Of a stretch of DNA of 64,000 nt, positions 1 to 64,000 are shown piece by piece. How positions within the stretch are numbered: the first letter of the stretch is position 1; the number at the start of each line of letters is the position of its first letter. A program made the position numbers and the translations under genes. A model generated the notes under the pieces. It worked only from the letters and a program-made list of their open reading frames with translations. It was not told the origin of the DNA and did no database searches. The DNA comes from Nitrospirota bacterium (lineage in GTDB: Bacteria; Nitrospirota; Nitrospiria; Nitrospirales; UBA8639), in the NCBI GenBank assembly GCA_011088105.1, contig JAALKI010000003.1:1-64000 (forward strand), in the 5' to 3' direction.

Positions 1-127
1 CAATTAAAACAGTGGGTTAAGCCTTATATGAAATAGTTACTAGGACAGCCCCAAATTTTATGTTAAGGAATCAGTTGATTTGTCGTTTCCGCAATATCAG
101 GTATTTATTAGAAGAGGAGACATCGTC

Positions 128-559
128 ATGAGTATGCGGTGGAGAATATATGTTGTAATTCTCACGATAGCGGTGCTCTTTGGAGGAGGGAACAGCCTTG
201 TCTCTGCGAACCATTCCTATGTCTTGACGGTCGAGCAATTACACGCTGGCCTTAATAAGGCGAAAAATCCTGCCCACAAAGGGTTTTTCTTAATTGACGT
301 CCGGACACCGCAGGAACATAGTGCTGGTTTCATTCCAGGCACCGACATGAACATTGACTATAGAGAGATACAAGCTCGTCACAAAGCTATTGGTGCGCGT
401 GTGGAAGACCACATTGTGGTGTATTGCCAATCTGGGCGTCGGAGCAACATTGCAGCTGAAACCCTTGCGGACCTTGGGTATAAGTTTGTGTACAATGTCT
501 CAGGCAGTATGAATGCTTGGGAAGAAGCTGGATATTCTCTTGAGTTTCCCGGTCACTGA
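128..559 (+). CDS. Exported single-domain rhodanese-like protein
   Basis: Predicted 143-residue periplasmic rhodanese (sulfurtransferase fold). The N-terminus is a signal peptide: a short basic stretch, a hydrophobic core, then a plausible cleavage site near SANHS. The mature part has the rhodanese motif IDVRTPQEH and the active-site loop VYCQSGRRS, whose Cys would carry the persulfide. ATG 128 was chosen because AGGAG lies 8 bases upstream at 115-119; an upstream in-frame start has no ribosome site. The family moves sulfane sulfur or binds small anions; the substrate here is unknown. It stands alone, with the next gene on the opposite strand. Confidence 0.85.
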   Translation: MSMRWRIYVVILTIAVLFGGGNSLVSANHSYVLTVEQLHAGLNKAKNPAHKGFFLIDVRTPQEHSAGFIPGTDMNIDYREIQARHKAIGARVEDHIVVYCQSGRRSNIAAETLADLGYKFVYNVSGSMNAWEEAGYSLEFPGH

Positions 560-930
560 AGATGTTTGCGAGAATGGTGAGAAATGGGCTGTCGGTTGCC
601 ATGAAGGCTTACCAAGGATCGTTGATGTAGACAAAGGCTTCTGCAACACATCTGTGAATATCGTGGCAGGCGTGAATCTATCGCGGATCATAATAAAATG
701 ACAGGGTTTTGCCATTCCTGTTGAGCATGGATTGGGAGCGCACGAAATTAATCCTCGTCGCGGAGTTTTTGAGCGACCATGGTGTTTGCTCATTGTCAGC
801 ATCATCTAATCCAAGATGGGGTAATTGGGGTGATGGAAAAACATCATGTGTAAGGCGGTCTGACTGTGTGTGGCTTCCAATGGTTTCTCAAGCCAATTGC
901 TGTATATCTGCTATAAGCGGCAGCGGCCTT
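560..930. other. Gene-free stretch, nothing recognised
   Basis: This spacer lies downstream of the rhodanese and downstream of the leftward TrmI gene, so it is a convergent intergenic region. Short open frames exist on both strands, but none has a ribosome site or a recognisable domain. I see no clear terminator. Confidence 0.5.
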
Positions 931-1776
931 TCATTCCTTTTCAAGGTCTGGATCGGAATGCAATGGGTGGTTGTTCCACATGCCCTTCTCGACTTTACGT
1001 GCCACGGTAATAAATCCTGAATGTGCGATCATGCGATGATCCGGTCGCACACTTCTTCCCTTGATATTCCATGTTCGATAGAGTGTTTCAAACGTCTCAC
1101 TTTCGCCAAATTGCCCAGAGTCTTGAATGGCTTCGACGGTTTTCATCACTTGTGGAATGGTTGGTACAAAACTCAAATACATCCCACCCAGACGCAAGGC
1201 TGTTGCTGCATGGGTTACCACACGCCAGGGTTCGGGTAGGTCGAGAATGACTCGATCAAACCAGGGCTGACCTTCCTGTCCTTCTTCCAAAATACCTTCG
1301 TAGGCATCACGCTTATGCAAGGTAAAGTTTGGTGTGGCTCCATGGTACCGAGCAATGTTTTTGAGAGCGATGTTGGCAAAATCGTCACGGATTTCATAAC
1401 TCACGACTTGGCCACGTTCTCCGACAGCTCGTAACAACGCAAGTGTCAATGCACCCGACCCTATGCCGGCTTCAAAAACCCGTGCGCCAGGATAGACATC
1501 GGCCCACATACATATTATGGCCAAATCTTTGGGATAGAGGACTTGCGCACCTCGCGGCATTTTAAGCGTATATTCACTTAATGTCGGATAGAGCGCGAGC
1601 ATGGCCTTGCCACGAGAAAAAGAGACGAGGGATCCATCAGATTTGCCTATAAGCTCATCATGTGGAATGATTTCGCCACTGTATTGAAATGTTTCTCCTG
1701 GTTTCAGGGTTAGACTGTACTGCCGACCTTTATGATCCATGAGATGAACCCGATCACCTTCTTGAAATATTTTCAT
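931..1776 (-). CDS. trmI: tRNA (adenine-58-N1)-methyltransferase TrmI
   Basis: 281-residue SAM-dependent methyltransferase that makes m1A58 in the T-loop of tRNA in the cytoplasm. The N-terminal beta domain (about residues 1-65) carries the GETFQYSGEIIPHDELIG stretch typical of TrmI. The Rossmann domain follows with VFEAGIGSGALTLALLRAVG (SAM site) and a conserved DLPEPW motif that binds the target adenine. Length matches bacterial and archaeal TrmI. It is transcribed alone, divergently from the NfeD gene across about 150 bases. E. coli lacks this enzyme, but it is common in Nitrospirota, Thermus and actinobacteria. Confidence 0.9.
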   Translation of the reverse strand: MKIFQEGDRVHLMDHKGRQYSLTLKPGETFQYSGEIIPHDELIGKSDGSLVSFSRGKAMLALYPTLSEYTLKMPRGAQVLYPKDLAIICMWADVYPGARVFEAGIGSGALTLALLRAVGERGQVVSYEIRDDFANIALKNIARYHGATPNFTLHKRDAYEGILEEGQEGQPWFDRVILDLPEPWRVVTHAATALRLGGMYLSFVPTIPQVMKTVEAIQDSGQFGESETFETLYRTWNIKGRSVRPDHRMIAHSGFITVARKVEKGMWNNHPLHSDPDLEKE

Positions 1777-1923
1777 CGTGCTGTATTCTAGAAAGAATGA
1801 GATGTACTTATCAATGTGGGGAAGTGTCCTGATTAGCTGGGAGGCCTGGAATCGTTATCTTCCTTGACACGATATGGGGAGGGCCGTAAGATCAAGGACG
1901 AGAAGGGTTTTTGTGCATTGCCC

Positions 1924-3303
1924 ATGCTACATGTCGTTTCTTCATCAAGGCACCAGGCGAGAAAGATTCTCTGTATCGATCGAAGAGGTCTGTCCTTTTT
2001 GATTGGAATGCTGCTTTTGCTGGTCGTTCTTCCTCAACCAGGATTAGCTGCACAACCTCTTGTGGTTGTGGCAACCTTTGAAGGGATTATTAATCCCGTT
2101 GCAGCTGAGTATCTCCACGATGCGATTCTTCGAGCGGAATCCCAACATGCCGAATTATTGGTTTTGCAACTCGACACTCCCGGCGGATTAGATATCTCCA
2201 TGCGGTCTATGATCAAAGACATGACTGGGGCGCAGGTCCCTATTGTTGTCTATGTGGCTCCTTCCGGTGGTCGCGCGGCCTCAGCGGGTGTATTTCTTAC
2301 ACTGGCAGCCCATGTTGCAGCCATGGCTCCCGACACGAACATGGGGGCGGCCCATCCCGTGGCCATGGGAGGGGGAGAAATGGATGAAGTGATGAAAGCC
2401 AAGGTCGAAAACGATGCTGTCGCTTACATTCGATCGATTGCAGAACGGCGTGGTCGAAATCCGGATTGGGCTGAAAACGCTGTGCGTAAGAGTGTGTCTG
2501 TTACCAGCGTTCAAGCCAAAGAATTAAAGCTCATTGATTTTTTGGCTGAGGATCTCTCCTCTTTGCTGGCTGTGCTTGATGGGTGGGAAGTTCAAATGGG
2601 AGCCCAGAAAAAAACAGTCGTAACCAAAAATGCTCAGATCCAAGAATTTCCAATGGGCTGGCGGCTTGAAGCGTTGCAGGCTATCAGTAACCCCAACATC
2701 GCCTATGTGCTCATGACTATTGGAACCATTGGTATTATTGCTGAACTCTATAACCCTGGCGCCATTCTTCCAGGTATTGTTGGAGCGATTAGCCTCATTT
2801 TAGCTTTTTATTCGCTCCAGTCTCTTCCGGTGAATTATGCAGGAGTGTTCTTACTCATTTTTGGCATTGTGCTCTTTATATTAGAAATGACTGTGACCAG
2901 TTTTGGGCTTTTGGCTATTGGCGGGATCATTTCGATGGTGCTTGGTTCTATGATGCTCATGAGTCAAGATTTTCCTTTTTATCAAATATCTTGGACGGTT
3001 ATTGTCCCTGTTGTTGCCATTGCCGCTGGTTTTACGCTTTTGGTTGTGGGAATGGGAGTCAAGGCGCTCCGAACCCGGTCAGTGACAGGAAGTGAAGGGA
3101 TGGTAGGGTTATTGGGCATTGCGAAAACGGATTTAAACCCGACTGGAAAAATTTTTGTTCATGGGGAGATTTGGGATGCTGTCAGTGAACAACCGATTCG
3201 AGCTGGTCACCAGATTGAAGTAACAAGGGTTCATGGGTTGCAACTTCATGTGAAGCCTGTGTCGGTTCAACAAGGAGGTCTCCGTCATGGAGCTACTATT
3301 TAG
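1924..3303 (+). CDS. NfeD-family membrane-bound ClpP-class serine protease
   Basis: About 459 residues, the long NfeD1b form. Order: signal peptide/first membrane segment (to about residue 42), a ClpP-like protease domain with [10 protein letters not shown] giving the nucleophile Ser120 and a downstream Lys (near K158/K160) as the probable base, four or five membrane helices, and a C-terminal OB-fold NfeD domain starting near [10 protein letters not shown]. Such proteases cleave the C-terminus of the partner stomatin/slipin, encoded immediately downstream with a 17-base overlap. The start is uncertain: ATG 1924 gives a good signal peptide, but there is no clear Shine-Dalgarno and an in-frame TTG exists at 1864. 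Confidence 0.85.
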
Positions 3304-4108
3304 TCGTCCAGTGGTTCTCTTGCTGGTTATTCTCGCTGCTGTGATCATGAAAGGGCTCTATGTTCTTCGGGAGTATGAACGGGCTGTGATTTTTCGATTT
3401 GGACGACTGGCTTCGGGCATTTTGGGAGCCAATGGACCAGGGGTGATCATCATTCTTCCCTTTATTGATAAACTGGTTCGAGTGAGTTTGCGAACAGTAA
3501 CGATGGATGTGCCTCCTCAAGACGTGATTACTAAAGATAACGTGTCAGTGAAAGTGAATGCGGTCATCTATTTCCGGGTAGTAGATGCCCAGAAGGCCAT
3601 TGTCGATGTCGAGGATTATTATTATGCCACCTCGATGATTGCGCAAACGACGCTTCGAAGTGTCTTAGGGCAAAGCCATTTAGATGATTTGCTGGCTAAA
3701 CGAGACGAAATCAATGCCGACTTACAGCGTATTATTGACCAAGCAACTGAACCTTGGGGAATCAAAGTCACTGCTGTCGAGGTCAAAAACGTCGATCTTC
3801 CTCAGGAAATGCAACGGGCCATTGCGAGACAAGCTGAAGCCGAACGAGAACGCCGGTCAAAAGTGATTCATGCGGAAGGGGAGTTTCAAGCGTCTCAACG
3901 ATTATCAGATGCCGCCGAGGTCTTGAGCCGCAATCCTGCTGCCCTGCAATTACGGTACATTGAAACGATCATGAGCGTAGCAGGTGATAAGAGTTCTACG
4001 ATTCTGTTCCCTGTCCCTATCGACTTAATTTCTTCTTTCCTTCGTCTCGCTGAAACAAAACAGCCGGCTGCCCAATCACATGAATCGCCTCCGGAGCAAT
4101 CAGCGTAA
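3287..4108 (+). CDS. Slipin/stomatin-like SPFH (band 7) membrane protein
   Basis: 273 residues. One N-terminal membrane anchor ([19 protein letters not shown]) is followed by the slipin signature [12 protein letters not shown] and a complete SPFH domain. A charged helical region follows, including [19 protein letters not shown], with a short C-terminal tail. Slipins form ring-shaped oligomers that organise membrane microdomains and are substrates of NfeD proteases. GGAGG lies about 10 bases before ATG 3287, and the gene overlaps the NfeD reading frame, so translation is probably coupled. This pair is conserved across bacteria and archaea. Confidence 0.92.
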
Positions 4109-4149
4109 AGGTCGCCACGTTTTTATGATGAAAGGAACCCTGTAGTCAT

Positions 4150-4842
4150 ATGCAACGGTTATTTGCGGTGATTGGTCTTGGCCGATTCGGGTATAGTGTC
4201 GCAGAGACATTGGTGAAGAAAGGCTGTGAAGTGTTGGCCATTGACCATGACGAATCAAAAATTCAGTCCATTAGTGATATTGCCACGTTTGCCGTGCAGT
4301 GCGATGCTACGGATGAGCGTGCCTTAAAAGCCGTCAGTACCCAGAATGTAGATGTTGCCATCGTAAGCATTGGGGAAAATATTGAAGCCAGCATCCTGAT
4401 TGTTCAGACTCTTAAGGAAATGGGTGTGAAGTCTATTATTGCCAAGGCTGTTGCCTCGATCCATGGGAAAATTCTCACGAACCTTGGTGTAGATTCGGTC
4501 ATTTATCCGGAACGAGATGCGGCGGTTCGATTGGCCCATCGACTCATCTCCCCTAAGGTGTTAGAGTATCTTGAACTCGCGCCTGGGTATAGCATTGAAG
4601 AAGTTGCGATCTCTGACCGATTTTCTGGATTGAGTTTGGAAGAGTCTAAAATTAGTGAACAGCACAATCTCAATATCATTGGCATTAAAAAACAAGTGAC
4701 GAGGATGGTCAAAGGCAAAATGATGAAGGAACAGGAAATATTTAACTTTACCCCTTCTCCATCAGATATTGTTGAAAGAGGAGATGTCTTGGTTGTGATA
4801 GGAAAGGAAGATGATCTCGACCGGTTTTCTAATTCTGAATGA
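4150..4842 (+). CDS. TrkA/KtrA-type potassium channel regulatory subunit
   Basis: 230 residues with an RCK_N Rossmann domain (FAVIGLGRFGYSVAETLVKKG, then acidic D at the end of beta-2) and a C-terminal TrkA_C domain (about residues 140-225). The size of one RCK_N plus one TrkA_C matches KtrA rather than the doubled E. coli TrkA. It would bind nucleotides at the cytoplasmic face and gate a membrane K+ channel subunit. No such membrane partner (KtrB/TrkH) lies in this window. It follows the slipin gene by 41 bases and may be co-transcribed. Confidence 0.88.
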   Translation: MQRLFAVIGLGRFGYSVAETLVKKGCEVLAIDHDESKIQSISDIATFAVQCDATDERALKAVSTQNVDVAIVSIGENIEASILIVQTLKEMGVKSIIAKAVASIHGKILTNLGVDSVIYPERDAAVRLAHRLISPKVLEYLELAPGYSIEEVAISDRFSGLSLEESKISEQHNLNIIGIKKQVTRMVKGKMMKEQEIFNFTPSPSDIVERGDVLVVIGKEDDLDRFSNSE

Positions 4843-4873
4843 TAGAGTCCGTCTTCGTGATCGGGAAGAATTC

Positions 4874-5200
4874 ATGACGCCTAATGTTCCAAGTTTATTA
4901 AAACATGCATTCCGAGAATCCCTCGAGCAGTTTTATGCTGCCCTACAGCTTGCTCCCCCTTATCACAGCATTGAAAAAGCCATCGCATCACTTTCTACGG
5001 TTTTACAGTCAAAAACAGGAGAAGAACTGCAAACGTTGTATGATACGTCTTCCTTGAGACAGGCAATCTTTCAGGAGGTTTTTATCGAATCCGGTCTGAC
5101 GAAAAAACACCGTGGTATTATTCTTGCGTCGATAAGATCCGCAAACCCTGTAAGATTTCATGAGGAACAGAGGCCATTTCTTGATGCATTTCGTATATAG
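4874..5200 (+). CDS. Small protein of unknown function before lpxC
   Basis: 108 residues, predicted soluble and mostly helical, no membrane segment or recognised motif. The reading frame is open from 4811 (overlapping trkA), but ATG 4874 with a weak GGGAAG upstream is the more plausible start. It ends 18 bases before lpxC and lies in line with the slipin-trkA genes, so it probably belongs to the same transcript. I do not recognise the family and assign no function. Confidence 0.55.
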   Translation: MTPNVPSLLKHAFRESLEQFYAALQLAPPYHSIEKAIASLSTVLQSKTGEELQTLYDTSSLRQAIFQEVFIESGLTKKHRGIILASIRSANPVRFHEEQRPFLDAFRI

Positions 5201-5218
5201 TCGCTGCCAAGGAGTTCT

Positions 5219-6163
5219 ATGCGTTATCAGCACACCATAAAGTCTGCTATGTCGACAACGGGTGTTGGGTTGCACTCTGGCCAACCCTCAACGCTGACCC
5301 TTTCTCCAGCACCACCAGATAAGGGTGTTGTCTTTCGCCAGACAGTCGAGGGTGTCTTCCATTCATGTCCTGCCTCCATTCACCATGTGATCCCTACGGA
5401 GCTCTGTACGGCTGTTGGAGCCAATGGCGTGCAAGTCCACACGGTTGAGCATATTTTGGCAGCTCTCAGTGGATTGGAAGTCGACAATGTGTATGTCGAT
5501 GTCGATGCTCAAGAAGTTCCGGTTTTGGATGGAAGCGCTGCTCCTTTCGTTGAGCTGATTCAAGGGGCTGAGAGTACCCCACAAGATAAACCAAGGGAAT
5601 TCTTAAAAGTCTTGCAGCCAATTCACATTGCTAATGGATCATCACAGATGACGGTGCTCCCTTCTGAAGCTCCATGCATTAGTTGTACGATTCAGTTTGA
5701 TCATTCCCTTATTCAAACACAGAAGTATGAGTACATATGGGACGTCTCAGATTTTCAACAAGAGATCGCCCCGGCTCGGACGTTTGCATTTAATGATGAA
5801 ATTGAGGCTATTTGGAAAAAAGGGCTTGGCCAAGGCGGCTCTCTGATGAATACCCTGGTGTTTTCTGATACCGCGGTGCTCAATGAGCAGGGGCTACGAT
5901 TTGCAGATGAATGCGTCCGGCATAAAGTTTTGGACATCATTGGAGACTTAACGTTACTTGGCAGGCCCATGATTGGACATGTGATGGCACATTGTTCGGG
6001 ACATGCGCTTCACAATCAGTTTGTGAAGGAGATTCTTGCCTGCCCTGAATCTTGGAGGATCGTCTATCAAGATGAAATGAACCTCATTGAACCCTCTCAT
6101 GTGTTGACAACTCATTCCATTCACACGGCACCATTTTCTTCAGCCATTGCTCCATCTTCCTAA
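5219..6163 (+). CDS. lpxC: UDP-3-O-acyl-N-acetylglucosamine deacetylase LpxC
   Basis: 314 residues, the usual LpxC length. It is the zinc deacetylase that commits UDP-acyl-GlcNAc to lipid A synthesis in the cytoplasm. Visible motifs: N-terminal GVGLHSG, VHTVEHILAALSGLEVDNV with a zinc-binding His, LDGSAAPFVELI, DECVRHKVLDIIGDLTLLG with His and Asp ligands, and a C-terminal HCSGHALHN with the catalytic His. AAGGAG lies just before ATG 5219. Its presence indicates that the organism makes LPS, which matters for interpreting the sphingolipid genes further along. Confidence 0.96.
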   Translation: MRYQHTIKSAMSTTGVGLHSGQPSTLTLSPAPPDKGVVFRQTVEGVFHSCPASIHHVIPTELCTAVGANGVQVHTVEHILAALSGLEVDNVYVDVDAQEVPVLDGSAAPFVELIQGAESTPQDKPREFLKVLQPIHIANGSSQMTVLPSEAPCISCTIQFDHSLIQTQKYEYIWDVSDFQQEIAPARTFAFNDEIEAIWKKGLGQGGSLMNTLVFSDTAVLNEQGLRFADECVRHKVLDIIGDLTLLGRPMIGHVMAHCSGHALHNQFVKEILACPESWRIVYQDEMNLIEPSHVLTTHSIHTAPFSSAIAPSS

Positions 6164-6677
6164 ACCCACACCGTTCTTTCTTTGTGTCATCCTTTGGGCT
6201 TGTGTGTGTCTGTTTGCCGAATGGGGATTGGCCGGGCAAATGGAAAAAGACAGCGGTGGGTTTCAAGGTATTCCCTGGGGAGCATCGTTAACACACCTTC
6301 CAGCCTTGGTGTTGATAGAACCCGGGGCATTGATTCAGACGTATGTCTACCAGAGACATCCACCAGAATTTGGCCACATATCCGTAGAGTCGATGAAACT
6401 GCTATCCGTTGATGGTCAGTTTGCCAGAGTCATGATACGGTATCGTGGGGCGAATGTGCATCGTCAGCTTCTTGCATACTTGGAGTTACGCTTTGGACCT
6501 ATTGATACTCAACGAGGTGCCATGGTTCGGGGATTGAATCAACAATATACATGGCGAGGAGAAGAGACGGAAATCACTTTGACGTATCGGGGGTTAGGCG
6601 AACGAGGGTTTATCGATGTGGGAAGCCGTGTCTTACTCCCACGGTTTCTTGATGCGATTTCAGATCATTCTTTCTGA
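6147..6677 (+). CDS. Exported protein of unknown function
   Basis: 176 residues. A signal peptide (hydrophobic stretch FFLCVILWACVCLFAEWGLAG) precedes a mature domain that begins FQGIPWGASL, a motif seen at the start of several small periplasmic proteins, and is rich in beta strands. The likely start is TTG 6147, overlapping the end of lpxC by 17 bases and suggesting translational coupling. A GTG codon inside the hydrophobic stretch is a poorer start because it would shorten the signal peptide. Function unknown. Confidence 0.6.
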   Translation: MLHLPKPTPFFLCVILWACVCLFAEWGLAGQMEKDSGGFQGIPWGASLTHLPALVLIEPGALIQTYVYQRHPPEFGHISVESMKLLSVDGQFARVMIRYRGANVHRQLLAYLELRFGPIDTQRGAMVRGLNQQYTWRGEETEITLTYRGLGERGFIDVGSRVLLPRFLDAISDHSF

Positions 6678-6687
6678 GTGAAGTCTT

Positions 6688-6720
6688 CATGCGGTTTGCC
6701 GCTCAAGGTTTCTTTTTTTG
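6688..6720 (+). terminator. Possible rho-independent terminator
   Basis: A GCGG/CCGC stem with a TTTG loop (6691-6702), extended weakly by CTT/AAG, is followed by a seven-T run at 6713-6719. It lies between a rightward gene and a leftward regulator gene, where a terminator is expected. The core stem is only four pairs. Confidence 0.4.
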
Positions 6721-6884
6721 TCTTGTAATAGGGCTACCACAGGAATTTTCAGCATGTGGGTAGACACAAAGGTTGTGTGGAAATATCCTCTTGTCATGGT
6801 GAGGCAGCCTGTCCTCAGCCTATGATCCCTTGAAGCATCTGTGCGGGCAAGAGGTTGTGAAAAAATTCCAGAGAGATAGCGAGC

Positions 6885-8432
6885 TTAACCCTGAACGATA
6901 CCGTACCGCTTCATTTTTTTGATCAATCCTTGTCGGCTAAGGCCCAAGCGCTTTGCTGTTTGGACTTGGTTTGAACGGCAAACAAGAAGGGCTTCGCGGA
7001 TAAGCCGTGTTTCAAATTCAGCTACGGCTTCGGGCAGAGAGCGGAGCCGTGTATGAAGTGAGGTCTGTGGGGTGGGGATATTGACACGCATGATTTCATC
7101 CAAATCTTCTTCAAGAATTGTCGTGCGACGAACAGTGACGACAAGTCGTTTAATCTCATTTTCTAATTGACGAACATTTCCCGGCCATGAGTAGTTTCTG
7201 AAACACCGAAGAATACCTTCTGAAAACTTCTTGGACGTTTTTCCCATCATCTCGCAATAACGAGAGAGAAAAAAGTTGGCCAGAAGGGGAATATCATCTG
7301 GAATTTCTCGAAGAGAAGGGGTTTGGATATGTACGACATGGAGACGAAAGTATAAGTCTTCCCGAAAGACCCCATTTTTTATCGCGGCCTGTAAATCCTT
7401 ATTGGTGGCAGCAATAATTCGTACATCCAGAGGAATATTTGTTTGACCGCCGACGCGTTCCAACACTCGTTCTTGAAGCACCCGCAAAATTTTGGCTTGT
7501 GCACTGATTCCGAAATCTCCAATCTCATCCATAAACAACGTGCCTTTGTTAGCTTGCTCAAATTTTCCAATTCGGTGTTCGACGCCGGTGGCAATACCTT
7601 TTTCGATGCCAAAAAGCTCAGCCTCGACTAGATTATGTGGTAAGGTTGCGGCATTGAGCGCAATGAACGGCCGGCGAGCACGTGGGCTATTGTAATGAAT
7701 GGCCTTGGCCACTAATTCTTTGCCTGTCCCATTTTCTCCGGTGATCAAAACATCAACGGAACTATCACTGATTTGGTCAATAAGGCGTACCATGCTTTGC
7801 ATCCGAGGACTGTGACCAATGAGGTTTTGTGTGGCAAAGCGTCCCTCAACTTCTTTCCAGAGTTGGTTGTTTTCTTCTTGTAAGTGGCGGTGCTTTATTT
7901 GTAGTTGTCGAACCATCTGCGTGGTTTGAAGTGGGAGGGCGGCTTGCGTGGCTAAGGCTTGTGCCATGGCTTCATCTTGAGGGGTAAAGAGCCCCCCCTT
8001 TTTGTTGAGGGCTTCAAAAACCCCAACGATCTGCCCACTTGGGGTTTTGAGGGGAACGGCGAGGAGTGACCGCGTATGTTTTTTCGTTTTGGTGTCGATG
8101 CCTGTATAAAACCGTTGGTCTTGTTGCGCATCTGGCACGTTGATAATTTCACCTGTTGAAATGGCTGCGCCGGCAATGCCTAACCGTGAATCAAATCGTA
8201 TGACCTCCCCATCAACCGTTGATTGAGACCAGAGCTCAGAATGTTCTTGATCGAGAAGAAGAATGCTTGCCCCTTGTGCGTTGAGAAGTCGAGCGCCTTC
8301 TTTTGCTATCAGGTTAAAGAGACCAGAAAGATCGCCATCGGTTGTGATGTATTTGCATACGTCCAATGCAAAGTCTGAAAACTGTATGGCCAAGGCCTTG
8401 GGCTGACCTGTGTTTGTGTGAGCCTTTTTCAT
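6885..8432 (-). CDS. GAF-AAA+-Fis enhancer-binding regulator with altered GAFTGA loop
   Basis: 515 residues. Order: an N-terminal GAF domain (about 30-165), a short coiled linker, an AAA+ domain of the sigma-54 activator class (Walker A GENGTGKE at 232-239, Walker B GTLFMDEIGD near 297-306, FREDLYFRL), and a C-terminal Fis-type helix-turn-helix (about 470-515, RLGLSRQGLIKKMKRYG). The loop that normally reads GAFTGA and contacts sigma-54 reads GIATGV (279-284), so the conserved Phe is lost. There is no receiver domain, so activity is probably set by ligand binding to GAF. The start ATG 8432 has AAAGGG upstream. A sigma-54-like promoter lies nearby at 11342. Confidence 0.9.
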   Translation of the reverse strand: MKKAHTNTGQPKALAIQFSDFALDVCKYITTDGDLSGLFNLIAKEGARLLNAQGASILLLDQEHSELWSQSTVDGEVIRFDSRLGIAGAAISTGEIINVPDAQQDQRFYTGIDTKTKKHTRSLLAVPLKTPSGQIVGVFEALNKKGGLFTPQDEAMAQALATQAALPLQTTQMVRQLQIKHRHLQEENNQLWKEVEGRFATQNLIGHSPRMQSMVRLIDQISDSSVDVLITGENGTGKELVAKAIHYNSPRARRPFIALNAATLPHNLVEAELFGIEKGIATGVEHRIGKFEQANKGTLFMDEIGDFGISAQAKILRVLQERVLERVGGQTNIPLDVRIIAATNKDLQAAIKNGVFREDLYFRLHVVHIQTPSLREIPDDIPLLANFFLSRYCEMMGKTSKKFSEGILRCFRNYSWPGNVRQLENEIKRLVVTVRRTTILEEDLDEIMRVNIPTPQTSLHTRLRSLPEAVAEFETRLIREALLVCRSNQVQTAKRLGLSRQGLIKKMKRYGIVQG

Positions 8433-9143
8433 GATGGCCCTTTGAACTTTCAGTGTTGTTAGTGGGTAATGGTCTAGATGTATTGACCTTATACCTAGAT
8501 CGTTTCTGTGCCAGAGGTAGAGGCATCAATGACAAGTGTAAACATATATGGCATGCTGTGAACAAGAGAGTCAAGTTGGAAGGAGCTTCATTGCTATCAT
8601 GTTGAGAACGCTAAGATTTTCTTGATGAAGTCTCATTTCTGCATGAATGTCTGTCTCACACGTGCCTAAAAACGTTGATGATAGTTTGATGCAATGGATA
8701 TGGGGTTTGACTTAACTAATGAGACGATTGCCAAGAGAGAAGGGGCTGTGTGATCACAAACATACTGAAAAGAATTGGCCCCTATATTTCTGGTAAGGCC
8801 GTCATAGGCATTAGTTTTGCTTTCTTTAATCGTGCTAGGAAGGTTTGATATTTCTTAAGAGGGCCATGGCGCCATGATTCCTGTCAGGTTTCTCTAGGGG
8901 ATAGACAGTGATGAGAGAAAAAGTTTGAGAGAAGAGAGGGCCTATAGTAACGCCAGCTTCTGATCGTGCCTTGGTATGCAGTAGCTAACTCATAGATATG
9001 ATGGCCAGGCAAGCTGTTTCATGGGCTATTCAGCACATGACTCTCTTTGTGAGTTTTATTCATCCGCTCGACTGTAAAGTCATGGTCAATTTCTTAAGAA
9101 AGTGATTTATGGATACGCGGATGGATTGGAAGCGTAGCAAGCA
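8433..9143. other. 711-base gene-free divergent region
   Basis: This separates the leftward regulator from the rightward phosphodiesterase and should hold both promoters. I could not identify a convincing -35/-10 or sigma-54 site, and no open frame has a ribosome site. Nothing else is recognised. Confidence 0.5.
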
Positions 9144-9932
9144 ATGAACATTACGATTTTAGGGTGTCATGGTTCGGATCTTTCTCCAGATGGAGACAAG
9201 ACGTGTAATCCCTATCGAAGCGTTGGGTTTTTGGTGAATGAGTCTCTGTTAATTGATGCAGGGACTGTTGCGTCGTGTCTGACATTAGCTGCTCAGCTCA
9301 AAATTCGCCATGTCCTGCTTTCTCATTTTCATATGGATCATGTCAAAGAATTACCTGCCTTAGCAGTCAATGTGAGCGGGATATTCAAGCAATCCATTGT
9401 GGTTGCGAGCGTGGCGTCTGTTCTGAAAGGACTGAAGACCTATATTTTTAACGACTACGTGTTCCCAAATTTTTTCAAACTTCCAGATCCTGAGACATCA
9501 GTGCTCAGTGAGCAAGTTCTTATTCCTGCTCAAACAGTTTCACTGGGGGGAATCAATGTGACGCCGATTTTTGTGAATCATGTCGTTCCAACAGTGGGGT
9601 ATATCCTAGAAGATCAGTCCTCGACAGTTGTGTTTAGTGGCGATACGCATGCAACTGAAGAAATCTGGGTGCGAGCCCGAAAAGTTAGAAATTTAAAACA
9701 CGTGTTTATCGAGACTTCATTCCCGAACGAAATGGCAGAGATAGCAAAAAAGAGTCAGCATCTAACGCCGGCTCTATTGGCTAAAGAGTTTTCAAAAATC
9801 GGAAAGCCGGACCTGCCACTGTCAGTCTTTCACCTTAACCCCAAATATCGCACTCAGATTGTCAGTCAACTTGCCCAATTGGTTATTCCAAACCTCAATG
9901 TTCCCCGGGAAGGTGACAATCTGCAAATCTAA
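9144..9932 (+). CDS. Class II 3',5'-cyclic-nucleotide phosphodiesterase-like metallo-beta-lactamase fold protein
   Basis: 262 residues with the metal site of the metallo-beta-lactamase superfamily: HFHMDH (His61, His63, Asp65, His66), NHVVPTVGY, and SGDTHATEEIW supplying further ligands. The arrangement, including IETSFPNE late in the sequence and the early NPYRSVGFLV, matches class II cyclic-nucleotide phosphodiesterases (CpdP/PDE1 type) more than hydrolytic lactamases. It would hydrolyse cAMP or a related cyclic nucleotide. No signal peptide is seen, so it should be cytoplasmic. It is a single gene converging on the lipase remnant. Confidence 0.85.
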   Translation: MNITILGCHGSDLSPDGDKTCNPYRSVGFLVNESLLIDAGTVASCLTLAAQLKIRHVLLSHFHMDHVKELPALAVNVSGIFKQSIVVASVASVLKGLKTYIFNDYVFPNFFKLPDPETSVLSEQVLIPAQTVSLGGINVTPIFVNHVVPTVGYILEDQSSTVVFSGDTHATEEIWVRARKVRNLKHVFIETSFPNEMAEIAKKSQHLTPALLAKEFSKIGKPDLPLSVFHLNPKYRTQIVSQLAQLVIPNLNVPREGDNLQI

Positions 9933-9975
9933 AGAGCATCGGTCTTTCAGGGAGCGGTCTGCGTTAAATCCACAG

Positions 9976-10777
9976 TCATACAAGCTTTTTTTTGTTGACT
10001 TTTCTTTTCAAATTCTTCACATACTTTTCCATGCTATGATCTTTGATGCCGTCAGTGCCTAGTTTTCCAAGATCTTCAATGCGCCCTTTGACACGGTCCA
10101 AAAATTTATTCCACCAATGGATATCAGTGTGAATTTTTCCTTGGACATCAATGTAGAGCGGTTGTCCGACATGACGATAGCCTAATGATCGGGTTGGAAC
10201 ACGTGTTACCACATCATTGTTGTTAATAAACCGATAGGTGATGGCTTTACAGTCAATGTCAAAATTTCTGCAAAACTCTTTGTTACCAACACGTGGTTGA
10301 CCAAAGGTATACAAGCCATTCACAGGCTTGTCCTCTTCGGCCAATGTTGCGACCGCTAAGGTGGCTAAGGCAGCGCCAAGACTATGTCCGGTTACCCAAA
10401 GGGATTGTGCATTATCTTGGAACTCTGTGAGTGTCTGTCTTACATCCCTCCAAATGGGTTTTTAAGGCTCCCAAAAATCCACGATGGACCATTCCCCCAG
10501 GTCCTTGCCTTCGGCGAATCCGTGCATCGCTCATCCAGTCCAGCAATTTATTCGCTTCCGTTCCACGAAAGGCGAGGATGATCATGGTGTCATCTGCTGC
10601 CAAAAAGGCTTGGGTTTCCTTCTTATCAAAAAATTTGAACTTTGTGAGTCTCCATGCTTGCACTTGTTGTTCAATCTCTGCTCGATTCTTATAGACCAAA
10701 AGAGCTGACTGCGCTAGGAGTAACGCATTATCGGGATCATACCTAGCGGTATGGGCGTTAAACTTTACTCGTTTCAT
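9976..10777 (-). pseudogene. Class 3 lipase (alpha/beta hydrolase) with a single-base frameshift
   Basis: Two adjacent leftward frames together encode one class 3 lipase. The first part ends around FLGAL; the second supplies the nucleophile elbow VTGHSLGAALA, the Asp of INNNDVVTRVP and a later His (YRHVG), a complete catalytic triad. They join if one base is removed from a five-T run at 10459-10463 (plus strand), giving LKPIWRDVRQTL. The frameshift could be a sequencing slip or a real inactivation. ATG 10777 is the best start: GGAGG lies about five bases upstream; longer frames from 10825 have none. No signal peptide is visible. Confidence 0.8.
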
Positions 10778-11454
10778 CAAGGCCTCCTTTGGCATGAACT
10801 GCTTTAGATGGCGTGTGCCCGTCATGATTGAAGTGTCTTTCTCTCAGTGCCGACGTTTACTCTCTTCCCTTATCCCAGTTTGACCAATCAGAAACATGGC
10901 CTAAGGACAAGGTTTCTGACGATACCATGGAGCTTCTCACAAATGCTGCTTGCCAGGATACCTCCGTCTATGGATAGACGTAAATAGGTTATCAAAAATT
11001 AGTCAAGGCCGTATGTAAGGGCATCATGTTGTCTTACATGCTTCTTGCGGTTTCGTAAAAGACCTATTCTCTTCGGCTACGTCTTATCATATCGAAAAGC
11101 TGAATTTCTTGAGGATAGTGTACCCGTTATTGACATCGTTGTCATGCTGATTAACAGGGGGAATTTGTTTCTATCCTTCTAGTAGGAGGGTGTGCATGGA
11201 CAAAATATCAAATTTTTGAAAAGGGTGTATTAAACCATTTGCAGAGACAATACGACATACCATGCAGAGAGGCTCATTTACCGTTGTGGGTTGTTAGGAC
11301 ATCTCATCATGTTTGAAATGCCGCATGTGAAATCTTATCCCTGGCATGACTATTGCTTTCAATTTGGAGTGATAACCGCACTTGATGAGCGTCATACGGA
11401 TGAGCAGGACATTGCTTATGACTGAACAAAGCGACAAACATCAGGGAGGAGAAC
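10778..11454. other. Gene-free region containing a sigma-54 promoter
   Basis: About 680 bases between the divergent lipase and zinc-ribbon genes. Apart from the sigma-54-like element at 11342-11357 I see only a weak 6-base inverted repeat (TGTAAG/CTTACA near 11015-11040). No gene-like frame with a ribosome site is present. Confidence 0.5.
11342..11357 (+). promoter_or_regulatory. Sigma-54 (-24/-12) promoter
   Basis: TGGCATGACTATTGCT matches the consensus TGGCACG-N4-TTGCW at every defined position except one (C to T in the -24 element). GG and GC have the required spacing. It lies 98 bases before the ATG of the zinc-ribbon gene, giving a leader of roughly 85 bases. An AAA+ enhancer-binding protein is encoded about 3 kb away. 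Confidence 0.65.
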
Positions 11455-11760
11455 ATGAACAATACCAGCATTCAGAAAACGAGCAAATTGCAGACGATCA
11501 ATCAAGCAAGGTTTGGAGGAATGCATTCTTGTGTGCGTTGTCAAGGGTTGTTGGTCAAGGAATATTTTCTCGATATGCAACAAGATGACTCCATATGGGG
11601 GGCTGGCTGGCGATGTGTGAACTGTGGGGCAATCACGGCTTCTGTTCTGCAGCAGACTCGTCAACATCGTGCAATTCAGACAGACGTTTCTAAACTTAAA
11701 CAGCGCAAAAAATATCTTTCTGTTTCACAACAGTTTGTCAGTCGTGAGACACATGCCTAG
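11455..11760 (+). CDS. Small zinc-ribbon protein
   Basis: 101 residues. Two Cys pairs, CVRC near residue 26 and CVNC near residue 53, are about 25 residues apart and would form one zinc ribbon; the tail is basic (KLKQRKKYL). GGAGGAG lies directly upstream of ATG 11455, a strong ribosome site. The sigma-54-like element upstream suggests conditional expression, for example on nitrogen status or membrane stress. Zinc ribbons of this size bind nucleic acids or proteins; no specific function can be given. Confidence 0.75.
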   Translation: MNNTSIQKTSKLQTINQARFGGMHSCVRCQGLLVKEYFLDMQQDDSIWGAGWRCVNCGAITASVLQQTRQHRAIQTDVSKLKQRKKYLSVSQQFVSRETHA

Positions 11761-12264
11761 AATGAATGCGATGAATGAGGACATGCAGAAGAAAACACAG
11801 AATGGTTTTTGCTGATGTCTTTCTCGTTGCGTTGCCAACAAGGGGTTTGATAAGGAGTCCAAACTGTTCAAAGCAGATTTCTTATTCCCAGAGTGCGCAT
11901 GAGTCCCAACCGATTGCTCAAGATAGGGCCATTGAAATCGTGAGAGGTGTGCCTCATACAATGACCGCCATGTCTGCATAGGTACGTTCCACGAGTTTCT
12001 ACTCTAGAAGAACAGAGTATAGGCAATGGAGGAATGGAAATTGGCTGATGCCATTTGCATCTACGGGGTCATTCCCTTGAAACTATTGTCAAGGCTTCCC
12101 GAACCCTCATTATCAAAGCATTCTTCTCTGTACCGCATGGGAAAAATGGCTGGATAGACAAGCCGTGGTTTTGTCTCATTGGGATGTCCAAATAAATAGG
12201 CTTGGGGTTGCCCCAATGTGGTGAGAGGCTTTTCTGAACAACAGTCTTTCGTTTGTTGTATCTG
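11761..12264. other. Gene-free stretch, nothing recognised
   Basis: About 500 bases between the zinc-ribbon gene and the end of the serine palmitoyltransferase operon, which converge here. A weak stem (ACAACA/TGTTGT) lies just past the stop of the operon without a T tract. Short frames present on both strands lack start signals and domains. Confidence 0.5.
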
Positions 12265-13446
12265 TTAAGGCGAAGGCTTGAGTGAGGCAAAGGCTTGACA
12301 GATTTTAGAGATTTGCTCTTCAGTATGAGCTGCGCTGACACTACAGCGAAGGAGGCTTGCCCCATTTGGGGCGGCTGGTGGCAGAATTAAATTCACATAG
12401 ATCCCGGCTTTAAGTAATCCATTCCATAGTGCGACGGCTTGTTCTTTTTTGGGTAAGATCGTTGCCACGACAGGACTTGGTTCAGGCCCGAGCGTGAAAC
12501 CCAAACTCTGGAGTTCTTTATATAAGTGGCGGGCATTATCCCAAAGACGAGTTTGTAGATCCGGACTTGTCCGAAGAATGTGTAGGGCCATTCTTGTTGA
12601 GGCAATGACTGAAGGCGAAGGGGAGGCTGTAAACACATAGGGTCGGCTTGCATAGCGCAAGAGTTCGAGTTCGTGTCGGCGACTTAAACAAAATCCTCCG
12701 GTTGCGCCAAGACTTTTACTAAAGGTGCCGACAATAAAATCCACATGCTCTTCCACTCCAGCTTCTTCAGCCAATCCGCGGCCATGTTTTCCAAGGACCC
12801 CAAGCGAATGGGCTTCATCGACAAGGAGAAAGGCTCCATACTGTTTTTTAATTGCGGCAATAGGAGCAAGAGGCGCACGATCGCCAAGCATGCTGTAAAT
12901 GCCTTCCACGATAATCAATGTTCTGGTCGTACGATCACCAAGGCGTTGCAATCGTTTTTCTAAATCCGCGGGGTCATTATGTCGAAACCGGATGACCTCG
13001 GCATCACCTAATTTACAGCCATCATAGATACTGGCATGACAGTCGGCATCGAGTAAAATAACATCATTTTTTCCTGGAAGTGTTGAGAGAATGCCAAGAT
13101 TGGCCAAATACCCTGTTGAAAAGACAATACCTGTTGCCATTCCATAAAAGTCAGCTAATTCCCGCTCAAGGGCCACATGGCCGGCGAATGAGCCATTTGC
13201 CATTCTAGATCCAGTCGTGCCTGTGCCTTCCTCTTGAACGGCTTGACTTGCAGCGTCGATACATCGTGGGTCAAAGGTGAGGCCAAGGTAATTATTCGTG
13301 CCGGCCAGGATCGTTCGACGTCCACCCACGATGGCTTCCGTGGCGGAAAGGATCTGTTCGATCACCACGTTAAATGGATCCATGGAGGACTCCATTAATG
13401 TCTGTCTCGCGGCGGCGAGTTCTCGAAACTTTTCAAAAATAGCCAT
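12265..13446 (-). CDS. spt: Serine palmitoyltransferase (sphingoid base synthesis)
   Basis: 393 residues, PLP-dependent alpha-oxoamine synthase that condenses serine with an acyl thioester to give 3-ketosphinganine in the cytoplasm. Signatures resemble Sphingomonas/Caulobacter SPT rather than BioF: DPFNVVIEQ near the N-terminus, FSTGYLANLGILSTLPGK, LDADCHASIYDGC with the cofactor-stacking His137, RFRHN, DEAHS at 210-214, and the PLP lysine K244 in TFSKSLGATGG. The chosen ATG starts one base after the stop of the acyl carrier protein gene; a longer frame to 13506 overlaps that gene and is unlikely. It is the last gene of the leftward operon. Confidence 0.92.
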   Translation of the reverse strand: MAIFEKFRELAAARQTLMESSMDPFNVVIEQILSATEAIVGGRRTILAGTNNYLGLTFDPRCIDAASQAVQEEGTGTTGSRMANGSFAGHVALERELADFYGMATGIVFSTGYLANLGILSTLPGKNDVILLDADCHASIYDGCKLGDAEVIRFRHNDPADLEKRLQRLGDRTTRTLIIVEGIYSMLGDRAPLAPIAAIKKQYGAFLLVDEAHSLGVLGKHGRGLAEEAGVEEHVDFIVGTFSKSLGATGGFCLSRRHELELLRYASRPYVFTASPSPSVIASTRMALHILRTSPDLQTRLWDNARHLYKELQSLGFTLGPEPSPVVATILPKKEQAVALWNGLLKAGIYVNLILPPAAPNGASLLRCSVSAAHTEEQISKICQAFASLKPSP

Positions 13447-13447
13447 G

Positions 13448-13696
13448 TTAGGGTTGACTCGTAATGTGCTCGAGTTGTGTGACAAGGTCTTTGACGGTTT
13501 TGACATCAGGCAGTATATTTAAGGGGACCGAGACATCAAATTGATCTTCAATCTCCAGTAACAGTTCCATCACTTGCATGGAAGCCAGCCCTAAATCAGC
13601 GACTAATTCCATGTCTTCAGTCGGTGATTTTCCTTCGGGGGTGAACTGCCTCAAAATTTCATACACTTGTGGGAGAATGTCTTGATAGCTAGGCAT
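13448..13696 (-). CDS. Dedicated acyl carrier protein of the sphingolipid operon
   Basis: 82 residues, acidic and helical. The 4'-phosphopantetheine attachment Ser39 sits in DLGLAS, followed by the recognition helix MELLLEIEDQFDV. It would present an acyl chain to serine palmitoyltransferase, the role of AcpR in Caulobacter. It lies between the dehydrogenase and SPT genes; its stop is separated from the SPT start by one base. The acyl-AMP ligase two genes upstream is the likely loading enzyme. A polyketide role is possible but no such genes are nearby. Confidence 0.9.
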   Translation of the reverse strand: MPSYQDILPQVYEILRQFTPEGKSPTEDMELVADLGLASMQVMELLLEIEDQFDVSVPLNILPDVKTVKDLVTQLEHITSQP

Positions 13697-13754
13697 GGTA
13701 TAAAAAGTAAAACGTCAATCCCTTCTAAAACAAAAAATTGTACTGTGTTCTTCA

Positions 13755-14681
13755 TCATAAAGCTAGGGTTTGTTGTAGTCCTTCTTTCAAGGAAACCAGC
13801 GGAGTCCAACCTGTGGCTTCTGTGAAGGCAGTGTTGTCACATACCCAATTGATATGAGTAAGTTCTTGCACTTTTCCTGTGGTCAGCATAGCTGGGGTTC
13901 CAGTTATACGTGCGATACGTTGATTCATCATGGCAAGGCTTGTCAGGACAATGCGAGGGATTCGGAGTTGGATGATGTGTCCTTTTCGTACATGAGCCAT
14001 GGTTTGAGTGATATCTTGCCATGTGTACCCACCGACCTGTCCGTCATGAAGCTCATATATTTTGGATGGAGAGCGTGGCTGTTCAACCCATTTGAGCACG
14101 GCTCTAGCGAGATCATGCACATAGAGAAGAGAAAACCGGGCCTCTGGAGGTCCCAAGAGGAGAGCCAAGCCTCTTGCCATCCATTGAAAAAGAGGCAAAA
14201 GTTCTTGATCTCCTGGTCCGTAGACAGCCGGAGGACGAAAGATGCCCCAAGGGAATGGTGGCTCAGCATTCATGAGCACGCGTTCTCCCGCTCTTTTACT
14301 AGCAGCATAGGGAGAAAGGTCTGGTTCACGGGCGGCTAGGGAAGAGATTAATAGAAATCGAGGCGCGCGGGGTTGTGCTTGAATGGCGTGAAGGATATGC
14401 GTGATGCTGTCGATGTTTACGGGGCCAAAATCAGCATGGGTTGTGCCTCGAGTGATCCCAGCACAATGCACAATGGCCTCAACACCTTGAGTAAGGCATT
14501 GAAGACTGTCGTGATCATGCAATGATCCAAGGATCAGCTCTGTCGAAATTTCTGAGAGACGAGAGGTGTCCGACGAAGAACGAACAAGAGAACGGACATG
14601 CCAACCGGCATGAAAAAAATGCTGGGCAATGACACTGCCAAGAAACCCTGTTGCCCCAGTCAAGGCAACGACACGATGCAT
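13755..14681 (-). CDS. cerR: NAD(P)-dependent epimerase/dehydrogenase, CerR-like ceramide reductase
   Basis: 308 residues, extended short-chain dehydrogenase. The Rossmann motif TGATGFLG is at residues 8-15, the catalytic pair is Tyr125/Lys129 (YAASK), with Ser113-114 in LLISSLAA. Located between the acyl-AMP ligase and the acyl carrier protein/SPT genes, it is best explained as the reductase that converts the 3-keto group of the sphingoid or oxidised ceramide, as CerR does in Caulobacter. On sequence alone it could be another sugar or sterol dehydrogenase; the call relies on context. ATG 14681 begins nine bases after the ligase stop. Confidence 0.82.
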   Translation of the reverse strand: MHRVVALTGATGFLGSVIAQHFFHAGWHVRSLVRSSSDTSRLSEISTELILGSLHDHDSLQCLTQGVEAIVHCAGITRGTTHADFGPVNIDSITHILHAIQAQPRAPRFLLISSLAAREPDLSPYAASKRAGERVLMNAEPPFPWGIFRPPAVYGPGDQELLPLFQWMARGLALLLGPPEARFSLLYVHDLARAVLKWVEQPRSPSKIYELHDGQVGGYTWQDITQTMAHVRKGHIIQLRIPRIVLTSLAMMNQRIARITGTPAMLTTGKVQELTHINWVCDNTAFTEATGWTPLVSLKEGLQQTLAL

Positions 14682-14689
14682 GTAGTCGC

Positions 14690-16495
14690 TTAGGAAACAC
14701 TCCCGGTGCAAGCACCAGTCGTTGTTTCGTGTATGGTGGAGGCAGATTGTTGTAGAGGGTGTCCCCAATCTTTTCGCTTGAGGAACCCTTGACGGGCTCC
14801 GGATCGAGAAAGTTTCCCTGATGAGGTCCGTGGCAACGTATGAGGTGGCACCAAGTCAATCAGACAGTCAATGCCTAATTCCTGATGGATCTGTCCCTTA
14901 AGCCGTTCTACCAGGTTGTTCCGTTTCTCATGATCAAACTCACGGCATTGAATGACTAACACCGCAGTTTCAACACCGTGGGGTGAGGATACTGAAAAGG
15001 CCGAGACATCACCAGATCGTAACCCAGGTTGCTGTTCAGCTAAACACTCAAGGTCCTGAGGCCAAATATTTCTGCCATGAATGATAATTAAATCTTTTTT
15101 CCGTCCCGTAATAACTAAATGTTCATTGATGCAGTATCCGATATCACCAGTGTTGAGCCACCCATCATGAGCAAGAACCTCAGCAGTGGCTTCTGGTTCA
15201 CCGAAGTACCCAGACATAATACTTGGGCCCTTAACGAAAATCGTTCCACATTGACGTTCACCGAGAGGATGGCCTTGATCATCTCGGACTTCGACATGAT
15301 AGTCAGGCAAAGGAGCCCCACAGTTTACAAAGGAGGTGATGCGTTCTTTTTCTTGTGGAGAGTCAGACTTCATCTGTGAATCAACTGGGAGCGCCTCTCT
15401 TGATTCAGCAAGGTGCTCGGCATTGACATGGTCTACATTAAGGCCTTGGTCTAGAGGGGCAAAACTGATAGCCAAGGCACATTCAGCCATGCCGTAGCAA
15501 GCCAAAAAAGCCTGAGGATTAAACCCACTTGGAGCAAGCGTATCAGCAAATTTTCCCATAGGATTCGCGTGAATGGTTTCTGCTCCCACTCCAGCCACTC
15601 TCCAAGAACGAAGGTCAAAGTTGGCAACTTCTTCTTTTCGAATGCGCCGTGCACAGAGCTCGTACCCAAATGTAGGACTAAAGGAAATGGTCCCGCGATT
15701 CCGTGTCATAAGGTTCAACCATTGACGCGGACGCATCGCAAAATCCCTCGTTCCCAAGTAATCAACGGACAATTGTGAAGCAACTGGACCAAGGACAAAT
15801 CCAACAAGTCCCATATCATGATAAAACGGCAACCATGAGACACATCGATCGCCAGGTCGCACTTGAAGCCCATCTTTAATGATGCCGGATAGATTGCTTA
15901 AGGCCATCTGTTGCGTGATCACAACGCCACGAGGGAAACGCGTACTACCTGAGGTATACTGGATGTATGCAAGGTCTTGGCTTTCAGGGAGCGGGAGGTC
16001 GACGGCTTCACCCGGTAATTGGGAAAACATCGCTGGAGTGCCAAGAAACGTCAGGTCAAGACCTTTCGCGGCTTCTTCAAGAAAGAGGTGAAAGTCATCG
16101 GACGCAATGGCCACAGCAGGTCGGCAATTGATGAGAAGCCCGCGGAGCTGTTCAACGTAGGATTGATGACTGCCAAGATGGATGGAAGCTGGCAGTGGAA
16201 CAGGAACGAGGTTGGCATATTGGCAAGCAAAGAAGAAGCGGGAGAAGTCTGCACGGGTATCAGCAACAATAGCAACACGTGAGCCTCGTTCAATACCCAA
16301 TTGGCTAAATTGATAGGCTAACGCGATGGCTTGCTCACGAAGGAGTTTGTAAGGCAGAACTTCATAAAGCTTGCCTTTGCCATCATAAAAGTTAAATCCT
16401 GTTTGGCCTAGTGCCGCATAATCAAGAGCCTCTGGCAGCGTACGAAAGCCTGCTGCCCGAAGAGGCAAATGGTGTTCGGTATACGTAGGTTCCAT
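14690..16495 (-). CDS. Fatty acyl-AMP ligase (AasR-like) of the sphingolipid operon
   Basis: 601 residues, ANL superfamily. The P-loop YIQYTSGSTRFPRGVVITQ, GYFGEPEATAEVL and the C-terminal NTGDIGYCINEHLVITGRKKDLIIIHG segment place it with fatty acyl-AMP ligases, which load fatty acids onto carrier proteins. It would activate a free fatty acid and charge the acyl carrier protein encoded two genes downstream, matching AasR of Caulobacter. First gene of the four-gene leftward operon; its promoter should lie in the AT-rich spacer upstream. Confidence 0.9.
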   Translation of the reverse strand: MEPTYTEHHLPLRAAGFRTLPEALDYAALGQTGFNFYDGKGKLYEVLPYKLLREQAIALAYQFSQLGIERGSRVAIVADTRADFSRFFFACQYANLVPVPLPASIHLGSHQSYVEQLRGLLINCRPAVAIASDDFHLFLEEAAKGLDLTFLGTPAMFSQLPGEAVDLPLPESQDLAYIQYTSGSTRFPRGVVITQQMALSNLSGIIKDGLQVRPGDRCVSWLPFYHDMGLVGFVLGPVASQLSVDYLGTRDFAMRPRQWLNLMTRNRGTISFSPTFGYELCARRIRKEEVANFDLRSWRVAGVGAETIHANPMGKFADTLAPSGFNPQAFLACYGMAECALAISFAPLDQGLNVDHVNAEHLAESREALPVDSQMKSDSPQEKERITSFVNCGAPLPDYHVEVRDDQGHPLGERQCGTIFVKGPSIMSGYFGEPEATAEVLAHDGWLNTGDIGYCINEHLVITGRKKDLIIIHGRNIWPQDLECLAEQQPGLRSGDVSAFSVSSPHGVETAVLVIQCREFDHEKRNNLVERLKGQIHQELGIDCLIDLVPPHTLPRTSSGKLSRSGARQGFLKRKDWGHPLQQSASTIHETTTGACTGSVS

Positions 16496-17058
16496 GCGTT
16501 GCTAGCCTCTCTTCCCCATCATCAATTCGTTGGTCAATACGTATTTTATCAAGCAGCTATTGCAATCTCTATGCACACTGCAACGGGAATTCAGAAGTAA
16601 AAAGTATGTTAAAACACAGTGGTTGCCAGAATGAAACCACGCAAAACTTCATATTTGTATCTAATTCTCATCAAAAAGGCAACCAGTAAATCAAAAAACT
16701 GCCAATTATTTCCTAGATCATCAAAAAAAACACGCTTCCGGACAAGCAGTTTTCATTAGAATATACAGCACGTTAAATAGCATCAAGTCGGTCAGCATAC
16801 AAATAGAGTTCTCCTAAAGTATGCAAAAAATGAGCCAATTGAAAATTATTTAATGTTTGACACGATTGTCATGGGATAAAATATAGATTTCTCTATTCTA
16901 TTTCGTGCATGGAAAGGCTTTTGTGTATTTAAAACACAACACAAAGTGAGTGATTTTAGCAACTTTGTCTATGTATATACATGTAAGTTAAATAGGGCTA
17001 GAGATCAGGCCAGATGAATGGAGACAAGATGGGGTAAGAGAATTAAGGATTAAGACGG
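16496..17058. other. AT-rich spacer upstream of the sphingolipid operon
   Basis: About 560 bases, noticeably richer in A and T than the flanking genes. It should hold the promoter of the leftward acyl-AMP ligase operon and the end of the HIT gene. A TTGACA at about 16857 points rightward with poor spacing to a TATAGA, so I do not call it. No gene-like frame. Confidence 0.5.
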
Positions 17059-17514
17059 TTAGATAGCCAAGTTTTGCTGAATGTGAGTAATAATGACTTG
17101 ATGAAGGTCTGGTGAGGTTGGGTTTGTTCTGGTGAGGTCTGGTGGTCCTGGCCAGGAGTGGTCAAGAAATTCATGCCCTTCGAAATTTTTCGGGTCGGCA
17201 TATCGAGGAAAAATGTGAAAGTGGACATCAGGGTCAACCATCATCAGCATCAGGTAATTGATCTTGTCAAAAGCAAAGGCCCGTTCAAGGCCTTGCTCAA
17301 TTTCCCTGGTCACGGTATGAAGCTCTGTAAAGGCATCCTGACTCAATTGGGAAAATTGCGTGGCAGGTTCGGCGCAGATTAACACGAGTGAGCCGAGCGT
17401 GACTTGGGTTGGGCGCAAAAGCATGGTCCACCGGCCAAATGTCTTGATCTGGGTGCCCGGGGCACCAAACTTTTTCATTGTGGCATTGAGCGTATTCGTG
17501 GGAAGCTTGTCCAT
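17059..17514 (-). CDS. HIT-family nucleotide hydrolase/transferase
   Basis: About 151 residues. The histidine triad appears as VHFHIFPRY near residue 110, the HxHxx part of the HIT active site, with SLVLICAEPATQFSQLS and a helical region before it. HIT enzymes hydrolyse or transfer nucleoside monophosphates from dinucleoside polyphosphates or adenylates. ATG 17514 is taken as the start because the earlier frame runs into the divergent hydroxylase gene. Its setting beside acyl-adenylate-forming and nucleotidyl-transferring enzymes is suggestive but not proof of a role in lipid metabolism. Confidence 0.75.
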   Translation of the reverse strand: MDKLPTNTLNATMKKFGAPGTQIKTFGRWTMLLRPTQVTLGSLVLICAEPATQFSQLSQDAFTELHTVTREIEQGLERAFAFDKINYLMLMMVDPDVHFHIFPRYADPKNFEGHEFLDHSWPGPPDLTRTNPTSPDLHQVIITHIQQNLAI

Positions 17515-17630
17515 ACGTAGGCCGATTATGGCTTGAGTCAACAGTGAAAGCAACCTATAATGCTAGGTGTGATGCTCTTGAAAAAGACGGTCAAAATATT
17601 TCCTTATCGAAAGCAGAAGGTCAGCGAGTG

Positions 17631-18374
17631 ATGTACGATTTTTGGAGGGGACGCAAACACCATCTCGACAAAATGACGCTATCAGAATTAACGGTAGCGT
17701 ATTTTCAATATCCTGGTATTCAGGTCTACCTGGTGTTGTTGTGTGTTAGTGCATGGCTCTCATTGACAATGGGGGATGCGGGAAGTGGCGACAGGGGTTG
17801 GATATTAACTGCAGCCGTTATTCTTGCGTTGTTGGTGTATCCCCTTGTGTGGTATCTCCTTCATCGGTTTGTGTTACATGGCCGGTACATGTACCGCTCT
17901 CCACGATTTTCGGCAGTATGGAAGCGCATTCATTATGATCATCATCAGGATCCCCGAGATCTTCGGGTGCTCTTTGGGGCGTTGTATACCACGTTGCCCA
18001 CCATTGCCTTAGTAACGATTCCTATTGGTGCGCTCATTGGGGGCCATGCTGGGGCGGCTGCGGCATTTGCCGGGGGGATTGCCGGGACGTTGTTCTATGA
18101 ACTTTGCCATTGCATTCAACATTTACAATATGTCCCCCGCAGTAAGTTTCTTCGTCGCATTAAACAATTGCACTTGCTACACCATTTTCATAATGAGAAT
18201 GGAAACTACGGCATCACAAATTTCCTTTGGGATCGTGTGTCCGGCACATACTATGAGCAGGCAGCGGATGTCTCGCGAAGTGAGACCGTGTTTAACTTAG
18301 GGTATGTCGATGATGAATGCACCAAATATCCATGGGTTGCGCAACTTTCTCAATCGGGAGACCATCCGAGATGA
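17631..18374 (+). CDS. Fatty-acid hydroxylase/sterol desaturase family membrane protein
   Basis: About 247 residues. Di-iron histidine boxes: HRFVLH, HYDHH, and HLLHHFHNENGNYG near the C-terminus, plus further His in HCIQH, the pattern of the FA hydroxylase superfamily (FA2H, sterol C4/C5 enzymes). Four hydrophobic segments fit an integral membrane enzyme. Next to serine palmitoyltransferase and a ceramide-synthase-like gene, hydroxylation of the sphingoid base or N-acyl chain is the natural inference. The start is uncertain: GTG 17544 is also in frame but adds a stretch that looks non-coding; ATG 17631 has AGAAGG upstream. Confidence 0.82.
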   Translation: MYDFWRGRKHHLDKMTLSELTVAYFQYPGIQVYLVLLCVSAWLSLTMGDAGSGDRGWILTAAVILALLVYPLVWYLLHRFVLHGRYMYRSPRFSAVWKRIHYDHHQDPRDLRVLFGALYTTLPTIALVTIPIGALIGGHAGAAAAFAGGIAGTLFYELCHCIQHLQYVPRSKFLRRIKQLHLLHHFHNENGNYGITNFLWDRVSGTYYEQAADVSRSETVFNLGYVDDECTKYPWVAQLSQSGDHPR

Positions 18375-18431
18375 GTGATCGTCATGAGGTGGGCCCCTTT
18401 ATGAGTTGTCAGCGTCTGCGCATCGTTACTA

Positions 18432-19628
18432 GTGCCTCCTACGCCGTTGAAATGTTCTGATCCATCCCCTCCGTCGATTGCAGTGCTCCCTGTTGATGAC
18501 AAGAGGAGCCGTCGCGCGTTTCATCAGTTGCCATGGACTATTTATCATGAAGACCCAGCCTGGGTTCCTCCATTATTGCTTGAACGGCGTGAGCATGTAT
18601 CCCAGCGCAATCCATATTTTGCCCATGCCGAGGCAAAATTTTGGATAGCTTACCGCAACGAAAAACCGGTTGGCCGAATCAGTGCACAAATCGATCAGCT
18701 TTACCTAGAGAGCTATAAAGATGGCACAGGCTTCTTTGGCATGCTGGAAGCGGAGAATGATCCACAGGTATTTCAGGCGCTCTTCTCCACGGTCGAAGTG
18801 TGGTTACGTCAGCAGGGTATGCAACAGATTCGCGGGCCTTTTAACCTTTCTGTCAATGAAGAATGTGGACTATTGGTAGAGGGTTTTGCCACTGCTCCAA
18901 TGGTGATGATGGGCCATGCGCGTCCCTATTATGCCTCGCTGGTAGAAGCACAAGGATATCAGCCGGTCAAAGACATGTTTGCCTATATTATGGATTCGGT
19001 GTTTGAGACTCCGCCTTTTATGGAAAAAGTGTTGGCTCGTCTGGGAGCAGGCATCCGCATCCGTCCCTTGCAACGATCCCGCTTCGATGAGGAAATGGAA
19101 ACACTTCGGGACATTTTTAACGATGCCTGGTCAGAGAACTGGGGGTTCCTCCCATTTACGCCTGCTGAATTCCGGCATGTGGCCAGTACACTCAAACTGC
19201 TCGTGGATGATGATTTTGTGCAGATTGCAGAAGTCGATGGTGTGCCAGCTGCCATGATTGTTGTCTTTCCGAATGTGAATGAAGCGATCAGAGATCTGAA
19301 TGGTCGTGTATGGCCGTTCGGATGGGCTAAACTCTTGTGGCGTTTGAAGGTGGCTTATCCCAAGACCGCACGGATTCCACTGATGGGAGTGCGAAAACGT
19401 TTTCAACGGACCCCATTGGGGATTGCCTTAGCCTATGCGGTGATTCATGCTGTTCGAGCTCCGGGGGCCAAGCGACAGGTGGAACGAGTCGAAATGTCTT
19501 GGATTCTTGAAGACAATGTGGGGATGAGAAGCATTCTCAATAGCTTAGGTGCGCATCCATACAAACGTTATTGTCTCTATGAAAAGTCACTGAAGGGAGT
19601 GTCGAATCATTCAAACCTCTGTCAATAG
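18432..19628 (+). CDS. bcerS: GNAT-fold N-acyltransferase, bacterial ceramide synthase (bCerS)-like
   Basis: 398 residues, much larger than ordinary GNAT acetyltransferases, with a duplicated acyltransferase fold. Recognisable stretches: WTIYHEDPAWVPPLL and NPYFAHAEAKFWIA near the N-terminus, GPFNLSVNEECGLLVEGF, GHARPYYASLVEAQGY in the middle, and VERVEMSWILEDNVGMRSILNSLGA near the C-terminus. This matches the large acyltransferases found beside bacterial SPT genes and identified as ceramide synthase in Caulobacter; it would N-acylate the sphingoid base. GTG 18432 is the only reasonable start. It ends in a perfect 12-base stem-loop. Confidence 0.8.
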   Translation: MPPTPLKCSDPSPPSIAVLPVDDKRSRRAFHQLPWTIYHEDPAWVPPLLLERREHVSQRNPYFAHAEAKFWIAYRNEKPVGRISAQIDQLYLESYKDGTGFFGMLEAENDPQVFQALFSTVEVWLRQQGMQQIRGPFNLSVNEECGLLVEGFATAPMVMMGHARPYYASLVEAQGYQPVKDMFAYIMDSVFETPPFMEKVLARLGAGIRIRPLQRSRFDEEMETLRDIFNDAWSENWGFLPFTPAEFRHVASTLKLLVDDDFVQIAEVDGVPAAMIVVFPNVNEAIRDLNGRVWPFGWAKLLWRLKVAYPKTARIPLMGVRKRFQRTPLGIALAYAVIHAVRAPGAKRQVERVEMSWILEDNVGMRSILNSLGAHPYKRYCLYEKSLKGVSNHSNLCQ

Positions 19629-19645
19629 CAAGCTGCTATTGACAG
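19619..19645 (+). terminator. Perfect 12-base stem-loop over the bCerS stop codon
   Basis: CTGTCAATAGCA and TGCTATTGACAG form a perfect 12-pair stem with an AGC loop, overlapping the stop of the ceramide-synthase-like gene. No T tract follows on either strand, so it may be an mRNA-stabilising or rho-linked structure rather than an intrinsic terminator. Confidence 0.5.
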
Positions 19646-19671
19646 AGAGTGTCAAGCACCAGAAAGAACAA

Positions 19672-19892
19672 GGGCTGTTCAAAAAAGTACTCAGCAAAGC
19701 CGCAATCTGACTGCACGTAGCCGATTGGGCGGAGGCTGGGGAGAGTGAGGCATACGAGATAGTATGTTGAACTCTCCGAGTAATGACTTGTGTGCTTGTA
19801 TGTTTACGCGCTATAGCGTTTCAACGTGCAAGCCAGAGTTTCGCTAAGGCGAAGGCAGGGAACGTCGTTGGCGGATTTTTTCAACAGTCCCC
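19672..19892. repeat. Dispersed intergenic repeat with inverted ends
   Basis: A 221-base spacer begins GGGCTGTTCAAAAAA and ends TTTTTTCAACAGTCCCC, so the ends form an imperfect inverted repeat. The reverse complement of its right end reads GGGGACTGTTGAAAAAATCC and closely matches the left end of the 50866-51008 element. It behaves like a non-coding, MITE-like or REP-like family. Confidence 0.6.
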
Positions 19893-19908
19893 CTGTTGAG
19901 ACTGTCGC

Positions 19909-20742
19909 ATGTCCCAAACACCTCTATCATTTACTGCCGTGGTGCTCGCAGGAGACCGAAAGCCCGGCGATCCAATCGCCGAGGCTGCAGGAGTGTCTGG
20001 CAAAGCCTTCGCGCCTGTGGGTGGCAAGCCTATGGTCATTCGAGTGCTTGATGCCCTGGATGCTGCGAAGTCTATTGAGGCACAGATCCTCTGTGGTCCC
20101 CCGCAAACGGCCCTACACAACCAGACCATATTAGCAACCAGAGTAAGTTCGCATCGCGTAAGGTGGGTGGAGCCGCAAGCGACCCCCAGTGCCAGTGCCT
20201 ACCACGTGATGCAGGGACTTCCAGATACTACACCAGTACTCTTGACGACAGCCGACCATGCATTGTTGACCAGTGACATGGTCGATTATTTTTGCACGCA
20301 GGCGGTAGTGCAGAAGTGTGATCTCGCTGTGGGAGTGGTGCCCTATGAACTGGTTGCTAAGGCCTACCCGGGGATGCGACGAACCGCAACTCGTTTGCGA
20401 GATGGGGCCTATTGCAGTTGTAATCTCTTTGCCTTTGTCACGCCAGCCGCGTGGGATGCCGCAGCCATGTGGTGCCAGGTAGAGCAAAATCGAAAGCGCC
20501 CATGGAAGATTGTGCAGGCATTTGGGTGGGGGGCGGTCTTGCAATACGTTTTGGGACGGCTCTCCTTATCGGATGGTTTCGCTCGGGTATCTACCAAAAT
20601 GGGCTTCAATGTCCAGGCAGTGCTGATGCCCTACGCACAAGCGGCCGTTGATGTTGACACCGTGGAAGATTGGAAATTTGTCGAGTCGTTGGTTAGGCCT
20701 CAGGATGCTCCCAGGCTTTCACAAGAGAGGCAGCATGATTGA
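19909..20742 (+). CDS. MobA-like nucleotidyltransferase in the sphingolipid locus
   Basis: 277 residues with a nucleotidyltransferase fold. The N-terminal VVLAGDRKPGDP is a modified GxGxR-type nucleotide loop, followed by GKAFAPVGGKPMV and LTTADHALLTSDMV, where the acidic residue would bind metal. Closest in style to MobA/IspD-like NTP transferases. It is read in the same direction as the ceramide-synthase-like gene and may produce an activated head group, for example a CDP- or sugar-nucleotide donor. Caulobacter needs a cytidylyltransferase (CpgD) for its ceramide phosphoglycerate lipid, so this or the next protein could play that role. Its 3' end overlaps the opposite-strand gene by 50 bases. 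Confidence 0.8.
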   Translation: MSQTPLSFTAVVLAGDRKPGDPIAEAAGVSGKAFAPVGGKPMVIRVLDALDAAKSIEAQILCGPPQTALHNQTILATRVSSHRVRWVEPQATPSASAYHVMQGLPDTTPVLLTTADHALLTSDMVDYFCTQAVVQKCDLAVGVVPYELVAKAYPGMRRTATRLRDGAYCSCNLFAFVTPAAWDAAAMWCQVEQNRKRPWKIVQAFGWGAVLQYVLGRLSLSDGFARVSTKMGFNVQAVLMPYAQAAVDVDTVEDWKFVESLVRPQDAPRLSQERQHD

Positions 20743-21460
20743 GATCATCTTGGCAATCGACCTCAGCCCATTGAAGGCCTTGGATAGAACAGATTCCGAC
20801 CAATCCAGAGCTGGCCATCCCATCAATAACCGATAAGTACCATTGCTTCAATGCCTGTGGATGACGCAATGTTTGTTCAATGGCATTGCGAAACAAGGTT
20901 GGCCCCTCTCCACGAAAAAGCAACATGCCGATCGATTCGCCATCGGTCTGTTCAGGCGGAATCATCTTTCCAATATGGACTAACGTATCGCCGTTCAAAG
21001 TGACTTTCATATCATCGGCATCATAAGACGGTTTATGGTCGGTCGCGAGCGTGATTGGGCGAGAAGGAGAGGCTAGCAATCGTTCTAAGACAGCAGCTTC
21101 AAAAAGCGTATCGCCGTTGAGAAGGAGAAAATCTTGAGCCATATCAGGGGCGGCGACCCAACAGCTCACAAGATTATCGGCCATCGCGTAAAAGGGATTA
21201 TAGCGTGTGGACCGATCCTTCGGGTGTGTGCGATTCTGTAAAATCCTTTCAACGTGATCCGCGCCGAACCCCACAACAACAGAAACCGATTCAATGCCAC
21301 AATAGGCTAATTGGTCCAGTTGCCATTCGATCAAGGGATACCCGGCAACTGGCAATGCACATTTAGGTGTATCAGCTGTCAAGGGTAAGAGCCGCCGACC
21401 TTGCCCTGCGCTTAAAATAACAGCCTTCACAGGGGACACGGTTCCATCTTCAGTTGCCAT
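20693..21460 (-). CDS. Phosphocholine cytidylyltransferase-like sugar-phosphate nucleotidyltransferase
   Basis: 255 residues. Canonical signature AVILSAGQGRRLLPLTADTPKCALPVAG, then LIEWQLDQLAYCG, the Asp-containing LLLNGDTLFE, and WAEVDCQDDLNHA near the end. This subgroup includes LicC-type phosphocholine cytidylyltransferases and inositol-1-phosphate cytidylyltransferases, so a CDP-alcohol product is likely. A CDP-alcohol phosphotransferase is encoded about 5 kb away. Its start is 6 bases from the start of the divergent LptF-type gene, implying a shared regulatory region inside coding sequence. Confidence 0.85.
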   Translation of the reverse strand: MATEDGTVSPVKAVILSAGQGRRLLPLTADTPKCALPVAGYPLIEWQLDQLAYCGIESVSVVVGFGADHVERILQNRTHPKDRSTRYNPFYAMADNLVSCWVAAPDMAQDFLLLNGDTLFEAAVLERLLASPSRPITLATDHKPSYDADDMKVTLNGDTLVHIGKMIPPEQTDGESIGMLLFRGEGPTLFRNAIEQTLRHPQALKQWYLSVIDGMASSGLVGICSIQGLQWAEVDCQDDLNHAASLVKAWEHPEA

Positions 21461-21466
21461 TGCGAA

Positions 21467-22612
21467 ATGGGATCAGTCATAGTATGCATTCTGAGCATTT
21501 TGTCCGAAAATCTCAACCATACTGCTACGTTGATTATTACCTGGTACCTTTTTCGAGAAATTCTCAAACCGCAGATCGTGGTTTGTGCATTTCTGGTGGC
21601 AATTTTTGTCAGTTACAGTTCAGCTCGGTATCTAGCTGATGCTGTGACAGGGTTGCTCCCAGCTAGCACCACAGTGGTGCTGATTCTCCTCAAAGCCCTG
21701 ATTGCGCTAGAAGTCCTGCTCCCCATTACGTTGTTTTTGTCCGTGATGTTGGCGTTGAGCCGGTTATACTCGGACTCTGAAATGACTGCACTCGGGGCAT
21801 GTGGCGTGAGCCCTGTGCGAGTGTTAGGTGTGGTGTTGGGCTTTTCGCTCGTCATTGCTAGCCTGGTCGCTATCCTATCGCTGGTCGTTCGGCCATGGGC
21901 GTATGAACACAGCTATTGGATTCGTGCTCAAGCAGACATCCAAATAGACCTCAAAGGACTAGAACCCGGGACCTTTTACGAAAAACAGGGTGGTGATGTG
22001 GTCATTTTTGTGGAGGGGTATGACGCAGAGCATGATGAAATGACCGGGGTATTTTTTCAACGTCTCAAAGGAGACCAATTGCGGGTGATCTATGCTAAAC
22101 GAGGCTATGTCCAGCAAGATAGCGTCACGGGGAGGGAAGTCCCAGTGCTCCTCAACGGCCAGGAATATCAGTTGACGTGGGACGGCAGTCTGGACCGGGT
22201 CGCGACGTTTAAGAAACTGGTCATTCAACTAGAACAGAAAGAAAAAATTCCGGGATATAAACGAAAAGCAGCCCCGACGTGGCAATTGGCGCAATCTAGT
22301 CGACCGAAAGACATTGCGGAATGGCAATGGCGCCTTTCCACACCGCTCTCAACGGTGTTGTTGGGGCTGCTTGCTGTGCCCTTAAGTCGGACGGTGCCAC
22401 GTCAGGGGAAATATGCCAAAATTTTCTGGGGCATCCTCATCTATGCGGTTTACTATAACCTGCAAGAAATAGCGAAGATATGGGTGAAACAAGGCATCAT
22501 GCCAGCGATCCCAGGCATCTGGTGGGTTGATGTATTGTTAGCGGGGGTTCTCTTGGCCCTGTTATGGAAACCATTTCTGAAATACTCGCTCAAACAGGAG
22601 CGAGTTTCTTGA
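21467..22612 (+). CDS. LptF/LptG-family permease, first of a pair
   Basis: About 381 residues. Architecture of YjgP/YjgQ permeases: N-terminal helices (ending VVLILLKALIALEVLLPITLF), a cytoplasmic coupling helix region with SDSEMTALGACGVSP, a periplasmic jellyroll (about 155-270), then three C-terminal helices. The pair normally extracts lipids from the inner membrane and passes them to LptC. Located in a sphingolipid locus rather than with lptA/B/C, it may serve a sphingolipid instead of LPS. ATG 21467 is taken, but TTG 21530 just before WYLFREIL is a possible start. Confidence 0.87.
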   Translation: MGSVIVCILSILSENLNHTATLIITWYLFREILKPQIVVCAFLVAIFVSYSSARYLADAVTGLLPASTTVVLILLKALIALEVLLPITLFLSVMLALSRLYSDSEMTALGACGVSPVRVLGVVLGFSLVIASLVAILSLVVRPWAYEHSYWIRAQADIQIDLKGLEPGTFYEKQGGDVVIFVEGYDAEHDEMTGVFFQRLKGDQLRVIYAKRGYVQQDSVTGREVPVLLNGQEYQLTWDGSLDRVATFKKLVIQLEQKEKIPGYKRKAAPTWQLAQSSRPKDIAEWQWRLSTPLSTVLLGLLAVPLSRTVPRQGKYAKIFWGILIYAVYYNLQEIAKIWVKQGIMPAIPGIWWVDVLLAGVLLALLWKPFLKYSLKQERVS

Positions 22613-22764
22613 TGAAAGCTGTCAGCCGCATGTGCAGCGCTCGTATGGCGCTCAATGGCAATTGGCCATGGAGAGTGCGTTGAAGGAGAAGTTGCTAAAG
22701 GAGAGCACCCATATTCCTAATGGGCTCCACAACCCTCTTCTCTCATGGATCACGTATTGAGACG

Positions 22765-23835
22765 ATGAAAATATTCAATCGCTATATCGGGATACAAGTC
22801 ACCAAGGGGTATATGGTTGTTTTGGCTATCTTGCTGACGGTGTTTAGCTTTTTGGCGTTTGTCGAAGATTTAGAGAATATGGGGAAAGGACAATATCGGC
22901 TCATGGATGCCATCCAGTTTGTTCTGCTCATGGTGCCGAGGAATATCGTGGAGTTGATGCCGGTGACGGCCTTATTGGGCAGTCTCTTAGCGTTGGGAGG
23001 ACTAGCTGGGGGGAATGAACTCATCGCCATGCAGGCGGTGGGAGTATCAGCCTTGCGAATCAGTTGGTTAGTCATGCGATGGGGATGTGTGCTGATTCTG
23101 GCGGTGGTGGGGCTGGATGAGTTGGTGGCGCCGCCGTTGGAACAACAGGCGTTAGCACATCGGACATTCATGACCGCTGACTTAGGGCTCCAGAGGACCG
23201 CGCATGGTTTTTGGGCCCGTGACAAACACCGATTTCTTCATGTGGGGAAGATGCTCCATGGCCGCATTCCAGCAGAAATTGATATCTTCCAGTTTGATGA
23301 AAAAGGGCAATTGCAGCAATACACGCATGCTGATCAAGCACGCGCGACCCCAGACAATCAGTGGATCTTGACCGATGTCCAGCAAAAAGACATCAACAAG
23401 CAAGGCATGCGCATGCACCAGCATGACCAGCTGCCGTGGAAATCATTCGTCAACCAAGACCAAATCGACCTACTTCTGCTGCCTCCCGATAGCCTCTCGC
23501 TCTCTGACCTGTATGGATACATTCATTATCTCGAAGGGCGTCACCAAAATGCCGAGCGATATGCGTTAGCCTTATGGAAAAAAATGGGGATGCCGATGGC
23601 CGTCGGAGCCATGATCTTACTAGCCATTCCCTTCGTGCTTGGCCCGCTTCGGCACATCAGTATGGGAAAACGCATCATGGCTGGGGGGATTATTGGGCTG
23701 TCATTTCATTTAGTAAGTCAAGTCCTTGGACAATTGGGACTCTTGTTTTCTATTCACCCGGCAATGACGGCACTGGCTCCATCTATCGTCGTGCTGTCAA
23801 CAGCCATCTGGCTACTTCGACGAGCCACTGTTTAG
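22765..23835 (+). CDS. LptF/LptG-family permease, second of a pair
   Basis: About 356 residues. Starts MKIFNRYIGIQVTKGYMVV, followed by membrane helices, the coupling motif NELIAMQAVGVSALRI, a periplasmic beta-jellyroll domain, and a C-terminal helix set with AIPFVLGPLRHISMGKRI. Resembles LptG. It follows the LptF-like gene by about 150 bases on the same strand. An ABC ATPase (LptB) and LptC/A are not in this window, so the pair must borrow an ATPase encoded elsewhere. An in-frame ATG at 22720 exists, but 22765 gives the usual N-terminus. Confidence 0.87.
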   Translation: MKIFNRYIGIQVTKGYMVVLAILLTVFSFLAFVEDLENMGKGQYRLMDAIQFVLLMVPRNIVELMPVTALLGSLLALGGLAGGNELIAMQAVGVSALRISWLVMRWGCVLILAVVGLDELVAPPLEQQALAHRTFMTADLGLQRTAHGFWARDKHRFLHVGKMLHGRIPAEIDIFQFDEKGQLQQYTHADQARATPDNQWILTDVQQKDINKQGMRMHQHDQLPWKSFVNQDQIDLLLLPPDSLSLSDLYGYIHYLEGRHQNAERYALALWKKMGMPMAVGAMILLAIPFVLGPLRHISMGKRIMAGGIIGLSFHLVSQVLGQLGLLFSIHPAMTALAPSIVVLSTAIWLLRRATV

Positions 23836-24023
23836 CGTAGATTCCTACCATTAAGCCTTGATATTTTCTTATTCGTGAAGTGACTAATCGGCTACAATAA
23901 GGAATGGCCACAGGGTAAAAAGAAGAAAAACTTACTTGAGTGTCATGTACGTTGCAAGAGCCTTCTCTTTTCAATCATCTGAACTTCCCCCTTTCCTCTT
24001 AATTCATCGGTGTTCCTCTTGAA

Positions 24024-24720
24024 TTATGCCCCTTCCGCTGAATCCAGGAGCTGAGCGAGGTTCGCACGAATCTGCTGTTGGTGAGCACTCAGTGTCGATG
24101 GATCATGTTCTAAGAGCCACATGAGGTACTGATTCAACACCTCCAGGGCTGTTTTGCCATCTCCTGCCCCTAAAAGAACATTTAGATATTGCCATGCTAA
24201 AAGGCTTGTGTGGGAATGCTCTCCCCAGCACGCGCTGTTGCCCCTCAAGCACCTGGCGGTGGAGGGCCTCGGCCCCGGCATCATCGCCTTGGCCGGCCAG
24301 CGTCGTCGCGAGGTTGTGCATGACGGTGAGTGTGTCGGGATGCGCCGTCCCCAGCAGGCGCTGGTGCCGCTCGAGCACCTGGTGGAAGAGGGCCTCGGCC
24401 CCGGCATCATCGCCTTGGTCGGCCAGCGTCGCCGCGAGGTTGCCCATGGAGGTGAGCATGTGGGGATGGTCTGCCCCGAGCTCACGATGGAGCACTTCCG
24501 CTTGCGATCGGCTGGTCGTACGAGCGTACGAAATGAAAACGGGATGCGATATGAGGGATGGATGGGGGTGGGCGTGAAAATTTTCAGCTTCGCCAGGTCT
24601 CCTCGTTACCGTCGAACGTTCTACTACCGTCCACTGTACCTTAACCCTTGAGGCCAGGTCCATCTGGCGAGTGGGTCTGTCAAACGGCATGGATGAACCA
24701 TCACCGTTGGCGGTCATCAT
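24024..24720 (-). pseudogene. Decayed TPR-repeat (kinesin-light-chain type) gene
   Basis: Leftward sequence encodes 42-residue TPR units of the TPR_10/KLC type, e.g. NLAATLADQGDDAGAEAL and NLATTLAGQGDDAGAEAL, repeated 126 bases apart (copies begin near 24249 and 24375) with very high identity. The frame breaks in a four-G run near 24230; removing one G gives VLGEHSHTSLLAWQYLNVLLG and continues to a helical tail ending at 24024. The part before about 24504 does not look like TPR, so the gene is also 5'-truncated. The repeat core is much richer in G+C than its surroundings, suggesting transfer. Confidence 0.7.
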
Positions 24721-25128
24721 TCCATCCTTTTTGTCATGTTGTTGAGGTATACCTTATTTTCACTACATTTATTCTGTTTTCAGGGTATTATAAAAATGTT
24801 TATGCTGAGAATAAGACAAAATTATTACGCGTTGAGGGCTAGCTATGTTTGAGAATTCGATGTATGAAAAAGGAACAAAGCAATCAGAACAAATTGACAA
24901 AGGTTTTATCGTCCTTCTTTCAGATCACCTATGTCATTCCAATCCTTGTTATTTATAGGTGATCTCGTCATACAAAAAGCTGATTTTCGAAAATCGGTTT
25001 GCGCTGTCTACGTCAGAATGAAAGATTAGCGGTTGGAGTGAATAGGAGTGAAAAAGGAACTTTTTGGTAATGGAATTCAGGTTTCTGTTTCAAAGCAGGG
25101 GACACTACGAATATGCAGCGTTCAGGAT
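24721..25128. other. AT-rich spacer with two inverted repeats
   Basis: No gene supported. It contains a perfect 11-base inverted repeat AGATCACCTAT/ATAGGTGATCT (24922-24932 and 24955-24965, 22-base loop) and, 17 bases further on, the palindrome GATTTTCGAAAATC (24982-24995). These may be regulator sites or remains of the decayed element to the left. Confidence 0.5.
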
Positions 25129-26070
25129 TTAGGGAACCAGATAAGGGAGGGTTATAGTCGTTTCGTTTTGTTCTTCAAATATATCTTTTTCCGGCACATA
25201 ACCACGGATAGAGCAATGAAGATTCCACCCACCCTCTGATTGAGTTAATTCATAGAGATGATACTGCGCAGTTCGATCCATTCGCTTGCCAATGTAGGAG
25301 GCAGAGGGTACGCCAATGGCTGGGATAGACCCAGTTGGCGACTCAAGGTTCACAAATGATGATCGATGCGCATGGCCATGGAGGATTAGTTCCGCACCAT
25401 ATTGCCCTAAAACCGATAGAAGTGGTTGACTGTCGACCAACCGTTTCCGCCACTTGACTGTGCCAAGGGCTGGTGGGTGATGGACCAGAACAATGCGGAA
25501 CAGGTTGTGCTCTCGAGTGGTTGCTAAGAGGGAAGAGAGCCTGTTGAGCTGTTGCTTTCCTAAGCACCCTGTCGCCATGAATGGCGCGGTCGGTTGAGCG
25601 GATGATAGTCCGATGAATGCAATCGATCCGCGAATACGGATGCTTGGAAATTCATGTTCAGGATAATGGGGCTGGCTTTCAACTGATTCGGTATGGTCGG
25701 AACACATGTAGGGTGCCCATAAGGCAAAGGTGTCTTCCCAGGGTGTGTCGACATAGGCGTCATGGTTGCCGGGAATGACGGTGACCTTGGATGCTGGTCC
25801 TAGGCCATGGAGCCATTCTTGGACTTCTTGAAATTCTGAGGGCAACCCCAAATGGGTTAAGTCCCCGGTAATGGTGATATGGTCTGGTGTGCATGCTTGC
25901 AGGTCACGTTCCAAGGCCGTAAGGACTTCGCGGCGGTGTTCAGCCTGTCGATGGATTTTCCAGGACAGATAGCCCAGTATACGCTTGCTGCACAACTGCT
26001 TCATTGCAACGGTGTGCAATGAAGAGAGATGAGGGTCTGAGAGATGGGCAAAACGAAAGGGTTCGCTCAT
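25129..26070 (-). CDS. Calcineurin-like metallophosphoesterase
   Basis: 313 residues with all five motifs of the family: HLSDPHL, GDLTHLG, PGNHDAY, LVHHPP and LHGHAHR. No signal peptide or membrane segment, so cytoplasmic or peripheral. Members of this subgroup act on cyclic nucleotides, nucleotide-diphospho-lipids or phospholipid-like esters. It lies between the permease pair and the CDP-alcohol phosphotransferase genes and is read leftward. A phosphatase or pyrophosphatase step in head-group synthesis is possible; the substrate cannot be told from sequence. Confidence 0.85.
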   Translation of the reverse strand: MSEPFRFAHLSDPHLSSLHTVAMKQLCSKRILGYLSWKIHRQAEHRREVLTALERDLQACTPDHITITGDLTHLGLPSEFQEVQEWLHGLGPASKVTVIPGNHDAYVDTPWEDTFALWAPYMCSDHTESVESQPHYPEHEFPSIRIRGSIAFIGLSSAQPTAPFMATGCLGKQQLNRLSSLLATTREHNLFRIVLVHHPPALGTVKWRKRLVDSQPLLSVLGQYGAELILHGHAHRSSFVNLESPTGSIPAIGVPSASYIGKRMDRTAQYHLYELTQSEGGWNLHCSIRGYVPEKDIFEEQNETTITLPYLVP

Positions 26071-26527
26071 GAGAATGGCTTGTCTCTTTGGTCTTGTACT
26101 ACGGTGTTATAGTTTTAAGAAAAGCATTGACGACACTGTCGTTTCTCAAGATACTACCCCTATTTTTGCACGATCCTGTTGCTTGCGGTCGGGTATTTCA
26201 TTCTTTACCCATGATCGTTGGCTAGTATACAATAATTTCCTCTGTTTACCTATCAAGATTGTTCAAGACTATTGAAAAAGGCGGCCAGTTTTCGCAAACG
26301 CTTTGGCCTGCATGCCAGCGGTGTTTCGGGTCATGATGAGTCATGATCCGAAAGGTGGTGAATTAAAAAATTCCCTTTTTTTCCATTACCTGTCACTCAT
26401 TACTCATCACCAAATATGGCTGGATCCTTTTTACATCATCCCAGTTACTGTTGATGGTCGATGTCTACCTGCTAGAGATTTTTGATGAGTTTATCTCGTT
26501 TTGTCTGATGGTTTTCCTACTCATTGT
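26071..26527. other. Gene-free divergent region with a repeat fragment
   Basis: About 450 bases between the metallophosphoesterase and the CDP-alcohol phosphotransferase. Near 26270-26290 it holds CTATTGAAAAAGGCGGCC, resembling the ends of the dispersed repeats at 19672 and 50866. Short frames present lack start signals. Confidence 0.5.
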
Positions 26528-27742
26528 ATGACTGTTTCCCTACTGATTCTTGGTGACACGCCTGTTCATCTTTGGGGGTTGTCTGCTCACGAACGTCTCC
26601 GACGTGTGCTGAAGCCTGTGGGTGTTACTCATGTTGTTGCGAATCTTGCTGCTGTTCCTGAAGGGCATACGGTGCTTATGGTGCGTGCGGACTATGTCTA
26701 TGACAATCGCATCCTCCACAATCTTGTGAAGGCTTCGCCAGTGATTGTCCGTCTTCCAACGAGCCAGGCTCCTGTGGCTGCTCATGTTCATCGGGAATGG
26801 GCTGAATCGGTTCGAGCTGTGGTTTGTGGTGAACAGGCCATGGTTGATGAACCTGCGATTAAAATGGAAACTCCGGAAAGCCTGGCTTCAGCCTATCAAG
26901 AACAGTTACGGAAATTTGATCCGCCTGTGGTCTTGCCGATCGATCCGGCGAACCAGCAATTTTTGGAAGATCAGTTGTTTGCCGGTTCGTATAAAGGAAT
27001 TACCGACTTAGTGACGAAGTGGGTATGGCCGGCGCCGGCGCAGTGGGTGACCCAATGGTGTACTCGGTATGGTATTCAGCCCAATCATGTGACGAGTCTG
27101 GGGTTTGTGTTGGTGTTGATTGCTGGGGTGTGTTTTTATACTGGACAGTTTGGATGGGGGCTGCTCGCAGGTTGGTTGATGACCTTTTTGGATACGGTTG
27201 ATGGCAAACTGGCTCGGGTAACGGTGACGTCCAGTAAGGTGGGGCATGTCTTTGATCATGGGATTGATATCATTCATCCGCCTTTATGGTATTTGGTGTG
27301 GGGACTAGGGCTTTCTACTTTTCACACGGGGGTGCCTGGGCTTTCTGTGGACATTGTAATTTGGATTATTTTTGGTGGCTATATTCTTGGGAGGCTGGTT
27401 GAAGGGGCCTTTCAACTCTGGTTAGGAATGTTTGGTATTTTTTGCTGGCGGCGGTTCGATTCATTTTCACGCTTGATTACCGCTCGACGGAATCCCAACC
27501 TTATTTTTTTAACGATGAGTGTTCTCGTTGGCCGTCCTGACTTGGGTCTTGTGGCCGTGGCGGGATGGACGTTGCTCTCCACAATGCTTCTGTTCGTGCG
27601 TCTGGTTATGGCAAGTTACGTTCGAATGCGATCTGGCCCACTCCAGTCCTGGTTGCGGGAGGTTGATCGGGCTGCCAATGATACATCGCTCGCCGTGCGA
27701 TGGTTTACGCGGCACACGGAGACGGTTCGGCCTTCACCATGA
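26528..27742 (+). CDS. CDP-alcohol phosphatidyltransferase with an N-terminal nucleotidyltransferase-like domain
   Basis: About 404 residues. The C-terminal half is an integral membrane CDP-alcohol phosphotransferase with the full catalytic motif DxxDGxxAR-x8-GxxxDxxxD (Asp222, Asp225, Gly226, Ala229, Arg230, Gly239, Asp243, Asp247). The N-terminal part (about 1-150) resembles a nucleotidyltransferase fold, with VLMVRADYVYDNRILHNL, but lacks the GxGxR nucleotide loop, so it may be non-catalytic. The layout recalls fused inositol-phosphate cytidylyltransferase/DIPP synthase proteins. It would transfer a phospho-alcohol from CDP to a lipid or alcohol at the inner membrane. It overlaps the lipid kinase gene by ATGA. 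Confidence 0.87.
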   Translation: MTVSLLILGDTPVHLWGLSAHERLRRVLKPVGVTHVVANLAAVPEGHTVLMVRADYVYDNRILHNLVKASPVIVRLPTSQAPVAAHVHREWAESVRAVVCGEQAMVDEPAIKMETPESLASAYQEQLRKFDPPVVLPIDPANQQFLEDQLFAGSYKGITDLVTKWVWPAPAQWVTQWCTRYGIQPNHVTSLGFVLVLIAGVCFYTGQFGWGLLAGWLMTFLDTVDGKLARVTVTSSKVGHVFDHGIDIIHPPLWYLVWGLGLSTFHTGVPGLSVDIVIWIIFGGYILGRLVEGAFQLWLGMFGIFCWRRFDSFSRLITARRNPNLIFLTMSVLVGRPDLGLVAVAGWTLLSTMLLFVRLVMASYVRMRSGPLQSWLREVDRAANDTSLAVRWFTRHTETVRPSP

Positions 27743-28773
27743 CGAGTCCTGCCTTAAGTTCTCTGCCTGAAGCCATTCTAGAATGGTCTCATTGTCGATC
27801 GATCGAGCCTGGTCGGCGTCTGCGGATTGGGGTCCTCCACAACCCCTTGAGTGGCAGGAACCGACGATCTGGCCTTGATGACGTCCATCACGCGCTTCGT
27901 GCCTTTCCAGATGTTCGGCAATGCGAAGTACGATCGCCGCCTGATATTTTCTCGGCGTTGTCTGCTTTTTCTCGTGAAGGCATCGAGTTGATTGTGGTTA
28001 ACGGCGGTGATGGGACTATTCAGGCCACATTGACGGTGTTATTGACCGACCATGGTACCCAAGGGCTGCCATTATTGGCGGTGTTGCCGACTGGCACGAC
28101 CAATATGATTGCTGGCGATGTTGGACTTCGGGGCACTCGGCCCAGGGCGTTACAACAACTATGTGCGTATATTCCCTCTGCCACGCATGGGCTTCCCTTG
28201 CTGCGACGGCATGTGCTTCGTGTGCAATCCGATGTTCATCCTGAATCATTGTGTGGGATGTTTTTTGGAACCGGTGGGATTTTGCAAGGTATTGAATATT
28301 GCCGCCGGTCGGTTGCATCCAAAGGGATTCGTGGCGAAATTGGCCCTGCGGTGGCATTAGCCCGGTTTCTGTTTGCGTTAGTCCGTGGCCAAAATGATGT
28401 GCTCCAACCAATTCCGCTGTCTGTTGGAGTGAATGGTGGTCCTTTGGAATCGTCCGAATGTCTCGCATTGTTTGTCAGTACGTTGGATCGATTGTTTCTT
28501 GGCTTGCGGCCCTATTGGGGGCGTGAGGTCGCACCTTTGCACTATACAATGATTCGTGCTAATCCTCGCCACTTACTGCGTGTAGTCTTTGCCTTGTTGC
28601 GTGGGCGTCCTCATCCTATGGCAACATGGGAACATGGATACCATAGTGCGAATGTTGCGCAGGTACAGTTGGCCGTTCCCCATGGATTTACGTTGGACGG
28701 CGAACTGTTTGTTGGCAAGGGGAGCACGGTCACGATTAGTGATGCCGGGCAGGTTTCCTTTATCCAGTTCTAA
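27739..28773 (+). CDS. Diacylglycerol-kinase-family lipid kinase
   Basis: 344 residues. The catalytic domain shows NPLSGRNRRSG, the nucleotide loop VNGGDGT (88-93) and PTGTTNMIA (117 onwards), followed by a C-terminal beta domain ending in FTLDGELF. The family phosphorylates diacylglycerol, sphingosine or ceramide; the Caulobacter ceramide kinase CpgB belongs to it. ATG 27739 overlaps the preceding stop in an ATGA, so translation is coupled to the CDP-alcohol phosphotransferase. In this locus ceramide is the substrate I would test first. Confidence 0.85.
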   Translation: MTSPALSSLPEAILEWSHCRSIEPGRRLRIGVLHNPLSGRNRRSGLDDVHHALRAFPDVRQCEVRSPPDIFSALSAFSREGIELIVVNGGDGTIQATLTVLLTDHGTQGLPLLAVLPTGTTNMIAGDVGLRGTRPRALQQLCAYIPSATHGLPLLRRHVLRVQSDVHPESLCGMFFGTGGILQGIEYCRRSVASKGIRGEIGPAVALARFLFALVRGQNDVLQPIPLSVGVNGGPLESSECLALFVSTLDRLFLGLRPYWGREVAPLHYTMIRANPRHLLRVVFALLRGRPHPMATWEHGYHSANVAQVQLAVPHGFTLDGELFVGKGSTVTISDAGQVSFIQF

Positions 28774-28787
28774 TGGAATTATGAACG

Positions 28788-29735
28788 ATGAACACACCCC
28801 TTTCTCCCGAGCTTGTTTCTCTCGTCTCACAGCCTCTTGGTGAGACGCAAGCTCCAGCCGTGGATGCATTGATCCAGGCATTGCTCGCACGTTATGGTGA
28901 ATCTGTGCAAGCCATTGTGTTGTATGGGTCTTGCTTGCGTCATGGTGATGTGCACAATGGCCTCGTCGATTTTTATGTGCTGGTCGATACCTATGGCCGG
29001 GCCTATCATCAGGTTTGGCATCGTGTGTTCAATACGCTTCTCCCGCCTAACGTGTTTTATCTGGCTTTGCCTGAAAAAGAGGGTGGGCTTCGTGCCAAGT
29101 ACGCTATCCTCTCGCTTACCGACTTTCAGAAAAGTACCTCGATGCGATGGTTTCATTCCTATTTTTGGGGACGATTTTGCCAGCCAACCCATGTGGCGTT
29201 TGCGAAAAATCGCGAGATTGCCTGTCAGGTATGGGAAGGATTGGCTCAAGCTGCCGTGACGTTTTGCACGCGCGTTCTTCCACTACTTCCACCGGCATGT
29301 GACGCGAAGATGCTTTGGCAAACAGGATTGGCGCGGAGCTATCGCGCTGAGCTACGTGCGGAACGGCCAGAGACCATTGCCCGTTTATATGAAGGGGGAT
29401 CGCATTATTTCGAGTCTGTTGCCCGTATTGCGATGACTCTGGTGCCATTTTCGATAGAGATTCAGTCTGAAACTTTTCATGCGATGATTCCCTCCCGAGT
29501 ACGATTTTTCTGCCGTGTTGGATGGGTTGTTCGCACAATCCAAGGCAAATTGCTCTCGTTGCTCCGTCTCATAAAAGGGTTGATGACATTTCGTGGAGGC
29601 GTGGACTACATTGTCTGGAAGATTCAACGGCATTCAGGCATCACGATTGAAGTGACGCCTCGGCTCCGGCAATACCCTCTGCTCGCTGGGTGGGTGGTTA
29701 TGTGGCGCTTATATCGCAAAGGGGCGTTTCGATAA
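28788..29735 (+). CDS. Nucleotidyltransferase-like protein, Tam41-like
   Basis: 315 residues. The segment IVLYGSCLRHGDVHNGLVDFYVLVD looks like the GS-x-DxD core of a polymerase-beta-type nucleotidyltransferase, arranged as in Tam41 (mitochondrial CDP-diacylglycerol synthase), where it reads YGSG...IDF.. in a similar spacing. The remainder is helical with a possible membrane-associated C-terminus. It starts 15 bases after the lipid kinase and closes the three-gene set, so formation of a CDP-activated lipid is plausible. Similarity is short and the call is tentative. Confidence 0.6.
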   Translation: MNTPLSPELVSLVSQPLGETQAPAVDALIQALLARYGESVQAIVLYGSCLRHGDVHNGLVDFYVLVDTYGRAYHQVWHRVFNTLLPPNVFYLALPEKEGGLRAKYAILSLTDFQKSTSMRWFHSYFWGRFCQPTHVAFAKNREIACQVWEGLAQAAVTFCTRVLPLLPPACDAKMLWQTGLARSYRAELRAERPETIARLYEGGSHYFESVARIAMTLVPFSIEIQSETFHAMIPSRVRFFCRVGWVVRTIQGKLLSLLRLIKGLMTFRGGVDYIVWKIQRHSGITIEVTPRLRQYPLLAGWVVMWRLYRKGAFR

Positions 29736-29812
29736 AGGGCGGTCAACAACTGTTGTTTCTTGCCTGGCTGGTTCAACGTGCTCCTGGCCTGCCTTGTCCT
29801 CTTCACCACGTG

Positions 29813-29830
29813 CAGCCTTGTGCAAGGCTG
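29813..29830. terminator. Possible bidirectional stem-loop between convergent genes
   Basis: CAGCCTT and AAGGCTG form a perfect 7-pair stem with a GTGC loop between the rightward nucleotidyltransferase-like gene and the leftward RusA-like gene. No strong T tract follows; the plus-strand tail is only moderately T-rich. Confidence 0.35.
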
Positions 29831-29876
29831 ACGCTGTCTTCTTACCTTGTGCCCACTGAGTAAGTCCATCTGACTT

Positions 29877-30449
29877 TCAGGGAACAAATCGTTTTTGACT
29901 CTTTCTCCTGCTGCGGGGTTTCTGCGCGAGGGCTCTTACGAGTTGTTCGTGAGAGGTCGGTGTGCCTGAGCCTGGAATGTCAAGGGGGCTGCCTATCGTC
30001 AGTGTGCATTCCATCCGTGGCTGCTCGCGATCCAAGACTTTATACAGATGAATCTCCACAATGCGATTGTCATTGATGCTAAGGGCTTCGGCGATGGCAT
30101 CTTGCGTAATTTTCAAGCCACTGTCCACGTCACGCCGTAGGAGTGATGGTAAATGTAAATAGATGGTTAAACGTAAATAATGGCGCTGGAACGTGTGCAG
30201 AATGGTTTGATGTTGAGGCTCTTGTGCTAAGGCTGCCCACACCATTTGCGCAACAGTCGTTTTATACCGTCGGCCTGTCGAAGAAAGCACGCGACGTCCG
30301 TGGACGGTTGCATATTGATGGTTGATACTTGGGGGGATGGGCAGAAACAGCGAAAGTTGCTTGGCCGTGATCGCCCCTGGAGGAAGAGGTACGTTGGAAA
30401 AAGACCGTGTTGCAGATGAACGACTGCGGGGCAACGGGTTCGTGTGCAA
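29877..30449 (-). CDS. RusA-like Holliday-junction resolvase
   Basis: 190 residues. The central part matches RusA: LPIPPSINHQY, VLSSTGRRYKTTV, and the catalytic acidic region RDVDSGLKITQDAIAEAL followed by NDNRIVEIHLYKV. RusA resolves four-way junctions and is usually phage-derived. N- and C-terminal extensions are basic and low-complexity. It begins 5 bases after mraZ ends and is probably co-transcribed with it, which is unusual. No other phage gene is seen nearby. Confidence 0.75.
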   Translation of the reverse strand: MHTNPLPRSRSSATRSFSNVPLPPGAITAKQLSLFLPIPPSINHQYATVHGRRVLSSTGRRYKTTVAQMVWAALAQEPQHQTILHTFQRHYLRLTIYLHLPSLLRRDVDSGLKITQDAIAEALSINDNRIVEIHLYKVLDREQPRMECTLTIGSPLDIPGSGTPTSHEQLVRALAQKPRSRRKSQKRFVP

Positions 30450-30454
30450 ACCTT

Positions 30455-30919
30455 TTATAAAAGACTAAGCATCTTTCCGATGTTGTGTTCGTAGGTCTCG
30501 TCATTTTTCAGCAAGTAGTGACGCCAGTCTGAGGGATTCCAGATTTCAAGGCGATGATACATGCCAACGACGACCACTTCCTGATCTTCATCAATCGGAA
30601 TCATTTTACGGAGTCGGCTCGGAATTAACATGCGGCCAGCTTTGTCCATTTCGGAAGGGACCGCTTCGGCTAACATATAATGCATGAACAACCGACTTTG
30701 TTCTTCATCAAGGGATGTCTTGGCTCGTTCCAACAGTTTTTGCCATTCGACGCCGGAATAGGCAGAGAGAGGATTGTCCTGTCCTTTTAAAAAAAAGACG
30801 CTTTGCCCATCGGTTTCCAAGTGCTCTCGGATAGGACTGGGCACAATAAACCGTCCTTTTTCATCTAACTTACACAGGTACTGACCCGCAAACTTGTTTC
30901 CAGGCTCGTGTGTCATCAT
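30455..30919 (-). CDS. mraZ: MraZ transcriptional regulator, outside the cell-division cluster
   Basis: 154 residues with two SpoVT-AbrB-like beta domains: LDEKGRFIVPSPIREHL and MDKAGRMLIPSRLRKMI. MraZ forms a ring and represses the dcw operon by binding repeated TGGGN boxes. Normally rsmH and ftsL follow directly; here a RusA-like gene does, so this is a stand-alone copy or the dcw cluster has been rearranged. I did not find the TGGGN repeat array upstream. ATG 30919 or the adjacent 30916 both fit. Confidence 0.9.
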   Translation of the reverse strand: MMTHEPGNKFAGQYLCKLDEKGRFIVPSPIREHLETDGQSVFFLKGQDNPLSAYSGVEWQKLLERAKTSLDEEQSRLFMHYMLAEAVPSEMDKAGRMLIPSRLRKMIPIDEDQEVVVVGMYHRLEIWNPSDWRHYLLKNDETYEHNIGKMLSLL

Positions 30920-31075
30920 CGCTCCCTCAAATGGGAAAGAGAGTTTGCATCAATAACAATGGTCCCTAAAGGCTAGAAGAAATACCTACGAATGTCAAGC
31001 GTAACGAGTGGTCATTGGTCATCGTGTGTGTTCCGTCTGTCTGATGCCCAGGCTGCTTTCACGCTTCATGGCCTT

Positions 31076-31813
31076 TTACACCATTCTGGCCAAGGTGCTC
31101 ACATAAACATCTGCTGCCCCGAACTTTCTGAGGACCTTGGCGCATTCATTCACGGTGGTGCCGGTGGTCAACACGTCATCAATTAACAAAATGCGTTGGC
31201 CGTCGATCCGGCTTGGGTAATTAATATGAAATGCATGCCGAAGATTTTTGAGTCGAGTCGATCGTGATAAGGTCGTTTGAGGAGGGGTCGGCCGGGTACG
31301 CACTAACGTGTGGCAGAGGACCGGTGTCTTGAGATGTCGGCTGATAGGGTCGGCAAGTAGTAGTGACTGGTTGTATTCCCGCTCGCGGAGTCGATGAGGG
31401 TGGAGGGGGATAGGGATGATGTAATCGATATTGGGGGGATGCAGAAAAGCCTGGCACATGAGGGTCGCCAGAGGACGGGCCAATGAGACCTTCCCATGAT
31501 ATTTAAAGAGGTGAATGGCTTCTTTCAGTGGGGATTGATACGGATACAAGCCCCAGGCTTTGGTATAGGCCGGTGGTTTGTCTCGACAGGGGCCGCATTG
31601 GTGAAAGGGGCTATGGCGTAAGGCTATCGGTGAGGAAAACGGACGGCTGCATCGAGGACAACGAGGGCCGTCAAAAGGAGTGATGGTTTTCCAGCAAGCT
31701 CGGCAAAAAAAGGGAATGGGGTCATCCCAAAGGGATTGGGTGCATTGGGCACAGTGAACAGGAAGAATGGCATGCAAGAGGAATCGGAGAAGGCCAGTAG
31801 GGCTGATTATCAT
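31076..31813 (-). CDS. comF: ComF-family phosphoribosyltransferase-like protein
   Basis: 245 residues. The N-terminus has two zinc-binding Cys pairs (CAQC and CRAC; then CPRC and CGPC). The C-terminal half is a type I phosphoribosyltransferase domain with IPIPLHPHRLREREYNQS and the pyrophosphate loop ILLIDDVLTTGTT. ComF helps DNA uptake in naturally competent bacteria; in other species the role is less clear. It is read leftward, divergent from the ABC ATPase gene. Confidence 0.88.
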   Translation of the reverse strand: MIISPTGLLRFLLHAILPVHCAQCTQSLWDDPIPFFCRACWKTITPFDGPRCPRCSRPFSSPIALRHSPFHQCGPCRDKPPAYTKAWGLYPYQSPLKEAIHLFKYHGKVSLARPLATLMCQAFLHPPNIDYIIPIPLHPHRLREREYNQSLLLADPISRHLKTPVLCHTLVRTRPTPPQTTLSRSTRLKNLRHAFHINYPSRIDGQRILLIDDVLTTGTTVNECAKVLRKFGAADVYVSTLARMV

Positions 31814-32051
31814 GCAACGACCTGCTTGTGTTGTGGTTCTCGTGCTTCGTGGTCGTCCACGTGTTCCCTTCGTCGTCGGATCGGCTTGTTGCTTCTTGCG
31901 CCCTTTGGGGCGCTACGCCGTGCAGATGTGTTGAAAGGTAGGGAATAGGCAAGAAGACTGTCAAGGCAGATTGGCAAATGGCATTGACGCTCAATTTTCT
32001 GGAGTTTGTCATCCATTGTCGCGTCGTTGAAAGGTATGGTATAGGGATCGC

Positions 32052-32735
32052 GTGGTACGTGTATCTCATGTTGGGAAGACCTATCAACGTGGTGCTGTGG
32101 TGATTCATGCATTGCACGATGTGACGGTCCACGTTTCTAAGGGGACCTTTTGTGCCATCATGGGGCCAAGCGGAAGTGGGAAAAGTACGCTCCTTAATCT
32201 CATTGCCGGCCTCGATACATTTACCGAAGGAGATATTCTCCTTGATGGGCAATCCACACGAGAGTTTACTGATGCCGATTGGACAACCATCCGAAGGGAA
32301 TGGATTGGCATGGTGTTTCAGGCGTTTCATTTGGTGCCTGGGTTGACGGTTCAAGAAAATGTGGGGCTGCCACTCCTTTTGAATGGTGTGGCATCTAACA
32401 TAGTGCATGAACGGATCGAGCAAAGCTTGGCGTTAGTGGGCATGCATGGTCGTGGCCAGCATCGACCGAGTGAGCTCTCAGGTGGCGAGCAGCAACGTGT
32501 GGCGATTGCTCGCGCATGTGTGCATCAGCCTCGACTCATCCTGGCTGATGAGCCGACAGGGAATTTGGATTCTCACAATGGCGCAGACGTGGTGGCGTTA
32601 CTTCGGCGCGTTTCCCAAACATATGGGCAAACCGTTATCATGGCTACCCATTCTGAGATGGCCGCTGGGGTCGCCGATTGTCGCTATGAGTTGAGTGATG
32701 GGCGGCTGAGGCCATGTCTTGAAACCCTGCCTTAG
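32052..32735 (+). CDS. LolD/MacB-type ABC transporter ATPase
   Basis: 227 residues. Walker A GPSGSGKST, the signature LSGGEQQRVAIARA, Walker B LILADEPTGNLDS and the H-loop His in MATHS are all intact. This is the LolD/FtsE/MacB subgroup that drives FtsX-type permeases for lipoproteins, lipids or envelope stress substrates. The best partner is the large FtsX-type permease at 34133, separated by a dihydroorotate dehydrogenase gene and an opposite-strand regulator. GTG 32052 with AGGGA upstream is the start. The dehydrogenase gene begins 16 bases after its stop. Confidence 0.9.
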   Translation: MVRVSHVGKTYQRGAVVIHALHDVTVHVSKGTFCAIMGPSGSGKSTLLNLIAGLDTFTEGDILLDGQSTREFTDADWTTIRREWIGMVFQAFHLVPGLTVQENVGLPLLLNGVASNIVHERIEQSLALVGMHGRGQHRPSELSGGEQQRVAIARACVHQPRLILADEPTGNLDSHNGADVVALLRRVSQTYGQTVIMATHSEMAAGVADCRYELSDGRLRPCLETLP

Positions 32736-32751
32736 GGAAGGAGCATGACAC

Positions 32752-33681
32752 GTGATTGATTTGTCGACGACGGTCGCGGGTGTTCGTTTTCCAACATGTC
32801 TTATGAATGCAGCTGGGGCACGATGTGTGACCCGAGACGAATTGGAACAACTGGGCCAATCGTCGGCTGGCGCCATTGTTACCAAATCCATGACGCCTGA
32901 GCCTCGCGAAGGAAACCCCGGGCCACGCTACGTTGGGTTTGAGGGCGGGTCGATCAATTCCATGGGGCTTCCCAATTTGGGGTATCAGGCCTATGCCCAA
33001 ATGATTCCCGAATTGCGTCACTTTGAAAAACCCATTGTGGCAAGTGTGGCTGGGTTGACGGAAGATGATTTTCTCACCGTCGCGAAAACCATCAATGCGG
33101 TGCAGCCGGATTTGATCGAATGTAATCTTTCTTGCCCGAATATTCCGGGAAAGCCTCAAATTGGATATGACGTACAGGCTTCCGAGCGGTTGCTGTTCAA
33201 GCTGCGTGAGATCATTTCTGTTCCCATGGGTGTGAAGCTGCCTCCCTATTTCGATCCGGTCCACCATGAGATGATGGCTAATGTCTTAGAGCGGGTTGGT
33301 GTCGCGTTTCTTTCGGTGATCAATTCTGTTGGTAATGGGTTGGTCGTGGATGCCATGACCGAATCGGTTGTCATTAAACCGAAAGGTGGGTTTGGTGGAC
33401 TGGGGGGTACGATTATTAAGCCGGTGGCCTTGGCGAATGTTCGGGCATTTTCAAAGTTATTCAGGGGGACGCTGCCCATTATTGGTACTGGTGGGATCGT
33501 GACCGGAACGGATGTCTTTGAACATCTTCTCTGTGGAGCATCTGCTGTTCAAATTGGTACGACACTCATGGAGGAAGGGCTTGGTGCTTTTGAGCGAATC
33601 GAAGGGGAGTTACGCACAATACTGGATCAGAAAGCCTACCTGTCTGTCTCTGCCTGTCGAGGGATGTTAAAAGAACTGTAA
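32752..33681 (+). CDS. pyrD: Class 1A dihydroorotate dehydrogenase
   Basis: 309 residues, FMN TIM barrel. KSMTPEPREGNPGPRY, SINSMGLPN, and NLSCPNIPGKPQIGYD with the catalytic Cys128 identify the class 1A form, which uses fumarate as electron acceptor and works without PyrK. The C-terminal phosphate-binding region is IIGTGGIVTGTDVFEHLLCGASAVQIGT. It would carry out the fourth step of pyrimidine synthesis in the cytoplasm. It lies between an ABC ATPase and a regulator gene rather than with other pyr genes. Start GTG 32752. Confidence 0.88.
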   Translation: MIDLSTTVAGVRFPTCLMNAAGARCVTRDELEQLGQSSAGAIVTKSMTPEPREGNPGPRYVGFEGGSINSMGLPNLGYQAYAQMIPELRHFEKPIVASVAGLTEDDFLTVAKTINAVQPDLIECNLSCPNIPGKPQIGYDVQASERLLFKLREIISVPMGVKLPPYFDPVHHEMMANVLERVGVAFLSVINSVGNGLVVDAMTESVVIKPKGGFGGLGGTIIKPVALANVRAFSKLFRGTLPIIGTGGIVTGTDVFEHLLCGASAVQIGTTLMEEGLGAFERIEGELRTILDQKAYLSVSACRGMLKEL

Positions 33682-33714
33682 GGTGGGAGATCCCAGTGCG
33701 GGTAGGAGGTACCG

Positions 33715-33993
33715 CTATTTTGAGATGAAACTTTTAGGGATCAACCGAAGCGTCATGCTTTGCCGAAGGAGTTGCGCGACATTCCTTACATTCAGCCGTC
33801 GCATTAAATTAAATCGATGCACTTCCACTGTGCGAACACTAATATCTAATTGCGCTCCAATTTCCCGATTGGTGTGCCCCTGAGCCACGAGCCGCAAAAT
33901 TTCTTTTTGTCGGGCTGTCAGCGAATATTCTTCCTCAGGATGTCCTGGCAAAGGGGACTCTGTTTCCGATTGTTTCGTTTTTACCTTAGCCAT
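33715..33993 (-). CDS. Stand-alone LuxR/NarL-type helix-turn-helix regulator
   Basis: 92 residues, only a GerE-type DNA-binding domain: LTARQKEILRLVAQGHTNREIGAQLDISVRTVEVHRFNLMRRL. No receiver or ligand-binding domain, so it may act constitutively, dimerise with a partner, or be controlled by expression level. It is encoded opposite to the flanking transporter genes and lies directly upstream of the FtsX permease, which makes that gene a candidate target. Confidence 0.82.
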   Translation of the reverse strand: MAKVKTKQSETESPLPGHPEEEYSLTARQKEILRLVAQGHTNREIGAQLDISVRTVEVHRFNLMRRLNVRNVAQLLRQSMTLRLIPKSFISK

Positions 33994-34007
33994 CGCATTT
34001 CCTGAGC

Positions 34008-34057
34008 GGGCCTGTTGAAAAAGGCTGATAGCAGTATTTCTTTGCGTTCAACAGCCC
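34008..34057. repeat. Short inverted-repeat element
   Basis: The ends CTGTTGAA and TTCAACAG, flanked by GGG and CCC, form a hairpin of about 11 pairs enclosing some 26 bases. The ends are the same as those of the larger dispersed repeats at 19672 and 50866, so this looks like a short member of that family. It lies in the upstream region of the FtsX permease. Confidence 0.5.
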
Positions 34058-34132
34058 TTGAATTGACACGACATCGATTGGGATTTTTAAAGTACCATAC
34101 GTTGAATTATGGAAACAACTACTTGGTGAAAA

Positions 34133-36706
34133 ATGCGTAACCTCTATGTTGTGCTTGCGGTCCAACATGTCTGGAGTCGTCCGGTTCGAACGCTGCTGAC
34201 ATTGTTGGGCGTATCCGTCGGAGTTGCAGCGGCAATGGCGATTCGTATTGCAAACGTCGAGGTTTTTCATGCTTTTGAAGCGTCCGTTACGACTGTTGTT
34301 GGGGAGGCAACGATTGAAATAACCGATGGTGAACATGGGATTGATGAACGCATCATCACGAAGATTCGTCAACATCCTTCCATTCGGACTGTGGAGCCAG
34401 TGATACAAAAGCCAGCTGTCATTGTTGAGGGGCCTCATCAAGGCAAGTCCATCGCTCTTTGGGGATTGGATCTGGTTGAAGCGTTTGCGACACAACACCA
34501 TCTTCGGATAGCCCGAGATGCTCACAGTGACCTTTCACTTGATGATTTACTAGCGCCTGATTCGGTTTTTATCGATGCGCGTTTTGCTCAGAGGTGGGAT
34601 GTGCATACAGGTGATGCGCTCACCTTGTCTGTCGACGGAATGGTCGTGCGTGTGATGGTTCGTGGGGTGTTTGAGCCTGTTCGGACGCCAAAAGCGTGGG
34701 GCCATTCGCTGGTGGTGATGGATATTGCGGCGGCGCAAATGTTACTAGGACTCGTAGGCCATTTAGATGCCATGCATGTGCTGACTATCCCTGATATGGA
34801 TGTTGATGCAGTCATTGAAGATCTTCGTCACGAGGCATCATGGCAGGTTGATCGAATGGCTCAACGAAATCAGCAAGTTGAACGGATGATTCAGACCTTT
34901 CAATTGAATTTGACTACGATGAGTGTGGTTGGGCTGTTGGTCGGCATTTTTCTGGTCTACAACACCATTGCATTTTCAGTCGTTCAGCATCGCCGTGAAA
35001 TCGGGATCCTTCGAGCCCTTGGTCTGTCTCGTGCCCAGGTCAGTGGATTGTTTATGGGCGAAGCCGCAGGGATGGGGCTTGTGGGTGGGATCATGGGAAC
35101 AGGCTTGGGTGCGATACTTGCCGAGTTGCTCACCAGGCTGGTGCAGGAGAGTGTAACGGAGCTCTATACCTCAGTCACGGGGTCTCCAGTCGACGTGCCG
35201 TTTGTGCTGTATGCCGTCGGTGGGGGGCTTGGAATTGTGATCTCAACAATTGGAGCGGTGGGCCCTTCTTGGGAGGCCGGATGGACGTCACCTGTGCGGG
35301 CGTTGGCTCCAGGGGATTATGAGCAGGATAGGCAATTGCGGCATGGTCGCTATACGGGACTGTCTCTCGGCATGTTTGCGGGGGCGGTTTTCTTGACGTT
35401 ACCTGGGCCGGTTGGTGGCATGCCAATTTTTGGCTATGCCTCGGCATTATTCGTCTTGTTGGGCTGTGCGTTATTGGCTCCGATCAGTATCAAGGCCTTA
35501 GAACGTTTTAGCCAATGGAGAGGGTGTTCTCGTGTCGGTCTGGTGAGTCGGTTAGCCGTTGATCAGATTGTTCGTGCGCCGGGGCGCAATGGAGTCACGC
35601 TGTCGGCCTTGATGATTGGGATTGCGATCATGGTTGGTGTGGGCACCATGGTGCAAAGTTTTCGACAGACGGTGGAAGTGTGGATTGACCAAACACTGAT
35701 GTCCGACCTTATTGTGGTTCCTCATACGTGGCCTCAGAACAATGATGCGAAATCATCACTCACTCAGCTTTCTCCTGCCATTTTAGAAGACGTTCGGCGT
35801 ACTTCAGGAGTGGAGGCGGTTGATCCTTATTATCAGGAACGTGTGCAGAGTGAAGGGCAAGAATTTGTCCTCGTGACGCGAGATTTTTCCATTCATGGAG
35901 AACGCAGTCGATACCTCTTTGTTCAGGGAGCGTCTGGAGCAATCCTCAATCAGGCGCATTCCGAAGATGGAGTGATTGTATCTGAAGTATTGTCGAAGAC
36001 ACTCGATGTTACAACCGGTGATTTCTTACGGCTAACGACGCCAACAGGCACCCACGCGTTTTCCATTATGGGCATATTTTATGACTATGCCACGGATGGT
36101 GGAAAAGTGGTGATGGATCGCTCTTTGTATCAAAAGTTTTGGGGAGAGCCTCCTGTTGGTGTGTTGGCGCTCTATCTTGCTGAAGATATTGATCGTCAAA
36201 AGATGAAAACGCATCTGGAGAATGTCTTGGCTGTCCGAGATCCGGTCACGATCATTCAAAATGGTGAGTTGCGTCAGGAAATTTTAGATATCTTTGATCG
36301 AACGTTTCGCGTGACTAGAGTGTTAGAATTCATTGCTATTGTGGTGGCCATGCTGGGCATTGCGAATACGCTTGTTACATCGGTCCTCGAACGTCAACGG
36401 GAACTCTCAACTTTACGAGCCATCGGGGCTGGCAGAAACCAAATTCAGCGAATGGTGTTTACGGAATCTCTGTATCTGAGCATATTGGGGAGCCTGCTTG
36501 GCTTATTGGGGGGCATGTTACTTGCCATCGTGTTGATTGAAGTCATTAATGCACAATCGTTCGGCTGGACTATTCGATTCGTGATGCCGTGGACAACGTT
36601 GGTCGAAGCGGTCGGCGTGTCTTGTGGGGCGGCTTTGTTAGCTGGTGCTGTGCCGGCCCGTTGGGCTATGCAGCGGCCTGTGAGTGAAGGATTGCGATAT
36701 GAATGA
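34133..36706 (+). CDS. FtsX/MacB-type ABC transporter permease
   Basis: 857 residues. Two FtsX repeat units: an N-terminal helix with a large periplasmic domain (MacB_PCD-like, about 40-255), three helices (about 260-380), further membrane segments, a second periplasmic domain (about 520-720) and three C-terminal helices. This long doubled form resembles permeases that handle lipoproteins or lipids. RTLLTLLGVSVGVAAAMAI and REIGILRALGLSRAQV are typical. The nearest ATPase is at 32052 on the same strand and is the probable partner. Confidence 0.88.
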   Translation: MRNLYVVLAVQHVWSRPVRTLLTLLGVSVGVAAAMAIRIANVEVFHAFEASVTTVVGEATIEITDGEHGIDERIITKIRQHPSIRTVEPVIQKPAVIVEGPHQGKSIALWGLDLVEAFATQHHLRIARDAHSDLSLDDLLAPDSVFIDARFAQRWDVHTGDALTLSVDGMVVRVMVRGVFEPVRTPKAWGHSLVVMDIAAAQMLLGLVGHLDAMHVLTIPDMDVDAVIEDLRHEASWQVDRMAQRNQQVERMIQTFQLNLTTMSVVGLLVGIFLVYNTIAFSVVQHRREIGILRALGLSRAQVSGLFMGEAAGMGLVGGIMGTGLGAILAELLTRLVQESVTELYTSVTGSPVDVPFVLYAVGGGLGIVISTIGAVGPSWEAGWTSPVRALAPGDYEQDRQLRHGRYTGLSLGMFAGAVFLTLPGPVGGMPIFGYASALFVLLGCALLAPISIKALERFSQWRGCSRVGLVSRLAVDQIVRAPGRNGVTLSALMIGIAIMVGVGTMVQSFRQTVEVWIDQTLMSDLIVVPHTWPQNNDAKSSLTQLSPAILEDVRRTSGVEAVDPYYQERVQSEGQEFVLVTRDFSIHGERSRYLFVQGASGAILNQAHSEDGVIVSEVLSKTLDVTTGDFLRLTTPTGTHAFSIMGIFYDYATDGGKVVMDRSLYQKFWGEPPVGVLALYLAEDIDRQKMKTHLENVLAVRDPVTIIQNGELRQEILDIFDRTFRVTRVLEFIAIVVAMLGIANTLVTSVLERQRELSTLRAIGAGRNQIQRMVFTESLYLSILGSLLGLLGGMLLAIVLIEVINAQSFGWTIRFVMPWTTLVEAVGVSCGAALLAGAVPARWAMQRPVSEGLRYE

Positions 36707-37796
36707 GAATGGCATGGTCTTCAATGAGTAGGTTAGGCATGTAGTAAGATTGTAAAACTTTCTTATTAGGCATGCCGATGACATCAAACAAATGAGGAAT
36801 AATTGTAGCGAAGTCTAAAGGAAGTCTAAAAGGGTTGTTCCTTTTCGACTATAGGCTTCAAAATAAAAGTTAGGTTGTAAGGGAATCGTTGAGCCCATTG
36901 GGTTTATGGAAGGCGCGTGTGGGTAAGCGGTCGGGAAGAATAGTGCTTCATCTGCAGTGGGCAACTATAATAACTGAAATAGAAGGTTTTTGGTCTCGGC
37001 TGAGCTGCAGGCTATCCTAGAAAAAACCGTAATTTGAGCATCTTCAATAGATGATAGGGACATCTCTATGAAAACAACCCTCAATAGATGTGGTGGAACG
37101 TGGATAATGTTCATCGTTGACAGGAACATTCTATTTTATGCTGACGATTTGGATTCCCTTGATCCTCTGAAGTAATCTGATGGAGTCGTGGCCTCGCCAC
37201 TCCCCATCTTGATATGTCACGTGAGGTAGCACGAGTTTTTGCATGTATCGACTCACCCGAACGTGCTTCGTCGCTCTTCACGTTGGTAAATGCCTGAGAA
37301 CTCATCGAAGCAATCCTTGCTTCTTCTAGTCTTGTGCCGTTAATGCCCATGAAATGTCATCAAACGTTTGCATCGGAGGTCTTTAACAAAATTTTCTGAA
37401 CACATATTCTCAGCTTCTAACTCTTTCAGGCGGTGAGCCTGACCTTCTTGTATTTCCTTATATTCTTTGTGTCATTTGTCATATGTGGTGTCTAATACCC
37501 TCAATTCAGAAGATTTCCCCGCAATGGACTTTCCCTGATGGACTTGTTTTAGTAGATGGCAAATCTGCTCTAAGTTTTGTCGCTTTCGTGTCATTCATTG
37601 CCTCCTTTTTTGGTTCCGTATATGATTCCTAATCCTGAGGAACCCCGGGCCAAATTAAGGGACGGTTCACTAGATGCGTAATCAGCATTAACGGTCTAGC
37701 AAGCATATGTGTTTGGATAGCAAGAAGTGCTCCTCGTTTCTTGCTAGCAGCTATGCAAGGCGTTAGATATTACTAATATGAAGAGAGGGTTCTACA
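36707..37796. other. Gene-poor region holding an IS3 remnant
   Basis: About 1.1 kb between the permease and the glycerophosphodiesterase. The only interpretable content is a decayed IS3-family transposase at about 37110-37594. The remaining sequence (36707-37100 and 37600-37796) shows no gene; a promoter for the downstream gene should lie in the last 150 bases. Confidence 0.6.
37110..37594 (-). mobile_element. Degenerate IS3-family insertion sequence (orfA and trace of orfB)
   Basis: Leftward from ATG 37594, 85 codons read as an IS3-type OrfA with one internal TGA: MTRKRQNLEQICHLLKQ, then after the stop KEYKEIQEGQAHRLKELEAEN, the typical leucine-rich region. Below 37340 a short stretch (GHDSIRLLQRIKGIQIVSIK) may be the start of OrfB. 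I see no terminal inverted repeats or target duplication. The element is dead and old. Confidence 0.65.
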
Positions 37797-38678
37797 ATGT
37801 CGAGTGATTCTATGGTCAATCCTATTAACGCCCATAAAAAAGGTGATAAGCCTCTTGTACTTGCTCACCGAGGGCTAGTGACGGAATTTCAAGAAAATAC
37901 CTTGTCTGCGGTGAAAGGGGCCATGGAGAGCAAAAAGTGTGACGGTTGCGAATTTGATGTGTTTCTCACAAAAGACAATAAGGTTGTGCTGTTTCATGAT
38001 GAAAGCTTGGAGCGAGTTACGGGGGTTGATCGAAGCATCTACGACATGACGTGGAAGGAACTCCAAACGCTGACCGTGCAGAAAAGTATCGAGGTTGATG
38101 GAGGGATGAGGCATTATGAAAAGGAAGAACGGATTCCGCTTCTGTCTGATGTCTTAGAAGAAATTAAGGGAAAAGATTTTTTCGTCGACATCGAAATGAA
38201 GGCCTATGCACCTCGATGGACTAAAAGAAGGACGGGACGGGAAGTCGCGAAGATCGTTCGTGCAACCGGTATTGAAGACCAGGTGGTGTGCTCTTCATTT
38301 AATTTCTTTATGCTGAATCATTTAGAGAATGAACACCGATCTATTTATTCAGGGTTTGCCTATGATGATGTTATTCCTTTGAGCTGTAAATGGATCAACT
38401 GGTTTATGGAACGGAATTTAGTCGGACGGTTTATTAACTCCAACATTGCTGTTGTAGAATATACGCTCATCGATGAAGATTCCATCGCCAAATATCATAA
38501 AAAGAATATGGGCGTTGGCACTTACACGCTCTTTCCTCTGACTCCTCTCGGCAAAGAACATGAAAAATATGATCATTACGCGAATGAGGTTAAACGGCTA
38601 ACCAAATTGGGAGTCGATTGGATTGAAACTGATGATCCACAGAAAGTGTACGATTTGATATATGAGAATCAATCGTAA
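37797..38678 (+). CDS. Glycerophosphodiester phosphodiesterase (GDPD)
   Basis: 293 residues. HRGLVTEFQENTLSAVKGAM carries the catalytic His/Arg and Glu-Asn, followed by CEFDVFLTKDNKVVLFHDESLERVTG with the metal-binding acidic residues and second His, and a TIM-barrel remainder ending WIETDDPQKV. No signal peptide, so cytoplasmic (UgpQ-like). It hydrolyses glycerophosphodiesters to glycerol-3-phosphate and an alcohol. Single gene with its own start at ATG 37797 preceded by GAGAGG. Confidence 0.9.
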   Translation: MSSDSMVNPINAHKKGDKPLVLAHRGLVTEFQENTLSAVKGAMESKKCDGCEFDVFLTKDNKVVLFHDESLERVTGVDRSIYDMTWKELQTLTVQKSIEVDGGMRHYEKEERIPLLSDVLEEIKGKDFFVDIEMKAYAPRWTKRRTGREVAKIVRATGIEDQVVCSSFNFFMLNHLENEHRSIYSGFAYDDVIPLSCKWINWFMERNLVGRFINSNIAVVEYTLIDEDSIAKYHKKNMGVGTYTLFPLTPLGKEHEKYDHYANEVKRLTKLGVDWIETDDPQKVYDLIYENQS

Positions 38679-38793
38679 CGATATAGGCATTAGCCAGATT
38701 GGTGAACTATGCAATTTCTGGTGAGATGTCAAAGAACGGTGTCCATTCAACGAGCGTGTGCATGATGTTTTTTGACAAAAATGAAGGGTTACA

Positions 38794-39192
38794 TTATGCC
38801 GACGATACTGAATCAACATCAGTTAGGGAAAAATTGTTGCCTTTGAATAACGGAGGCCGGCTCATGGCTTTTGTCAACGCGTAAGAAAAGCAATCTCCGT
38901 AATTCCGGCCTTCCTTTTTGAGGCTTTCCCGTATCGGTCATAGGCTTCATGGCTAAGCTGTGCTGGATTCACAATGATACTTTCGATTCTGAATCCGATA
39001 TCTCGGATCATGTCATCGAGCGGTCTGCTTCCTGCCGTACGATATCGGTTGAATACGACCATGCCGATTTCAATCAACGTGCCAGTGGAAATAAATGGAG
39101 GATTTCGCCTTAGCAATCGCTCTAACAAAAACTGTGGTATCCTCTTCGTTTCCCTCAATCGCAATGAATATTGAGGTATCGACGACAATCAT
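38794..39192 (-). pseudogene. vapC: VapC (PIN-domain) toxin gene with two compensating frameshifts
   Basis: A PIN-domain RNase of 132 codons can be pieced together: MIVVDTSIFIAIEGNEED (catalytic Asp) in one frame, ISTGTLIEIGMVVFNRYR and AYDRYGK in a second, and NYGDCFSYALTKA (second acidic site), ending at TAA 38794, back in the first frame. The two shifts, near 39088 and 38910, cancel in length. The gene therefore cannot produce a normal toxin as read. The antitoxin reading frame ends on the toxin ATG. Confidence 0.7.
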
Positions 39193-39308
39193 TTTGTTAG
39201 CCTGTATTCGTCATAGGGCATTTCCTCGGGGCGGCAAGTATCTTGTGTGAGTAATGATACGCAGCTTATTGCAAGAAGCCGTTCAGAAATGTGTCGATAT
39301 CTATGCCA
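39189..39308 (-). pseudogene. Partial VapB antitoxin reading frame
   Basis: About 40 codons ending in TGA that overlaps the vapC ATG. The tail DTCRPEEMPYDEYRLTK resembles the C-terminal ILGYDE-type tail of VapB antitoxins paired with this VapC group. The DNA-binding N-terminal part is missing, so only the remnant can be claimed. Confidence 0.5.
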
Positions 39309-39542
39309 GACCCTCTTCCCCATGATGGCACTTAAGGGTTTGAGGGCGTAATCTAATTAAACAATTTTCCCGATTCAATGGAACGTGATAAGTGTATGAT
39401 GGGAGGAGTTCGAGCCATGAAGATGAGAAGAAACTTCTGAGGTCTTTATTGAGAATGCCCATGATCTCAAACAATATAGCGATAATCATCAACGCAGCAT
39501 CAAAAGCATTGACCTTCATCATCAATAACACAAAGGAAAAAT

Positions 39543-40247
39543 ATGAAAAAATATATTGCAGAGTCGTTCGGGACATTTTGGTTGGTTCTCGGTGGATGTG
39601 GGAGTGCGGTGTTAGCCGCGGCGTTTCCTGATGTTGGCATTGGGCTGCTTGGGGTTTCGCTGGCGTTTGGGTTGACGGTACTGACAATGGCCTATGCGAT
39701 TGGCCATATCTCTGGTTGTCATCTGAATCCGGCAGTGTCTGTTGGACTCTGGGCAAGTGGTCGTTTCTCAGTGCATCAATTATTGCCTTACATTGTTGCG
39801 CAGGTTTTTGGTGCGTTGGTTGCTGGTGGGGTGCTTTTTTTAATAGCGAGTGGCAAGGTTGGGTTTGATGTCACAGCAGGCTTTGCGTCTAATGGCTATG
39901 GGGCTCATTCACCGGGTGGCTATTCCTTGGGGGCGGCGTTAGTCACAGAGGTAGTGATGATCATGATGTTTTTGTTCGTTATCCTTGGTGCAACGGATAA
40001 ACGAGCGCCACAGGGGATGGCCCCTATCGCCATTGGTCTTTGCCTGACGTTGATTCACCTGATTAGCATTCCGGTCACCAACACATCCGTGAATCCTGCA
40101 CGCAGTACAGGGGTGGCTCTTTTCGTTGGCGATTGGGCCATTGCCCAATTGTGGCTGTTTTGGATAGCGCCTATCGTTGGTGCGCTGATTGGTGCAGCCG
40201 CGTATCGATACATTGGGAGTGTAGAAGGTGAAGGGCATCAAGCCTAA
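39543..40247 (+). CDS. aqpZ: Aquaporin Z-type water channel
   Basis: 234 residues, six membrane helices and two half-helices with NPA motifs: [15 protein letters not shown] and [12 protein letters not shown], the latter carrying the Arg of the selectivity filter. [26 protein letters not shown] is typical of AqpZ, as are the residues around the second NPA. It passes water across the inner membrane. A GGAAA stretch lies before ATG 39543. Upstream is the vapBC remnant; the next gene is a GlsB-type protein on the same strand. Confidence 0.93.
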
Positions 40248-40372
40248 TCATCGTGTTGCTTTGGATAGCAGAAAGCAGGTCGAGGATGATGTTCGGTTTT
40301 TTGTGGTCGGTCCTGTGATCCGTTAGATTGTCGTACGTGTAACGTCTTCTTACTAACAACAATCGAGGTGAA

Positions 40373-40627
40373 ATGATGGACATAACAGGGTTGATTATGT
40401 TTTTGGCAATTGGTGCTATTGCAGGTTGGTTAGCTGGAATGTTCATGAAAGGTGGTGGTTTTGGCCTACTGGGTAATATTGTTGTTGGTATTCTCGGGGC
40501 GATCGTTGGAGGTTTTGTCTTTGGTTTGCTTGGCATCTCGGCGGGAGGGGTTATTGGTTCAATTGTGACTGCAACGATCGGAGCAGCATTACTGCTATTT
40601 ATTATCGCGGTTATGAAGAAACGTTGA
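40373..40627 (+). CDS. GlsB/YeaQ/YmgE-family small membrane protein
   Basis: 84 residues, about three hydrophobic helices rich in glycine: GLIMFLAIGAIAGWLAGMFMKGGGFGLLGN and GILGAIVGGFVFGLLG. The family is induced by stress in several bacteria but has no assigned biochemical role. GAGGTG precedes the adjacent ATGs at 40373 and 40376. Neighbours are membrane proteins for water and cation flux, so an osmotic setting is plausible. Confidence 0.88.
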   Translation: MMDITGLIMFLAIGAIAGWLAGMFMKGGGFGLLGNIVVGILGAIVGGFVFGLLGISAGGVIGSIVTATIGAALLLFIIAVMKKR

Positions 40628-40734
40628 CAGCGTCATAAGGCCATTGTCCCCGCACTGGTTTTATCACTGCGCTCCTCGGCCAATTGGTTAAATGGCATTA
40701 TGAGTCAACAGAGTCAAGAAATAGGAGTCGACGT

Positions 40735-41067
40735 ATGGCGTGGATGTATTTGGTAGTCGCGGGGTTGTTTGAATGCGGGTGGGCAATTGGGCTCAAGTAT
40801 ACCGATGGGTTTACCAAACTGCTTCCGTCATTGCTGACTTTCTCAGCGATGGCCATGAGTTTTTGGTTACTGTCCATCGCGATGAAAATTATTCCAATAG
40901 GGACAGCCTATGCGGTATGGACAGGCATTGGAGCTGTGGGTGTCGCGATCTTGGGCATGATGTTCTTTGGGGAATCACGGAGCATGACACGGATCATCTG
41001 TTTGCTCCTTATTGTCTTAGGCATCGTGGGCCTTCAATTCGTTCCGTCATCACAAGGGACCTCATGA
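40735..41067 (+). CDS. gdx: Guanidinium exporter Gdx/SugE (SMR family)
   Basis: 110 residues, four membrane helices. [27 protein letters not shown] carries the conserved glutamate, and [23 protein letters not shown] is the SugE signature helix that separates it from multidrug EmrE. The family exports guanidinium as an antiparallel dimer. AGGAG lies 7 bases before ATG 40735. I looked for a guanidine riboswitch in the 100 bases upstream and saw none I could support. Confidence 0.88.
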
Positions 41068-41548
41068 CCACAGCAATCAGTGGAGGAGATAAGATGGGAA
41101 TGCCCCAAAATTTCTGCTGTTCTGAGCATTTCGATTCATGTCGATGAGTGGTATGAATAGAAACAGGCTATCAGATTAGTATCCTGACCATTCGCCAGTC
41201 CTGTGGATCAAGTAATGTGACAGGCTTGATGTTATGAGTACAACAGATCTCACGTTGATTCAAGATTAGCATGATTGAAGCAAATTTCCTGTTCCCTCGA
41301 AATCAAGTTTGTCTTTAGGACGCAACCATATCGTAAATGAGGCTGTCCAGTGTGCCTAGCATATAGGGACCCGATTGAAGAATGGAGTGTAAATTGGCAA
41401 ACGGCTCTTGTCTTGCGTGTACTGAAACGGTAGCATCGTTCTATAGTTCTGTTGAGCTTTCTGTCTCATCACCCGTTCTAGTTTTAGAGACCTCCCCATT
41501 GGGTGCAGTTCACGAGAAAATATTCACCCGAAACCCCTAGTCGTCACA
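41068..41548. other. Gene-free region with one possible micro-ORF
   Basis: About 480 bases between the exporter and the globin gene. The only candidate is an 18-codon frame at 41094 with a strong ribosome site. I see no terminator or clear promoter for the globin gene. Confidence 0.5.
41094..41147 (+). CDS. Possible Cys-rich 17-residue micro-protein or leader peptide
   Basis: ATG 41094 follows a strong GGAGGAG (41082-41088). The frame encodes MGMPQNFCCSEHFDSCR with three Cys and then stops. It lies 27 bases after the guanidinium exporter gene, so it could be translated from the same message. No homologue is known to me; a chance frame is quite possible. Confidence 0.25.
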   Translation: MGMPQNFCCSEHFDSCR

Positions 41549-42469
41549 ATGGATGAAATAATACAAAATGATTACGTCGCTTTGAAAAAGCACTATTGGT
41601 TTGCCAAGGGTGATGAGGTTCTTCTCCTACAGATGAAACCGTATCTTGAATCATTTGCGGATGAGTTCATTACAGAGTTTTACCAATTTATCTGGAATTT
41701 TGGGAAAACAGCGGAGTTTCTGAAGGATGAAACCATCATTACACGGCATCGCGGGAAAATTTACGAATGGTACTTGGATTTATTTAGTGGAACTTATGAG
41801 ATTTCCTATTTCTCGAAGCTGTATAAAATAGGTGAAATCCACGTTAAGCTAGGGCTTCCCACCCATTATGTGAATGCAGCATTTAATTTTGTTCGTATTT
41901 TTACGCTCAGTCGTATTTATCAACAATACGCTCAGGAAGAGGACCTCACAGAGAGACTGAAAGCGGTTGAAAGAATTCTAGATATCAACTTGGATGTCTT
42001 AACAAGCTCATATAGGGAAGAAGAGATCGGCCGTTTTTTGGCACTCTCTCGTATCGAAAAGACCTTGCTTGGGCTTCTGAAAAAAACCAGTGCGTATTTT
42101 AACTATTTGCTGGCTGGGGCACTTGTGGTTGTGGCGTTTTTTGCTGTTGGCTTATTTGGCTATGATGTGTATCTCCTTTTTTCAAGGCAGACCTCTATAG
42201 AACAAGGTATTTTAACAATCCTGGGTAGTCTCTTAATTCTCTGGGCAGCTATTGAGCTCATTCACGAAGAAACAAAACATCTTCGCGGTGGGAGTTTTGC
42301 GTTAGAAGCTTTTATCACACTGGCCATTGCCGCCCTGATTCGGAAAATACTGATTTTCTCTCTGTCCCCTGCCAAAACTATGGATGTTTTATTATATGGG
42401 GTTTTGGTGCTTTGTTTGGGTATTTCATATTGGCTGATTGTGCAAACGACAAACCCAAGAAAAAGCTAG
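41549..42469 (+). CDS. Protoglobin domain fused to a PsiE-like membrane domain
   Basis: 306 residues. The first part (about 10-165) is a globin of the protoglobin/globin-coupled-sensor class, with YWFAKGDEVLLLQMKPYL at the start and the proximal haem ligand His98 in IGEIHVKLGLP. The second part has four membrane helices; its core WAAIELIHEETKHLRGGSFALEAFITLAIAALIRKIL matches PsiE (phosphate-starvation-inducible E). It could sense O2, NO or a similar gas at the inner membrane and alter the membrane domain. The role of PsiE itself is unknown. ATG 41549 has no strong ribosome site. It is a single gene. Confidence 0.8.
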   Translation: MDEIIQNDYVALKKHYWFAKGDEVLLLQMKPYLESFADEFITEFYQFIWNFGKTAEFLKDETIITRHRGKIYEWYLDLFSGTYEISYFSKLYKIGEIHVKLGLPTHYVNAAFNFVRIFTLSRIYQQYAQEEDLTERLKAVERILDINLDVLTSSYREEEIGRFLALSRIEKTLLGLLKKTSAYFNYLLAGALVVVAFFAVGLFGYDVYLLFSRQTSIEQGILTILGSLLILWAAIELIHEETKHLRGGSFALEAFITLAIAALIRKILIFSLSPAKTMDVLLYGVLVLCLGISYWLIVQTTNPRKS

Positions 42470-42745
42470 GGTTCAAGAATGGGCACTCTCTCACTTAGCC
42501 TTATCCGACCCAGCGGCCCTTAGTACAATGCCAACCCCACAGCTTCAACAAAGCTCGACAAGAGGTTATTTAGCAGATCGATGTTTTCCTGAGGGGCTAT
42601 TGCCGGGATTGGAGGCCTGGTTAATATTGTTGAGAGAACATTCACCGAAAGCCTCATTTCAGGGGAGTATGACAAGTTCAAGTCTTCCAGAGATTTGGGA
42701 AGACTCAAGCCAATCAAGTATTTTCAGTCAGAAAGACTGTTGACT

Positions 42746-43741
42746 TTACCCAGTCAGTGCTGGGAGGTAATCGGCTTGTACCTCGAAGCCTAAATCCTCG
42801 ATCATCTTTTGAGCGTCTGAAGCTGGTTGACCGGGGGTTGTGAGGTATCCGTCGACAAAGAGTGAGTCGGCGACATAGAGAGCCAAAGGTTGCAATGTGC
42901 GAAGATTAAATTCACGGCCTCCGGCGATCCGGATTTCCGTCCGAGGGTGAACGAATCGAAACAGACAAAGAATTCTGAGGCATTGTTGTGGGGTGAGATG
43001 ATGGTTGTCTCCCAATGGGGTTCCTGCAATGGGGTGCAGCATATTGATGGGGATGGAGTCAGGGCTGACCTCACGTAAGGCAAAGGCTAAGTCAATGAGG
43101 TCTTCGTCCTGTTCGCCCATGCCGATGATGCCTCCGGAGCAGAGTTCTAATCCGGCCGCTCTGGCATTCTTCAAGGTTGTGACTCGATCTTTATAGGTGT
43201 GTGTTGTGCAAATCGCAGGGTGATAGGCTTCGCTGGTATTGAGATTGTGGTTAATCCGATCGACCCCAGCTGCTTTCAATTCCTGGGCCTGATCCTGTGA
43301 CAACAGTCCTAGCGAGCAGCATACTTGAATGGGAAACTCTTCTTTAATGTGCCGAACGGCAGTGGCGATGTCACGAATTTCCCGATCAAGGGGACTACGA
43401 CCACTCATCACGACACAATACCGTTGGGCCTTCGCGGCCACGGCACGCCGTGCGCCTTCTCGCATCTCGTCTAACGAGACCAATGCATAGCGGTCGATTG
43501 GGGCCGATGACACAGATGATTGCGAACAGTAATGGCAATCTTCCTGGCAGGCTCCGCTTTTAGCATTGAGCAGCATCTGCAGGCGTACTGTTTTCCCAAA
43601 ATATTGTTGCCGAATTCGAAAGGCGGCATTCACTAAATCCAATGTCTGTGTATCCGGTGTGCCAAGGATTGCTTGACAATCCTGCCGGGTAGGCGTGCCT
43701 CCTTCAATAACGGTCTCGGCAAGTAGCTGAAAATCAGGCAT
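42746..43741 (-). CDS. bioB: Biotin synthase BioB
   Basis: 331 residues, radical-SAM TIM barrel. The radical cluster motif CQEDCHYC has Cys65, Cys69 and Cys72; the auxiliary-cluster residues include the Arg of IRIAGGRE, with LNTSEAYH and GLELCSGGIIGMGE present. It inserts sulfur into dethiobiotin. No other bio gene is nearby. It lies downstream of the nadD-rsfS genes with a 36-base gap and may be the end of that transcript. Confidence 0.95.
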   Translation of the reverse strand: MPDFQLLAETVIEGGTPTRQDCQAILGTPDTQTLDLVNAAFRIRQQYFGKTVRLQMLLNAKSGACQEDCHYCSQSSVSSAPIDRYALVSLDEMREGARRAVAAKAQRYCVVMSGRSPLDREIRDIATAVRHIKEEFPIQVCCSLGLLSQDQAQELKAAGVDRINHNLNTSEAYHPAICTTHTYKDRVTTLKNARAAGLELCSGGIIGMGEQDEDLIDLAFALREVSPDSIPINMLHPIAGTPLGDNHHLTPQQCLRILCLFRFVHPRTEIRIAGGREFNLRTLQPLALYVADSLFVDGYLTTPGQPASDAQKMIEDLGFEVQADYLPALTG

Positions 43742-43777
43742 AAGAGGTTCTCCATCTATGATAAAAGGGTCGGAACC

Positions 43778-44200
43778 CTAGGCCACAGTCGTGTGCTTGG
43801 AAGACAGCAGTGGGGGCGGTACATCTGTAGAGAGCCGGTCATATTCTGACGATGGAATAGTTGGTGCATCTCCCCACATTTTTTCAATCCCATAAAATTC
43901 TCTAATGTCCTGGCGAAATACATGGGCGATGATGTCCCCGTAATCCATAAGTATCCATGTTCCTGACGATCCCCCTTCAATAGTGGCATGAGCGGAAAAA
44001 CGGTGGGAGAGCTCTTGGTCAATCGTCTCGGCAATCGCCTTGACCTGCCGTTCTGAGTTTCCGGAGCATAAGACAAAATAATCAGCAATAGAGGTCAGCG
44101 CTCCAACTTCCAAGATCAGGACATCGAGCGCATTTTTTTCAACAGCGACTCGCGCTATTGCTAAGGCTTTTTCTTTCAGGTCCAAAACGGTACAGATCAC
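43778..44200 (-). CDS. rsfS: Ribosomal silencing factor RsfS
   Basis: 140 residues. Core motif DVLILEVGALTSIADYFVLCSGNSERQVKAIAETI, with WILMDYGDIIAHVFRQDIREFYGIEKMWGDA at the end of the domain, identifies RsfS. It binds ribosomal protein uL14 and blocks subunit joining during starvation. GTG 44200 overlaps the nadD stop in a GTGA, so translation is coupled. A low-complexity tail of about 20 residues follows the domain. Confidence 0.93.
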   Translation of the reverse strand: MICTVLDLKEKALAIARVAVEKNALDVLILEVGALTSIADYFVLCSGNSERQVKAIAETIDQELSHRFSAHATIEGGSSGTWILMDYGDIIAHVFRQDIREFYGIEKMWGDAPTIPSSEYDRLSTDVPPPLLSSKHTTVA

Positions 44201-44877
44201 CTCACAGGCATGTCATATAAACGATGTTGAATTATATAAGATTCCACGGAGGCGGGCAACCAATGTGAAACAGGCCATCCAGCTCTGAGGTGTTGCCGGA
44301 TGGTTGAGGCAGATATGTCACAGGGCGGTAGGGCCAGAAGGGTGATTGTGCTGGTTTGGGAGGTTGAAACGACCAGTTGCTCACGTTGTCCTTCATCAAG
44401 GGCGTGTAAGACATCCAATGGCATGCTGGGGAGCAGGGGAAGGGCAGGGAGTTCCGTGAAACGATGAGCGGGCCTTGAAAGGACTACGAAATGGCAGACC
44501 TGTAGTAAAGCCTGGGCTTGTTTCCAACTTGCAATCTCTAGAAAGGCATCGAGGCCAATGAGAAAGAACAGTTCAACGTCAGAATCCAGCTCCTGATAGA
44601 GTCGATCGATTGTATCATACGTATAGGATGTTTGAGGGAACCGTATTTCGATATCAGATATGTGGAACTTTGGATAAGGGACGATGGCCTGTTGCACCAT
44701 CGCGAACCGATGGGAAGCTGGTGCGAGGGAATCCGATGATTTGTGTGGGGGAGCAGATGAAGGAATAAAGAGAACACGGTCAAAATCTAACCGCTCACAG
44801 GTTTGCTCGGCGATGTAAAGATGGCAGGAATGAATGGGGTTAAATGTTCCCCCCAGAAGGCCGATGCGCATAGGCAT
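44197..44877 (-). CDS. nadD: Nicotinate-nucleotide adenylyltransferase NadD
   Basis: 226 residues. IGLLGGTFNPIHSCHLYIAEQ carries the nucleotide-binding (H/T)xGH-type motif and CDISASTIRQHLRAGWPVSHWLP the ISSTxIR-type motif. It adenylates nicotinate mononucleotide in NAD synthesis. ATG 44877 or 44871 may be used. It is flanked by proB and rsfS, the classical order of this chromosomal segment. Confidence 0.95.
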   Translation of the reverse strand: MPMRIGLLGGTFNPIHSCHLYIAEQTCERLDFDRVLFIPSSAPPHKSSDSLAPASHRFAMVQQAIVPYPKFHISDIEIRFPQTSYTYDTIDRLYQELDSDVELFFLIGLDAFLEIASWKQAQALLQVCHFVVLSRPAHRFTELPALPLLPSMPLDVLHALDEGQREQLVVSTSQTSTITLLALPPCDISASTIRQHLRAGWPVSHWLPASVESYIIQHRLYDMPVR

Positions 44878-44888
44878 GAATTGAGCCG

Positions 44889-46022
44889 TTACAAGAGGAC
44901 TAAATTATCTCGATGGATGACTTCTTCATATTCCTGATTCCCTAAGATTTCCCCAATCTTCTCTGTTTGTGCTCCCATAATCTTTCGGAGATCGGTAGCC
45001 GAAAAGTTCACTAATCCTTGGGCAAAGGCTTTACCTGTTTCATTGGTGCATTTGACAAGATCGCCTGGCCAAAAATCTCCCCGAATGGCAATAATTCCCG
45101 AGGGGAGGAGACTTTTCCCTCGATGGGTCAGGGCGTCAACGGCTCCAGCATCCAGCAGGATGTGCCCTTTGGGTCGCAACGTATAGCGGATCCATTGCTT
45201 TCGGCTGGACTGGCTGTTCTTTGAGGGGTCCGTACGAGGGAAGAAGAACGTGCCGGCAAGATGGCCATTAAAGATGTGGGGCATAAGATTTGGGATTTCG
45301 CCATTCAGCAGAAGCGTTGGGATGCCCATACTCCCTACCAGTTTTGCTGCCTGGATTTTGGTCACCATGCCGCCAGTGCTCTCTTGGCTTCGTGATGTGC
45401 CGGCTCCACGTTCAATATCGGGTGTAATCGTCTGGACAGACGGAATGAGGGTGGCTGTTGGGTCAAGTCGTGGGTCTTGGGTAAAGAGACCATCTACATC
45501 AGAGAGGATGATCAGCAGGTCGGCGTCCACAAGTTGGGCAACCTGCCCCGCTAACGAGTCATTATCGCCAAACCGAATTTCTTCGACTGACACCGTGTCA
45601 TTTTCATTAATGATAGGAATGACATCAAGCGTGAGTAAGGTGGTCAGCGTATGACGGGCATTAAGAAATCGCTTGCGGTTTGCCAAATCTTGGTGTGTGA
45701 GGAGTACCTGAGCCACCTTTTGTCCCAGTTTGTGAAACGCATGTTCATACGAATGAATCAACTGGCTTTGCCCTGCGGCTGCCGCGGCTTGTTTCAGGGT
45801 AAGTGTCCCTGGGTAGGCTTTCAACCCTAACTTTTCTATGCCAGCCACGATGGCTCCTGATGAGACCAGTACGACTTCGCGCGTGGTTTGTCGAACCTCG
45901 CACAATTCTTTGACCAATCGGTCAATGTGTTCGAGCCGAAGGCCGTCTTTGGGGGATGCGACGAGGCTGCTCCCAATTTTTACCACGACCCGTTTGGCCT
46001 CGGTGATCAGTTGGGTTCGCAT
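44889..46022 (-). CDS. proB: Glutamate 5-kinase ProB
   Basis: 377 residues. The amino acid kinase domain has RVVVKIGSSLVAS, INENDTVSVEEIRFGDNDSLAG, and SDVDGLFTQDPR, followed by a C-terminal PUA domain (about residues 285-370). First step of proline synthesis. The start overlaps the end of obgE by 16 bases. proA is not in this window. Confidence 0.96.
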   Translation of the reverse strand: MRTQLITEAKRVVVKIGSSLVASPKDGLRLEHIDRLVKELCEVRQTTREVVLVSSGAIVAGIEKLGLKAYPGTLTLKQAAAAAGQSQLIHSYEHAFHKLGQKVAQVLLTHQDLANRKRFLNARHTLTTLLTLDVIPIINENDTVSVEEIRFGDNDSLAGQVAQLVDADLLIILSDVDGLFTQDPRLDPTATLIPSVQTITPDIERGAGTSRSQESTGGMVTKIQAAKLVGSMGIPTLLLNGEIPNLMPHIFNGHLAGTFFFPRTDPSKNSQSSRKQWIRYTLRPKGHILLDAGAVDALTHRGKSLLPSGIIAIRGDFWPGDLVKCTNETGKAFAQGLVNFSATDLRKIMGAQTEKIGEILGNQEYEEVIHRDNLVLL

Positions 46023-47029
46023 GGTTGTTGCACTGGTTGGTAAATGTGCTTTCCCAGATAGTGGAGTAATGGGTCAATGCCTATTTGCGTCACTGCCGAA
46101 ACCAGGAAACAGGGGAGCTTGTGCTGCTGACAATACATGGCCAAGGTTTCTTTATGTGTGCCATTGCCTTGAATGTCAAGTTTGGTCCCCACCACAGCAG
46201 ATGCTCGTTGTGCGAGTGAGGGATCAAATGCTGCTAATTCACGCTGAAGAATGTGAAGGCTGTCGACAGGACTTTCCGTTGCCCATTCGGAAATGTCTAT
46301 CAAATAGACCAAAAACGCCGTTCGCTGAATGTGCCGGAGAAATTGAAATCCCAATCCTTTCCCTTCATGCGCGCCTTCAATGAGCCCTGGGATGTCGGCG
46401 ACTACGAAAGTTTGGTCGTCATTGAGGGCGACGACCCCCAGGTGAGGGCGAAGCGTCGTAAATGGGTAATCCGCTACTTCTGGATGGGCTGAGGAAATAG
46501 CGGAAATCAATGTCGATTTTCCGGCGTTGGGAAAACCGACGAGGCCCACATCAGCTAACAACTTGAGTTCGAGTCTCAGCCATTGAGACTCTCCTGGTGT
46601 GCCTCGTTCAAATTTTTGTGGAACGCGATTTGTTGAGCTGGAAAATCGGGCATTTCCTCGTCCACCTTTTCCGCCATGCGCGGCAGTCCAGCATTGTTCG
46701 GGTTCTGTCAAATCCATCAGGATGTCATCGCTGGTATCATCTCGAATGACGGTGCCAACCGGAACCGGAATGATGATGTCGTGACCCGTTCGCCCGTGTT
46801 TGTTCGACTCCTGTCCTGGAGTTCCTGATTGAGCCGTATGGTGCCGTTGGTAGCGGAAGTCTAATAGCGTGGCGACGCGTGGCGATGCTGTAAAAATGAC
46901 GTTCCCGCCATTGCCGCCATCTCCACCATCAGGTCCGCCATGCGGAACAAACTTTTCTCGACGGAAACTCCGAATGCCGTCTCCGCCTTTTCCGGCCTGG
47001 ACGAAGATTCTGGCCTGATCAATGAACAT
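46007..47029 (-). CDS. obgE: GTPase ObgE/CgtA
   Basis: 340 residues. The glycine-rich Obg fold at the N-terminus (FVPHGGPDGGDGGNGG) precedes the GTPase domain with G1 GFPNAGKSTLI, G3 DIPGL and a G4-type TKLD motif. Needed for large-subunit maturation and stress response. ATG 47029 gives the standard MFIDQARIFVQAGKGG start; a TTG 12 bases upstream is also in frame. The C-terminal variable region is short. Confidence 0.96.
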   Translation of the reverse strand: MFIDQARIFVQAGKGGDGIRSFRREKFVPHGGPDGGDGGNGGNVIFTASPRVATLLDFRYQRHHTAQSGTPGQESNKHGRTGHDIIIPVPVGTVIRDDTSDDILMDLTEPEQCWTAAHGGKGGRGNARFSSSTNRVPQKFERGTPGESQWLRLELKLLADVGLVGFPNAGKSTLISAISSAHPEVADYPFTTLRPHLGVVALNDDQTFVVADIPGLIEGAHEGKGLGFQFLRHIQRTAFLVYLIDISEWATESPVDSLHILQRELAAFDPSLAQRASAVVGTKLDIQGNGTHKETLAMYCQQHKLPCFLVSAVTQIGIDPLLHYLGKHIYQPVQQPCEPN

Positions 47030-47122
47030 GACTGGTCTCAAACAACAGAGAGGATAAAAAGCCTTGAACGCCTGGCGGGAACGGTGAGCCCGTAAATGAT
47101 GAAAGAAACCGGGGATGAAGAT

Positions 47123-47380
47123 TTAGGAGGGGGAGGGATAGACACTCACTTTTCGTCGACTGATGCCGCCCTCGAACTTTACAACTCCTTCGAATTTGGC
47201 GAACAATGTGTGGTCTTTTCCGATGCCCACATTATAGCCAGGGAAGAACTTGGTTCCTCGCTGTCGTACCAAAATGACGCCTGGTTTGACTTGCTCTCCT
47301 GAATACCGTTTTACGCCAAGATATTGAGGATTACTATCTCGTCCATTCCGTGATGATCCGCCGCCCTTTTTATGAGCCAT
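47123..47380 (-). CDS. rpmA: 50S ribosomal protein L27
   Basis: 85 residues. [22 protein letters not shown] is the diagnostic L27 N-terminus, and [23 protein letters not shown] follows. A longer open frame exists upstream, but ATG 47380 gives the canonical protein. No N-terminal extension needing Prp cleavage is present. Located between rplU and obgE. Confidence 0.97.
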
Positions 47381-47405
47381 CCTGCTTGTTCCTTCCTCAG
47401 CGCAA

Positions 47406-47720
47406 TTATGTTGAAACGATATCTTGTATTTGGAGAAGTGTAAAGTCCTGCCGGTGTCCCTGCGTCCGACGATACCCTTTTCGTCGCTTTTTCTTGAAGA
47501 TCGTGATAGATCGGGTCCGTCCATTCCTCAAGATCGTGGCTTTGACATGGGCGTTGTCGATATAGGGATGGCCAATGACAGAGTCTGTATCCGTTCCAAT
47601 AAAACTGACAGGGGTTAACTGGACGTCTTCCCCTTTCTCTCCAGGAAGTTTTTCAACTTGGAGGGTTGTGCCTGGTTCAACCCGATATTGCTTCCCACCG
47701 CTTTCAATAATGGCGTACAT
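47406..47720 (-). CDS. rplU: 50S ribosomal protein L21
   Basis: 104 residues. [17 protein letters not shown] at the start and [20 protein letters not shown] near the end identify L21. AAGGAG lies just upstream of ATG 47720. First gene of the leftward operon rplU-rpmA-obgE-proB-nadD-rsfS; the promoter should be in the spacer to its right. Confidence 0.97.
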
Positions 47721-48035
47721 GGACAGGTCTCCTTACAGTTAAGTAGCAACATGTACCATGAGACAAGAAAAAGTGTCAAGGTGAAAGGTTCTGTTCAACG
47801 ATGGTTGAGGCCGAAAGTGCGATAGAAAAAGGAGAGAGTTTTGCCATTGCCAAAAGCTTCCCTCGTCTTGTCATGATTAAATGGCGTCTTGAGAGCCTAG
47901 TGTGATAGGAAAACAAAAAAACTCTGTCACCAATTTTTGAAGAATGCCATGGGTTTGGTTGGGAAGTATTAAGGCAATGGTGGCGATAAACATTGAAATA
48001 TGGTCTTGGTGATGGGTTTTATTACCTAGGTTATT
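47721..48035. other. Divergent spacer between rplU and a phosphodiesterase gene
   Basis: About 315 bases that should hold the promoter of the ribosomal-protein operon and of the opposite gene. I could not identify a clear L21 leader structure or promoter, and no gene-like frame is present. Confidence 0.5.
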
Positions 48036-48533
48036 ATGGTTGCCAAACGATCCATTGTGACGATGATTGGGGTTATCTCCGATACCCATGGCTTAGTCCG
48101 TCCTGAAGCGATTGATGCGTTGAAAGGCGTCGAGCGTATTATCCATGCTGGTGACATTGGAAGCCCAGATGTCCTCCGTATCCTCCAAACGATTGCCCCA
48201 GTGATTGCTGTCCGAGGAAATAATGACCGAGATGAGTGGGCAGAGGTGTTGCCGGTAATAGAGAGTGTGGACGTAGGGGCGCACCGTTTCTATGTTTTGC
48301 ACGAACTGGACCGTCTCGATATCGATCTGGAAGCGGCTGACTATTCCGCGGTCATTTTTGGGCATTCTCATAAGCCTGTTGCTGAAAGGCGGAAGGGGGT
48401 CCTCTACCTTAATCCTGGAAGCGCTGGGCCTCGCCGGTTTCGTCTGCCAGTCACGCTTGCTCGCCTTCACATCCGTGGTCGAGAGCTTGAGAGTGAACTT
48501 ATCGAATTAATTCCTGCTCGTGTTGTGGTATGA
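48036..48533 (+). CDS. YfcE/MJ0936-type metallophosphodiesterase
   Basis: About 165 residues. Metal motifs: GVISDTHGL, AGDIGS, RGNNDRDE and IFGHSHKP, followed by LNPGSAG. Members hydrolyse small phosphodiesters in vitro; the physiological substrate is unknown. The start may be ATG 48036 or ATG 48063, the latter giving the usual short N-terminus. A strong terminator follows. Confidence 0.88.
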   Translation: MVAKRSIVTMIGVISDTHGLVRPEAIDALKGVERIIHAGDIGSPDVLRILQTIAPVIAVRGNNDRDEWAEVLPVIESVDVGAHRFYVLHELDRLDIDLEAADYSAVIFGHSHKPVAERRKGVLYLNPGSAGPRRFRLPVTLARLHIRGRELESELIELIPARVVV

Positions 48534-48574
48534 CGACTCAGGCTGAAAGAAAACCTAGGATTTGTGGGCTTAGA

Positions 48575-48610
48575 GCCTTCTCTTGAAAACAGAGAGGGCA
48601 GGGTTTTTTG
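48575..48610 (+). terminator. Rho-independent terminator
   Basis: GCCTTCTCT pairs with AGAGAGGGC (nine pairs, one G-T), with the loop TGAAAAC, followed by AGGG and a six-T run at 48604-48609. It lies 42 bases after the phosphodiesterase stop and just before the end of the convergent nadB gene. Confidence 0.85.
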
Positions 48611-48618
48611 ATTATCGT

Positions 48619-50256
48619 CTATCCTACCTTACCGGTTTGTTGGTCAGAGGAATGCTGCTCAGGTATCTGCTGGAGTTGGCTGTGGGTTTTCCAGCCTCTG
48701 CCTTTTTTGTCAGGAAAGTCTGCACGGAAATGGGCACCGAGGCTATTCTCTCTCCACAACGCGGCCTCCGTAATGCATCGTCCCACCTGGATCATGTTTT
48801 TGACCTCATAGCCAGCACGGTTGTGAAAGGGGCCTCTCATGGTCCGCTCCCAGCGATGCAGTTGCGCCAAGGCGCTCACTAAGGATTCTCCAGTTCGAAC
48901 TAATCCAATTTTTCCCCACATAAGCCGACGGAGGGAGCTTCGGATCTTTTCAACATCTTCAGTCGTGCGGGAGATGATTCCGGTGGTCCATAGAGGTAAG
49001 TCATTCGTGGGGTGAGGCAGAGTTCGTGCGGTCTTTGTGTCCATAGCAGATTGGGCAGCACGGACACCAAAAACCAGCCCTTCCAACAGGGAATTGCTCG
49101 CCAGTCGGTTTGCGCCATGCACACCATTGCATGCGACTTCACCAGCGGCGAAGAGGCCGGGAATGCCAGTGGCTCCTCCAATATTTGTTTGAATCCCACC
49201 CATCATATAATGGGCGCTGGGAGAGACAGGAATCCACTCTTCTGTAATGTCAATGTCAAAACGTAGACAGGTCGTATAGATGGTCGGGAAGCGATTGCGA
49301 ATGAAGGTGCTGCCTAAATGGGTGACGTCTAAATACATGTGTCGGGAACGGGTTGCGGCCATTTCGGACCAGATCGCTCTTGCCACAATATCCCGGGGAG
49401 CGAGTTCAGCGGCAGGATGATACTGTTTCATAAACAGATCGCCTTTGCGGTTTCGCAGCAAACCGCCTTCTCCTCTCATGGTTTCGGATAGGAGAAAGGG
49501 TGGACTTGAAGGCAGAAAAAGAGACGTTGGATGAAACTGGACAAATTCCAGGTCAACGAGGGTGGCCCCAGCCCGATAGGCCATCCCCATCCCATCTCCG
49601 GTCGCACTTGCGGGATTTGAGGTGCGGGAATAGATTTGCCCCGCTCCGCCTGTTGCCAATACCACGGCTGTGCTAGACAGCGTGAGGTAGTCTCCTGTTG
49701 CCTCATCAAAAACCAGGACCCCACTACATCGGCCATCGGTCATGAGCAGATCAATGCTGAAATGGTGATCTAACCAAGTAATGGTGGGATGTTGCCGAGC
49801 TTGAGACAATAACACTCGAACAATTTCGTCACCGGTCGCATCGCCTCGTGCCCGAATAATTCGTGAACGACTGTGTGCACCTTCTTTTGTAAATGCAAAC
49901 TTTCCATCGACAGTATCAAACTGGGTGCCCCAAGAGACCAGTTCTTGAATCCTTTCCGGTCCATCTTCCACCAGCACTTTGGCGGCTTGCTCTTGTCCTA
50001 ATTGGTGTCCAGCTTTCATCGTATCCGAAAAGTGTAAATGGACATCATCTTCTTCATTGAGCGCTACGGCGACTCCGCCTTGTGCATACATCGAGCTGCT
50101 TTCCAACGGGCTTCCCTTTGTGACCATAACCACATGGCCGTATCGGGCGAGTTCAATGGCGGCTCGGAGACCAGCAATTCCACAGCCAATGACAATGAAA
50201 TCAGTCGCTGGTCCAGATTTGCAGGAAACGAGAGCTTTGCGAGCAGGGCTGTTCAT
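48619..50256 (-). CDS. nadB: L-aspartate oxidase NadB
   Basis: 545 residues. FAD-binding Rossmann FIVIGCGIAGLRAAIELARYG, then SSSMYAQGGVAVAL, GAHSRSRIIRARGD, MGGIQTNIGGATGIPGLFAAGEVACNGVHGANRLASNSLLEGLVFG, all typical of NadB rather than SdhA. First step of de novo NAD synthesis, making iminoaspartate. It precedes no nadA/nadC in this window; nadD lies 4 kb away on the same strand. Confidence 0.95.
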   Translation of the reverse strand: MNSPARKALVSCKSGPATDFIVIGCGIAGLRAAIELARYGHVVMVTKGSPLESSSMYAQGGVAVALNEEDDVHLHFSDTMKAGHQLGQEQAAKVLVEDGPERIQELVSWGTQFDTVDGKFAFTKEGAHSRSRIIRARGDATGDEIVRVLLSQARQHPTITWLDHHFSIDLLMTDGRCSGVLVFDEATGDYLTLSSTAVVLATGGAGQIYSRTSNPASATGDGMGMAYRAGATLVDLEFVQFHPTSLFLPSSPPFLLSETMRGEGGLLRNRKGDLFMKQYHPAAELAPRDIVARAIWSEMAATRSRHMYLDVTHLGSTFIRNRFPTIYTTCLRFDIDITEEWIPVSPSAHYMMGGIQTNIGGATGIPGLFAAGEVACNGVHGANRLASNSLLEGLVFGVRAAQSAMDTKTARTLPHPTNDLPLWTTGIISRTTEDVEKIRSSLRRLMWGKIGLVRTGESLVSALAQLHRWERTMRGPFHNRAGYEVKNMIQVGRCITEAALWRENSLGAHFRADFPDKKGRGWKTHSQLQQIPEQHSSDQQTGKVG

Positions 50257-50310
50257 CTTTTGAAAAGGATGATCCTTATCGCATGGAATAGGTATCGAGG
50301 TCTGGGTGAG

Positions 50311-50796
50311 CTAGGAGATAGATTGGTGGGATGCCATCCCAAATGGAATGTCGCCCTCCACACCTGCCAATAAGATGACTTGCCTGCCTCTCCAATGCAG
50401 GATCCCGTGGCCATTGGCCTGGGTAACAGGCGCATTGCTTTCTTCTGTCCATTCACCTTGCCATCGGATATTGACGAGAATTTGATCGTCACGAATTGTA
50501 ATCCGTTCAATGGATAGGTCGAGGGTGATCTGGGAATAGGTCTGAAAGTCGCGTTGAATTTCAACGTCTAATTGTTTCAGATTATCAAGTGGCAAAAACA
50601 GCTCACGTGCAGCTGAGTCATTCTTCTCGACATAGGCTTGGCGAAGAGAGTCAATTACCTCGACGATGCGTTCGAATCGGGCGTGATCTTCAGGATATTT
50701 AGGTGTCTTGGTCGAGGCGCATCCCGTCATTACCTCAAACAGGAGGCAGACGAGGATGAGACATTGTATGCTATGGCGGAAAAAGATTTTTGACAT
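50311..50796 (-). CDS. Lipoprotein of unknown function
   Basis: 161 residues. Signal peptide with lipobox (LLFEVMTGCAS), then a domain with mixed alpha-beta character, PEDHARFERIVEVIDSLRQAYVEKND and LDVEIQRDFQTYSQITLDLSIERI, resembling small nuclear-transport-factor-2-like folds (tentative). Lipoprotein anchoring is clear; function is not. It ends 54 bases before the nadB start on the same strand. Confidence 0.75.
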   Translation of the reverse strand: MSKIFFRHSIQCLILVCLLFEVMTGCASTKTPKYPEDHARFERIVEVIDSLRQAYVEKNDSAARELFLPLDNLKQLDVEIQRDFQTYSQITLDLSIERITIRDDQILVNIRWQGEWTEESNAPVTQANGHGILHWRGRQVILLAGVEGDIPFGMASHQSIS

Positions 50797-50865
50797 GGAT
50801 CATTATAACGAGGGAGATACCGGATGGGTCAAGGCATGGTAAGGTGGCCACATGTTTTTGTATAA

Positions 50866-51008
50866 GGGGCTATTGAAAAATCCGCCAGCAGCGTTCTCAT
50901 GGCTTGGAAGGCTCAACGTACTCTCTCGTACGCCTCGCCCTCTTCGCGGCTTGCGGCCTTGCTGGACCATGGCTCCGCCGAGAGACTTTTGAATTATTCA
51001 ATACTCCC
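50866..51008. repeat. Dispersed intergenic repeat with inverted ends
   Basis: A 143-base element starting GGGGCTATTGAAAAATCCGCC and ending TTCAATACTCCC, so its ends are imperfect inverted repeats. The first 35 bases closely match the reverse complement of the right end of the 19672-19892 element. No coding capacity. Confidence 0.65.
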
Positions 51009-51066
51009 TAATAACCCTTGATGCGTCGCTAGCCGTTTCAAAAAGACTGGAAAGGAAGTGCATCCG

Positions 51067-51912
51067 ATGTTTAAATTGAAAAAACGCCCCCTCAAAACGG
51101 AAAAAACACCTCCACTCTATAATGTGTTAGAGAACTATACCGATTTTGATCCTCCAGGTAATGTGATGGTGTGTGGAATGACCGGCGAGGAAGATCTTGC
51201 CACGCATGCCAAAGTGTTGGGGGAAAGTTACGATATCCCCGTCGAGACAATGACGAATTTGCTCAGTGATGGGGGTGTATATGTGTATCCTGAAACTGGC
51301 GCCTTAGTGACACGTGGCCTTTTCGCTTGTAAGGTTGACCTTACGGGAGAGACACCCAAGTGGACCTGGGTGTTAGACCTTCCGCAATATATGGAGGCCG
51401 AGCAACTCGTACGATCCTTAGACGTGACATTAGCGGTGGCTGCCGAAAGAGTGTTGACACGAACGCTTCCAGAAGAACTCCAAGACCGGCTAAAGGAAAA
51501 AAACCTTGGGCTGGATTATACTCAACTAGACCGAAGTGTGACACGAGGTGGAGATATTGCCTATATCGACTTTCGAAAAGACTGGTCTCCACACTTTAAG
51601 CGGAAATGCACGATGCCCGATGGTTCAATGGTTGAAACAGGCGGGCTCCAAGAATTTGCGACCTTGCACGGCATTACAGAAACTCAGGCAAAACAATTGA
51701 TGGAGGAAGGCGGGATATTAGAAATCGATGAGGGTGTGTTGGCCTGCCAGGTCATTAATAACCAGCCGACAGTGGCCAGGTTCAATAAGAAGCAATATGC
51801 CAAAGCAAAAGACATTGCTGAATCCCAAAATCTTCATATCATGGATGCCCTGAGCGAAATGGCACTGAATGACCCTGTGTTAGTCCGTGCCCTCAGACGT
51901 ATGGAAGGGTAA
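51067..51912 (+). CDS. Protein of unknown function
   Basis: About 281 residues, predicted soluble and acidic, with no signal peptide or recognised domain. It has two related-looking halves containing similar patterns: YDIPVETMTNLLSDGGVYVY and HGITETQAKQLMEEGGILEI, each a short helix-turn then strand. This may be an internal duplication. GGAAG lies about 10 bases before ATG 51067; an earlier GTG at 51058 would be too close. Function unknown. Confidence 0.65.
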   Translation: MFKLKKRPLKTEKTPPLYNVLENYTDFDPPGNVMVCGMTGEEDLATHAKVLGESYDIPVETMTNLLSDGGVYVYPETGALVTRGLFACKVDLTGETPKWTWVLDLPQYMEAEQLVRSLDVTLAVAAERVLTRTLPEELQDRLKEKNLGLDYTQLDRSVTRGGDIAYIDFRKDWSPHFKRKCTMPDGSMVETGGLQEFATLHGITETQAKQLMEEGGILEIDEGVLACQVINNQPTVARFNKKQYAKAKDIAESQNLHIMDALSEMALNDPVLVRALRRMEG

Positions 51913-51972
51913 CAATAAGATTAGGCAGATGGTGCATTCAACTTACGTATTTCTCTGACTGTTCAAGGTTCT

Positions 51973-52404
51973 TCAGTTCCATCCAGTTGGTTCATATCCT
52001 CGTTTACTTAGGCATTTGTTGACGAAATTCATATGGGCGCGACTCGGTTTGGCAGATGCAAACAGCCCATGTAATAACCCGACGGTTGCACCGGTGGCAG
52101 CCCCAACGGCTGCGCCGGTTCCGGCTGAACCACGGATAGCACCACCTATTGCCCCTGTTGCTGCACCTGTCCCGGCTCCTACGATAGTGCCTCCGGCAAT
52201 TTGTTCGGTTTTATGTGATTCCACATATTCCTCAGCAAGGGTTGTGCATTCGGCAATATCCTGGTCGGCTTGTGATTGCCCGACTTCTTGAAAGTGGTCA
52301 TTGGGGTACAAGACGGGTTTGGGGCCGGCACATCCCAGGATAAGAAAGAAAATAAGCATCAAGCCCATTCCCATTGCCTCAGTGTTCATCCATTTTTTTC
52401 TCAT
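51973..52404 (-). CDS. Glycine-zipper lipoprotein
   Basis: 143 residues. Signal peptide with lipobox (FLILGCAG), then a helical region with conserved Cys in DIAECTTLAEEYV, a glycine-zipper stretch (GGTIVGAGTGAATGAIGGAIRG) and a C-terminal Cys in NKCLSKRGYEPTGW. Glycine-zipper lipoproteins insert in or brace the outer membrane. It ends 60 bases from the unknown gene at 51067 and converges with it. Confidence 0.8.
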   Translation of the reverse strand: MRKKWMNTEAMGMGLMLIFFLILGCAGPKPVLYPNDHFQEVGQSQADQDIAECTTLAEEYVESHKTEQIAGGTIVGAGTGAATGAIGGAIRGSAGTGAAVGAATGATVGLLHGLFASAKPSRAHMNFVNKCLSKRGYEPTGWN

Positions 52405-52430
52405 TGTCTCTCCTTCTGTCTTGCCCCGTC

Positions 52431-53936
52431 TTATGTCTTGACACAGACAGCTTTGACTTCAGTATAGAGTTCCAATGCATCATGGCCCATTTCTCGTCCC
52501 CAGCCAGATTGTTTGTACCCTCCAAACGGTAAGGCCGCGTCAAAAATATTATAGCAATTGACCCAGACGGACCCGCTTTTCAATTCCGCGGCAATACGGT
52601 GAGCTTTATTGATGTCTTCTGTCCATACGGCTGCGGCAAGTCCGTAGATGTTATCATTTGCCTGTTGGAGGACTTCCTCAACATCGGTAAATGGAACGGC
52701 ACAGACAACCGGTCCGAAAATTTCTTCTTGAACAACTTTCATAGTTGGTTGAGTATTGACCAGGACAGTCGGTTCCACAAAATACCCGGATTCCCCAACG
52801 CGATGTCCGCCTGTGACAGCCTCTGCGCCTTCGGTGAATCCTGATTCTAAATAGCCTAACACGCGGCGCTGCTGTTCGTCAGAGACTAAGGGACCCATCT
52901 GTGTTGTGGGGTCCATGCCAGGTCCAACTTTGATGTTCTTCGCTTCTTCGGCCACACCTGATACCACCTGGTCAAAGATGCCTTTTTCAACATACAACCT
53001 GGATCCTGCGCAGCAGCATTGTCCATGGTTAAAGAAAATCGCGCTGGCAACACCAGGAATGCCGGCTTCGAGATTTGCATCGTTGAAAACGAGATTGGGC
53101 GATTTCCCCCCGAGTTCCAGAGAGACTTTTTTGAGGTTCCCCGTTGCGGCTTGGACAATATGTCTGCCGACTTCTGTGGATCCTGTAAAAGCCACTTTAT
53201 CAACATGCGGATGTGCAGCGAGGGCAGCCCCTGCTGTTTCGCCATAACCTGGGACAATATTGACAACGCCATCGGGAAACCCGGCTTCGCAGATCAGTTC
53301 ACCTAAGAATAACGCGGATAGTGGTGTCTGCTCCGCTGGTTTCAAGACGATGGTGCAGCCGGTCGCGAGTGCTGGACCAAGTTTCCACGCGGCCATGAGG
53401 AGAGGAAAATTCCAAGGGATAATTTGCCCGACGACGCCTACGGGTTCCCGGAGTGTGTAGGCCAAGTAGCGTGTATTCGGCGTGTACGGAACGGAAAGGG
53501 GAATTGTATGGCCTTCAATTTTCGTTGCCCAGCCAGCCATATAACGAAAGAGATCAGCCGCAAGAGGCACATCGGCTACTCTGGCAACCGTGACGGGTTT
53601 GCCATTGTCGAGTGATTCAAGTTGTGCGAGTTGTTCCGTGTGTGATTCAATCAAATCAGCCAGCCTCCACATACATTTTCCACGATCCGATGGAGAGAGC
53701 CTTCGCCATGGGCCTGTGTCAAAGGCTTGGCGAGCTGCCTGTACAGCGCGATGAATATCTTCTTGCGCCCCTTCTGCGACATGTCCCAGCACCTTGCCAG
53801 TGGCAGGGTTCACTGTCTGAAACGTCTTCCCCGACGCCGACTCCGTCCATTTTCCATCAATCAACATCTTCCGAGATGATGCGAGAAACTGCTGGATATC
53901 CTGGTGCACAAGAGAGTTAGTGGTTGTGGTCTTCAT
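52431..53936 (-). CDS. NAD(P)+-dependent aldehyde dehydrogenase
   Basis: 501 residues. IPWNFPLLMAAWKLGPALATG, VTLELGG-type KKVSLELGGKSPN with the active-site Glu, and the catalytic Cys in NHGQCCCAGSRLYV, then the C-terminal ELYTEVKAVCV. Closest in appearance to the betaine/phenylacetaldehyde/ALDH1 group; the exact aldehyde is unknown. Single gene with a divergent neighbour (YHS protein) just past its start. Confidence 0.9.
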   Translation of the reverse strand: MKTTTTNSLVHQDIQQFLASSRKMLIDGKWTESASGKTFQTVNPATGKVLGHVAEGAQEDIHRAVQAARQAFDTGPWRRLSPSDRGKCMWRLADLIESHTEQLAQLESLDNGKPVTVARVADVPLAADLFRYMAGWATKIEGHTIPLSVPYTPNTRYLAYTLREPVGVVGQIIPWNFPLLMAAWKLGPALATGCTIVLKPAEQTPLSALFLGELICEAGFPDGVVNIVPGYGETAGAALAAHPHVDKVAFTGSTEVGRHIVQAATGNLKKVSLELGGKSPNLVFNDANLEAGIPGVASAIFFNHGQCCCAGSRLYVEKGIFDQVVSGVAEEAKNIKVGPGMDPTTQMGPLVSDEQQRRVLGYLESGFTEGAEAVTGGHRVGESGYFVEPTVLVNTQPTMKVVQEEIFGPVVCAVPFTDVEEVLQQANDNIYGLAAAVWTEDINKAHRIAAELKSGSVWVNCYNIFDAALPFGGYKQSGWGREMGHDALELYTEVKAVCVKT

Positions 53937-54063
53937 GTTGATCCTCCACGTGAGAAATGAAATAGCTTCTTCAACAAGAGTGAGAACAAGACGTTGGCTC
54001 CTTCTCCAAGAAATCAGTATACTAAGAAGAGATCAGTTATATGTGAGGAGCCAATTCGTCTCT

Positions 54064-54315
54064 ATGTATCGTATCATTATTATTCTCGTTCTGTTACTCA
54101 TCCTCTTTTTTATGGTGCGAAAGGCATTCCGTGAATTTTGGGGGAAGGGGAAATCCGATCCTGCGCTTCCGTCAAAAGATATGATGGTACAAGATCCGGT
54201 TTGCAAAACGTACATTACGGCAGGAACGGCAGTCATGGAAAAAATCGGTGGGCAACCTTATTATTTTTGCAGCGACGACTGTGCTGGGAAATTCAAGGAA
54301 TATCTATCTCGGTAA
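54064..54315 (+). CDS. Membrane-anchored YHS-domain protein
   Basis: 83 residues. One N-terminal membrane helix (IIIILVLLLILFFMV), then a YHS domain: DPVCKTYI, then GQPYYFCSDDCAGKFKEYLSR, with two Cys-containing segments typical of metal or redox binding. A longer frame runs from 53920, but ATG 54064 places the membrane helix at the start. It sits between the aldehyde dehydrogenase and the arsenic genes; YHS domains occur in metal-handling proteins. Confidence 0.8.
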   Translation: MYRIIIILVLLLILFFMVRKAFREFWGKGKSDPALPSKDMMVQDPVCKTYITAGTAVMEKIGGQPYYFCSDDCAGKFKEYLSR

Positions 54316-54345
54316 GAACCAGCGTGAATGAGTGTTGTGGCGGGC

Positions 54346-55362
54346 TTAGGCGAGAGTGCCTCCACAGGACGATCCTGCACCCGCTGTGCAGCCATAGCAA
54401 TGTTGCCCGGTCACAATGAGGCGGTTGGCCAATGTCTCAAAGAGAAAATCTTTAATTGAAGGGGCCTCTCCGCCACGAAGTGGCATATTGAGCATTTGAT
54501 TAAAGTCACAGTCGTACAGCTTGCCATCCCATCCCACATTCACAAGTTTTCGACACATTAGCCCATTTACCGAAGCTGGGTTAAAACTCGTCACTAGAAG
54601 ATTTAGGTAGTCCTCATACTGTCCGCTTGCCTTTAGGTGATTTAGAAAACGGCTAATCGGCATGTTGGTAATGGTATAGAGCCGATTAAACTGAATGCCA
54701 AAGCGTGTCTCTAATTCTTTTTTGTAGTCGGCTTCCAATTTATTCTGGTTGGGGGGTAAGGACGCGCCTAATGGATTGTAGACGAGGCTCAGGGTTAGCC
54801 CGCTTCCTTCTTGGCCGTAGCCCAGTTCATTCAATATTCGCAGGGCAGCCAGGCTTCGATTGAATACACCTTTTCCTCGTTGATGATCGACCGTGTCTGC
54901 TTCATAACAGGGTAGGGAAGCCATAATTTCAACGAAGTGATTCGCCAGGAACTGAGGCAGGTGTTCCTTGCCTTTCATAAACAACACGGTCAGGTTACAT
55001 CGGTTTATGATCTGCCGTCCCATCGTATGGCATTGAGAGACAAAATATTCAAAATGGGGATTCATCTCAGGGGCGCCGCCTGTGATGTCCACTGTCGTAA
55101 TATGCGGGTGCTGGTCCAGAACGGCCAGAATGGCCTCTATGGTATCAAGGGTCATGATCTCTGTACGGGTTGGTCCCGCATCAACATGACAATGCTCACA
55201 GGTTTGGTTGCACAGTTTGCCGACGTTAATTTGCAATGTTTCAATGCCTAGTGCGGTGAGCGAAAGGCAGCCGGCTTGTCTCAGGGTATCATGAAATTGC
55301 GGACTATGGCTGGCGGTCGATGTCTCTGCATCCATAGTATTGAGGACGGGGAGGGAGGGCAT
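54346..55362 (-). CDS. arsS: Radical SAM protein ArsS (arsenosugar biosynthesis)
   Basis: About 338 residues. Radical-SAM cluster CNQTCEHC, then VDITGGAPEMNPHFE, and a C-terminal region GQHCYGCTAGAGSSCGGTLA rich in Cys, matching ArsS proteins (DUF3641 tail). ArsS transfers a 5'-deoxyadenosyl group to dimethylarsinous acid to start arsenosugar formation. ATG 55362 is two bases past the arsM stop, so coupled translation is likely; ATG 55392 inside arsM is also in frame. Confidence 0.88.
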   Translation of the reverse strand: MPSLPVLNTMDAETSTASHSPQFHDTLRQAGCLSLTALGIETLQINVGKLCNQTCEHCHVDAGPTRTEIMTLDTIEAILAVLDQHPHITTVDITGGAPEMNPHFEYFVSQCHTMGRQIINRCNLTVLFMKGKEHLPQFLANHFVEIMASLPCYEADTVDHQRGKGVFNRSLAALRILNELGYGQEGSGLTLSLVYNPLGASLPPNQNKLEADYKKELETRFGIQFNRLYTITNMPISRFLNHLKASGQYEDYLNLLVTSFNPASVNGLMCRKLVNVGWDGKLYDCDFNQMLNMPLRGGEAPSIKDFLFETLANRLIVTGQHCYGCTAGAGSSCGGTLA

Positions 55363-55364
55363 GC

Positions 55365-56552
55365 TCAGCAACACCCGCTTGTAGGTTGACATTCCCCTGT
55401 CTCGGCGCTGACGGTTTCGCCTGATCGGTTCATGATAGCAAAGGCTGGCTGGTAGTGCTCGTGTTGGAGGACCTTGAGGGTTTTTGAACAGATTTCAAGC
55501 GGTGTTCCCATATGAAAGCTGTGGGCATCGTCGTCGTGTGCTTCCATAAATGGGCCGGTTAAGACGGCAAAATGGCCTTTCCAGGCACAGGGAGCCTCTT
55601 CAGGCATGATGGCTTGCCAACGAGGGTGTGATGGTGTGAGACCAATAGGCGTGTCGGAAAAAAGAAAATAGGGTTGATATCCTGGGGTATGTAGGAGTGT
55701 TGACGTTCGAGCATCAAGGAGCTCGGGTGTCCCTCGAACATAGGTTCGGCCTCGCTCATCGGTTACTTGACTAAACGGTCCGGCTAAGGTGGCAAATGTT
55801 GAGGAATCTGTGGCTGGGGTCTCAGCCAGCTTATACCCAGTGAAAGTCAAGGAAAGAAAGTGAATGCCGTCGATCACCCTCCACGGAATAAACCCAATCT
55901 GGTGAATGCCAAGAAACCCTGCGTCTCGCAGGCCATTCGCATATTCTCTTATTTGTAGAGCGCCGGAGAGACAATCGCCCCACTTCTCTTTGTCATCAAG
56001 GAGGTATCGAGGGATCGGTTGATCAGCCACAATGTCAGAAATGGTGAAGCGGCCTCCCGGGCGTAGAATTCTAAACATTTCCTCAAAAACCTTGGATTTA
56101 TCAGGAGCGAGATTGATCACGCAATTAGAGACGATGAGATCAATCGTATCATTGTCGACAGGCATGGCTTCCGCATGGCCTTTCTTGAACTCGACGTTTG
56201 ATTGAGGATAACGAAGGTTCGCTGCGACAGTAGGTGCATGGGTTCTGGCTAAGGCCAACATCTCATCAGTCATATCGATGCCGATCACTTTTCCATTTGG
56301 TCCAACGCGTCTAGAGGCCTCGAAACAATCAATGCCTCCTCCCGACCCGATGTCTAAGACAGTTTCTCCCGGTTGAACAGTTGTCAGGCCAACCGGTGTT
56401 CCACACCCATAAGATACTTTTAGGACTGGTTCAGGAATGAATGTTCGCAAGTCTTCATGGTTATACCCAGTAGGACAACACATTTCTTCACCAGTTGTGA
56501 CGGCCCTTGCGTAGCGTTCGTTGACTGCTTTCGTTACCACATTATCTTCCAT
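55365..56552 (-). CDS. arsM: Arsenite S-adenosylmethionine methyltransferase ArsM
   Basis: 395 residues, first gene of a pair with arsS. SAM domain VLDIGSGGGIDCFEASRRVGPNGKVIGIDMTDEML, and conserved Cys in MCCPTGYN, VSNCVINLAPDKSKVFEEMFRILRPGGR and WGDCLSGAL that bind arsenite. About 100 extra C-terminal residues with a Cys-rich end (ECQPTSGCC) follow the methyltransferase and are not part of the core domain. It methylates trivalent arsenic. No arsR regulator site is seen. Confidence 0.9.
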   Translation of the reverse strand: MEDNVVTKAVNERYARAVTTGEEMCCPTGYNHEDLRTFIPEPVLKVSYGCGTPVGLTTVQPGETVLDIGSGGGIDCFEASRRVGPNGKVIGIDMTDEMLALARTHAPTVAANLRYPQSNVEFKKGHAEAMPVDNDTIDLIVSNCVINLAPDKSKVFEEMFRILRPGGRFTISDIVADQPIPRYLLDDKEKWGDCLSGALQIREYANGLRDAGFLGIHQIGFIPWRVIDGIHFLSLTFTGYKLAETPATDSSTFATLAGPFSQVTDERGRTYVRGTPELLDARTSTLLHTPGYQPYFLFSDTPIGLTPSHPRWQAIMPEEAPCAWKGHFAVLTGPFMEAHDDDAHSFHMGTPLEICSKTLKVLQHEHYQPAFAIMNRSGETVSAETGECQPTSGCC

Positions 56553-56782
56553 GGGTACCTCGAATAAATGTCAATGATAAAAAAGCATAGTACGGTTTTC
56601 TGATGTCTCAAGTCGAGTCATTTTGTTACATAGGGGTCTTTGTGATGGGTTGGGATATGGCAGGCTCAGGCTATAATCGGAGCACGCAAATGATGCTGTG
56701 GTTTGCCTTATCCTTACTTGAATGTCACCGTGTAGTTGATATCGACAGGATGTGACGATGCAATGGAGGCGAACCCATTGGC

Positions 56783-57148
56783 TTAGCAGCCGGAGTAACT
56801 GTAATCGTCCAATTTCTGATTTTCGTCAAAGTCCAGCGTGATTTGACATTGGTTTGGGGTGAAATTCCAAAAGGGTAATCCTCTTGTCCCTCCGGCAATC
56901 CGAGAGTAGGTCCAGGTTTCTCCTCCAAAAAACCGCTTGGATTTTCCGCTAGGTGTCCCCCATTGATCTTCAAACCAGGATTGAGGTTTTCCTTCAAACT
57001 TAGCGGGATCTAACGATGCGTCGAGGTACGGATTGCCTCCGCAGCCAGTTAAGAGCAGACTCAGGGTCAACCCTGTCAAGATTGTCAGTATTGTACGACA
57101 TCGGTTGTTTCTCATTTGAGGGTTGGAAGGCACTGGTACTTGACGCAT
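56783..57148 (-). CDS. Small lipoprotein, SmpA/OmlA-like in appearance
   Basis: About 121 residues. Lipobox at TLSLLLTGCGG, then KFEGKPQSWFEDQWGTPSGKSKRFFGGETWTY, a pattern reminiscent of small BamE-type domains that start with a short pro-helix followed by a GxP/Gx-W motif; this is weak similarity. GGAG lies 7 bases before ATG 57148; earlier frames have none. Exported and lipid-anchored; function unknown. Confidence 0.65.
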   Translation of the reverse strand: MRQVPVPSNPQMRNNRCRTILTILTGLTLSLLLTGCGGNPYLDASLDPAKFEGKPQSWFEDQWGTPSGKSKRFFGGETWTYSRIAGGTRGLPFWNFTPNQCQITLDFDENQKLDDYSYSGC

Positions 57149-57249
57149 ATGTGAACTCCATAGAAAAGAGATGGCGAGCTGGTTCCGTCGAAAAATTTTA
57201 CCCCTTGCATCGGGTCTAGTCAAACTCGACCAAGATGACGTCTCTCTCC

Positions 57250-57936
57250 CTATTGGTTATGGAGAGTCTGTTGTGCTGATTCAAAAATGGCATGAAACAT
57301 TGGGCGAGTGAGTTTGCCCGTAAAGGTATTTTGCTGACTAGGGTGATACGACCCGATTAGGGTGATTCCATGAGGGAGGTGGTAGCTCTTGCCATGACCA
57401 AACTTTGGCATGGGGGACGGAAGGGCTTGTTCGAGGGCTTTACAGGCTTTGAGATATTCGTCAAACGCAATTTTCCCTAATGCGACCACGACTTGCAATT
57501 GTTTGAGGAGCCGCAATTCTTCCAGTATGTATGGCCGACAGGCAGTGAATTCTTCTCGCGTTGGTTTGTTATCAGGTGGGGCACAGCGAACCGCTGCCGC
57601 GATGTAACAATTTTTGAGACGGAGTCCATCTTTTTTATGAACAGATTCTGGTTGATTGGCGAACCCGAAGGTATATAAGGCTTCATAGAGCCAATCACCG
57701 CTTCGATCACCGGTAAAGACACGTCCTGTGCGATTCCCTCCGTGAGCTGCAGGAGCTAACCCAATGACAAAGAGTCGTGCATGGGCATTCCCAAATCCAG
57801 GAATAGGACGGCCCCAATAGTCCCAATGCTGAAACCGTTTGACCTTTGTTTGAGCGATCTGCTGTCGGTATTGTGTTAACCGGGAGCAAAGAGTGCATTG
57901 AGAAATTGTTTCCTGTAAAACTTTGAGAGCGGTCAT
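57250..57936 (-). CDS. udgB: Family 5 uracil-DNA glycosylase (UDGb)
   Basis: 228 residues. YWGRPIPGFGNAHARLFVIGLAPAAHGGNRTGRVFTGDRSGDWL contains the uracil-pocket motif of UDGb and the A-x-G-x-N region typical of that family; the late HPSQQNTFTGKLT provides the His of motif 2. Cys pairs (CTLC, and further Cys in the AVRCAPPDNKPTREEFTAC region) fit an Fe-S cluster. It excises uracil and hypoxanthine from DNA. Single gene. Confidence 0.9.
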   Translation of the reverse strand: MTALKVLQETISQCTLCSRLTQYRQQIAQTKVKRFQHWDYWGRPIPGFGNAHARLFVIGLAPAAHGGNRTGRVFTGDRSGDWLYEALYTFGFANQPESVHKKDGLRLKNCYIAAAVRCAPPDNKPTREEFTACRPYILEELRLLKQLQVVVALGKIAFDEYLKACKALEQALPSPMPKFGHGKSYHLPHGITLIGSYHPSQQNTFTGKLTRPMFHAIFESAQQTLHNQ

Positions 57937-58109
57937 GACGTGGATGGTAGCATAGCAAGGCCTTCATTCTGAAAATCTCCCTCATTAAGTTTCTGCGTCG
58001 TTCAGCGACAAGAAGAAGAATGGCAGGTTCGTGTTCCTCCTATTCTCCATTGTGCGAACAGACTTGGCTGAATGGAAATGGGCAAGGAGGATACAGAGAG
58101 AGTTTCGCA

Positions 58110-59480
58110 ATGTTTGAAAAGATGAACAGCATCGATTTTCTTGATGCGTCAGTCAAGACGCTCTTCATGCAGCTCTTTGAAGCAGGTCTTCAGGCTGCTG
58201 ATCCTGCATTGGCTATTCAACGAATGTTGAAGAAAAAGGGCCAAACTTTATGGGTGAAGAAACGGCCATATTCTCTAACACAATTCAAACGTGTGATGGT
58301 TGTTGGGGCAGGGAAGGCTTCAGGGCGGATGGCTCAAGCCGTAGAGCGGCAACTGGGGCATACGCTGGTGGATGGCCTGGTGGTGGTCAAGGATGGGCAT
58401 GGATGTTCCACGGTGATCACTCGCATTCGAGAAGCCCGGCATCCGGTTCCCGACCAAAGAGGCATGCGAGCTGCCAGAGCTCTTCTGACATTCGTTCAAT
58501 CTCTCACATCTGAAGATTTGTTGATTGCGCTGATATCGGGTGGTGCATCCAGTTTATTACCATTGCCTGCGCCAGGAGTCTCGTTATCCGACAAACAACA
58601 CACGACTAATCTGTTGCTTCGTAGTGGGGCTACGATTCATGAGATCAATACAGTTCGCAAACATCTGTCTGCAATCAAAGGGGGACAACTTGTCGCATCG
58701 ACGCCAGCGACAGTGATTGGTCTTATTGTCTCGGATGTGTTGGGAGATGATCTTGGCACCATTGGATCTGGCCTGACGGCATGCGATCCGACGACATTTG
58801 GTGATGCGAAACAGGTTCTCCAGCAGCATCGTCTTTGGCCTGTGGTTTCTGCTTCTGTGCGAGCCCATCTTCATATAGGGGATACAGGGAATAGCTGAGG
58901 ATAGGGGATACAGGGAATAGCTGAGGAAACTGTCAAAGCGGAATCTCCAATTTTTGCAAAAGTCCATAATGAGATTATTGGAAACAATGCCTTGGCCATA
59001 ACCCAGGTTGCTCAAAAGGCTCAAGCGCTTGGGCTTCGTCCTCTTGTTCTGACCTCCACTCTTCAAGGCGAAGCGGCAGAAAGTGGAAAATTTTTAGGAG
59101 CTATCGCACAAGAAGTCCATCGTTTTGGGCAGCCGGTCAGGCGTCCAGCCTGCCTCATCGTTGGTGGAGAGCCTACGGTTACGATGGCAGGTAAGAGAAA
59201 AGGAGGGCGTGTTCAGGAGTTGGTGTTGTCCGCAGCCAAAACGATTGCTGGTGTACCAAAAGTCTATGTGGCTGGTATTGGCACTGATGGCCCGACCGAT
59301 GTGGCGGGGGCGGTTGTGGATGGACAGACCGTGAGTCGAGCGCACAAGCTAGGATACAATGTGGATGAGGCGTTGTACCATCATGACAGCTATCGGTTTT
59401 TTCAGAAGGCCGGAGGTCATCTTGTGACTGGACCTACCGGCACCAATGTGAATGATCTCTATGTCTTGCTCGCATTATAA
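58110..59480 (+). pseudogene. Glycerate 2-kinase (GckA/MOFRL type), interrupted by in-frame stops
   Basis: Two frames in the same phase together give a complete glycerate kinase: VMVVGAGKASGRMAQAVE near the start, ALISGGASSLLPLPAPG, and, after a gap, CLIVGGEPTVTMAGKRKGGRVQEL and GIGTDGPTDVAGAVVD (MOFRL domain). Between them lie TGA 58896 and TAG 58902, both inside a 26-base tandem duplication. Removing the insertion (net 27 bases) would restore HLHIGIQGIAEETV. The start near ATG 58110 is uncertain. As read the gene is truncated, so it is either recently inactivated or contains a sequence error. Confidence 0.78.
58875..58926 (+). repeat. Perfect 26-base tandem duplication in the glycerate kinase gene
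   Basis: Two identical adjacent copies (58875-58900 and 58901-58926) beginning ATAGGGGATACAGGG and ending ATAGCTGAGG. Together with one extra G the insertion adds 27 bases, keeping phase but creating two stop codons. Confidence 0.95.
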
Positions 59481-59678
59481 TTCTGCCGCAGCTCCAGATA
59501 TCATGCATCTAAACATGAAAGAAGTCTCCTCAGGAACCACGACGAGCAAGAGTATATGGTAAGTGATGCGTCGTCATGGTTGATTCCCTTTCATGGAGGC
59601 GATGAAGGTGAAGAGAAAACAGTGATTGCCCATCACGTAGTAAGATGATCATTTTATAGAGGGTATGAGGAGGTTAAT

Positions 59679-60068
59679 GTGTACGAAGCGCAACAAATGG
59701 TCCTGAAATTTCACCAACAATTTGATATTCATGTGGCTTCCACGCCGACATTGCCTGATGAACAAACAGAGCGTTTGCGAGTGCGGCTTATCCAGGAAGA
59801 GTTTGATGAGCTCAAAGAAGCTTTTCAAGCACACGATGTATCGAATATAGCCAAAGAATTGGCCGATCTCCTGTATGTGGTCTATGGAACAGCAGTGTCC
59901 TGTGGTATTGATATGGAACCAGTTTTCCAAGAGGTTCAACGGTCTAATATGAGTAAGGTCGGGGGATACAAGCGGGAAGATGGGAAATGGGTAAAACCGT
60001 CAACCTATTCGCCAGCAGACATTGGGCCAATTTTAGACTCACAAGTCAGTCTGGATCGAGTGCCTTAG
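59679..60068 (+). CDS. MazG-like nucleotide pyrophosphohydrolase (PRA-PH-like)
   Basis: 129 residues, all-alpha. Metal motif: EEFDELKEAF, then KELADLLYVVYGTAVSCGI, with the acidic residues spaced as in MazG/HisE-like all-alpha NTP pyrophosphohydrolases. The C-terminal part KVGGYKREDGKWVKPSTY is typical of a small family with this extension. It would hydrolyse an NTP or modified nucleotide. GTG 59679 has GAGGAGG about 6 bases upstream. Single gene. Confidence 0.8.
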   Translation: MYEAQQMVLKFHQQFDIHVASTPTLPDEQTERLRVRLIQEEFDELKEAFQAHDVSNIAKELADLLYVVYGTAVSCGIDMEPVFQEVQRSNMSKVGGYKREDGKWVKPSTYSPADIGPILDSQVSLDRVP

Positions 60069-60123
60069 ATAGATGTTCGGTTTCTGAGTTTGGTCTTGGT
60101 CATAAAAGGAAGCAACAGACTGG

Positions 60124-60672
60124 TTATGTCTTCTGAGATAGGACCTGGTGTTCTAAGGCAAGCAGCTTTGCTTTGATGTTGAGCCCTCCGCCATAGCCGA
60201 CAAGTTTTCCCGTCGACCCGATGACGCGATGGCAAGGCACAATTATGGAATGAGGATTTTGTCCATTTGCGGCTCCAACCGCACGTGATGCGTTGGGTCG
60301 ACCAATCGCTTTGGCAATGTCTCCATAGGAAACGGTTGTTCCATAGGGGATTGTTTTGAGCGCTTGCCAGACGGCAAGTTGAAATATTGTGCCTTGTGGA
60401 GCTAAGTGAATCGTGAATGTTGTTCGGTTTCCCGAGAAATATTCCTTCAATTGTTGGATGGCCTCTCGAAAAGGCTTTTGATCATATGTCCACGTTGGAG
60501 GGGGTTTCATCGGATGTTTCCCCTCTTGAAATGAAATCAGTGTTAGCTTGTGCTGATCTCCGGCCAGGAGTAATTTCCCAACAGGACTGGATGTGACATA
60601 GTAATAGCACTTAGTACGTGCAAGGTTGTGTTGGCCTGAGGCCTTGAGGGTAGTGCGTGTATGAATAGTCAT
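60124..60672 (-). CDS. ogt: Methylated-DNA-protein cysteine methyltransferase
   Basis: 182 residues. The acceptor motif PCHRVIGSTGKLVGYGGG follows GRPNASRAVGAANGQNP, typical of Ogt/AGT. It removes O6-methylguanine from DNA by transfer to its own Cys. Its ATG overlaps the panC stop in an ATGA, so it is the last gene of the dapL-folK-panC-ogt run. Confidence 0.93.
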   Translation of the reverse strand: MTIHTRTTLKASGQHNLARTKCYYYVTSSPVGKLLLAGDQHKLTLISFQEGKHPMKPPPTWTYDQKPFREAIQQLKEYFSGNRTTFTIHLAPQGTIFQLAVWQALKTIPYGTTVSYGDIAKAIGRPNASRAVGAANGQNPHSIIVPCHRVIGSTGKLVGYGGGLNIKAKLLALEHQVLSQKT

Positions 60673-61529
60673 GAGCAATCCTGTGGAGCGTGGACCAAAA
60701 GGTTATCGATTAATCGGATGTTTCCGAGTCGGAGCGCACCCAGTAAGATGACCTGACCATTGATGGAGGTCAGAGGTTCTAATGTCAACGGATGGCAGAC
60801 GGCCAGGTAATCAATTGTCATGATGTGCTTATTTGTAATCAGGCGTTTCATTATTTGGCAAATCTGTCCAGCAGATCGCATCCCCTTTTTAATTGCCGCT
60901 TTTCCTGCCTTCAGTGCTGAGTAGAGTACTGTCGCCTGTTCGCGTTGCTCACGCGAGAGATATGTATTCCGAGAGCTCAATGCTAGTCCATCGTTCTCCC
61001 GAATGGTTGGACACATGACGATCTTAACCGGGAGACTCAAATCTTTCACTAATCGTTGTACTAAAAGTGCTTGCTGGTAATCCTTTTGGCCGAAGAATGC
61101 ACGGTGTGGTCTCACGAGGTTTAACAGTTTTGTGACAATGGTCCCCACGCCTTGAAAGTGTGTCGGGCGTTCTTGCCCTTCCCATCGTTGTGATAGTTCA
61201 GCCACCATCACGATGGTTTGAAAGTCATCAGGATATATTTCTTGTGATGATGGGATAAACAGAAGATCAACACCTTCTTGACGACACAGTGCGATATCCT
61301 GTTTCAGCTTTCGTGGATACTGTGTGAGGTCTTCAGCTGGCCCAAATTGAAGTGGATTGACGAAAAGACTGGCTACAACACGGTCACATGTTCGGCGGGC
61401 ACGCTGAAGCAGGGATTGATGGCCTGCATGGAGGGCACCCATGGTGGGAATAAATCCGATCTTGTCCCCTCGGAGCTGAGAATCTGTGCTCCAACGTTTC
61501 ATGCTTCGAACGGTTCGAATGATACGCAT
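60669..61529 (-). CDS. panC: Pantothenate synthetase PanC
   Basis: 286 residues. IGFIPTMGALHAGHQSLLQRAR carries the HxGH nucleotide motif, SLFVNPLQFGPAEDLTQYPR and FFGQKDYQQ the pantoate/beta-alanine pocket, and SSRNTYLS the KMSKS-like loop. Last step of pantothenate synthesis. It begins immediately after folK. Confidence 0.95.
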   Translation of the reverse strand: MRIIRTVRSMKRWSTDSQLRGDKIGFIPTMGALHAGHQSLLQRARRTCDRVVASLFVNPLQFGPAEDLTQYPRKLKQDIALCRQEGVDLLFIPSSQEIYPDDFQTIVMVAELSQRWEGQERPTHFQGVGTIVTKLLNLVRPHRAFFGQKDYQQALLVQRLVKDLSLPVKIVMCPTIRENDGLALSSRNTYLSREQREQATVLYSALKAGKAAIKKGMRSAGQICQIMKRLITNKHIMTIDYLAVCHPLTLEPLTSINGQVILLGALRLGNIRLIDNLLVHAPQDCS

Positions 61530-62084
61530 TTACGAAAGCGAGCGAGCACAGGTGGGATAGTGGCCGTATCGTGACCCTGGGATCAGCTTGAGTTTTTGCA
61601 CCTGGGCTAGATCATCAACATTGTTGAGCAATTCGGTTATTGACTTTTTCAAGATAGGGTGGACCCATGCTGGGGCGAGCTCGGCAAGTGGGGCAAGGAC
61701 AAATCGACGTAGGTGCAGGCGAGGATGTGGAATGGTCAATCCGGGTTCGGCCATCGTGTGCTGTCCATACAAGAGGATGTCGAAGTCCATGGTTCGAGGT
61801 CCGTTTCGGCCATCGTCGTGACGGCCAAGCCCCCGCTCTGTTTCTTGCAAGATTTCCAGGAGGCTATGAGGAGCAATATTTGTTTCAATCTGGACGACTC
61901 CATTATAGAACCATGTGGTGCCCATTGTGCCATGGGGGTCGATCGGTTCCGTTTCATAATAAGAGGAGATGCGAGTCAGTTGGGAATGTGGCAGAAGGTT
62001 CATCAGGGTTAAGGCCCGGTCACAATAGTCGTGACGGTCTCCTTGATTGGACCCGAACCCGATGAATACGGTTTCAATGCTCAT
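61530..62084 (-). CDS. folK: 2-amino-4-hydroxy-6-hydroxymethyldihydropteridine pyrophosphokinase FolK
   Basis: 184 residues. VFIGFGSNQGDRHDYCDRAL, WFYNGVVQIETN, and GPRTMDFDILLYG with the metal-binding Asp pair, then IPHPRLHLRRFVLAPLAELAP, all FolK signatures. It transfers pyrophosphate to the pterin in folate synthesis. It ends at the base before the panC start, and dapL ends 12 bases upstream. Confidence 0.94.
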   Translation of the reverse strand: MSIETVFIGFGSNQGDRHDYCDRALTLMNLLPHSQLTRISSYYETEPIDPHGTMGTTWFYNGVVQIETNIAPHSLLEILQETERGLGRHDDGRNGPRTMDFDILLYGQHTMAEPGLTIPHPRLHLRRFVLAPLAELAPAWVHPILKKSITELLNNVDDLAQVQKLKLIPGSRYGHYPTCARSLS

Positions 62085-62096
62085 AATCGATCATGG

Positions 62097-63272
62097 CTAC
62101 CAGTTGATTTTCTGCATCCGCTCGACGGCTTCCGTTAACCGTTCCTTTGATGTTGTCACGGTCATCCGAATGTAGCCTTCCCCAGGGTCGCCGAATCCAT
62201 TACCCGGTGTGGTGACAATCCCCATCTTTTCTAATAAGTGTGCGGTGAATGAGGCAGATGTAAATCCTGGTGGGACACTGATCCAGACATAAAAGGCGGC
62301 GGTGGGGTTCTCCAACTCCAGACCAAGTTTTTTGAGCCCAGGCACTAAGACATCTCGGCGTGCTTGATAGATATGGCGTAGGCCGTCTGTCAGTTGATCA
62401 TCGGATTCGAGCGCAGTGATTCCGGCTTCTTGAATGGCCTGAAACACGCCGGAGTCGATGTTGCTTTTCACTTTGCCAAGTCCCGCAATGACTTCTTTTC
62501 TCCCTGCGGCAAAGCCAATGCGCCAGCCAGTCATATTGAACGTTTTGGAAAGCGAGTGAAACTCAACACCGACGTCCATGGCACCTTCAGTCTCCAGAAA
62601 ACTGGCGGGTCGCAAGCCATCGTAGTAAATTTCTGAATAGGCGGCGTCATGACAGATGATGATCTGGTGCCCTTTGGCAAAAGCGATGGCCTTTTTAAAA
62701 AACTCTTTATCCGCTACGACCGACGTTGGATTGTTGGGTGAGTTCAAAAACATCAATTTGGCTTTTTGTGCGATGTCTTTGGGAATGGCGTCAAAATCAG
62801 GGAGAAATCCATTCTGCTTGAGAAGAGGCATTGGATAGGGAATGCCTCCCGCAAAACTGGCTGCCACAGGATAGACCGGATACCCGGGGCTAGGCACGAG
62901 TGCCACATCGTCAGCATTCAGAAACGCCAAAGGAATGTGGCCAATGCCTTCCTTAGAGCCAATCAGCGTCAGAACTTCTGATGCTGGGTCAAGGGTGACC
63001 CCAAACCGTCGCTGATACCATCGTGCGACAGCAGTTCTAAACGTCAACATCCCATCATAGGAAGGATATTGGTGATGTTTGGGGTCTTCGGCCGCTTGTT
63101 TCAATCGTTCAATTATGGGGGCTGGGGTTGGTAAGTCAGGGTCTCCTATCCCTAAATTAATGATATCAACGCCTTGCGCAATTGCTTTTTGCTTCATGTC
63201 ATCAATAGCCGCAAAGAGGTAAGGTGGGAGTGTACTAATTCGTTCGGCATACGTAATTGGAAATCCATCCAT
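62097..63272 (-). CDS. dapL: LL-diaminopimelate aminotransferase DapL
   Basis: 391 residues, PLP aminotransferase fold type I. INLGIGDPDLPTP, SPNNPTSVV, HDAAYSEIYYDG, and the PLP lysine in HSLSKTFNMTGWRIGFA. It transaminates tetrahydrodipicolinate directly to LL-DAP for lysine and peptidoglycan, a route found in Nitrospirota, Chlamydiae, plants and some others. AAGGAG lies 9 bases before ATG 63272; a longer frame to 63308 is less likely. Confidence 0.9.
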   Translation of the reverse strand: MDGFPITYAERISTLPPYLFAAIDDMKQKAIAQGVDIINLGIGDPDLPTPAPIIERLKQAAEDPKHHQYPSYDGMLTFRTAVARWYQRRFGVTLDPASEVLTLIGSKEGIGHIPLAFLNADDVALVPSPGYPVYPVAASFAGGIPYPMPLLKQNGFLPDFDAIPKDIAQKAKLMFLNSPNNPTSVVADKEFFKKAIAFAKGHQIIICHDAAYSEIYYDGLRPASFLETEGAMDVGVEFHSLSKTFNMTGWRIGFAAGRKEVIAGLGKVKSNIDSGVFQAIQEAGITALESDDQLTDGLRHIYQARRDVLVPGLKKLGLELENPTAAFYVWISVPPGFTSASFTAHLLEKMGIVTTPGNGFGDPGEGYIRMTVTTSKERLTEAVERMQKINW

Positions 63273-63317
63273 TCGTTGTAACTCCTTTTTTCTTTTAGGG
63301 AAGACCACACTCTAGAA

Positions 63318-63329
63318 CGCACGTGCGTC
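63318..63329. promoter_or_regulatory. Perfect 12-base palindrome upstream of dapL
   Basis: ACGCACGTGCGT, about 45 bases before the dapL start, between the methyltransferase stop and dapL. It could be an operator or part of a terminator, but no T tract follows on the minus strand. Function not shown. Confidence 0.35.
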
Positions 63330-63404
63330 CTCTATGGCGAGGGAGGCTTCACGTTACTTCAGGAACAGTCAGGGAATCAAGAAAGAGAAAGATTAAGGAG
63401 GGGA

Positions 63405-64000
63405 TTATGAGTGGTTGTGCCCATTTTTGGCATTCACACATTCGACGAGATGCCAAAATCTGAAAGGATTTACTTTTTCCTTTCTTGCTATCATGAGGGA
63501 GGTTCCTTCAAGAACGGTATTGAGGGACAGATCAGTCCGAAATCCAATGTGGGCACACATGGGAGAAATCATTTTTTCTACGGCGGCGATAAATTTATTG
63601 CCATTGCTAAAGTGGTTTAACATGACAATGCGACCCCCTGGCCGACAGACGCGAATCATTTCTGAAATAACCGGGCGGTAATCAGGAACAGCGGTGACGA
63701 CATAGGTAGCCATGACCGTGTCAAAGGAGTCATCAGAAAATTCCATCTGGCTTGCATCCATTCGTTGAAGTGTCACATGGCCTAGTTGGTGCTCTTCTAA
63801 CCGCTTCTGGGCTTTTTCGAGCATGCCCAGCGAAAGATCAATGCCCACGACTTCACAATTTCTTGGATACAATGAGAGAGAGAGGCCGGTACCTACCCCA
63901 ACTTCGAGTACTCGTTCGGATGGTGCAACCTTCAGCCCAATTACAGCGGCTTCTCGCGCCTGATGCATGATTTTCCCAAATGTTTGGTCATACATGCCTG
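63405..64000 (-). CDS. SAM-dependent methyltransferase, PmtA-like (probably partial)
   Basis: At least 197 residues. YDQTFGKIMHQAREAAV then VLEVGVGTGLSLSLYPRNCEVVGIDLSLGMLEKAQKRL matches phosphatidylethanolamine N-methyltransferases of the PmtA type. The first visible Met (63995) lies within the conserved N-terminal region, and relatives have more sequence before it, so the true start probably lies beyond the window. It could methylate phosphatidylethanolamine or be a related methyltransferase. Confidence 0.75.
   Translation of the reverse strand, partial: GMYDQTFGKIMHQAREAAVIGLKVAPSERVLEVGVGTGLSLSLYPRNCEVVGIDLSLGMLEKAQKRLEEHQLGHVTLQRMDASQMEFSDDSFDTVMATYVVTAVPDYRPVISEMIRVCRPGGRIVMLNHFSNGNKFIAAVEKMISPMCAHIGFRTDLSLNTVLEGTSLMIARKEKVNPFRFWHLVECVNAKNGHNHS

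Follow-up and report, generated by a model that had tools for sequence, protein, structure and literature searches.

A predicted phosphosphingolipid island of the Caulobacter type on a Nitrospirota chromosome

Introduction

In Caulobacter crescentus, counterparts of every headgroup gene of the island described here are required for CPG or CPG2 (PMC11324152), and CpgB has also been reported (PMC10331486). Sphingolipid export by LptF2 and LptG2 is a published proposal, and CC_1157 was rated 'probably unrelated' in published Caulobacter work. The published beta- and gammaproteobacterial members are also reported to miss the second LptC and the flippase, which are therefore not required of all members. 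The serine palmitoyltransferase (SPT) of E. coli BL21 has been biochemically verified (PMC9386255).

SPT-like genes have already been reported from 40 phyla (PMC11334938), so that a capacity for ceramide alone is of modest novelty. A first-pass annotation of the present DNA had suggested that the pathway extends to a lineage for which it has not been widely described. This is borne out insofar as no paper on sphingolipids in Nitrospirota by name was found in the literature, but it is weakened by the 40 phyla. The family UBA8639 (lineage IV 'Nitrospira') is reported to comprise nitrite oxidizers (PMC12342949). The genome analysed here appears to belong to this family.

Results

Layout of the island

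The window, the whole stretch of 64,000 nucleotides that was analysed, contains an island of 15 genes at 12265-29735 (~17 kb) on a single contig. The ceramide genes lie at 12.3-19.6 kb and the headgroup and LptF/LptG genes in the following 10 kb (19.9-29.7 kb); the ceramide genes and the half with bcerS and the headgroup genes are divergently oriented. All 11 enzyme genes of the Caulobacter-type pathway are present, five for ceramide and six for the headgroup. The features, with database models and percent identities, are as follows.

12265..13506 (-): spt, serine palmitoyltransferase; NF047599; 57% to the verified E. coli BL21 SPT; PLP Lys/His/Asp motifs
13448..13696 (-): acpR, dedicated acyl carrier protein; PF00550; Ser39
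13755..14768 (-): cerR, SDR-type 3-oxo-(ceramide/sphinganine) reductase; PF01370; 41% to BL21 CerR
14690..16495 (-): aasR, fatty acyl-AMP ligase / acyl-AcpR synthetase; NF006624; 47% to BL21 AasR
17059..17553 (-): HIT-family protein at the CC_1157 position, proposed pathway enzyme; PF01230
17544..18374 (+): fatty-acid hydroxylase, predicted ceramide N-acyl 2-hydroxylase; PF04116
18432..19628 (+): bcerS, GNAT-fold bacterial ceramide synthase; PF00583; 49% to E. coli BL21 YghO
19909..20742 (+): MobA-like NTP transferase, CC_1153 counterpart; PF12804; 35% to the L183 copy
20693..21460 (-): nucleotidyltransferase, CC_1152 counterpart; PF12804/PF00483; 47% to the L183 copy
21467..22612 (+): lptF2, second LptF permease, CC_1156 counterpart; TIGR04407, 342.7 bits (cut-off 230)
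22720..23835 (+): lptG2, second LptG permease, CC_1155 counterpart; TIGR04408, 361.1 bits (cut-off 240)
25129..26070 (-): metallophosphoesterase, CC_1158 counterpart; PF00149; 40% to the L183 copy at the CC_1158 position
26501..27742 (+): CDP-alcohol phosphotransferase with an N-terminal nucleotidyltransferase-like domain, CC_1159 (CpgA) counterpart; PF01066
27700..28773 (+): lipid kinase, CC_1160 (CpgB ceramide kinase) counterpart; PF00781; GGDGT at 102
28788..29735 (+): Tam41-fold nucleotidyltransferase, CC_1161 (CpgC) counterpart, predicted CTP:ceramide-1-phosphate cytidylyltransferase

The first-pass annotation had read six genes within 12265-19628 (7.4 kb) as a ceramide-synthesis set. All six ORFs are located there and the core reading is right, but the island is larger than this and not for ceramide alone, since headgroup and transport genes adjoin. 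A HIT-family gene, absent from that list, lies between aasR and the hydroxylase gene. The gene identities, their order, orthology and island-wide co-occurrence were established by sequence comparison. With a probability of about 0.88 we regard 12265-29735 as a phosphosphingolipid island on the chromosome that is of the same type as Caulobacter CC_1165-CC_1152 and would work as proposed below.

The flanking pyrD and lpxC genes are of the type of the genome's own family and lie on the same 121.7 kb contig, which rules out a binning artefact. In relatives, these two genes are far apart or on different contigs, and there is thus no clean empty site for comparison.

Comparison with known gene clusters

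Headgroup counterparts were matched through a Caulobacter-ordered alphaproteobacterial locus and relatives, not directly against Caulobacter sequences. In the alphaproteobacterium (G649) the genes run LptC-x-flippase-like-aasR-cerR-acpR-spt-1161-1160-1159-1158-HIT-lptF-lptG-bcerS-1153-1152. This agrees with the order published for CC_1168-CC_1152 (PMC11324152) and so anchors the orthology to the Caulobacter genes. Matched through this genome, the island shares with the C. crescentus region all 11 biosynthetic genes, LptF2, LptG2 and a HIT gene at the CC_1157 position. It differs in having no visible LptC2, CC_1167 or flippase gene, in the Scs7-like hydroxylase gene inside it, in the divergent orientation of its two halves and in its phylum.

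The Pseudomonas luteola / P. asuensis island (L084) has the same spt-acpR-cerR-aasR-HIT / bcerS-1153-1152-lptF-lptG-1159-1160-1161 order at 36-61% protein identity, whereas the hydroxylase and a CC_1158 counterpart were not found there. The E. coli BL21(DE3) cluster (L135) likewise brings together aasR, cerR, acpR, spt, bCerS (YghO) and an extra lptF/lptG, whereas counterparts of the kinase, the CDP-alcohol transferase and CpgC were not found in that stretch. The acpR gene immediately precedes spt in the window, Caulobacter and BL21 alike, and this arrangement, with aasR nearby, is common to the relatives.

The ceramide core

The spt gene probably starts at 13446 (internal Met21), which yields a product of 393 aa and removes the overlap with acpR; the likely start of cerR is 14681. 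The SPT signatures noted at first pass are present, namely FSTGYLANLGI and the PLP lysine in FSKS, which is codon 264 of the ORF and K244 counted from Met21. Because the alpha-oxoamine synthase fold is common to all these enzymes, and the bioF model itself scores 343.6 bits, the protein could in principle be a BioF/KBL-type oxoamine synthase in a cluster for another acyl amino-ketone lipid. This is highly improbable. The SPT equivalog NF047599 (NCBIfam) gives 642.6 bits against a cut-off of 500, whereas the bioF score falls below its cut-off of 426, as do KBL (323, cut-off 460) and HemA (229.8, cut-off 338). Among solved structures, Sphingomonas-type SPTs match best (2x8u, 453 bits, versus 226.5 for KBL), and the dedicated AcpR/AasR and bCerS genes adjoin spt. 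The sequence supports a Rhodobacteria-type SPT, predicted to condense serine with acyl-AcpR.

The remaining core motifs named at first pass were also recovered. The carrier Ser39 is at least 95% conserved among 46 AcpR copies, the reductase has a conserved Y154xxxK158, and the ligase P-loop reads YTSGSTRFPRG at 180. AasR scores 806.5 bits with NF006624 (cut-off 600). Family matches and the BL21 identities agree with the earlier proposal and support predicted ceramide synthesis by the AasR-CerR-AcpR-Spt-bCerS route, as in Caulobacter.

The hydroxylase and the HIT-family protein

The hydroxylase gene, with a likely start at 17631, adjoins bcerS in 13 Nitrospirota loci and co-occurs with the island. 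Its sole PDB match is the yeast ceramide 2-hydroxylase Scs7 (4zr1, E=1.4e-14), with which its His boxes HRFVLH, HYDHH, HCIQH and HLLHH align. The enzyme is predicted to be an Scs7-like ceramide N-acyl 2-hydroxylase; alternatively, it may hydroxylate the sphingoid base in the manner of Sur2.

The HIT gene probably starts at 17514 or 17490. Its product matches PF01230 weakly (24.0 bits, barely above the 21.5 cut-off), and in the HxHxHxx motif of the HIT superfamily, with its catalytic middle His, the window protein has Asp for the first His, while H111 and H113 are conserved. The gene could be a chance bystander near aasR, which is how the Caulobacter authors viewed the one there, and in many beta- and gammaproteobacterial islands it was indeed not found; among loci with aasR and bcerS it occurs in 3 of 19 from Pseudomonadota and 6 of 12 from Desulfobacterota. 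However, it is present in all 12 named Nitrospirota loci, the alphaproteobacterium has a HIT gene at the same position, and the subfamily is strongly conserved (29 cluster copies share 38 columns with conservation of at least 95%). Among 296 genomes of the phylum, the gene occurs in exactly the seven that carry the island, and the protein is therefore probably a pathway enzyme. A bystander role is unlikely, but less so than the other alternatives weighed here.

Headgroup genes

Each of the six genes for the phosphosphingolipid headgroup in Caulobacter (CC_1153, 1152, 1158, 1159, 1160 and 1161) has a counterpart in the island. The CC_1153-type gene follows bcerS in the alphaproteobacterial locus L183 as well, and the CC_1152 counterpart matches CTP:phosphocholine cytidylyltransferase in the PDB (5.6e-11). 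In the CpgA-like protein D234, G235, A238, R239, G248, D252 and D256 are invariant; the top folds for its structure model (pLDDT 90.4) are AF2299 and IPCT-DIPPS. The AlphaFold model of the CpgC counterpart (pLDDT 90.2) is closest in the PDB to Tam41 CDP-DAG synthases (Foldseek E=9.7e-11, TM 0.50-0.62). Its Tam41 profile match is 2.9e-5, and one relative passes PF09139. The kinase, CpgC and CC_1153 counterparts are just 30-35% identical to the alphaproteobacterial copies, the kinase matching that of L183 at 30% (E=1e-25).

LptF2/LptG2 and LPS

In phylogenetic trees the window LptF2 groups with cluster LptF proteins of other phyla, apart from the canonical LptF of its own genome, and LptG2 does likewise; the cluster proteins form a clade distinct from Nitrospirota host LptF/LptG. 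Each of the seven tested Nitrospirota genomes with the island, as reached by search, has four LptF/LptG copies, and the six tested without it have two. The genome has a single LptC, encoded outside the window, and no second, CC_1168-type LptC; no CC_1166-type flippase was seen in or next to the island. The first-pass suggestion that the same cell makes LPS and sphingolipids is supported at the gene level by lpxC (5219-6163), lpxK in the same genome, the one LptC and the separate canonical LptF/LptG pair that host genomes retain.

It could be argued that the island makes only ceramide or glycosylated ceramide, and that the NTP transferases, kinase, CDP-alcohol transferase and LptF/LptG are unrelated, perhaps serving another phospholipid or LPS. 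Smaller sets do occur: loci L168-L173 of other Nitrospirota families have cerR-spt-bcerS alone, with the same three ceramide functions, and Methylotenera loci L051 and L101 have just spt-acpR-cerR-aasR-bcerS. The Nitrospirota loci are, however, only ~27-43% identical and form a separate clade, with no acpR/aasR, headgroup or export genes found nearby. Against a ceramide-only product stand the order held by both halves across several phyla, the Caulobacter requirement for counterparts of each headgroup gene and the retained canonical LptF/LptG pair, and we regard it as very unlikely.

Distribution and phylogeny

Five relatives (G135, G204, G229, G189 and G214) show the same gene set and order apart from small gaps, as do further named loci. 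Other Nitrospirales share the order, and versions of it with gaps occur in Nitrospinota, Rokubacteria, Desulfobacterota and gammaproteobacteria. Ammonia oxidizers (Nitrosomonas/Nitrosospira) carry related islands. Among viral contigs, relatives of the window SPT were not found.

The window proteins are placed next to their own family in the SPT and AasR trees, but not in the bCerS and CC_1153 trees. A single clade of all Nitrospirota bCerS was rejected by the AU test when G214 was included (p=0.00017) and not rejected without it (p=0.078), so that the test does not establish a separate gain by the window lineage. A single gain from Nitrosomonas/Nitrosospira was unsupported, since their bCerS proteins and that of the window do not group together.

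Discussion

For this organism we infer all of the reactions, the exact headgroup and the export step from these assignments. AasR would load a free fatty acid onto AcpR, and SPT would condense the AcpR-bound fatty acid with serine. The Scs7-like enzyme would 2-hydroxylate the N-acyl chain, the CpgB-like kinase would form ceramide-1-phosphate, and the Tam41-fold CpgC-like enzyme would convert this to CDP-ceramide. Assembly of a charged headgroup, similar to the phosphoglycerate units of CPG/CPG2, would fall to the two NTP transferases, the CDP-alcohol phosphotransferase and the phosphoesterase. The HIT protein may hydrolyse a nucleotidylated intermediate, either acyl-AMP from AasR or an NDP-headgroup. 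Finally, dedicated LptF2/LptG2 with host LptB/LptC/LptA would deliver this product to the outer membrane alongside LPS.

The chances are about even for a broader reading. Under it, the island would be a mobile module that crosses phyla and serves to make a 2-hydroxylated phosphosphingolipid of the outer membrane; HIT would be a dedicated pathway enzyme, and LptF2/LptG2 would act as a sphingolipid-specific exporter beside LPS in nitrite-oxidizing Nitrospirota.

Three parts are new: a full predicted export island beyond the Proteobacteria, the link to the HIT gene, and the hydroxylase. The predicted pathway is moved well beyond Proteobacteria. Because the island recurs in distant phyla, the genes retained in it indicate which of the Caulobacter genes are important; the HIT gene stands out as a probable overlooked pathway gene, and there are natural copies of the island retaining CC_1158. 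Bacterial sphingolipid export becomes testable, since LptF2/LptG2 pairs can be compared with the host LPS pair. If Nitrospirota of the family UBA8639 make phosphosphingolipids, they would be a further source for marine and wastewater ceramide pools, and the outer membrane of these cells would be built from two lipid systems.

Ceramide genes and the catalytic identity of SPT

The six ceramide-synthesis genes that the first-pass annotation placed at 12265-19628 are present there, and the sequence signatures it quoted are real on re-checking of the open reading frames (ORFs). The start of spt is better placed inward at 13446 and that of cerR at 14681, whereby the ORF overlaps vanish and the earlier K244 numbering is recovered. 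The serine palmitoyltransferase (SPT) scores 642.6 bits on the curated SPT model (cut-off 500) and falls below the cut-offs of the BioF, KBL and HemA models; as judged by the curated model, it is a true SPT. The closest solved structures are Sphingomonas-type SPTs. Amino acid identity to the E. coli BL21 proteins, of which SPT has been verified biochemically (PMC9386255), is 57% for SPT, 49% for bCerS, 47% for AasR and 41-42% for CerR and AcpR. BL21, too, has an additional lptF/lptG pair, which there adjoins spt.

Headgroup half of the island

The ceramide set is only part of the gene stretch, which runs on from 19.9 to 29.7 kb with genes that the first-pass annotation overlooked.

Additional genes of the island
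17059-17553: HIT gene, well-conserved subfamily
within 19.9-29.7 kb: two MobA/GlmU-like NTP transferases (Pfam/profile matches)
within 19.9-29.7 kb: LptF and LptG (profile matches)
within 19.9-29.7 kb: metallophosphoesterase, CDP-alcohol phosphotransferase and lipid kinase (Pfam matches)
within 19.9-29.7 kb: nucleotidyltransferase without a Pfam name

Caulobacter counterparts were checked through an alphaproteobacterial genome, G649, standing for Caulobacter. Its gene order (LptC, unknown, flippase-like, aasR, cerR, acpR, spt, 1161, 1160, 1159, 1158, HIT, lptF, lptG, bcerS, 1153, 1152) reproduces the published one, and the window genes match the G649 genes. Gene order and similarity via G649 link the window genes to their predicted Caulobacter counterparts. 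In C. crescentus, CC_1153, 1152, 1158, 1159, 1160 and 1161 have roles in the conversion of ceramide to CPG and CPG2 (PMC11324152), and CC_1160 is a ceramide kinase (PMC10331486).

The confidently predicted structure of the CpgC counterpart (pLDDT 90.2) is closest in fold to Tam41 CDP-DAG synthases (9.7e-11, TM 0.50-0.62), to which the sequence also has a weak match. The modeled fold fits the predicted reaction from ceramide-1-phosphate to CDP-ceramide. The CDP-alcohol phosphotransferase has a complete catalytic signature, and its model resembles AF2299 and the IPCT-DIPPS enzymes, which likewise carry an additional nucleotidyltransferase-like domain. For the CC_1152 counterpart, the match is to CTP:phosphocholine cytidylyltransferase (5.6e-11). 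Loci L030 (NPIRA04), L035 (NPIRA01) and L017 (G135) have a second copy of the CDP-alcohol phosphotransferase near the island end; the L017 copy is partial, at a contig end.

HIT protein and hydroxylase

Published work regards CC_1157 as probably unrelated to the pathway (PMC11324152). The HIT gene occupies the CC_1157 position in G649, and among 296 genomes of the phylum it was found in the seven island carriers and no others. It is paired with aasR in 12/12 named Nitrospirota loci, 6/12 Desulfobacterota and 3/19 Pseudomonadota loci, and 38 of its 164 columns are conserved at at least 95% over 29 island copies. We infer from this association that the HIT protein is probably a pathway enzyme. 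Because substrates of HIT proteins are nucleotidyl-linked, its candidate substrates are acyl-AMP and an NDP-headgroup.

The only solved structure matched by the hydroxylase is yeast Scs7, a ceramide fatty-acid 2-hydroxylase (1.4e-14, histidine boxes aligned). Of the seven island carriers, six have the gene; none of the remaining genomes among the 296 searched does. Its target may alternatively be the sphingoid base. Hydroxylation of the Caulobacter N-acyl chain is credited to another family, the DesA-type CC_0202 (PMC11324152), so the predicted Scs7-like hydroxylase would be a different solution for the same step.

Distribution and origin

The island genes occur in the same order, with small gaps, in G135, G204, G229 and G189 of the same family and in G214 of the same order rank. 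The CC_1158 counterpart was not found in the islands of G204, G229 and G189, nor the hydroxylase in that of G214; the G135 contig stops inside the island. The single-contig relative G251 carries the whole island (C1, about 60-76 kb; L166/L167), with spt split by a frameshift into two frames near L167:9971-10005; the cause is a sequencing error or a recent disruption of the gene.

Rhodobacteria-type SPT exceeds the cut-off in 6/296 phylum genomes, making the trait patchy even inside the family. Six more genomes of other Nitrospirota families (G080, G178, G058, G148, G211 and G090; L168-L173) hold a distinct, compact cerR-spt-bcerS type, near which no acpR/aasR or headgroup genes were found. In a non-exhaustive scan of GTDB genomes (80 loci annotated), islands, whole or in part, turned up in other Nitrospirales, a single Nitrospinota contig, Rokubacteria, Desulfobacterota, and beta- and gammaproteobacteria. 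The bCerS closest to that of the window (64%) is on contig L024, which is 5.3 kb long, assigned to Chloroflexi and possibly misbinned; HIT and hydroxylase genes accompany it there.

The pyrD and lpxC genes flanking the island on either side are of host-family type, which places it on the chromosome and rules out a binning error as its source. The window groups apart from other Nitrospirota in the bCerS and CC_1153 trees and beside them in the SPT and AasR trees. The AU test gave no decision for the window without G214 (p=0.078); with G214 included p was 0.00017, G214 alone being clearly separate. On the whole, the island has likely been transferred between phyla.

Three further observations concern the genomic setting. 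At 9976-10825 (-), two adjoining ORFs (GTEANK... and GQPRVGN...) resemble the two halves of a single class-3 lipase, whose gene may be broken; the first had no Pfam match. A TPR-repeat ORF at 24024-24720, lying between lptG2 and the phosphoesterase and open on both strands, looks like a repeat-protein remnant. Elsewhere in the genome (C53:24040-24816), a 436-aa NarH-like protein common to the family fits the beta subunit of a nitrite oxidoreductase.

Export genes and significance

LptC2, LptF2 and LptG2 of C. crescentus are proposed exporters (PMC11324152). LptF/LptG genes number four in the Nitrospirota genomes that carry the island (n=7) and two in those tested that lack it (n=6). The canonical pair of the window genome lies at 114.7-116.9 kb of the same contig. 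In a tree, the island LptF and LptG of several phyla are separated from the canonical copies of Nitrospirota with SH-aLRT support of 98-99, and exclude the Pseudomonas canonical copies at 81-83. Two LptF/LptG genes were found in Nitrosospira sp. Nl5 (G297, L056), both grouping with island-type copies, which may be the sole ones in that genome. NPIRA04 (G298) has six, with island pieces on two separate contigs (L030, L039) of one MAG, so that this organism may have two sphingolipid islands. The window genome has lpxC, lpxK and one LptC, and a search of it for a second LptC found none; the genes present suggest that LPS is probably made alongside sphingolipids, as first proposed from lpxC.

The lineage had been called one in which the pathway is not widely described. 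No paper on sphingolipids in Nitrospirota was found in the open-licence literature, but earlier work reported SPT-like genes from 40 phyla (PMC11334938) and described the phosphosphingolipid cluster for several proteobacteria (PMC11324152). New here are the complete island outside Proteobacteria, which joins biosynthesis to LptFG, its HIT association and its built-in Scs7-like hydroxylase.
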